From a virus: a stretch of 24,802 nucleotides of DNA. Position 1 is the stretch's first letter; each line of letters begins with the position of its first letter. The notes below the pieces were generated by a model. It was not told the origin of the DNA and made no database searches. It worked only from the letters and a program-made list of their open reading frames with translations. Below are positions 1-24,802 of the stretch, one piece after another. The stretch spans positions 1-24,802 of the IMG/VR virus record IMGVR_UViG_3300034072_001694, one strand, 5' to 3'. The position numbers and the translations under genes are program-made.

Positions 1-211
1 CGGCTAGGTCCCCGTTGATGGCACGCTGCTTCCAAGCCTCGATGTCTGCTTCGGTCCATGCGACTCGACCGCCGCCAAGCGATCGGTTCTTGGGGAAGGT
101 GCCCTGGTTCATGCGGCGATAGATGGTGGCCACGCCAAGCGAGGTCTGTTCCACCACGTCCTTCAGCTTGAGGAGACGGCCGGGCGATTTGAATTCAGCG
201 TTGGCGCTCAC
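1..211 (-). CDS. AlpA-like HTH regulator (3' end off window)
   Basis: A GTG-started frame remains open to the left edge for 70 codons. The start is supported by AAGGAG seven bases upstream and by a 4-base GTGA overlap with the stop of the gene before it. Residues about 13-70 read as an AlpA/MerR-type winged HTH: RLLKLKDVV, then TSLGVATIYRRM, then TFPKNRSLGGGRVAWTEADI, then EAWK. This is the classic AlpA layout (choose a prophage DNA site, bend it). Family members act as excisionase-like or transcription regulators of prophages. Being last visible in the early operon, it may control excision or genes further left; that is inference. The C-terminus is not seen. Confidence 0.85.
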   Translation of the reverse strand, partial: MSANAEFKSPGRLLKLKDVVEQTSLGVATIYRRMNQGTFPKNRSLGGGRVAWTEADIEAWKQRAINGDLA

Positions 212-363
212 AGGAGGGCTCCTTGGTCTGCTGATTGGCTCTCTTGGGTTCTGGCACGGCGGTGGCAGGCGAAGCACATCCACGGCCCTCGTGCGCCGGT
301 GTGGCTAATGGTGGGGTGCTTCGCGCCGCAGGCGCAACGGTCGGGTTTCCAGCTCAGGACCAT
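208..363 (-). CDS. 51-residue zinc-ribbon-like protein
   Basis: Short gene between 354-554 and the AlpA-like gene. It has an ATG inside the end of the upstream gene and a TGA overlapping the downstream GTG (GTGA), which is typical translational coupling. The product has a CAC pair near residue 10 and a CFAC pair near residue 32, with several basic residues (CHRRARTQ), so a small metal-binding knuckle is likely. The C-terminal 15 residues are polar and look unstructured. No function can be assigned. The case for it being real rests on the two overlaps and the paired cysteines. Confidence 0.65.
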   Translation of the reverse strand: MVLSWKPDRCACGAKHPTISHTGARGPWMCFACHRRARTQESQSADQGALL

Positions 364-554
364 GCCGCAACTCCACTCTGCGCTTCGACTTCGGCGAGGG
401 TGCGGTGGGAGGCGAAGGGGAAGGGTTCGGCGCTAGGCTTGAGGCCGTTGGTCCGCTCGGCAAACTGGGCGAGATATTGATGCCCTGCAGGCGTTACATC
501 TAGTTTCAAGCGAAGCGCAGGGCGGGCGATCGGGGAGAGGAACGCGGCGCGCAT
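354..554 (-). CDS. 66-residue hypothetical protein
   Basis: The ATG overlaps the stop of the FtsK-gamma/GapR gene as TGATG, and its own stop lies inside the next gene, so it sits in an unbroken chain of coupled genes. The sequence begins [21 protein letters not shown], continues with PAGHQYLAQFAERTNG and ends in a polar stretch. The hydrophilic middle could form a short HTH or coiled segment, but I recognise no family. Function unknown. Confidence 0.6.
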   Translation of the reverse strand: MRAAFLSPIARPALRLKLDVTPAGHQYLAQFAERTNGLKPSAEPFPFASHRTLAEVEAQSGVAAWS

Positions 555-1132
555 CAGTCGATCCCCAGCGCGTTCTTGTAGGTTTCGAGGACCGCTTCCA
601 TGTCGCGGCGATCGTCGGGACGCATTTTGCGCAGGCGGACAATCTGACGCATGATTTTGGCGTCGTAGCCCGAGGCCTTCGCCTCGCCGTAGACATCCTT
701 GATGTCGTCCCCGATGCCCTTCTTTTCCTCCTCAAGGCGCTCGATCCGTTCGACCAGGAGGCGCAGCCGATCATCGGGGGAGCGATGCTGTTCCGGGAGG
801 TCGATGGGTATGGTGATCTGCGCATCGCCGTCGGAGTTGGCCTGGATGCGCGCACCCTTGCGATACAGATCCTCGGCCAGCTTCTGCAGCTTGCCATCTG
901 CCTGCTGAAGCACCGTGCGGCGCCCAACGTGATCGGGAGCAGAAACCACGCCTTCGGCTTCCATCAGTTCGACGTGGCGCGCGGCGACGTTGTACCCCAC
1001 GCCCATCTGGCGCTGAAGCCAGCTGATCGAGGCTTTCTGATGATGCAGCACAAGAGCCTTGGCATCGTCGTAATCTGCAAGCGCATTGTTGGGCGCGGTG
1101 GCAGGTGGGGCAGCGGCAGTCTGTACAGACAT
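554..1132 (-). CDS. FtsK gamma-domain / GapR (DUF2312) fusion protein
   Basis: A 192-residue protein with two recognisable DNA-binding domains. Residues about 20-76 match the FtsK gamma winged helix, with [26 protein letters not shown] and [14 protein letters not shown] in the same order as in E. coli FtsK (which reads KOPS and activates XerD). Residues about 120-190 match GapR, the alphaproteobacterial nucleoid protein that clamps overtwisted [35 protein letters not shown] and ETYKNALG. The linker (77-119) has a predicted beta segment, [19 protein letters not shown] chose the ATG at 1132 because GGAAGG lies just upstream; an in-frame ATG at 1162 is possible. No FtsK motor or membrane part is present. 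The domain calls are strong; the biological role is unknown. Confidence 0.9.
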
Positions 1133-1171
1133 GATGAGTCCTTCCGTGAGGCGGGGTCTCAAGGGACCGGT

Positions 1172-1432
1172 TTAGTCGAGCCACCAGCGGCGCGGGGCCT
1201 CTGGTGTTGTGAGGGCCGGTTCCACAACAGGAGCCGGAATGGATTGACGGCGAAGTGGCCGGTTCATCGCGGCGCGCAGGCGCTCGCCTGACTCCCGCCA
1301 CTGGCGATCTGCATCTTCGCGGCGGCGGGCTTCGCGCGCTTGGGCGGGCAGGCAGCCCATCTGCATTGCCAGGTCGAAGCTCTCGCGCGCGGCGCGATAA
1401 CGTTGGGCTAGAGGCACGGCTTTACGCGGCAT
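1172..1432 (-). CDS. 86-residue basic hypothetical protein
   Basis: Begins inside the 3' end of the nuclease gene (11-base overlap) and ends 39 bases before the FtsK-gamma/GapR start. The product is rich in Arg, Ala and Glu (RYRAARESF, REARRREDADRQWRESGERL), which suggests a mostly helical, possibly coiled-coil protein with a proline-rich tail ending RRWWLD. I recognise no family. Its last third contains one of the three 25-bp dyads (1205-1229), so this coding stretch may double as a promoter region for the next gene. Confidence 0.6.
   Translation of the reverse strand: MPRKAVPLAQRYRAARESFDLAMQMGCLPAQAREARRREDADRQWRESGERLRAAMNRPLRRQSIPAPVVEPALTTPEAPRRWWLD
1205..1229. promoter_or_regulatory. 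Putative late-activator site, copy 1 (TGTTGT-N13-ACAACA)
   Basis: A perfect 6+6 bp inverted repeat with a 13-base spacer, sharing GTTGT-N13-ACAAC with the copies at 14278-14302 and 19517-19541. Its centre is 85 bases upstream of the FtsK-gamma/GapR start on the minus strand. P2 Ogr/Delta activators bind TGT-N12-ACA dyads centred near -55; the spacer here is one base longer. It lies inside coding sequence, so chance is harder to exclude for this copy than for the other two. Confidence 0.5.
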
Positions 1433-2123
1433 CGCGGCTCTCCTGATCGAATGGGATGGCGGGATCAGCTTCGATGCAGTCCCGGGCGCGCAACGCTGCG
1501 CAGATCGCGCGGGTCAGTTCGGCCCCGGTCAGGTGCCATCGCAGAGCGCGACGCATGAAATCCATGGTGGCCCGGGAATTGGCTGCCACGCGGTGGCGGG
1601 CGCAGATCGTAACGAGTTCCGCCTGCCACAACATGTTCAGTGCGCCGGACGGGAGCGCCTCGGCAAGAACGGACTGGGGCGCCCGCCAAAGATAATCGTT
1701 GTATCCCCCGGCAGTGATGGCCCGGTTGCTCAAGGGATAGACCCACGGCATTACTTTGGTGCCGAGCCGATCGACAACATCGGGCAACGCTGCGCGGTAG
1801 AACTTGCCGTCCCGCTCGGTATGCGCGGCCCACTGGTTGGTCGGCGTTTCCACCAAGAACTTCTCGTGCAGCGCCACGATAACGTGATGCGCGACGCCGG
1901 TCATAGCCTTGACCTGGTCTGGCAGGCGATCAAGCTTGTCTTTCTTCGACTTGATCTCAACCGCCACGATCTCGGCCTTGTCGACCGCCAGCACATCGAT
2001 GCGGTTGCCAAAGGTGGCAGCGTTGACCTCGTGCATGATGCGCGCCGCTGGCATCATCTGTCGCAGACGGGCCACGACGGCTTCGCGCACTTCGCCTTCA
2101 TCGGGAGAGCGATAGGCCGGCAT
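1422..2123 (-). CDS. PDDEXK nuclease-fold protein, MmcB-like
   Basis: A 233-residue protein started at the ATG that overlaps the upstream stop (TGATG at 2123); the longer open frame upstream is a shadow of the preceding genes. The N-terminal half carries a restriction-endonuclease-like core: EGEVREAVVARL helix, then NRIDVLAVD with the metal-binding Asp, then IVAVEIKSKKDKL with the ExK pair. This resembles the MmcB DNA-repair family of alphaproteobacteria and other VRR/PDDEXK proteins. The C-terminal half (WAAHTERDGKFYR to the end) is less conserved and includes a possible HTH-like helical region. A role in phage DNA repair, recombination or attack on foreign DNA is inference; the fold is fairly secure. 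Confidence 0.75.
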   Translation of the reverse strand: MPAYRSPDEGEVREAVVARLRQMMPAARIMHEVNAATFGNRIDVLAVDKAEIVAVEIKSKKDKLDRLPDQVKAMTGVAHHVIVALHEKFLVETPTNQWAAHTERDGKFYRAALPDVVDRLGTKVMPWVYPLSNRAITAGGYNDYLWRAPQSVLAEALPSGALNMLWQAELVTICARHRVAANSRATMDFMRRALRWHLTGAELTRAICAALRARDCIEADPAIPFDQESRDAA

Positions 2124-2302
2124 CAGTACACCCACGCAGCGACAGTCAGCGCGACGATACTGGGCACGGCGATCCAGCTTACGATGCATACGCGGGCCAG
2201 GAAAACAGCGGCCGCCGCTTCGCGTTGCTGCTGATCTAGGGCCCCATCGGACCGCTCGTCGGCCAGCGGGAGGTAATAGTCGCGGAAGTGGTTCTTGCTC
2301 AT
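2123..2302 (-). CDS. 59-residue single-pass membrane protein
   Basis: The ATG is taken at MSKNHF because it overlaps the upstream stop as ATGA; its own stop overlaps the nuclease start. The N-terminal 30 residues are polar (DYYLPLADERSDGALDQQQRE). The C-terminal half is one hydrophobic span, VFLARVCIVSWIAVPSIVAL and on to the end, so a tail-anchored inner-membrane protein is likely. Function unknown. It forms a pair with the next gene upstream, which has the same layout, and a two-component membrane complex is conceivable. Confidence 0.6.
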   Translation of the reverse strand: MSKNHFRDYYLPLADERSDGALDQQQREAAAAVFLARVCIVSWIAVPSIVALTVAAWVY

Positions 2303-2523
2303 TGGAACATCCACGGAAGAAGGGTCGGGCCGCAGCGTCCCAGCATCCAGACAAGACCGACGATTGCCGCGGCAATGCCGAAGCTTCCGGCCGTCTCGGC
2401 CAACTCTGCGCGCTGGACGCGGGCGAGCAGGGCTTCGCTTCTCAGTTGCCTGAGCTCGGCCTTGTCGATCGACACGTGAGCGCTGGTCGGGACTGCGGTG
2501 AGAACCGCGGAGCTAGAGCGCAT
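2299..2523 (-). CDS. 74-residue membrane protein
   Basis: Starts at the MRSSSAVL ATG that overlaps the upstream stop (TGATG) and ends overlapping the next start (ATGA). The middle is helical and charged (SIDKAELRQLRSEALLARVQRAELAE), probably a short coiled coil, followed by one transmembrane span (GSFGIAAAIVGLVWMLG) and a short tail. No family recognised. The same coiled-coil-plus-anchor layout is seen in phage exclusion and spanin-like proteins, but nothing specific supports either. Confidence 0.55.
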   Translation of the reverse strand: MRSSSAVLTAVPTSAHVSIDKAELRQLRSEALLARVQRAELAETAGSFGIAAAIVGLVWMLGRCGPTLLPWMFQ

Positions 2524-2870
2524 CACGCTGCGCTCGCGCTGACATCGGCGAGGAGTGCGTTGACGCGGGAAACCCACGCAATGCGCGGCTCCGAGCCCGG
2601 AGGCATCAAGCGCTGTCCTTCCCGGAGCAGTGCGATCACTTCACCGCGCAGGCGCAGACGGTCCGAGCGTGCATTCGACTTGCGGATCACGCGGGACGAA
2701 ATGCCGGCCCGTGCGCAATCGAGGCAAAACACTGCGCCGGCTGTTTGCGTCCAGCCGACCGGCAGGCGTCCGTCGGCAGCGTGATGAACGGTGCCGCACT
2801 GGCATTGGAACGAAGGCACGGTCGGGAGCGGGGCAGCTTTGAAGCGAGGCCGGGTTTGCGCAGACGGCAT
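2523..2870 (-). CDS. 115-residue zinc-ribbon protein
   Basis: The start at 2870 is preceded by GGAG eight bases upstream; the longer frame to 2945 has no such site. The product has one likely zinc ribbon: CQCGTVHH near residue 25 and FCLDCARAG near residue 50. A basic helical C-terminus follows (SRVIRKSNARSDRLRLRGEV, then IALLREGQRL). The ribbon plus basic helix suggests nucleic-acid binding. No known family; it lies directly downstream of the Ogr-like activator in the early operon. Confidence 0.6.
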   Translation of the reverse strand: MPSAQTRPRFKAAPLPTVPSFQCQCGTVHHAADGRLPVGWTQTAGAVFCLDCARAGISSRVIRKSNARSDRLRLRGEVIALLREGQRLMPPGSEPRIAWVSRVNALLADVSASAA

Positions 2871-2971
2871 GGAATTTCTCCGGAAACAGGCAAGGTGCCG
2901 AGGCAATTCTGGAGCGCTTCCGGAATCGCGTCCGGCAAAGCGCATCGGGGGAATTTGGATGGGAAGTGCGG

Positions 2972-3367
2972 TCAGCCGCAGCCGGTGTCGGGCGCCAGCA
3001 GATCGGGTTGCAGGGCACTGAACAGTTCAGGCTGGGCCGGATCCTGGTCTCGCATCATCTCAAGCACGTCCTGCCGGTTGGGCACGCGCAGCTTCAGCTC
3101 GATCTTGGGGTCGGGGATGGCGCTGGGGCGCAGGCCGTGCTCGTATATCTCGCTCGACTTCCAGGCATGGCCGCAGAACAGGTTGGTGCACTCGTAGTAG
3201 AGTTCGCGGTTGGTGATCGCGATCTCGCGGCTAGAGCGGCAATTGGCCGCGCTTTGGCAGTGCGGGCAGCGCGCGCGGGCGCGGCCCTTGTGGAAGAATG
3301 GAGCCTCGCTGATCGCAGCAGCCTGCTGTTCGGTGATTGCGGTTGCGATGACTGTGCCCTCGGACAT
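2972..3367 (-). CDS. ogr: Ogr/Delta-type zinc-finger late gene activator
   Basis: A 131-residue protein whose residues 34-84 match the P2 Ogr / P4 Delta family: CPHC at 34-37, then RSSREIAITNRELYYEC ending at Cys60, then TNLFCGHAWKSSE with Cys65, giving C-x2-C-x22-C-x4-C. In P2 this protein binds upstream of late promoters and contacts the RNA polymerase alpha subunit to turn on tail, head and lysis genes. This copy has an extra N-terminal 30 residues and an acidic, proline-rich C-terminus. In P2 ogr sits after gene D; here it is embedded in the early operon between the CII-like and zinc-ribbon genes. Three dyads elsewhere in the window are candidate targets. Confidence 0.85.
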   Translation of the reverse strand: MSEGTVIATAITEQQAAAISEAPFFHKGRARARCPHCQSAANCRSSREIAITNRELYYECTNLFCGHAWKSSEIYEHGLRPSAIPDPKIELKLRVPNRQDVLEMMRDQDPAQPELFSALQPDLLAPDTGCG

Positions 3368-3372
3368 GACGA

Positions 3373-3822
3373 TCAGCCTTCCCGCTCTTGGGCATCGAGG
3401 GCGGCGATGCCCTTAGTCAGCGATGCGATGGCTTCCTCGCCTTCCTCTCGGGCCCGGCGGCGCTTGGCTGGATCGTTTGATGCCGCTGCGTCGATGATGG
3501 CGGAGACGGCCTCACCGGTCTCCTTTGCTGCTTCGGCGGCAACCTTCATCAAGTCCGCCTTGGCAACAGACTGCTCGGCGAGCTCCAGGCGCAAGGTCAG
3601 GAGTTGCTGAAATGGAGCATGATCGCCGCCTGCATCGATGAAGGCGCGATCGAGCCGTTCGGCGTCGATCATGCGGATGCCAGCCTGCGTGTCGGGCTCT
3701 GACCAGTTGCTGATCGCGCGACGACCGACGCCACAGATCCCGGCGCAGGTATCCCATCCGATGCGCAAGGCAACGGTGGCAAGTGTCCGCTCATACGTGA
3801 GGGGCTCGCGGCGCTTGGTCAT
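3373..3822 (-). CDS. Phage CII-like HTH regulatory protein
   Basis: A 149-residue protein starting at MTKRREPLTYE. The segment ATVALRIGWDTCAGICGVGRRAISNWSEP reads as a HTH and is typical of the phage CII-like regulatory family found in alphaproteobacterial prophages (LTYE...RIGWD...NWSDPD). It continues with IRMIDAERLDRAFI and a long Ala/Glu-rich helical C-terminus suited to oligomer formation. Family members are thought to help the lysis-lysogeny choice or replication start. It stops five bases before the Ogr-like gene, so the two are probably cotranscribed. The upstream region carries a 25-bp imperfect dyad (3843-3867). Confidence 0.75.
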   Translation of the reverse strand: MTKRREPLTYERTLATVALRIGWDTCAGICGVGRRAISNWSEPDTQAGIRMIDAERLDRAFIDAGGDHAPFQQLLTLRLELAEQSVAKADLMKVAAEAAKETGEAVSAIIDAAASNDPAKRRRAREEGEEAIASLTKGIAALDAQEREG

Positions 3823-3842
3823 GCGGCGGCTCCGATGGTGCG

Positions 3843-3867
3843 TTGCCGAAAGTCCATGTTTTGGCAA
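3843..3867. promoter_or_regulatory. Operator-like imperfect dyad
   Basis: TTGCC-g-AAA, seven bases, TTT-t-GGCAA: eight of nine arm positions pair across a 25-base span. It lies between the divergent starts of the CII-like gene (3822, minus) and the small plus-strand gene (3904), where an operator would be expected. The binding protein is unknown, and I see no convincing -35/-10 pair beside it. Confidence 0.35.
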
Positions 3868-3903
3868 GAGACGTTTGGTGTTGCAGCGGTGTAAACTACC
3901 GGG

Positions 3904-4149
3904 ATGACCGATTCTGAAACGCCAGTAACAAACGAAAACATTGGCCGCGCGCTGACCGAATTCGCAATGCGATTTACAACTGCGATGATGGAATCCCGGT
4001 TGATGGGTCCCACCGAAGCCAACGAAATGTTGGAAGGCATTGCGCGGGCACTAACGACCGGGAAGCTCACACCGGGCGTGACCGAGCGATACCAGGCCGA
4101 AAGGGACAAGCTGCGTAGCATCATCGGGTCACACCCTCAGCCTGATTAG
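3904..4149 (+). CDS. 81-residue hypothetical protein
   Basis: A rightward gene lying inside the otherwise leftward early region; its last 29 bases overlap the tail of the convergent gene 4121-4366. The product is helical and well balanced in charge (ENIGRALTEFAMRFTTAMME, EANEMLEGIARAL, ERYQAERDKLRSII), with codon choice that looks like real coding. No family is recognised. It is separated from the CII-like start by a dyad and could be divergently regulated with it. Confidence 0.55.
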   Translation: MTDSETPVTNENIGRALTEFAMRFTTAMMESRLMGPTEANEMLEGIARALTTGKLTPGVTERYQAERDKLRSIIGSHPQPD

Positions 4150-4366
4150 CGTCCAGCAACCCAAGCTCGCGCAGTCGGGCATCAACGCGGGCGTCGACTG
4201 CCGCATCGAACTCAGCCTGTTTGCGGGCAGCTGCCTGCCTGTGATATTCCGGTTCTTCCACTTCAGCGCGGCGCAGGTTCTCTTGAAGTCGTTCAAAGGC
4301 GTCGGGCTGGCCACATTCGCGCATCCACTGCAGGTGAGCGGCCCACTCGGTCATGAGCCCGCTCAT
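4121..4366 (-). CDS. 81-residue hypothetical protein after cro-like gene
   Basis: The ATG overlaps the stop of the Cro-like gene (ATGA), so it is coupled to it. The product is Ala/Glu/Arg-rich and helical: QENLRRAEVEEPEYHRQAAA, then KQAEFDAAVDARVDARLREL. This suggests a coiled coil. A second in-frame ATG lies four codons downstream. Function unknown; second gene of the lytic-direction early operon. Confidence 0.6.
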   Translation of the reverse strand: MSGLMTEWAAHLQWMRECGQPDAFERLQENLRRAEVEEPEYHRQAAARKQAEFDAAVDARVDARLRELGLLDANQAEGVTR

Positions 4367-4689
4367 ACGATCGCTCCCATGTCATTGTTGAGGTGCAAAA
4401 CGGCGCCGTTTTGGAAAGAGACGTGGGTCTGGCCACGGTCTAGGCCATGAAATGCGGGCGGAGCGTGGGGCACTTCGACGGGGTAGATATCGGGGCGAAG
4501 GACATGACGAGAAACACCGGTGGCCTGTTCGGCGCGGAGGACGAACTCGGCGGGCATCCGCTTGGAACTCTGGACCCATTTCCAGACAGCGGTGTTCGAG
4601 CAGCCGACCAAACGCGCGAGCGCAGACTGTGATCCGGCACGGTCTACCGCGAGGGTCAGGGCTTCAAATGGAGTCAAATCTTCAACCAT
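4363..4689 (-). CDS. Cro/YdaS-like HTH repressor
   Basis: The start is taken at MVEDLTPFEA (4689), giving 108 residues; the longer frame upstream would run across the operator region and into the divergent repressor gene. Residues 5-60 form a YdaS/Cro-type HTH: ALTLAVDRAGSQSALARLVG, then CSNTAVWKWVQSSKRMPAEF, then VLRAEQATGVSRHVLRPDIY. The last phrase is diagnostic of the YdaS group. It faces the S24 repressor across an 85-base gap, the usual Cro position, and should act as the lytic-side repressor. The C-terminal 35 residues are less ordered. No strong ribosome site is visible. Confidence 0.8.
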   Translation of the reverse strand: MVEDLTPFEALTLAVDRAGSQSALARLVGCSNTAVWKWVQSSKRMPAEFVLRAEQATGVSRHVLRPDIYPVEVPHAPPAFHGLDRGQTHVSFQNGAVLHLNNDMGAIV

Positions 4690-4703
4690 GGATGAAGGTG
4701 CTC

Positions 4704-4716
4704 CAACCTCGGTTGC
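4704..4716. promoter_or_regulatory. Operator-like dyad, cro side
   Basis: CAAC-ctcg-GTTG followed by C, with the same CAAC-N4-GTTG core as the site at 4748-4763. It lies 15 to 27 bases before the Cro-like start, between that start and a minus-strand TTGACA (4725-4720) that could be a -35 element, although no good -10 follows at the right spacing. Confidence 0.55.
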
Positions 4717-4747
4717 GGATGTCAACAACCAGATTTGGCTTTGTCTC

Positions 4748-4763
4748 TGCAACCATAGTTGCA
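4748..4763. promoter_or_regulatory. Operator-like dyad, repressor side
   Basis: TGCAAC-cata-GTTGCA is a perfect 6+6 inverted repeat ending 11 bases before the repressor ATG. Its core matches the site at 4704-4716, and the two centres are 46 bases apart. Binding by the S24 repressor, the Cro-like protein or both is the natural reading. Confidence 0.6.
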
Positions 4764-4774
4764 AGGGTGCGGCT

Positions 4775-5458
4775 ATGATTCTGGGAGACCGCATCAAGAA
4801 CCTGATTGACCAGCGTGGTCTCTCCCAATCTGCGCTTGCCCGCGCGATTGGTGTGTCACCGCAAGCTATCAACAAGCTGGTGAGTGGCGGCGCGAGGAAT
4901 AGCGTCCACCTTTACAAGATCGCACAATTTCTTGGCTGCACACCTGAGTACCTTAGTGGCGACAGCGACGAGGTAGGGGCCGGGAGAGGTAAGACTGACG
5001 GCGCCATTGCTGTTGCTCGGCCGACGTTTGAGGACATGGCTACCGAACGGGGACTGGTCCCGATCCGCCACTTGGATCTCGCGTTCGGTATGGGGGCAAC
5101 TTACCTCGACAATCCTGTTGAAGAGGAAATGCGCTTCTTTCCCGAAGCATTCATCCGCGCCTTCACCAAGGCACCGCCTTCGATGATCTATTTCGCCGAA
5201 GGTGCCGGCGATTCAATGATGCCGACTATCCATTCAAACGACGTGGTTATCATCGACACCTCGGCAAATCGCATCACCATGGGCGACCAGATATGGGCAT
5301 GCACCTATGCTGGCCTCGGCATGATCAAGCGGCTTCGACCGATGCCTGACGGCGGCGTGAAGATCCTGTCTGACAATCCAAGCGTGCCAGACGATGTTGC
5401 CTACGATGGCGAGTTGAACCTTGTCGGCCGCGTGGTTGGCGTGGCGCGCAAGATTTGA
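4775..5458 (+). CDS. LexA/CI-like phage repressor (HTH + S24 peptidase)
   Basis: A 227-residue protein starting at MILGDRIKNL. Residues 5-58 are a Cro/C1-type HTH (GLSQSALARAIGVSPQAINK, then LVSGGARNS, then YKIAQFLGCTPEYL). Residues about 130-227 are a signal-peptidase-like S24 domain with catalytic Ser147 in GDSMMP and Lys185 in GMIKRL. An Ala-Gly pair at 69-70 in the hinge could be the self-cleavage site. This design implies RecA-triggered self-cleavage, hence SOS induction, unlike the P2 C repressor. The open frame extends upstream to 4520, but that part overlaps the Cro-like gene and the operators and is rejected. Confidence 0.92.
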   Translation: MILGDRIKNLIDQRGLSQSALARAIGVSPQAINKLVSGGARNSVHLYKIAQFLGCTPEYLSGDSDEVGAGRGKTDGAIAVARPTFEDMATERGLVPIRHLDLAFGMGATYLDNPVEEEMRFFPEAFIRAFTKAPPSMIYFAEGAGDSMMPTIHSNDVVIIDTSANRITMGDQIWACTYAGLGMIKRLRPMPDGGVKILSDNPSVPDDVAYDGELNLVGRVVGVARKI

Positions 5459-5499
5459 TCACAGGCAAAGGGTTACCAGCCTTGGCAACGGGAAGATCG

Positions 5500-5757
5500 A
5501 TGCAAAACGAGCAGCCGGACCACGGCATAACGGCGAAGCTGGACATGTTCTGGCTGACCATTGCCGCGGGGAAGGACGAGGATGTAGGCCAACACCTCGC
5601 TCGCGCTGGCTATGACAATGTGTTCGACGCCATGCGGGACCTGCTTGAGGATGTCCTTTGGTGCGCCCAGGATCTCAGACAGCGTAAGGAAATCGAACCT
5701 GCCATTGAGATGGAAAGGCTGGCCGAGGAGATCGCCAGCTATATGAGCCCCCAGTAA
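5500..5757 (+). CDS. 85-residue hypothetical protein
   Basis: Lies 41 bases after the repressor stop; the ATG at 5500 has GGGAAGA just upstream. A TTG 45 bases earlier is a weaker option. The product is acidic and helical (GKDEDVGQHLARAGYDNVFD, then AMRDLLEDVLWCAQDLRQRK, then EIEPAIEMERLAEEIASYM). Its stop overlaps the HIRAN gene start (TAATG), so the two are coupled. It may be an accessory or partner of the repressor or of the HIRAN protein; I recognise no family. Confidence 0.65.
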   Translation: MQNEQPDHGITAKLDMFWLTIAAGKDEDVGQHLARAGYDNVFDAMRDLLEDVLWCAQDLRQRKEIEPAIEMERLAEEIASYMSPQ

Positions 5758-6173
5758 TGGCCGTGCCTGCAATGTCTCTTGCTGTGGTCGGCGTGCAGTA
5801 TCCGAACAAGAACAAGAGCAATCGCCAGTTTGAAATTGCGGTGTGCAAGCCCGGTGAGCCTGTCGAGCTGCGGCCGGAGCCGAAGAACATATCGGACGAG
5901 AACGCGGTAGCCGTGTTTTCCCAGCGCGGCGTGCAGATCGGCTATCTCACAGCAGAGCGCTGCGGTCGCATTGGCGCAGTGATCCGGCAGGGACGGGAGA
6001 TACAGGCAGTCTTCCAACGGGAGGCGCAGCACGGGGCCTGGATCCGGGTGGCTTTCGACGGCGAAGTACCGATCGTGGACCTTAATCCTTCACCTTTCGT
6101 ACGCGCGCCGTTGCTAGCAGAAGGTGCGGACCCGGAAACGGACTTTTACCCCGACCCGGAATGGGAGGATTGA
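5757..6173 (+). CDS. HIRAN-domain protein
   Basis: A 138-residue protein. Residues about 9-95 fit the HIRAN fold: VVGVQYPN at the start, then EIAVCKPGEPVELRPEPKN, then ISDENAVAVFSQRGVQIGYL and TAERCGRI, the typical order D-x-N-A-V-x-V and I-G-Y-L. In HLTF this domain binds the 3' end of single-stranded DNA at stalled forks; in bacteria it occurs alone or fused to nucleases and helicases. Here it stands alone with an acidic C-terminal tail ending DPEWED. It is coupled to the 85-residue gene and sits in the lysogenic-direction operon, so it may be expressed from the prophage. Its role is unknown. A 10-codon frame (MPQEDQALLR) overlaps its stop and is probably chance. Confidence 0.75.
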   Translation: MAVPAMSLAVVGVQYPNKNKSNRQFEIAVCKPGEPVELRPEPKNISDENAVAVFSQRGVQIGYLTAERCGRIGAVIRQGREIQAVFQREAQHGAWIRVAFDGEVPIVDLNPSPFVRAPLLAEGADPETDFYPDPEWED

Positions 6174-6271
6174 TGCCGCAGGAAGATCAAGCGCTGTTAC
6201 GCTAAGGAACAAGCCCACAGACGTTCGCACAGGACCACTTTGCTTACTGCTTGAAACGCCTCAGCGTCCTA

Positions 6272-7504
6272 TCATGGCGACGGTGCCGCAGTCCCTCGAT
6301 TGCCGATGACAAAAACTTTAAAGGCGCAGATCACCAGAACAGCAGAAGCTCCAAGAGCAGCAAATGCCGCAGCATCGCCTTGCAAGTGCAATACGGTTCC
6401 GAACAGCGCCCCCGTTGCGAAAGCCAGGATCTGCTGGCCGCCTTTGGAGACCATAAGGGTCGCGAATGTCGTTGCGATAACGAGGCCCAACAGGGTGAAC
6501 CTGAGCTGTGGGTAAATATGAAGTCCATGGAGGTTGCTGCCAATGTATCCAGAGACTGCCAGCGACGTCAAAGCGGCGAGCCACGCTGCGCACCTTACAG
6601 CTTGGTCTGGTTGGGTTGACGCAGCGTATGAGCAAAGGGCCATAGCACTAAACATAGCTGCACTCGGAAACCAGTTCTGAGTAGTTCCGAAGATATCGCT
6701 TGGTGTGAGAAAACGGATGGCAGCAAGCATTGACGCTGTGGCAACCAACGTGAGCGCCAGTACGACAGCAACAAGTGCTTTTGGCTTGGCAGGCAATGCG
6801 ATGGATCTTTTTGCCCGACCTTCCGCGGTCGGAACTGCCAACCCCCAAAGAAAAGTGGCTAATGCTGCTATCCAGCAGAGCATGCCAAACAGTTCCGTGC
6901 CCTCTTCAAGCAGAAGGTAAGCCATTGGCCTTTGCCACCCCGGCTGATTTTGGAAAGCGTGAATTTCGAAATACTCTTGGGCCGGAACTGTAGAGAGCAT
7001 CAAAACACCGGCAGTCAACCACGCAACTGCAGCCCTGTTCCTTTTGGATTGGACCCAGGCGAAAAAAAGCATGTACCCGGGAACCATGATGAAGAATGGC
7101 GCAAGCCAAGCTAACAACCCTAGGTTGCCAGACAGAGACGGTACTCTTTCGTGTATTGAGCCAAGTTCGGTTAATGACAACGCCATAAAAATAGCTGAGA
7201 GGATGATCCATCCAAATCTTGTTCGTTGGTAGTCGGGTTCTCTATCCGCGACCCAACACAATAGACCCACAATCGACATCAGAAGCAATAGCATAGACGA
7301 ATACCATGCCGACACAGCGTCCTCTCTTCCCAAATCAGTTTGGACAAGAAAGCGGTAAAGAGCGGGAGCCTCCTCCCACGTGCCAGTCCAACTGCGCCAG
7401 AAAGCCCCGTTAAAAGCTGTTCCGAACACAAGGCAGAGACAGCCCAGCAAAAGTGCGGCCCACGTGACGATCATCCAACGCCTAACGATTAGCATTTCAG
7501 GCAC
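6272..7504 (-). CDS. Polytopic membrane protein, probable moron
   Basis: A 410-residue protein with about ten hydrophobic spans, for example WMIVTWAALLLGCLCLVFG, SMLLLLMSIVGLLCWV, APFFIMVPGYMLFFAWV, VLALTLVATASMLAAI and LAALTSLAVSGYIG. There is no signal peptide or catalytic motif I recognise. The start is GTG at 7504 with GGGGGG seven bases upstream; an ATG three codons in is possible. It stands alone between the repressor operon and the tail operon, and its bases and codons are visibly less GC-rich than its neighbours. Placement and composition suggest a moron acquired by transfer. Superinfection exclusion, envelope change or transport are all possible; nothing specific favours one. Confidence 0.8.
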   Translation of the reverse strand: MPEMLIVRRWMIVTWAALLLGCLCLVFGTAFNGAFWRSWTGTWEEAPALYRFLVQTDLGREDAVSAWYSSMLLLLMSIVGLLCWVADREPDYQRTRFGWIILSAIFMALSLTELGSIHERVPSLSGNLGLLAWLAPFFIMVPGYMLFFAWVQSKRNRAAVAWLTAGVLMLSTVPAQEYFEIHAFQNQPGWQRPMAYLLLEEGTELFGMLCWIAALATFLWGLAVPTAEGRAKRSIALPAKPKALVAVVLALTLVATASMLAAIRFLTPSDIFGTTQNWFPSAAMFSAMALCSYAASTQPDQAVRCAAWLAALTSLAVSGYIGSNLHGLHIYPQLRFTLLGLVIATTFATLMVSKGGQQILAFATGALFGTVLHLQGDAAAFAALGASAVLVICAFKVFVIGNRGTAAPSP

Positions 7505-7804
7505 GGTAATCCCCCCGTATCTAACACTGCCGACGAACGGAAATCCAATTCCTATCTAAATAACTACCATTCAAAAAGCCTGGGGCAAATTACAATATTG
7601 TGAAGGGTTGCCGATCTCGCCATTCGGCCTGTTAGAGATACTTAGAGCTTTAGCAGTTTTCGGTCTGCAGTGGATATTCTGCTGTCTATATGTGGGCACC
7701 TGCGTGAAGGGGAAACATGGCGCCGAGGGGTCATCGCTGTCGCAGTGAACTGGTGGAGCTGTGCGGTCTTAACGAAGCAAATTTTCTATTTTTTCATCGA
7801 TTAA
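7505..7804. other. AT-rich gap with no supported gene
   Basis: About 300 bases between the membrane-protein start and the gene D stop. It is much richer in A and T than the phage genes and contains a 10-bp palindrome ACAATATTGT (7592-7601) and T-runs near 7775-7797. It must hold the promoter of the membrane-protein gene, but I could not find a convincing -35/-10 pair or a strong terminator for the tail operon. No open frame here looks coding. Confidence 0.5.
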
Positions 7805-8839
7805 TCAAACTGCGACTTCCATCTCGATCTGTGTCTTGAGTCCGCTTGCATCCATCGAATGTTCGGCAGTTGCGATCAGCCAGCGAGTAGTGTCGATCTC
7901 AAACTTGAAGCCGGCCGCCCTTATCCGAACACCGGGCGAGAGCAGGGGATTGCCCCATGCGAGGCTGGCAGAGAGCGTAGCGGCCGCGCGTTTTAAGCGC
8001 TTGGTCTCTGCCTCGGCAGCGGCTTGGCCGTCGGCCTCACTGGCATAGGTGCGCTTGAGGCGCTTGCGGTTGGTGCCGCCGGTGCTGACCGTCTTGCGCT
8101 TGGCTTCGGCGGGATCGTGCCACTGGGCCTCGGCCCCATCCTGCGCCTTTTCGCGGGCGGCGCGTTTCCAGTCGATCGAACTGCAGCGTTCCTTCAGCAG
8201 GACCGCCTCGGGAATGGCATTGCCGGTGGCAGTGGTGCGGGCACCCTTGGGCGCGAAGATCAGGCAGCCGGCCTTGACCACGGCGCTGGCATCGTGGCGC
8301 CGCGCCAGATCGCGCAGGAACTGCATGTCGCTGCGGCTTGCCTGCTCGGCCACCTTGATCGCGCGAGCAGCAAGGCTTTCGTGGCAGCGGGGCTGCAGCC
8401 CATGCTCTTGCGCAATCACGCCCACTATATCACCCAGCGTGCCATCGCTCCAGGTGCGGTTTCGCCTGGTGCGGAAGCTCTCGGCCAGATCTGCACTGCG
8501 CGCGGTGAGAGTGATGCGATCGGGCGGGCTGCTGTATCCCGCTTCGTCCACTTTGAAGCTGCCCTTGTAGACCAGACCGGTGGTCACCTCGGTGCCGCGC
8601 TCCCACCCCAGCCACACCTGCAGCGTTGCGCCCTCTGGCGGGATGGCGACATTGCCCTTCGAATCATCGAGCACGATCTCGAGCTGGTCGGCCTCTTCAC
8701 CGTCCTTCTCCGAAAGGCGCAGCGAGACCAGGAGTGGCGCCATCACGGCAGTGAGGTCTTCGGCCCCAAGTGTCACCCGCCATGCCGCCTTGGGCTGGAC
8801 GTAAGCCGATGAGGCGGCAGTGATAGGCAAGCTGGCCAT
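7805..8839 (-). CDS. D: P2 gpD-like tail/baseplate hub protein
   Basis: A 344-residue protein (P2 gpD is 387). It starts at MASLPITAAS, overlapping the U stop as TGATG; the open frame beyond is a shadow of U. Family features include PAWRVTLGAEDLT-like opening (here AAWRVTLGAEDLTAVMAPLL), DQLEIVLDD, LQVWLGWE, ITLTARSADLAESFRTRRNR and SDMQFLRDLARRHDA. The protein is the gp27-like hub that joins tube to spike and is also called late control protein D. Here it is last in the leftward tail operon, as in P2. The C-terminal part (AAEAETKRLKR to the end) is typical too. Confidence 0.92.
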   Translation of the reverse strand: MASLPITAASSAYVQPKAAWRVTLGAEDLTAVMAPLLVSLRLSEKDGEEADQLEIVLDDSKGNVAIPPEGATLQVWLGWERGTEVTTGLVYKGSFKVDEAGYSSPPDRITLTARSADLAESFRTRRNRTWSDGTLGDIVGVIAQEHGLQPRCHESLAARAIKVAEQASRSDMQFLRDLARRHDASAVVKAGCLIFAPKGARTTATGNAIPEAVLLKERCSSIDWKRAAREKAQDGAEAQWHDPAEAKRKTVSTGGTNRKRLKRTYASEADGQAAAEAETKRLKRAAATLSASLAWGNPLLSPGVRIRAAGFKFEIDTTRWLIATAEHSMDASGLKTQIEMEVAV

Positions 8840-9222
8840 CAGGCGACCCGGGTCAGCTCGATCGTGAAATCCTTCACCCGCGCGCGGCCGTCCTCGGTCA
8901 GGTTGTCGTGCCCTTCGTCGACGCGATCGATGGTGAAGTGTCCGAGGATCTGCCCGCGCCCGTCCATGAACGGATAGGCATCGCCGGTATCGGCCATCTC
9001 CACAAGCGTTTCGAGCGCACCGTAGCGGCCCAGCACTTCTGGCACGAGGCGACCGGTGAGACTGATCTTGTCGGCGCCGGGGCCGACGAACTGGCTGGCG
9101 GCGATCACGCCGAACCGCTCGGTCCGCTCGTGCCGCCAATCCCGGCTGCGGGTAAGCTTGTCGAACAGGGTGCTGTCCGTGGTGAATGCGAACATGCCAA
9201 GGGCCGCGAGCTGCATCTGCAT
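8839..9222 (-). CDS. U: P2 gpU-like tail terminator protein
   Basis: A 127-residue protein beginning MQMQLAALGMFAFTTDS. The segment RSRDWRHERTERFGVIAASQ followed by FVGPGADKISLTGRLVPEV and then GRGQILGHFTIDRVDEGHD is the gpU signature. The protein caps the head-proximal end of the tail tube in P2-type phages. Its stop overlaps the D start. No gpX (LysM) gene is seen around it. The 74 bases to the tape-measure stop contain a palindromic repeat. Confidence 0.9.
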   Translation of the reverse strand: MQMQLAALGMFAFTTDSTLFDKLTRSRDWRHERTERFGVIAASQFVGPGADKISLTGRLVPEVLGRYGALETLVEMADTGDAYPFMDGRGQILGHFTIDRVDEGHDNLTEDGRARVKDFTIELTRVA

Positions 9223-9249
9223 GGAGCTACGCTCCCTTTCCGGTTGGTC

Positions 9250-9294
9250 GGATGGACGAAAGAGAAAAACCGGTGCCCACTTTTTCTGCCATCC
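9250..9294. repeat. Palindromic element between T and U
   Basis: Nested inverted repeats: outer GGATGG/CCATCC (9250-9255, 9289-9294) and inner AGAAAAA/TTTTTCT (9263-9269, 9281-9287) around CCGGTGCCCAC. It fills the gap between the T stop and the U start. The right half, CACTTTTTCTGCCATC, reappears almost unchanged near 20910. Similar short palindromes with GTGGGCACCGG centres are common between genes in alphaproteobacteria, so this may be a dispersed repeat; as RNA it could also weaken read-through. Confidence 0.55.
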
Positions 9295-9296
9295 TT

Positions 9297-11072
9297 CTAG
9301 AACCCATCGTCGAAGCTGCGCAGAGACTTGCCGCGCTGGGACTGCTCGACAAGGCGGGCGACCCTCTCTGCCAGCGCCTGGGCGTCTTCACCCGGCTGCT
9401 GGTGAACGTGGATCTCCACCTTGCTCATCTGCGCCGCAGCGGCGGCAGGAGCGGCGCCAGCGGCGGGCGCGAGCGCCATGGCGCCAGCACCCGCCACCGC
9501 GCCCGCCATGCGCCCCATCGCGCGCACCGGTTGCCCGCGCCCCTGATCGAGGCCGATGCCGAGGCCGGAGGCGACGTGCCCGCCCATTTCCATCATCAGG
9601 CGCGAAGGGCTCTTGATGCCGAGATAGTTCTTGAAGGCCTGCACGCCGGTCTTGGCCATCGAGATCAGCTTCACTGCCAGCGCCATGGGGTTGATCGCCA
9701 TGAGCAGGCCTTCCATCATCATCCGGCCGATGTTGGTCATCCACCCGGGCAGCGCGCCGACCACGCCTTTCACCGCGGCAACCCCCGCGTTGAAGGCGCC
9801 CTTGATCCGATCCCAATTGGCAAAGACCAAGTATCCGAGCCCGGCGATGGCAGCGCCGATCAGCGCAACTGGCAAGGTTATGGTGCCGACGATTGCCGCC
9901 ATGGCCCCGCCAATGATGGGCAGGGCGGCGGTAAAGAAGCCCGCAACCCCTGCAATGATGGGAGCCAACGTTCCGATCGCGCCGGCAACGGCTGCCACGC
10001 CGACAAGGATAGGCCCCAGCACTGCGACAGCCCCACCCACTATGACGATCCACTTCTTTGTCTCAGGCGAAAGAGCCGAGAACGACTGGATCAGCCCGGT
10101 GAACATCTTGATCGCTGGCGTGAGGGCAGGGATGAGTTCTTGGCCGATCGCCAATGACATGTTGTCCCACGCCGCCTGGCTAGCGCGAAGCTGGTTGGCC
10201 GTGCTGCCCGACGTACGCACCAGGTCACCCTGCGCCTTGCCGGTCTGCGCCATGATCAGGCCCGCGCGGGCCATGATCTTCTGCTGCTCGGTGAGTTCGC
10301 CGTTGACCGGCTTCAAGCCCATCTTGAGCGCCTGCGCCTTTACCGCTGCCTCGGTCATGAATACGCCGAAATCACGCAGCGGCTCGCTCTCGCCGGTGAG
10401 GCCCGAGCGCAGCTTTTCCAGCGCGGTGCCGGGATCGACGTTGTAGAAGCTGGAAAGGTCCTGCGCGAGCATGGCGAACTGCTGGCTCATGCCTGCAGAC
10501 TTTGCCGGGTCAGCCTGGTTGAAGAAGGTGCCGAAGGTGTTGGCCGCGCCCATCAACTCCACATTGGTACGGCCGATGGCGTTACCGGTCTTGTCCGCCC
10601 ACGCTTGCATTGCCGATGCGTTGGCACCGAATGTGACGTTGAACGCGCTCTTCAGTTCCTCAGCGTCCATTGCGGCCTTGAAGGCGTGCTGCCCGAACGC
10701 GATCAGCGGCGCAGTCATGGTCGCAGTTGCAATCGCACCAGCCTTGCCCGCTGCCGAGGCGATGCCGGAGAACCGGCTCTGGATCCCGGCGATGCGCTCG
10801 AGCTTGGTCTTCTGCGCATCGATCTTCTGGTTGGTTTCGGCAATCGCGCGCGAAAGCGACTGCTCTGCCAGGACTAGGCCCATGCTGGTCGAGCCGCCTT
10901 TGAGCAGCTCGCGCACGCGTTTCAGTTCCTTCTCGTTCTCGCGCACCTCGGCGCGCATGGTGCGCAGCGATTGCGTGCTGGCCTTGCTGGCGCCGACGAT
11001 GTTGCGAAGCCCGCCCGAGAGCTTGTCGATCCCGGTGAACTTGACCAGTAGGTTGAGCTTGTTGTCGGCCAC
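9297..11072 (-). CDS. T: P2 gpT-like tail tape measure protein
   Basis: A 591-residue protein (P2 gpT is 815). The start is GTG at 11072 (VADNKLNLLVKFTGID), with GAAGG nine bases upstream. Order of parts: N-terminal coiled coil (residues 30-90, RENEKELKRVRELLKGG), the tape-measure core with FGANASAMQAWADKTG and ESEPLRDFGVFMTEAA, a hydrophobic middle (KKWIVIVGGAVAVLGPILVG and two more spans) and a C-terminal segment LGIKSPSRLMMEMGGHV that is typical of phage tape measures. The tail ends with an Ala-rich stretch and a short helix. It sets tail length, so a tail shorter than that of P2 is expected. Confidence 0.92.
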   Translation of the reverse strand: MADNKLNLLVKFTGIDKLSGGLRNIVGASKASTQSLRTMRAEVRENEKELKRVRELLKGGSTSMGLVLAEQSLSRAIAETNQKIDAQKTKLERIAGIQSRFSGIASAAGKAGAIATATMTAPLIAFGQHAFKAAMDAEELKSAFNVTFGANASAMQAWADKTGNAIGRTNVELMGAANTFGTFFNQADPAKSAGMSQQFAMLAQDLSSFYNVDPGTALEKLRSGLTGESEPLRDFGVFMTEAAVKAQALKMGLKPVNGELTEQQKIMARAGLIMAQTGKAQGDLVRTSGSTANQLRASQAAWDNMSLAIGQELIPALTPAIKMFTGLIQSFSALSPETKKWIVIVGGAVAVLGPILVGVAAVAGAIGTLAPIIAGVAGFFTAALPIIGGAMAAIVGTITLPVALIGAAIAGLGYLVFANWDRIKGAFNAGVAAVKGVVGALPGWMTNIGRMMMEGLLMAINPMALAVKLISMAKTGVQAFKNYLGIKSPSRLMMEMGGHVASGLGIGLDQGRGQPVRAMGRMAGAVAGAGAMALAPAAGAAPAAAAAQMSKVEIHVHQQPGEDAQALAERVARLVEQSQRGKSLRSFDDGF

Positions 11073-11076
11073 AGCG

Positions 11077-11190
11077 TTACACCTTCGGTATCCGGGCCAC
11101 GGCAAGGCCCTGCCAGTAGATCAATTCCTCGATGTCCATCGCCAGCAGCTCGGCCAGCGGCCAGTGAAACACCGCGGCGATATCGGCCAT
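11077..11190 (-). CDS. E': gpE' segment (GpE family), made by frameshift
   Basis: A 37-codon frame, MADIAAVFHWPLAELLAMDI then EELIYWQG, which is the GpE/E' motif (FHWP, then L-x-x-MDLEEL). It ends five bases before the T start. The reading frame continues upstream without a stop to the T7 run in gene E, so in the cell it is probably made as the C-terminus of an E-E' fusion of 159 residues rather than alone. The ATG at 11190 is only a formal start; no clear ribosome site precedes it. Confidence 0.8.
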   Translation of the reverse strand: MADIAAVFHWPLAELLAMDIEELIYWQGLAVARIPKV

Positions 11191-11213
11191 GACCTCGCCC
11201 AGTTCGCCAAAGT

Positions 11214-11555
11214 CTACGCGCCGCCAAAGGCCCTGCTGATCGCTTCCTTCATCTCGGCGCTCATAAAAAAACCCTTCACGGCACCGGCCAGCTCGATCAG
11301 GTCTTCCGCTTCCATGTTCTCGATCTCGGCGGCGATCAGCGAAGGCGCGGTAATGCGCGGCAGCAGCACCAGCAGCGAGTTGACGTCGGTCGAGAAAAGG
11401 TCCTCGATCTTGAGCCCTCGCATGTCGCTCGCCTTGGGCTTGCGCAGGCTGATCTCGGCGATGTCGCCGCCCTTGCGCACGATCGGGTTGGAGAGCGTGA
11501 TCTTCACTGTCTGCCCGGCAGGGGCGGTTTCGGGCTTGGCTTCGGCTTCGGACAT
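11214..11555 (-). CDS. E: P2 gpE-like tail assembly chaperone
   Basis: A 113-residue protein with AAGGA upstream of the ATG. It shows the Phage tail assembly (gpE) pattern: VKITLSNPIVRKGGDIAEIS, then LRKPKASDMRGL, then LLVLLPRITAPSLIAAEIEN, then MEAEDLIELAGAVKGFF. In P2 and most long-tailed phages gpE and the frameshifted gpE+E' bind the tape measure and guide tail assembly, with the fusion as the minor form. The slippery run lies at codons 95-97 (11265-11271), 16 codons before the normal stop. Confidence 0.88.
   Translation of the reverse strand: MSEAEAKPETAPAGQTVKITLSNPIVRKGGDIAEISLRKPKASDMRGLKIEDLFSTDVNSLLVLLPRITAPSLIAAEIENMEAEDLIELAGAVKGFFMSAEMKEAISRAFGGA
11265..11271 (-). other. Programmed -1 frameshift site (T7 slippery run)
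   Basis: On the minus strand the frame reads GGT TTT TTT ATG, giving the heptamer T TTT TTT; the P2 site is T TTT TTG. After a -1 slip the frame reads TAT GAG CGC and stays open for 62 codons, across the E stop and through the GpE motif, to the TAA at 11077. Frame and spacing were checked base by base. The expected E-E' product is 97 + 62 = 159 residues. Confidence 0.88.
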
Positions 11556-11633
11556 GTGCGGGGTCCTTCAGATTGCGCGGGGTCTCTTCATCTCCCGACC
11601 GACGGCCCCCGCTGACCGCCGGCCGGAAGTTCG

Positions 11634-12143
11634 TTACGCGCCAATCGCGGCGCGGATTTCGGCGCGGCGGTCCTGCCCGAAGACGATGAAGGTACCGCCG
11701 AGCATGTCGACCTCGATCCAGTCCTCGCCGTCCACGGTCAGCTTGTAGTAGCTGCAGGTGGTCTTGAAGGTCTGCTCGGTATCGTCACCAGGCTTGGCCG
11801 TGCCCATGTCGATCTCGGCGGTGCGGCCACGCGTGACGATCTCGCAGGCGACAACCGCGCCGGTGGAATCGTCCTGATAGGCCCCGGCGAAGCGATTGAG
11901 ATTCGAGGAGAGCGAGGTCGCGCCAAAGTTGCGGAACAGTTCGCGCACCAGGCCGCCCGCCTTGAACTCGAGCTCGATCTTTTCGAGGCCGAAGTCGATG
12001 GGCACCGGGCCGAGCATGCCGCCGGCGCGATAGTCCTCGAGCTTCATGGTCAGCTTGGGCAGGGTGATCTCGGGGATCTGACCCTTGAAGCTGGTGCCGT
12101 CCTCGAAAAAGTTCATGTCCTTGAGCTTGGAAGGGAAACCCAT
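11634..12143 (-). CDS. FII: P2 FII-like major tail tube protein
   Basis: A 169-residue protein with GGAGA upstream of the ATG. It opens MGFPSKLKDMNFFEDGTSF and continues LPKLTMKLEDYRAGGMLGPV, matching the FII family (P2: LPKLTRKLENYRGAGM). TCSYYKLTVDGEDWIEVDM near the end is also typical. It forms the inner tail tube inside the sheath. It lies directly after the sheath gene, the standard order. Confidence 0.93.
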   Translation of the reverse strand: MGFPSKLKDMNFFEDGTSFKGQIPEITLPKLTMKLEDYRAGGMLGPVPIDFGLEKIELEFKAGGLVRELFRNFGATSLSSNLNRFAGAYQDDSTGAVVACEIVTRGRTAEIDMGTAKPGDDTEQTFKTTCSYYKLTVDGEDWIEVDMLGGTFIVFGQDRRAEIRAAIGA

Positions 12144-12167
12144 GGGTTGTCTCCGCTAGAGGGGCTG

Positions 12168-13313
12168 TCAGGCGGCAAGCTGCGCGGAGAGGTCCGCGTA
12201 GTACTTCTCGGTGATGCGCTGGTTGAGCTCGAGGCCTTCGAGCGGGGCTGCGGGGGTGAACTCGTAATCGATCACCAGCTTGCCGGCGGCGAGATCGGCC
12301 TGCGCATTGAGCGCCGGATCGAACCATGCCCGCCCGCCGATCAGTCGCTGCTGCACCACCAGGCCGCGGATGCGCGCGTTGATTGTCTCGAGCACGTCTT
12401 TCACGAGGAATCCGGTGAGCGGCTTGTCCGAGGCCCAGATCAGGCCCGCGGCAATTTCGTCCTGCAGGATCTGCGAGGTTCGCACCGCGCTTTCGAAGGC
12501 GAAGAGTGGCTCGTCGCTGCAGGTGCGGTTGCCCCAATAGATGAACCCGCCCGATGGGCTGCGCACCAGCGTGGTGACTTGCGCATCGTTGAGCGCGGCA
12601 ACGTCGGTGGTCGGGTCCTGGATATCGAAGAACAGGCTCTGCGATATGCCCGTGACGCCGCCAACCGCGACGTTGCTGATCGTCTTGTGCCAGCCTGTTT
12701 CCTCGTCGATCTTGGCCCGCAGGCCCAATGCGCGCGCCACTGCATCCCCCGAAAACTCATTTGACCAGTTTGGCCAGAGCAGCATCAGCTCGCGCGCAGC
12801 GAAGTTCTCGCGATAGGTGACGGCCTCGGCCACGGTGTCGCCTTGTGCAGCGGCATAGACCATGGCGCGCAGCTTTCTCGCCACGGTGGCAAGGGCAGTG
12901 GTAACGGCCTGCGTATCCAGCGCCGGTGCGCCGATCACGCGGGGGCGGTAACCGGTCACGCTTTCGGCGGCGAGCAGGGCGTAGATGCCCGAATAATCGC
13001 CTGCACTGCCGATCACGGCGGCGTCCTGGTCTTCGGCATCCACGGCCACGCGCACCACGATCACGATCGGGCTGCACTGGTCATAGATCGCCTCGAGTGA
13101 AGGCAGCAGCGTGCCGCCGGTGCCGGCCTGACCGATCGCCTTGCGCACATCGGTCACCAAGACGGGCGTATCGAGCGGGAAGGCGGCGTTGAGTGCGTCG
13201 GCCGCCGCACCGGCGGCGGCAGTGGCAGTGCAGACAAGGCCGATAACGCCGCTGGCAACGGCAGCAATCGTGCGGGTGCCTTCGGTGAGCACGTTGGTCT
13301 TGATACCGTGCAT
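12168..13313 (-). CDS. FI: P2 FI-like tail sheath protein
   Basis: A 381-residue protein (P2 FI is 396). The ribosome site GAAGGA lies in the end of W. It opens MHGIKTNVLTEGTRTIAAVA, has FPLDTPVLVTDVRKAIGQAG near 46-65, a variable middle, then FIYWGNRTCSD, then FAFESAVRTSQILQDEIAAG and KDVLETINARIRGLV, followed by the sheath C-terminal motif FTPAAPLEGLELNQRIT. It is the contractile sheath and shows that the particle is of the contractile type. Confidence 0.95.
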   Translation of the reverse strand: MHGIKTNVLTEGTRTIAAVASGVIGLVCTATAAAGAAADALNAAFPLDTPVLVTDVRKAIGQAGTGGTLLPSLEAIYDQCSPIVIVVRVAVDAEDQDAAVIGSAGDYSGIYALLAAESVTGYRPRVIGAPALDTQAVTTALATVARKLRAMVYAAAQGDTVAEAVTYRENFAARELMLLWPNWSNEFSGDAVARALGLRAKIDEETGWHKTISNVAVGGVTGISQSLFFDIQDPTTDVAALNDAQVTTLVRSPSGGFIYWGNRTCSDEPLFAFESAVRTSQILQDEIAAGLIWASDKPLTGFLVKDVLETINARIRGLVVQQRLIGGRAWFDPALNAQADLAAGKLVIDYEFTPAAPLEGLELNQRITEKYYADLSAQLAA

Positions 13314-13317
13314 GAGA

Positions 13318-13680
13318 TTAAGTCCTTCTGGCGATGGGGATGGACAGGCGGGTCAGGGTGTTTGCGGTGGAGCCGGTGCGGGTGCCTTCGATCGTGACGC
13401 TGGCCTGTCCGCTGGCGAACTCGCCCTCGATGCGCACCGTCTTCAGCTCGATGCGCGGCTCCCAGCGCGCGAGCGCGATGGCAATGGCCATCGAGCAGAG
13501 CAGCATGGTCGCAGGGCCGAGCGGACGGTCGAGCAGTTCGAACAGCAGGCAACCGTAATCGCGGCGCATGGTGCGACTGCCCAATGGCGTGGTGATGATG
13601 TCGGCGATCGACTGGGCAAGGTGCTCGTCGCCCGAGACCGCAACGCCGCTGGTGCGGGACATGCCCGTCAGACTGGTCAT
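13318..13680 (-). CDS. W: P2 gpW-like baseplate protein (gp25 family)
   Basis: A 120-residue protein of the GPW/gp25 family. The segment HLAQSIADIITTPLGSRTMR followed by RDYGCLLFELLDRPLG holds the conserved TPxGSRxMRxxYG motif, and LARWEPRIELKTVRI is the usual second block. It is a core baseplate wedge protein that starts sheath assembly. The start overlaps the V stop by four bases and the stop lies five bases from the sheath start. Confidence 0.93.
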   Translation of the reverse strand: MTSLTGMSRTSGVAVSGDEHLAQSIADIITTPLGSRTMRRDYGCLLFELLDRPLGPATMLLCSMAIAIALARWEPRIELKTVRIEGEFASGQASVTIEGTRTGSTANTLTRLSIPIARRT

Positions 13681-14246
13681 ACTGGGGTTCCGGTCTGGCT
13701 TCCGCCTGCTGAGACGCCACTGTGGCGATGGCTCTTCAGGCTCTTGCCGCCGCCGATCACGTCCTCGCTGGCAGTGAGGGTGCCGGTGATCGAGACATCA
13801 CCCTGGATATCCACCCCGCCATCGCTGACGAGCACGGTGGTTGCGCCCGACGGCAGCTGCATCAGCAGCTCGTGCGCGTCGGGATCATAGGAAAATACCG
13901 CGCCATCCTTGAACCGCACCAGCGCGACCGGTTCATCGATCGGCGGGGGATTGGCGTTGGAATGAAGCCCGCCAACGAAGACCCCGGCGCCCAGTTCGCC
14001 ACCGGGGCAGAACAGCAGCCCCTGTTCTCCCACCGCAGGCGGGAGCCAGGCGCGGGTTTCACCCATGCGGGGATGCAGCCAGCGCACTGGCGGGGTAACG
14101 GCATCGTCGCCCCCGCTTTCCGGATCATCGAGGCGAACGGTGCAGGTTCCACCTTGCAGATCGACCGACGCGACAACGCCGACGCGGATCAGGGCGTCAA
14201 CATCGGTCGGGGCATCTTCTGGCGTTCTGGGCATGGCGGCAAACAT
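13677..14246 (-). CDS. V: P2 gpV-like baseplate spike protein
   Basis: About 189 residues from the ATG at 14246; a GTG at 14270 and an ATG at 14234 are alternatives and the true start is unclear. Family features: IRVGVVASVDLQGGTCTVRL, then WLHPRMGETRAWLPPAVGEQ, then LLFCPGGELGAGVFVGGLHS, then a beta-helix-like end with GGGKSLKSHRHSGVSAGG. The final H-R-H-x-G residues match the iron-binding tip HxH of the P2 gpV membrane-piercing spike. It is first in the leftward operon and faces J across a short divergent promoter region. Confidence 0.92.
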   Translation of the reverse strand: MFAAMPRTPEDAPTDVDALIRVGVVASVDLQGGTCTVRLDDPESGGDDAVTPPVRWLHPRMGETRAWLPPAVGEQGLLFCPGGELGAGVFVGGLHSNANPPPIDEPVALVRFKDGAVFSYDPDAHELLMQLPSGATTVLVSDGGVDIQGDVSITGTLTASEDVIGGGKSLKSHRHSGVSAGGSQTGTPV

Positions 14247-14277
14247 GCCGCCCGCATCGCCTCGCGCCACCCTGCTG

Positions 14278-14302
14278 CGTTGTAAGCTCCCGCCTCACAA
14301 CG
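14278..14302. promoter_or_regulatory. Putative late-activator site, copy 2 (CGTTGT-N13-ACAACG)
   Basis: A perfect 6+6 inverted repeat with a 13-base spacer in the short gap between the divergent V and J operons. It is identical in arms and spacing to the copy before the endolysin (19517-19541). The centre (14290) is 57 bases from the J start and 44 to 56 from the likely V starts. One symmetric site could drive both operons; P2 Ogr sites (TGT-N12-ACA near -55) are the model. Confidence 0.7.
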
Positions 14303-14346
14303 CGCGCGGGTGGCGGGATTGCCGTGCTTTGCCGAACACAAGCGTC

Positions 14347-15210
14347 ATGGTCAGTTCCATCGCCACCGGCCCATCCGTCGATCTCTCCGCGCTGCCCGCG
14401 CCGGACGTGGTCGAGCAGCCTTCCTACGAGACGCGTCTCGCCGCCAAGCTCGCGAGCCTGATCGCCCAAGCGCCCGAGTTCACCGCACTGGTCGAAAGTG
14501 ACCCGGCGATGAAGCTGCTTGAAGCCGACAGCTATGACGAGACGGTTCTGGCGCAGGCCTTTGCCGATGCAGCACGGGGCTTGTTGATCGCCTTTGCGAC
14601 CGGGCCGCGCCTCGATCACCTGGCTGCACTCTACGGCGTGGAGCGGTTGCCTGGAGAGAGCGACACCGCCCTGCGCCAGCGCGTGCAGCTCGCGCCGCAC
14701 AGTTTCTCGGTTGCAGGGCCCGAACTCGCCTATGTTTACTGGGCGCGCTCAGCCGATCCGGACGTAGCAGACGCGACCGCAGTGAGCCCGACGCCGGGGC
14801 AAGTGGTGGTCACGGTGCTTGCCGCCTCTGGCAATGGCGTGCCGAATGCGGGTGTACTCAATGCGGTGCGCAATGTCCTGACCGGGCCGGTGCGCCCGCT
14901 CACCGACGAAGTGATCGTCCAGCCCGCCACGCTCGTGCCCTTCGCGATCGAGGCGCAGCTCACTGTGTTTGCCGGGCCTGACCAGGCACTCATCCTGCAG
15001 ACCGCGCAAGCAAGCCTCGCAGCTCACCTCGCCGCTGCGCGCAAGCTCGGCCGCGACGTGACACGCTCTGCCCTGATCGCTGCGCTCCATGTTGCCAACG
15101 TCCAAAAGGTCGAACTGCTCTCTCCGGTGGCCGATATCGTCATCGATCAAAGCGAGATCGCCTCGGTCACGGCTGAAAGCGTCACGATCGCCGGGACGGT
15201 GATCTCGTGA
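14347..15210 (+). CDS. J: P2 gpJ-like baseplate assembly protein
   Basis: A 287-residue protein (P2 gpJ is 302). It opens with VDLSALPAPDVVEQPSYETR, the gpJ hallmark, and has ESDPAMKLLEADSYDE, then PGESDTALRQRVQLA, then SVAGPELAYVYWARSADPDV, then VSPTPGQVVVTVLA and LGRDVTRSALIAALHVANVQ. It is a gp6-like wedge protein that forms the baseplate periphery. No good ribosome site precedes the ATG, and the dyad is close by, so a short-leader or leaderless message is possible. Confidence 0.94.
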   Translation: MVSSIATGPSVDLSALPAPDVVEQPSYETRLAAKLASLIAQAPEFTALVESDPAMKLLEADSYDETVLAQAFADAARGLLIAFATGPRLDHLAALYGVERLPGESDTALRQRVQLAPHSFSVAGPELAYVYWARSADPDVADATAVSPTPGQVVVTVLAASGNGVPNAGVLNAVRNVLTGPVRPLTDEVIVQPATLVPFAIEAQLTVFAGPDQALILQTAQASLAAHLAAARKLGRDVTRSALIAALHVANVQKVELLSPVADIVIDQSEIASVTAESVTIAGTVIS

Positions 15211-15842
15211 CCAGTCTTCTGCCTCCCAACGCCACCGGGGCCGAACGCGCGCTCGAGCAGGCGATGCGTGCCGGGATCGACCTGTCTGCAGTGGGGACCT
15301 TGTGGAACCCGGAAACCTGCCCGCCAGACGTACTGCCGTTCCTCGCATGGGGCGTTGCCATCAGCCACTGGGATTCCACCTGGTCCGAAGCGCAGAAGCG
15401 CGCAGCGGTGGCCGGTGCAATCCCGTTCCACCAGATCAAGGGCACTCGCGCCGCCGTCGAACAGATCCTCGCGCGGTTTCACCCGCTGCTCTCGATCGTC
15501 GAATGGTGGGAAGCCAACCCGCGCCGCACGCCGCACACCTTCGAGGTCCGCGCTCCGGCAGGTCCCGGTGGCATCGATGCCAGCTTCCTCACCACCGAGA
15601 CGGCCGAAGCGATCATCCGCGACGTTGCCGCGGCCAAGCCGCTGCGCGCGCACTTCGATTTCGTCTTTGCCCTCGAAACGGAGGCCAGCCTCTACATGGC
15701 GGGCGGTGTGATCGCCGGGTCAATCCAACGGGCCGACTATGAAGCGGTCCACGATACGAGCCGCGATTGGTCCATCGTGCTGCAGACCGAGGATGGCGAG
15801 CCGATTGCCGATGAAGACGGCACCTTCCTGGAGACTTCATAA
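15207..15842 (+). CDS. I: P2 gpI-like tail protein
   Basis: A 211-residue protein started by GTG that overlaps the J stop (GTGA). It shows the gpI pattern: LLPPNATGAERALEQAMRAG, then LWNPETCPPDVLPFLAWGVA, then DSTWSEAQKRAAVAGAIPFH and QIKGTRAAVEQIL. It links the baseplate wedge to the tail fibres. The C-terminal 45 residues (after FALETEASLYMAGG) are longer than in P2 and end acidic. It is coupled to the fibre gene H (TAATG). Confidence 0.92.
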   Translation: MTSLLPPNATGAERALEQAMRAGIDLSAVGTLWNPETCPPDVLPFLAWGVAISHWDSTWSEAQKRAAVAGAIPFHQIKGTRAAVEQILARFHPLLSIVEWWEANPRRTPHTFEVRAPAGPGGIDASFLTTETAEAIIRDVAAAKPLRAHFDFVFALETEASLYMAGGVIAGSIQRADYEAVHDTSRDWSIVLQTEDGEPIADEDGTFLETS

Positions 15843-16891
15843 TGGGTGCGCTTTACCTCTCGCTGACGGACGCTGGCCTTGCCGCCGTGCAAGGCGCTTC
15901 GGGCAGCGACCCGGTCGTCATCGCTGAATTGGGGCTTACTGCCACACCGTTTACCGTTGCGCCGACACTCACCGCCTTGCCTGGGGAGTTCAAGCGCATC
16001 GGCGCGGTGTCCGGTGTCGCAGCTGCGGCCAACATCACGCACATGACCGCCTACGACACCAGCAGCGATGTCTGGAACGCTACGGGCCTTGGCCTTTGGC
16101 TGGCAGATGGCACGCTGTTCGCGGTCTACAGCTCGAACTCGACAATCATAAACAAGGCCGCGCCCGCCTTTGCCATGGTGGGGTTCGACATTGCGTTCAA
16201 CGCTGATCTCGCCGGCTCGATTGCGTTCGGCGATCCGATCTTCACCAATCCGCCCGCAACCACCGAAATGCGCGGTCTGATCGAGCTGGCCGACGAAGCA
16301 GAGGCACTGGCAGGAGAGGACCGTCTGCGCGCTCTCACCCCCGGGCGGGCGAAGGCAGTGCTCCTCGCATGGCTGTTGGGCTTGGACGGTGCAGGCTCCG
16401 GCCTCGATGCCGACCAGCTCGATGGACAGCACGGGGCGTGGTACGCCGACATCGCGGCCAGGCTCGGCTACACGCCGCTCAATGCCGCAGCCTACACGGC
16501 AGCCGATGTGCTGGCCAAGCTGCTGACCGTCGACGGGGCGGGCTCGGGTGTCGATGCCGACACACTGGATGGTTTCCACGGCGCTGACTATCGCCGCGTC
16601 GTCTCCTCGAACATCGCCGCGAACGGTGGATACATTGAGTACTCTGACGGGTTCAAGGAGACCTGGGGCTGGGTCGATTGCGGGGCGAATGCCTCAGCCT
16701 GGTTTAACGTGCCAATCGCTCACACCGAGTGGATCGTACCGGCTCTCGCCGTCTCGGTGCAGCCGGGTGACGACAACAATTCCGAGAACACTGGCGTCGG
16801 CGTGATCACTCTCGGCCCTCCTACCACCATCGAAATCTACAGCGCGGAGAACTTTACCTCGCGCGTCTTCATCCAGACCAAGGGCAAGTGA
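15842..16891 (+). CDS. H: P2 gpH-like tail fibre protein
   Basis: A 349-residue protein, shorter than P2 gpH (669). The N-terminal 150 residues are the baseplate-attachment part (YLSLTDAGLAAVQGASGSDP, ending near GSIAFGDPIFTNPPATTEMR). GLIELADEAEALAGEDRLRA is the common short fibre-repeat motif. Two copies of a 7-residue-plus motif follow, DGAGSGLDADQLDGQHGAWY and DGAGSGVDADTLDGFHGADY, typical of trimeric fibre shafts. The last 90 residues (YIEYSDGFKETWGWVD on) form a small receptor-binding tip. No gpG-type fibre chaperone is recognised next to it. Confidence 0.88.
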   Translation: MGALYLSLTDAGLAAVQGASGSDPVVIAELGLTATPFTVAPTLTALPGEFKRIGAVSGVAAAANITHMTAYDTSSDVWNATGLGLWLADGTLFAVYSSNSTIINKAAPAFAMVGFDIAFNADLAGSIAFGDPIFTNPPATTEMRGLIELADEAEALAGEDRLRALTPGRAKAVLLAWLLGLDGAGSGLDADQLDGQHGAWYADIAARLGYTPLNAAAYTAADVLAKLLTVDGAGSGVDADTLDGFHGADYRRVVSSNIAANGGYIEYSDGFKETWGWVDCGANASAWFNVPIAHTEWIVPALAVSVQPGDDNNSENTGVGVITLGPPTTIEIYSAENFTSRVFIQTKGK

Positions 16892-16893
16892 CC

Positions 16894-17124
16894 ATGAGCG
16901 AAGCCATGAAGATCACCGTGGGCCGGTTCGATGCCGCCACCGGCACCGTGCCGGTCACCTTCGAGCAGGACGGCAAGAGCCACTCGCGAAGCGTAAACGC
17001 CGTGATCGGGGAGGACGGCAAGCACGATCGCGCCGCCACGCTGGCACGCGTCGACGAGGTCGCAGCTGGTGTGGCCAACAAGTTCGCACTGGGCGTCCTT
17101 GGCGCCAGGGACGGGGAGGCCTGA
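16894..17124 (+). CDS. 76-residue hypothetical fibre-operon protein
   Basis: The start is taken at MSEAMKITVG; a GTG two codons earlier overlaps the H stop (GTGA) and is equally good. The short beta-rich sequence GRFDAATGTVPVTFEQDGKS is followed by a polar helix (GKHDRAATLARVDEVAAG). It sits between two fibre genes. A role in fibre folding or attachment is possible, but no family is recognised. Confidence 0.65.
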   Translation: MSEAMKITVGRFDAATGTVPVTFEQDGKSHSRSVNAVIGEDGKHDRAATLARVDEVAAGVANKFALGVLGARDGEA

Positions 17125-17127
17125 TCG

Positions 17128-19434
17128 ATGGCGAAGATTACCGAATTGCCGGTGGCTGGCCCGCTTTCGGGCACCGAGCCCGTGATCGTGATTCAGGATG
17201 GCGAGGCACGTCAGTCGACTATCGGGCTGGTTGTTGAGGAAGTTGCGCAGCCATTCGTCGATGAGGCGGCGGCAAGTGCCACAGCCTTCGCCCGCACCCA
17301 ACGCCGCAACGTGGCGGTCAATCCTGCCCTTTCCTCCACTGGTGCCGCGACAAGCTGGCAGCTTTCGACCGGCACTGTCCCGACGTATGAGACGCTGCAC
17401 GCCGATGTTCTCAGCGCCTTGGCCGCACTCGACATGCCCGCGCCGGATCGCGCCATCGCGTTTGATACGGGTTCCGGGCTGACTTTCGCCTATAAGAACG
17501 AGCCGCTGACCCCGGCAGACAACAGCCTCTATGTCGTGTGCTATGCGCTTCAGTATTCGAGCGCTGGCGCCTTCAGCGGGCTTGACGCCATCGTTTACAG
17601 CCCAAGCGCCGGCAACCTGATCGGCAAGACGACGGGCTTCGTCTCGCTGTCGTCGACGGTTCGGCTCTATTGGGTGGCTGGGCAGCTTCCTGCATCGGGC
17701 CTTGTGCGTCTGGCTAAAGGCAACAGCGTGGTCGGTTCCGGCGATGCGCAGTTGATGGGTTTCGGAACGTTCAAGTCGGCAACTGCCATCGGCATCAATG
17801 ACGTGCGGCTCTATGACTTCTACCCCGATGTGGTGGACAAGGACGATACCGAGGTCGCCAACCACAAGGCGCTGGCGACAGCGCAGACCAACATTGCCGC
17901 GAACAGTGCCGCGATTGCAGCTCTGCAACTGGCCGCTGCGGCTGATCCGGTGCTTTCGCGCCCCATCGTCGGCTTCGGTGACAGCCGCATCCAGTTCAAC
18001 CGCGACAACTGGCGGACTGCAACATCCTCCGACTTCAAGGGCATCCCCATCGGCGGATATGGCTGGTGGTCGCGTGACGTGACCGCTTCTGTCTCGTCTG
18101 GTGCGGGCACGCTCGAATATCGGGCCAGTGACAAGAAAATGCGCCTGACCCTCGCGGGTGATACAGCAGGCGCGTGGACCGATGTTGTCGCGGGCTACAA
18201 CACGCTTACCAGCGGCAACGGCACCACAACGATGACGTTCCCGCTCAACAGCTTCACGCGACTGCCTGTGAGCGATCAGACGGTCGATCTTGGCGCGCTT
18301 ACTTCGATGTGGCGTGGCTATCGTTCGGACGGCGCGCTTGTCCGAATGCTGGCGCAATGGGGCTGGCCGGATCAGGAGCCTGACATCTACGGCTTCGGCG
18401 GCGGCACTGAAGCAGACTTCCTTGAGATTCTGCCGTGGCTTCGTGCCCAACTCACCGTGCCTTCGACGGTGTTCTATCAAGGGATCACCAACGAAATCAG
18501 CGCAGGGACTTCCGGGGCTACGATCATCAGCCGGATGCGGCAGATCATCGATACCCTTAAAGCCGACGGGCACGAGGTTCTGATCATCGGCAACTGCGCT
18601 CGGTGGGGCACGGCGGTCAGCACGCCGATGACTGCGGGGCAGATCACGGCTTCGCAAGAAGTGCGGGATTGGCTTCTGGGGCAGGAAGGTTTCATCGACC
18701 TGTTTCCGCCAACGTGCGACACGGCGAACCTTGCCGATCTTCGCCCCAAGGCTGGCATCCTGGCGGATACCGTTCACTTCGGGGGCCGTGGGGCACAGGC
18801 GGTCGGCGTTGTCGGCGGAACCTATCTGAAACGGCGCTACGGGGCCGGGACGCGGATCAAGGCATCGGACACGGACAACAAGTGGCCCAGCGGCTTCCCC
18901 GGGCTGACCAGCGGCGGAACGGGCGTCAACGGCACCACAATTACGGGTGTTGTTCCCAATGGCTGGGGCGTCCAGCTTGTCAGCGGGACAGCGGCGGTTG
19001 TGTGTTCGGTCGAAGAGCGCGCCGATGCGCCCGGCGAGTATCTGTTCAATGTCGAGATCACTGCGACAACTGCAACGTTCGTGCAGTTGTCCGGGTCTGG
19101 CGCAACGACCACCCTTGCGGCGCTTGGGTTGGTCGTGGGCGACCGGGTGCGCTTCCGGCCAATCATGCACATCAAGACGGCATCGGGTGTCGATGCGGTT
19201 CGGCCTTACCTGCTGTTCACCGGGCTTACCCCAACCACCACGCTTGAAGCCTGCCGCAGCGGCTTGACCAGCAACGCGGCGGAAGGGTTCGCGGTCGGAG
19301 GGCCGGTTGATCTTTCGACGCCAGCACAAGCCATCCCGACCGGCACAATCAATGTCCGCCCGTTCGTTGACCTCTACGTCGATGCAGGGGGTTCGTTGAA
19401 AGTCGCTCTTGCGGCCAAAATTCTCGTGGCATGA
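17128..19434 (+). CDS. Tail fibre/spike with SGNH-hydrolase domain
   Basis: A 768-residue protein. The N-terminus (MAKITELPVAGPLSGTEPVI) is a known attachment motif of phage fibres and spikes, followed by a short coiled-coil region and a beta-rich domain to about 235. Residues about 275-570 look like an SGNH/GDSL esterase: Ser286 in GFGDSR, Asn455 in YQGITNEI, and Asp547-His550 in ADTVHFGGRG. The block order and spacing fit an esterase or O-deacetylase acting on surface polysaccharide. The C-terminal 190 residues (from GLTSGGTGVNG) are beta-rich and resemble a carbohydrate-binding jelly roll. It follows the H fibre and is probably an enzymatic receptor-binding protein. Confidence 0.8.
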   Translation: MAKITELPVAGPLSGTEPVIVIQDGEARQSTIGLVVEEVAQPFVDEAAASATAFARTQRRNVAVNPALSSTGAATSWQLSTGTVPTYETLHADVLSALAALDMPAPDRAIAFDTGSGLTFAYKNEPLTPADNSLYVVCYALQYSSAGAFSGLDAIVYSPSAGNLIGKTTGFVSLSSTVRLYWVAGQLPASGLVRLAKGNSVVGSGDAQLMGFGTFKSATAIGINDVRLYDFYPDVVDKDDTEVANHKALATAQTNIAANSAAIAALQLAAAADPVLSRPIVGFGDSRIQFNRDNWRTATSSDFKGIPIGGYGWWSRDVTASVSSGAGTLEYRASDKKMRLTLAGDTAGAWTDVVAGYNTLTSGNGTTTMTFPLNSFTRLPVSDQTVDLGALTSMWRGYRSDGALVRMLAQWGWPDQEPDIYGFGGGTEADFLEILPWLRAQLTVPSTVFYQGITNEISAGTSGATIISRMRQIIDTLKADGHEVLIIGNCARWGTAVSTPMTAGQITASQEVRDWLLGQEGFIDLFPPTCDTANLADLRPKAGILADTVHFGGRGAQAVGVVGGTYLKRRYGAGTRIKASDTDNKWPSGFPGLTSGGTGVNGTTITGVVPNGWGVQLVSGTAAVVCSVEERADAPGEYLFNVEITATTATFVQLSGSGATTTLAALGLVVGDRVRFRPIMHIKTASGVDAVRPYLLFTGLTPTTTLEACRSGLTSNAAEGFAVGGPVDLSTPAQAIPTGTINVRPFVDLYVDAGGSLKVALAAKILVA

Positions 19435-19553
19435 TCGCTTCGCTTGGGCTGTTGGCAAGCCGGCTGCAGCTCGACCCCGCAAACGCGTTACAGCCGAACA
19501 AAACTGCGAAGCGTTTCGTTGTGCACCGCGACCTGACAACGCCTGCCACGTGA
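19431..19553 (+). CDS. Possible 40-residue protein
   Basis: An ATG overlaps the SGNH-fibre stop (ATGA) and a frame of 40 codons follows: MIASLGLLASRLQLDPANAL, then QPNKTAKRFV and 10 more. No family and no independent ribosome site. Its 3' part contains dyad copy 3, so this stretch may be only a promoter region. Listed because the coupling matches that of the other genes. Confidence 0.3.
   Translation: MIASLGLLASRLQLDPANALQPNKTAKRFVVHRDLTTPAT
19517..19541. promoter_or_regulatory. Putative late-activator site, copy 3 (CGTTGT-N13-ACAACG)
   Basis: A perfect 6+6 inverted repeat with 13-base spacer, the same arms as copy 2. The centre is 77 bases before the endolysin start. It suggests that lysis genes have their own late promoter, separate from the J operon. 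Confidence 0.65.
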
Positions 19554-19566
19554 TCTCCGCGCGCGC

Positions 19567-19603
19567 GCGAGGCACGCTTTCGGCAAGACGAAAGGTGCCT
19601 CGC
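19567..19603 (+). other. Strong hairpin touching the endolysin start codon
   Basis: Stem GCGAGGCAC/GTGCCTCGC (19567-19575, 19595-19603) continued, after one bulged G, by CTTTCG/CGAAAG (19577-19582, 19589-19594), with loop GCAAGA. That gives 15 base pairs ending two bases before the ATG at 19606. No U-run follows, so it is not a standard terminator, and no ribosome site is visible between it and the ATG. It may control endolysin translation or act at the DNA level. Confidence 0.75.
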
Positions 19604-19605
19604 AG

Positions 19606-20163
19606 ATGCCTATCCCGGCAGGATTTCCAAAAGGCTACGAATGGCTGGCAAGTGTCGGCCAGCTTCCGCGCACGATCGTGGAAGCTATGCGCCTGCACGG
19701 CATTGCCGAAGTTGTTGGAAAGGGCTCCAACGCCACAATCCTGAGCTGGCGCGATGAGCTCAATGCAGCAGGCGTAATGATTGCCGGCTATTCGGACGAT
19801 GATGTTCCGTGGTGCGGACTGTTCGCTGCGATCGCAGCGCATCGCGCAGGCAAGCGTGTTCCTGAAAATCCGCTCTGGGCCCGCAACTGGGCCAAGTTTG
19901 GCTCCCCGGTCGTAAAGGCCGCGTTGGGCGATGTGCTGGTGTTTCAGCGCCCCGGCGGCGGAGGTCACGTCGGCTTCTATATCGGCGAGGACAGCACCGC
20001 ATTCCACGTGCTGGGCGGTAACCAAGGCAACGCGGTGACCATCACGCGCATCCGCAAGGAACGCTGCATCGCCGTGCGGCGCCCGGAATACTCCGTTCCG
20101 CCAGCAAGCGTGCGCCGGTTCGAGCTGGCCGCCGCAGGCGCACTTTCCGTGAACGAGGCCTGA
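19606..20163 (+). CDS. Endolysin-like peptidoglycan hydrolase (TIGR02594 / CHAP-NlpC type)
   Basis: A 185-residue protein of the TIGR02594 family common in alphaproteobacterial phages. Landmarks: YEWLASVGQLPRTIVEAMRL, SNATILSWRDEL, DDDVPWCGLFAA with the likely nucleophile Cys70, PLWARNWAKFG, LGDVLVFQRPGGGGHVGFYI with His121, and HVLGGNQGN with Asn139, then ITRIRKERCIAVRRP. It has no signal peptide, so it should need a holin for export. It opens the lysis cassette, followed by a small membrane protein and spanins. Family members are also used as tail lysins, but the position favours host lysis. Confidence 0.82.
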   Translation: MPIPAGFPKGYEWLASVGQLPRTIVEAMRLHGIAEVVGKGSNATILSWRDELNAAGVMIAGYSDDDVPWCGLFAAIAAHRAGKRVPENPLWARNWAKFGSPVVKAALGDVLVFQRPGGGGHVGFYIGEDSTAFHVLGGNQGNAVTITRIRKERCIAVRRPEYSVPPASVRRFELAAAGALSVNEA

Positions 20164-20164
20164 C

Positions 20165-20257
20165 ATGGGCGAACGGTTCTATTGCGCACTAGCGGTCGCA
20201 ATCGGTGGCGGGGCTCTGTTCGCTTTGATCGACCAACTGCAGGAGGTTTGGCTGTGA
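20165..20257 (+). CDS. 30-residue membrane miniprotein, holin candidate
   Basis: Starts three bases after the endolysin stop and its TGA overlaps the spanin GTG (GTGA). The product has one hydrophobic span, FYCALAVAIGGGALFALI, between a short N-terminus (MGER) and a polar end (DQLQEVWL). No other holin is visible in the cassette, and single-span holins exist, but 30 residues is very short; it might instead be an antiholin or a translational coupler. Confidence 0.5.
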   Translation: MGERFYCALAVAIGGGALFALIDQLQEVWL

Positions 20258-20793
20258 TCCTGCACTTCCTGAGGCAACGCGGACTGCTGCTCGCCCTGGT
20301 GTTCATTGCGGGATGGGGCGCCGGCCTCAAGCTCGAAAACCGCAGCCTCACCAATAGGCTGGCGCAGTGCCAGGAGGGGCGGTCCCTGATCATGGCAGCC
20401 GTGAGTGAGGCCGACGCGCTGGCGCAGGCAGCGCGTGAAGACCAGGAGCGGCGTAGCGCCGACAACGCGAAAAGGAGCGATGCTTCCCATGATCAGGATC
20501 TGGAACGCGCGGCTGATGCTGCTCGCCGCTTTGCTGCTGCCAATCGCATCGCCACTGGCGGGGTGCGCCCCGCGCCAGATCGAAGTGAGAGCATCGAAGC
20601 CCCTGCCACCGCCCCGGGTGGCAGTGCCGGGTTTCCTGCAGAAGTGCCCGCCGATCCCCTCGTGGCTATCACAAGTACTGATCTGCAGACCTGCACCGCC
20701 GCCGTGACCTTTGCCGTGGCCGCCCACAACTGGGCGGCAGGCTTGGCAAACGACCGCGGCAGCGAGCCGCCTGTAACCCCGCTGCTAGAGTGA
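20254..20793 (+). CDS. Rz: i-spanin (Rz-like)
   Basis: A 179-residue protein started by GTG overlapping the previous stop. Layout of an inner-membrane spanin: short N-terminus, one membrane span (LLLALVFIAGWGAGLKL), then a long periplasmic helix (SEADALAQAAREDQERRSAD, RAADAARRFAAANR) and a Pro/Ala-rich region before a cysteine (LQTCTAAVTF). With its embedded partner it would fuse inner and outer membranes at the last step of lysis. It overlaps the o-spanin gene in another frame, the usual nested arrangement. Confidence 0.82.
   Translation: MILHFLRQRGLLLALVFIAGWGAGLKLENRSLTNRLAQCQEGRSLIMAAVSEADALAQAAREDQERRSADNAKRSDASHDQDLERAADAARRFAAANRIATGGVRPAPDRSESIEAPATAPGGSAGFPAEVPADPLVAITSTDLQTCTAAVTFAVAAHNWAAGLANDRGSEPPVTPLLE
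20480..20707 (+). CDS. Rz1: o-spanin lipoprotein (Rz1-like), nested in Rz
   Basis: A 75-residue protein fully inside the i-spanin gene in a different frame. AAAGGAG lies just before the ATG. It has a lipoprotein signal: MLPMIRIWNARLMLLAALLL then PIASPLAGC, with the lipobox LAGC. The mature part is short and rich in proline (KPLPPPRVAVPGF, CPPIPSW), as in lambda Rz1. The frame to 20405 upstream has no support. Confidence 0.85.
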   Translation: MLPMIRIWNARLMLLAALLLPIASPLAGCAPRQIEVRASKPLPPPRVAVPGFLQKCPPIPSWLSQVLICRPAPPP

Positions 20794-20797
20794 AAAG

Positions 20798-20829
20798 GGC
20801 CCTGCCTCATGGCTTCAAGAGGCAGGGCC
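20798..20829. terminator. Hairpin after lysis genes, possible terminator
   Basis: Perfect 11-bp stem GGCCCTGCCTC/GAGGCAGGGCC with a 10-base loop, five bases after the Rz stop. In the plus direction no U-run follows; in the minus direction CTTTT follows, so as an intrinsic terminator it would work better for leftward transcription. It may instead be the first element of a structured leader. Confidence 0.5.
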
Positions 20830-20833
20830 AAGG

Positions 20834-20881
20834 CGAGGGACTGATGAGTCCCTTCGGGTCGCAAGCGCCTGATAGCAGGCG
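20834..20881 (+). ncRNA. Structured RNA candidate (two further hairpins)
   Basis: Hairpin AGGGACT/AGTCCCT with loop GATG (20836-20853, extended by CG/CG around one bulge), then hairpin CGCCTG/CAGGCG with loop ATAG (20866-20881). With the 20798 stem this makes three stable hairpins in 85 bases, in a gap without genes. An alternative fold of the same bases resembles a hammerhead core (CTGATGA at 20841-20847, GCAA at 20861-20864) but breaks one invariant base. It may be a leader element for the gene at 20947. Confidence 0.35.
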
Positions 20882-20946
20882 ATTCCTGACAATCCAGCGA
20901 CAGGCCGGGCACTTTTTCTGGCATCGATGAAAGAAGGACTATCGCT

Positions 20947-21222
20947 ATGGCGAAGACCGAAAACGACATCAAGGTAACGTCGGCGTGGCAGAACCTGGTC
21001 GCGACGTATCCCGGGCTGGCCAACGTATCGGCCTATGTCCAGAACAAAGCCTTCAACAGCGACCGACGGATCCTCGTGGTCTTTTCGCCAAGTGCAGCAG
21101 CTCCCGCGGGCGCTAATGGCATGAGCCTGTCCGCAGGCGACGTGGCGCAAGGCACGGCGGCCAATGTCTGGGTGCGCGCCTTCCGCGAAGACGTCCTGAT
21201 CAATTGCGGCACGACAGACTGA
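20947..21222 (+). CDS. 91-residue hypothetical, likely virion-associated
   Basis: GAAGGA lies nine bases before the ATG. The product is beta-rich: AYVQNKAFNSDRRILVVFSP, then AGANGMSLSAGDVAQGT, then ANVWVRAFREDVLINCG. Small beta-sandwich proteins of this look often stand next to phage fibre and spike genes and may decorate the virion or assist the spike. It lies nine bases before the spike gene, so the two are probably coexpressed. No firm family. Confidence 0.65.
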   Translation: MAKTENDIKVTSAWQNLVATYPGLANVSAYVQNKAFNSDRRILVVFSPSAAAPAGANGMSLSAGDVAQGTAANVWVRAFREDVLINCGTTD

Positions 21223-21231
21223 GGCAAGGCC

Positions 21232-23991
21232 ATGCGCGTTCTCGACTTTCGTGCAGAAGGCAACCGCAAGCGCAGCGTGGTGGTTCGCCGGGGTTGGAGC
21301 CTTGACCTGGTACCGCGTGGACAGCCGCCTGCGGTGCCGAACCTTGGCAACCTCTATCTCTCTGCCAGCACGATCGCGGAAAACAGCGCGGCCGGTACCG
21401 TTGTCGGCGCGATCCTTGGCGCGAGGCCTGCATCGACATTGACGCTCGTCGATAGTGCTGGCGGGCGGTTCGCAATCGCCGGGGCAAACATCGTGGCTGC
21501 TGCCACGGCCACCAACTTCGAGAACGCGACCAGCCACCAGATCACGATCCGCGAAACGCTGCCCGGCTCGGCCAATTCGCCGCGTGAAACAGTGATCAGC
21601 ATCACGGTTACCAATGAGTTCGAGCAGCCCAATCTCTCCGCAATCAGCCTGTCAGCAGCAGTTCTGGCCGAAGGCAGCGCGGCGGGCACAGTAGTGGGTG
21701 TGCTCTTGGGCAAGACCTCCGGATCGGCACTGGCACTTGTCGACGATGCGGGCGGACGCTTCGCGATCTCCGAAGGCAATCTCGTCGCCGGCGCAACCAG
21801 CACCGATTTCGAGACAGCCACAAGTCACTCAGTCACCGTGCGCGAGACGCTTGCGGATTCGGCCAACTCACCGCGTGAAACGGTCCTTTCGATCACGATA
21901 GGCAACGTCTTCGAACAGCCGGCACTTTCAGCTCTCACTCTGTCGAGCAGTACCGCCACGGTGGGAACGAGCACCTCGATCTCGATCAACGGCGCAACCC
22001 CCGGTTCCACGCTTGCAGGCGCAGTCCCCGATGGCATGGTGCTCAACAGCGATCTGCGCACAATCACGGGCACGCCGACGGTCACCGGAACATATGACTT
22101 CACCCTCACCGAGACCCTGGCGGACAGCGTCAACAGCCCGCGCGTTTCAAACGTTGCGGTCACTGTCGCAGCGTCCGCGCCGCAGGCTAACGCAACTTTG
22201 TTTCCCGCCTTTGCTGATCCTGGCTCGACAGGCGTTTGGTCCGATCTTTCAGCAGCAGAGCGTACACAGCGCCAAGCCGTTGCTATGGAGATGTCTGCGA
22301 ATGGCTGGTTCGTAGATCCGGACGCTACGACGTTCGATGACACCGTGACAATTAGTGGTTCAGTCCAGCTAGATAACTGGTTGAACGGGACAGCTGTGGG
22401 CGGCGTAACCCGCAACGTGACGCGTAATCAGAAGATTTTGCTGGACCCTACCGGAAACTACACATTCGCCGCTCTCGCTGCCAACGCAAGGTTTCGTGCT
22501 TTGGACTGGTTAGCCAATGGCAAGATGCTGTTCATCGATGGCCAAGGTGTCAGCTATCGTACCAAGCTGGTTATCACCGGGTGCCGTGGAATATTCATTC
22601 GCAACTTGAAATTGGACGCCAAGCTTTCTGATATCGGCGGGGACCTGTCCTGGTCACCAGGCTGGATCACTACCACCTATACCAACGGCGGCGCTGGGTT
22701 TCAGGTGGGCCAGCTGCTTACAGTGGTTACCCGGCCGTCTGCGGTTTACAAGGATCCGGTGCTGCAGGTCGCGGCAGTCGGCGCTGGCGGGGCAATAACC
22801 GCTGTGACTGTTCTGGACCGTGGCATGATGACTTCCACAGCTTCCATGACGTTCAGCAGCCCTACTAGCACCACAAATGCGACCCTGTCTGGCTCGTTTG
22901 GGACAAATCCGCGCGATGCCCAAGCGTGCACGATCACACGAAGTGCAACCTTTCCTTTGGCCCCAGTTGTGACGTTCGACCAATGCGATGTGGGGGGCGG
23001 ATATCAGACCACTAACCCCCAAGAGTACATCGTTGGCATCAACGTGGACAACTGCGAACAGGTCGTGGTTACGCGCTGCCGCTTCAACGGCTTTCAGACA
23101 GGAATCAAGGCACCAGGATGCCGCCGGATCGTGTTCCACGAAAACGACTTTCGTTGCCAGATCGGCGATAGCCGGTTTGTCACTAATACTCGGGGAACCA
23201 CCACTGTAACAGCCGGCACGCGATTTAACGACCTCTGGCCAGACGGGCTTTGTTACCGTTGGGACAGTCGGAACACGACGCGCGATGCAGCCGACGCGTG
23301 CGATTTGTTGAACAGCGCCGGGCACGACATGGGCCTCGATCAGGAACATTCCGATTGTCAGCAGTCTGGTACCAGCGGTGACACCGGGGGTTACCTGCAG
23401 TGGTCCGAATTCAACATGGCTTATCTGGAACGTACCACATTCAAGGACCGCCCCCTGAAGGGGACACGCTACTATGCTGGCACTCAAGGTGTTTACCTGG
23501 ATGATAGTGGGTTTGCCATCAAGCACGGTTCGTTTGGCGACTTCGCCGCAACGCTGGGAAGCAATGTTTTCACTGCCTGGTCAGGCGATGTCCTTTATGG
23601 GCGTTGCACGGCTGTCCGTGTCGGCACACTCGCTGCTAGTGGCGCCAATGCGAACAACTCGCAGCCGTCCATATATAGCCGAAAGAAGTTCGGCACAGCA
23701 CTCTCGTCAACTCATACGGTGCGCAGCTGTGTGGCTAGCGATATTCGCACAATTTCGTCCGGAACGGTATACGACGTGGGAAACCTAGTTCAGTCCGGGA
23801 ATGTGCTCGCGGACCCCGTGATCAGCGGCGCTTATGCGACAAGCTTCCCAGGCACGTTCAGTGTCGATGGAGAGGGGCGTACCACCTACGCATTCGATGA
23901 TACGGTGGCACGCAGCGAGTTCCGTTCGGGCCTCTGGTCAACCTTCGGCAAATCTGGCGTTGGATTCTTTGATCCTTCGACTTGGGGTTAG
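21232..23991 (+). CDS. Tail spike with Ig/cadherin-like repeats and beta-helix
   Basis: A 919-residue protein. N-terminal anchor (MRVLDFRAEGNRKRSVVVRR). Two near-identical beta-sandwich repeats of about 95 residues (LSASTIAENSAAGTVVGAIL / LSAAVLAEGSAAGTVVGVLL, each ending SANSPRETV), then a putative Ig-like repeat (TVGTSTSISINGATPGSTLA, ITGTPTVTGTYDFTL). From about residue 325 a right-handed beta-helix follows, with ladder-like phrases (FIDGQGVSYRTKLVITGCRG, IFIRNLKLDAKL, NVDNCEQVVVTRCRFNGFQT) as in pectate-lyase-fold spikes. The last 250 residues are the probable receptor or enzyme region; WPDG with nearby acids could be part of an active site, which is unproven. The coding style turns less GC-rich from about 22,250. 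Confidence 0.85.
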   Translation: MRVLDFRAEGNRKRSVVVRRGWSLDLVPRGQPPAVPNLGNLYLSASTIAENSAAGTVVGAILGARPASTLTLVDSAGGRFAIAGANIVAAATATNFENATSHQITIRETLPGSANSPRETVISITVTNEFEQPNLSAISLSAAVLAEGSAAGTVVGVLLGKTSGSALALVDDAGGRFAISEGNLVAGATSTDFETATSHSVTVRETLADSANSPRETVLSITIGNVFEQPALSALTLSSSTATVGTSTSISINGATPGSTLAGAVPDGMVLNSDLRTITGTPTVTGTYDFTLTETLADSVNSPRVSNVAVTVAASAPQANATLFPAFADPGSTGVWSDLSAAERTQRQAVAMEMSANGWFVDPDATTFDDTVTISGSVQLDNWLNGTAVGGVTRNVTRNQKILLDPTGNYTFAALAANARFRALDWLANGKMLFIDGQGVSYRTKLVITGCRGIFIRNLKLDAKLSDIGGDLSWSPGWITTTYTNGGAGFQVGQLLTVVTRPSAVYKDPVLQVAAVGAGGAITAVTVLDRGMMTSTASMTFSSPTSTTNATLSGSFGTNPRDAQACTITRSATFPLAPVVTFDQCDVGGGYQTTNPQEYIVGINVDNCEQVVVTRCRFNGFQTGIKAPGCRRIVFHENDFRCQIGDSRFVTNTRGTTTVTAGTRFNDLWPDGLCYRWDSRNTTRDAADACDLLNSAGHDMGLDQEHSDCQQSGTSGDTGGYLQWSEFNMAYLERTTFKDRPLKGTRYYAGTQGVYLDDSGFAIKHGSFGDFAATLGSNVFTAWSGDVLYGRCTAVRVGTLAASGANANNSQPSIYSRKKFGTALSSTHTVRSCVASDIRTISSGTVYDVGNLVQSGNVLADPVISGAYATSFPGTFSVDGEGRTTYAFDDTVARSEFRSGLWSTFGKSGVGFFDPSTWG
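21352..21915 (+). repeat. Two tandem repeats in the spike gene
   Basis: Two consecutive copies of about 285 bases, easily seen as GCCAATTCGCCGCGTGAAAC near 21570 and GCCAACTCACCGCGTGAAAC near 21860. The copies differ mainly at silent positions, which suggests duplication followed by selection on the protein. They encode the two cadherin-like repeats. Confidence 0.7.
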
Positions 23992-24588
23992 GCGCTTTCG
24001 GCGCCGGAGAGCTGCACCAGCCAGGCCAACGCCAAACACCATCGCTGTCCAAGTCGACGGCTCCGGCACGGCGCTGATGTTGAAACTGAATTGTGCAGTC
24101 GCTCCAGGGGCACCGACAAGCTGCAATTCGCTGCTCAGGTACCTGTTAGTCTCCCAAATGAAGGGGACCCTGCTCACCAGACTGTGAGCCGACCGATTTG
24201 CAGTGCCAATGTCTGTTTCAAGAAAATCTTCAGATATTCCATCGCGCCCACACCAGCGAACGTGGGAGCATGACAAAACCGTCCGGACGTAACTGCTTGT
24301 GAAAGAGCCAGACCCAATCGTCAAATCTGCTTTGAACCTCTTGTTGGGTCCAAAATTGTACGTTGGCACGAACGTATAAGATCCCTTTCCGTCGAGATCT
24401 AAAACCACTGCTCCCTTATGAATTTCCGTACCAGCGTAAGCGGAGCTTGGGGCCAACACTGCGGCGAGAGGGAGACACAGGAGCGCAAAAAGCTTAGAGC
24501 ATTGCGGAGATCTCGGGACTTTGAGCTTTGCCCTGAGGCGCAAACCAAGCATGCGAAACAACCGGATCGGCAAAGCCTTGAAACGCAT
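23938..24588 (-). CDS. PEP-CTERM sorted exported protein with altered C-terminus
   Basis: A 216-residue protein from the ATG at 24588, which has GGGGAG seven bases upstream. Signal peptide SKLFALLCLPLAAVLAPSSA ending near Ala52, then an unrecognised beta-rich domain (KGAVVLDLDGKGSYTFVPTY), then PEP-CTERM: VPEPSTWTAMVFGVGLAGAA with PEP at 175-177 and RRRKR ending at 199. Exosortase would cut and anchor it at the surface. Seventeen further residues follow the basic cluster and are encoded exactly in the 54-base overlap with the spike end, which is odd because such proteins normally stop at the basic cluster. It is host-like cargo or chromosome at the prophage edge. Confidence 0.78.
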   Translation of the reverse strand: MRFKALPIRLFRMLGLRLRAKLKVPRSPQCSKLFALLCLPLAAVLAPSSAYAGTEIHKGAVVLDLDGKGSYTFVPTYNFGPNKRFKADLTIGSGSFTSSYVRTVLSCSHVRWCGRDGISEDFLETDIGTANRSAHSLVSRVPFIWETNRYLSSELQLVGAPGATAQFSFNISAVPEPSTWTAMVFGVGLAGAALRRRKRLTPSRRIKESNARFAEG

Positions 24589-24676
24589 AAAAATCTCCCC
24601 GAGTCGCCGCACGAGGGGATGCTTTCATTGCGTTAACCAAGAGTCGAGTCGGCGAATCGATCCGCAACGGCGGAAA

Positions 24677-24802
24677 GGTCGTGTCCCACGGGGTGGTGTA
24701 GGAAGGTTTCTCTGAGAGGGTGGCCACCGTCGATCTTCTGGTAGGGTTCGGATGCGAACTCGAACCTGGAGAAGAAGACGATGACCGACGACAGAATGGC
24801 CC
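24677..24802 (+). mobile_element. Start of IS256-family-like insertion sequence (cut by window)
   Basis: The stretch from about GGTCGTGTCCCACGGGGTGG precedes a transposase start by about 100 bases, which is where an IS256-type end would be. The outer boundary is inferred, because the right end, the inverted repeat and the target duplication are outside the window. It lies less than 100 bases before the PEP-CTERM start. Confidence 0.5.
24781..24802 (+). CDS. IS256-like transposase, first seven codons
   Basis: ATG preceded by GGAGAAGAAGACG; the visible residues MTDDRMA match the start common in IS256/mutator-type transposases of sphingomonads (MTDDRMAL). Only seven residues are seen, so the call depends on the strong ribosome site, the flanking sequence and this short match. 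Confidence 0.5.

Follow-up and report, generated by a model that had tools for sequence, protein, structure and literature searches.

Background

In phages T5 and BF23, the gene for the receptor-binding protein lies beside that for Llp. Related phages have different versions of both members of this module, and homology among the partners is not required, according to the available part of PMC4728585. The receptor-binding proteins encoded next to Llp are only distantly related, and the BF23 partner, without homology to that of T5, does the same job of blocking the cognate receptor (available parts of PMC4728585 and PMC9586334). A second described system is that of the PEP-CTERM proteins, substrates of the exosortase (EpsH). 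Fewer than 10 extra residues were reported for 87% of these proteins, and dramatically longer tails may be non-functional, as stated in the accessible portion of Haft et al. 2006 (PMC1569441). Work in other bacteria has connected PEP-CTERM proteins with exopolysaccharide and the formation of flocs (PMC9012009, accessible portion). A phage-borne PEP-CTERM gene was not named in the titles or abstract openings of the open-licence literature, among the matches listed, nor was one reported in the available parts of PMC12642866 and PMC4886054.

The DNA analysed here, referred to as the window, is an entire virus record of 24,802 bases that carries a PEP-CTERM gene tail to tail with a phage spike gene. 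We think it quite probable that this gene is cargo in a P2-like sphingomonad prophage and that it belongs to an exchangeable cassette together with the C-terminal part of the spike. The link between PEP-CTERM proteins and exopolysaccharide or flocs suggests that a phage carrying such a gene could alter the aggregation of its host and which phages adsorb.

Phage gene order and the right end of the record

A tail-sheath search found 215 viral relatives; 80 were retained, and the best 17 were examined, with stretches of 13. The general order in these relatives was early genes with the repressor, D-X-tape measure-E-FII-FI-W-V, J-I-H, fibres, lysis, S, R, and head genes. S, R, and the head genes came after the block of J and its neighbours in all nine relatives mapped across this stretch (G005 to G009, G011, G012, G014 and G015); S adjoined the J/fibre/lysis block in eight of them and, in G015, lay beside V, next to J. 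An integrase gene was present in 11 of 15 records, located at the early-gene end in eight and beyond the head-gene end in three (G007, G014 and G015), and within the fibre-S stretch in none of the 11. Neither an integrase gene nor a tRNA gene was found in the window. Judged by this order, the PEP-CTERM gene is found at the place where one would look for S and the head genes to come next. The internal position of the cargo gene in the window is thus taken from the relatives, the right side of the record ending in an insertion sequence (IS).

Positions 24677–24802 (plus strand) constituted the left end of an IS256-family element, with a 28-bp terminal repeat at 24677–24704 and the start of the transposase gene. 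All 126 bases were identical to IS256-family elements in two sphingomonad plasmids, which are 1359 bp long and have perfect 28-bp terminal repeats and 8-bp target duplications. The first base of the repeat was precisely where the identity began, giving a sharp foreign junction at 24676/24677; this was the sole junction of its kind found, and the record stops 126 bases further on. Repeated elements are usual breakpoints of assemblies. S and the head genes are probably lacking because the record stops inside the IS256-family element. An effect of the IS on the cargo gene was considered and dropped, since the IS begins 11 bp past the conserved element described below and its transposase gene points away.

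The PEP-CTERM gene and its product

The PEP-CTERM gene was assigned to 23938–24588 (minus strand), encoding 216 aa from ATG 24588. A mechanically called ORF starts at GTG 24612 and has 224 aa; ATG 24588 is supported as the start by the conservation of the start region with relative G424, and is preceded by GGGGAG. With this start the basic cluster RRRKR occupies residues 195–199, so that its placement at residue 199 in the preliminary description is right. The sorting motif (PEPSTW, a hydrophobic helix, and the start of the basic cluster) was located at 23998–24072 (minus strand), residues 181–205 of the 224-aa ORF as matched by PF07589. The scores were 34 bits with PF07589 (cut-off 20.7) and 38 bits with NF035944 (cut-off 35), and the PEP motif, hydrophobic helix and basic cluster were all present, so the earlier identification as a PEP-CTERM protein is borne out. 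Near the N-terminus, a hydrophobic stretch ending in AYA-G was noted when the translation was read by eye.

The GC content of the gene was 0.543, versus 0.648 for window positions 7805–17263. No homologue of the whole protein was confirmed in viral contigs, genome contigs, phages, or plasmids. In the family to which G018 belongs (the Novosphingobium silvae genome that contains locus L107), a family that we take to be the Sphingomonadaceae, 110 of 397 genomes had matches; these covered mostly the C-terminal motif, and some longer but weak alignments had 26–37% identity. A separate, smaller genome search gave matches in 4 of 10 genomes. In the same family, which may not be the host family of this record, 124 of 149 genomes had an exosortase match (PF09721) above the cut-off. 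Among the 17 relatives found by tail sheath, the PEP-CTERM motif exceeded the cut-off in none and was present below it in two.

No match was returned by a PDB sequence search with the window PEP-CTERM protein, by PADLOC with the cargo proteins, or by Rfam with window positions 23800–24802. AlphaFold models made without an alignment had pLDDT values of 33 and 33.5 and were discarded as unusable. In PHROG there was a weak hit to a minor tail protein (E 0.045), which was counted against the cargo explanation and taken as chance. The PEP-CTERM gene is probably host-like cargo.

Overlap of the spike and PEP-CTERM genes

The spike ORF extends over 21232–23991 (plus strand, stop TAG). The PEP-CTERM ORF has its stop at 23938 on the minus strand, and the two converge in a 54-bp overlap (23938–23991, minus strand for the PEP-CTERM gene), in which the last 17 codons and the stop of the PEP-CTERM gene are antisense to the spike end; these 17 residues read LTPSRRIKESNARFAEG. 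The RRRKR codons (23992–24006, minus strand) are the first bases outside the spike gene. The coordinates given in the preliminary description for this coincidence are exact; from it a join at 23991/23992 had been deduced, with loss of the original stop of a host-type gene.

Codons of the antisense frame coincide with those of the spike, and the frame can be closed only by the spike codons TTA, CTA, and TCA. These make up 14 of the 919 spike codons, and the probability of at least 17 open antisense codons is 0.77; the length of the open run is therefore that expected by chance. Antisense runs in the same register at least as long were found in 14 of 17 other window ORFs, these 17 having been chosen by the analyst. 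At the spike/PEP-CTERM junction of the window, folding was no better than that of shuffled sequences (z 0.16 and 0.09), whereas a strong hairpin was found at the tail-to-tail junction of relative G426 (z -4.6 and -4.5 versus shuffles). The 54-bp overlap is most likely an incidental, ordinary tail-to-tail overlap. A small old deletion within the cassette could conceivably have fused the ends of the two genes.

Length of the C-terminal tail

For comparison, 30 PEPxxW tails were collected from 29 best-match loci, of which 27 yielded any; removal of one chance match (L183 +) left 29 tails. The comparator proteins stopped 22–33 residues past the W, with one at 45; in the window protein RRRKR is at 19 and the stop at 36. 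In none of the 29 comparator tails was the basic cluster the end of the protein. That RRRKR represents the normal end, as had been supposed, is thus not confirmed, and a lost stop need not have occurred, since the comparators also run past the basic cluster. Residues beyond the model end numbered 3–14 in the comparators, with one at 26 and a median of 8 (n = 29), versus 17 in the window; at least 10 were present in 4 of the 29 and more than 17 in one. A short tail past the basic cluster is a usual feature of PEP-CTERM proteins, not an absolute one. The tail of the window protein is long, and that part of the earlier observation holds. A tail exceeding 28 of the 29 comparators weighs against cargo and sorting as the explanation, and it may be non-functional.

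A cassette that differs among three related phages

Upstream of the spike gene, a 91-aa ORF (20947–21222, plus strand) had a counterpart with 100% amino acid identity in viral contig G426 and 65% in G424, and no match in Pfam, PHROG, or NCBIfam. The N-terminal part of the spike, about residues 1–315 (21232–22177, plus strand), was conserved in DNA comparison with both contigs and forms the left anchor of the cassette: identity was 93% to G426 up to 22177 and 84% to G424 up to 22155, and dropped at about 22160–22180, inside the spike gene. The C-terminal part (22178–23991, plus strand) was variable, without counterpart in G426 or G424; it scored 20.4 bits with Beta_helix, under the cut-off of 25.9.

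With 58 aa of the spike N-terminus, matches were obtained in viral contigs G426 and G424, plus two weak ones in large phage records; 397 family genomes and 195 genus genomes gave none in searches run without a positive control. For the C-terminus, neither phages, plasmids and viral contigs nor the 397 genomes yielded a match, one of these searches being without a positive control, and the whole spike was found in none of the 17 tail-sheath relatives, again without such a control.

G426 (L202/L290) was 93% identical to the window over 20633–22177, that is, to spike residue 315. A 9.8-kb record, L002, was 94% identical to the window over 10824–17263 and 19411–20602; it has the same metagenome number in its name as G426 and may be the neighbouring piece of G426. 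Beyond the shared part of the spike, G426 has a different C-terminus, a convergent gene of 413 aa, the conserved element, and then S, R, L, M, and N. In G424 (L283, L287–L289), the order is head genes to S, the 91-aa gene, spike, a convergent PEP-CTERM gene, the element, and J-I-H. The G424 spike resembles that of the window to residue 336, and its PEP-CTERM gene, encoding 194 aa, ends 4 bp from the spike stop. Thus the run of 91-aa gene, spike, convergent gene, and conserved element is common to the three phages. S and J thus flank the G424 cassette, which is on the opposite side of the J-I-H block from that in the window.

The three spikes were 87–94% identical over about residues 1–315. Past this part, the window spike matched neither of the others, and those of G424 and G426 gave only weak mutual matches (E 0.002 and 0.009). 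The cargo proteins had only the PEP-CTERM motif in common, in two of them (48% over 44 residues). That of G424 is a PEP-CTERM protein (NF035944 47.5 bits, cut-off 35; PF07589 40.9 bits). That of G426 is probably a type-I-secretion protein, judging from a weak match to the target domain TIGR03661 (19.7 versus a cut-off of 17.6, E 0.0015); it had no Pfam match and, against PDB, a single weak match to the lectin codakine (E 0.053). Neither the G424 nor the G426 cargo had a match in phages. Export from the cytoplasm is predicted for all three cargo products, though not equally strongly.

The DNA similarity of the window to G426 and G424 ends at about 22155–22177 and resumes at 24575–24599, upstream of the PEP-CTERM gene, and the block between the spike N-terminal part and the element differs as a whole among the three phages. 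An exchangeable cassette of about 22,177–24,600, comprising the spike tip and the convergent gene, is the most likely interpretation of these alignments, and the spike tip and the exported-protein gene seem to have been swapped together between related viruses. The comparison defining the cassette comprises these three phages only.

The GC content of the cargo genes was 0.543 in the window and 0.527 and 0.518 in the two relatives, and that of phage genes 0.648–0.659. The spike C-terminal parts were between cargo and phage genes (0.566 in the window, 0.583 and 0.605 in the relatives). In G426 and G424, the GC3 of the spike C-terminal part was nearer to that of the N-terminal part (0.706 and 0.727) than to that of the cargo (0.563 and 0.523), so composition fails to show one source for tip and cargo. 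This GC3 result, and the fact that the G424 cassette is placed differently, weigh against the cargo-cassette explanation.

Conserved DNA element preceding the cargo gene

The likely right anchor was a conserved element at 24575–24665 (minus strand), a possible promoter region, with the core CTCGACTCTTGGTTAAC at 24632–24648. Identity was 89% over 85 bp to G424; two copies arranged in tandem in G426 had 78% over 67 bp and 85% over 46 bp, and the G426 stretch that resembles window positions 24599–24665 follows the convergent gene. In all, four distinct copies were present in the three phages, each upstream of a cargo gene, and no further site within 8 mismatches of 30 was detected among the 295 sequences compared. 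The core CTCGACTCTTGGTTAAC occurred once in the window, where 0.04 occurrences within 3 mismatches are expected; exact copies were present in three viral contigs and in none of the 397 genomes of the G018 family. One of these contigs (L284) had no other similarity to the window, and its exact 17-mer was taken as chance.

GACTC sites recur within the element. An alphaproteobacterial methylase acts at GANTC, and one might guess that the GACTC sites have a role in regulation. A consensus promoter scan found no promoter. The element is likely to be the right anchor of the cassette and is perhaps a promoter region.

Proposed history of the locus and alternative explanations

The preliminary description had proposed that the locus marks either a cargo insertion or the prophage edge. 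Host-like cargo is the probable one of the two. The edge is disfavoured, because phage genes flank the equivalent gene on either side in both G424 and G426. An attachment-site edge was accordingly rejected as a candidate: phage genes continue past the equivalent site in both relatives, and the window has neither integrase nor tRNA gene.

In the explanation that we prefer, the cargo gene, convergent with the spike gene, would occupy a slot bounded by the J-fibre block on one side and the S-head genes on the other, and recombination at the spike N-terminal coding region and at the upstream element would replace tip and cargo together. In the prophage, the cargo gene would probably be transcribed from its own upstream element. 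The product would leave the cytoplasm through Sec, and the exosortase of the host would direct it to the envelope or to exopolysaccharide, where it may change the surface of the lysogen.

A further possibility, compatible with this and adding to it, is that the exported protein is a functional partner of the spike tip, for example by masking or altering the surface structure that the tip binds, so that a lysogen or a dying cell would be spared adsorption of sister phages, as with Llp. Across the three phages the tip changes along with the cargo within one pair of anchors, and all three cargoes are predicted to be exported (two PEP-CTERM proteins and one candidate for type I secretion, weak at E 0.0015); T5 and BF23 provide a precedent, with llp beside the receptor-binding gene (available parts of PMC4728585 and PMC9586334). 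However, with three cases, adjacency between two anchors would explain the joint replacement without any functional link. The accessible text of PMC4728585 also describes the T5-like phage DT57C, in which the receptor-binding gene has diverged from that of BF23 but llp is nearly identical, and the cargo is not a canonical small lipoprotein. We therefore regard a functional partnership as a tentative suggestion, with perhaps one chance in four of being right.

Slightly more doubtful still is the wider proposal of a spike-plus-shield cassette, in which the receptor-binding tip and the exported surface protein would be inherited as a matched pair in temperate P2-like sphingomonad phages and would be switched from phage to phage through recombination at a constant spike N-terminal region and a constant upstream element. 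If it were true, the exosortase or the type I secretion system of the host would coat the lysogen and counter the target of the phage's own spike.

That 23991/23992 is a join, either the prophage edge or an exact insertion point at which a host gene lost its stop, is very improbable. The end of the basic cluster does coincide exactly with the spike boundary, and only one comparator has a longer tail. Against this, comparators run beyond the cluster, an antisense run of 17 codons is expected, and no exchange boundary was found there, the edges of similarity being at about 22155–22177 and 24575–24599. Spike C-terminal part and PEP-CTERM gene are also similar in GC (0.566 and 0.543), the equivalent gene is internal in two relatives, and neither integrase nor tRNA gene is present. 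Least credible is a chimeric assembly at the spike/PEP-CTERM junction: the origin of the virus record is unspecified and it ends in a repeated element, but the same layout and upstream element recur in two further records, of which one also has a PEP-CTERM gene.

Comparison with known systems

The analysis corrects a tempting misreading, in which a tail-to-tail gene overlap is taken for a recombination join, and it suggests a concrete connection, which can be put to the test, between the receptor-binding proteins of temperate phages and their surface-protein cargo. The arrangement resembles the morons, or lysogenic conversion genes, of P2-like phages in that a single low-GC gene probably occupies a variable slot between conserved late genes, was not found in the 17 relatives, and has its own conserved upstream region. 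It differs in that the product bears an exosortase signal and the gene appears to be exchanged with the spike C-terminus.

The likeness to the T5/BF23 module is that the spike gene adjoins a gene for a predicted exported protein and that both vary across the three phages, receptor binding by the spike being presumed. Unlike T5 and BF23, for which blocking of the receptor has been seen, the present case is a temperate P2-like phage with convergent genes, for which such blocking is conjectural; and in place of a small outer-membrane lipoprotein, the cargoes are predicted to be PEP-CTERM or type-I-secretion proteins, without a canonical lipobox as judged by eye. With the PEP-CTERM/exosortase (EpsH) substrates, as characterized in the accessible portion of PMC1569441, the window protein shares the PEPxxW motif, the hydrophobic helix, the basic cluster close to the C-terminus, and a diverse N-terminal part; it differs from them in being phage-borne, in its longer tail, and in the lack of any close homologue among the sequences searched.

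Putative exchanged and accessory genes

The plus strand at 17128–19434 encoded another fibre-like protein, which matched the lipase-type PHROG family phrog_6102. Since the match between this protein and the sibling record L002 was limited to the first 47 residues, sequence comparison suggests that the gene may represent a second swapped tail module. A minus-strand ORF of 410 aa (6272–7504), lying between the repressor-side genes and gpD in a low-GC stretch (about 0.51–0.58), had no match in Pfam, NCBIfam, PHROG, or PADLOC; it is possibly a second cargo gene. At the far left end of the record, an excisionase-like gene was located at 2–283 on the minus strand, and the integrase gene probably lies just outside, before the start of the record.

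Related prophages and the spike region

In G005, a P2-like prophage record, the Dam/portal end was adjoined by a CRISPR-like repeat array together with a cas2-like gene (L084:1–2464; translations read by eye). The tail-sheath match of G005 equalled that of Novosphingobium meiothermophilum L108 in length and identity.

In the related phage G426, a strong hairpin was predicted on both strands between the spike and cargo genes (L202:3945–3990; z -4.62 and -4.51), and the upstream element occurred before the cargo gene as two tandem copies (L202:5294–5339 and 5410–5476); no strong hairpin of this type was seen at the spike/cargo junction of the window. The N-terminal region of the window spike (21232–22362) contained internal repeats, with spike residues 133–377 matching residues 36–281 of the G426 spike. 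This region also resembled proteins, either cadherin-like or hypothetical, from large phages of Caulobacter and Brevundimonas.
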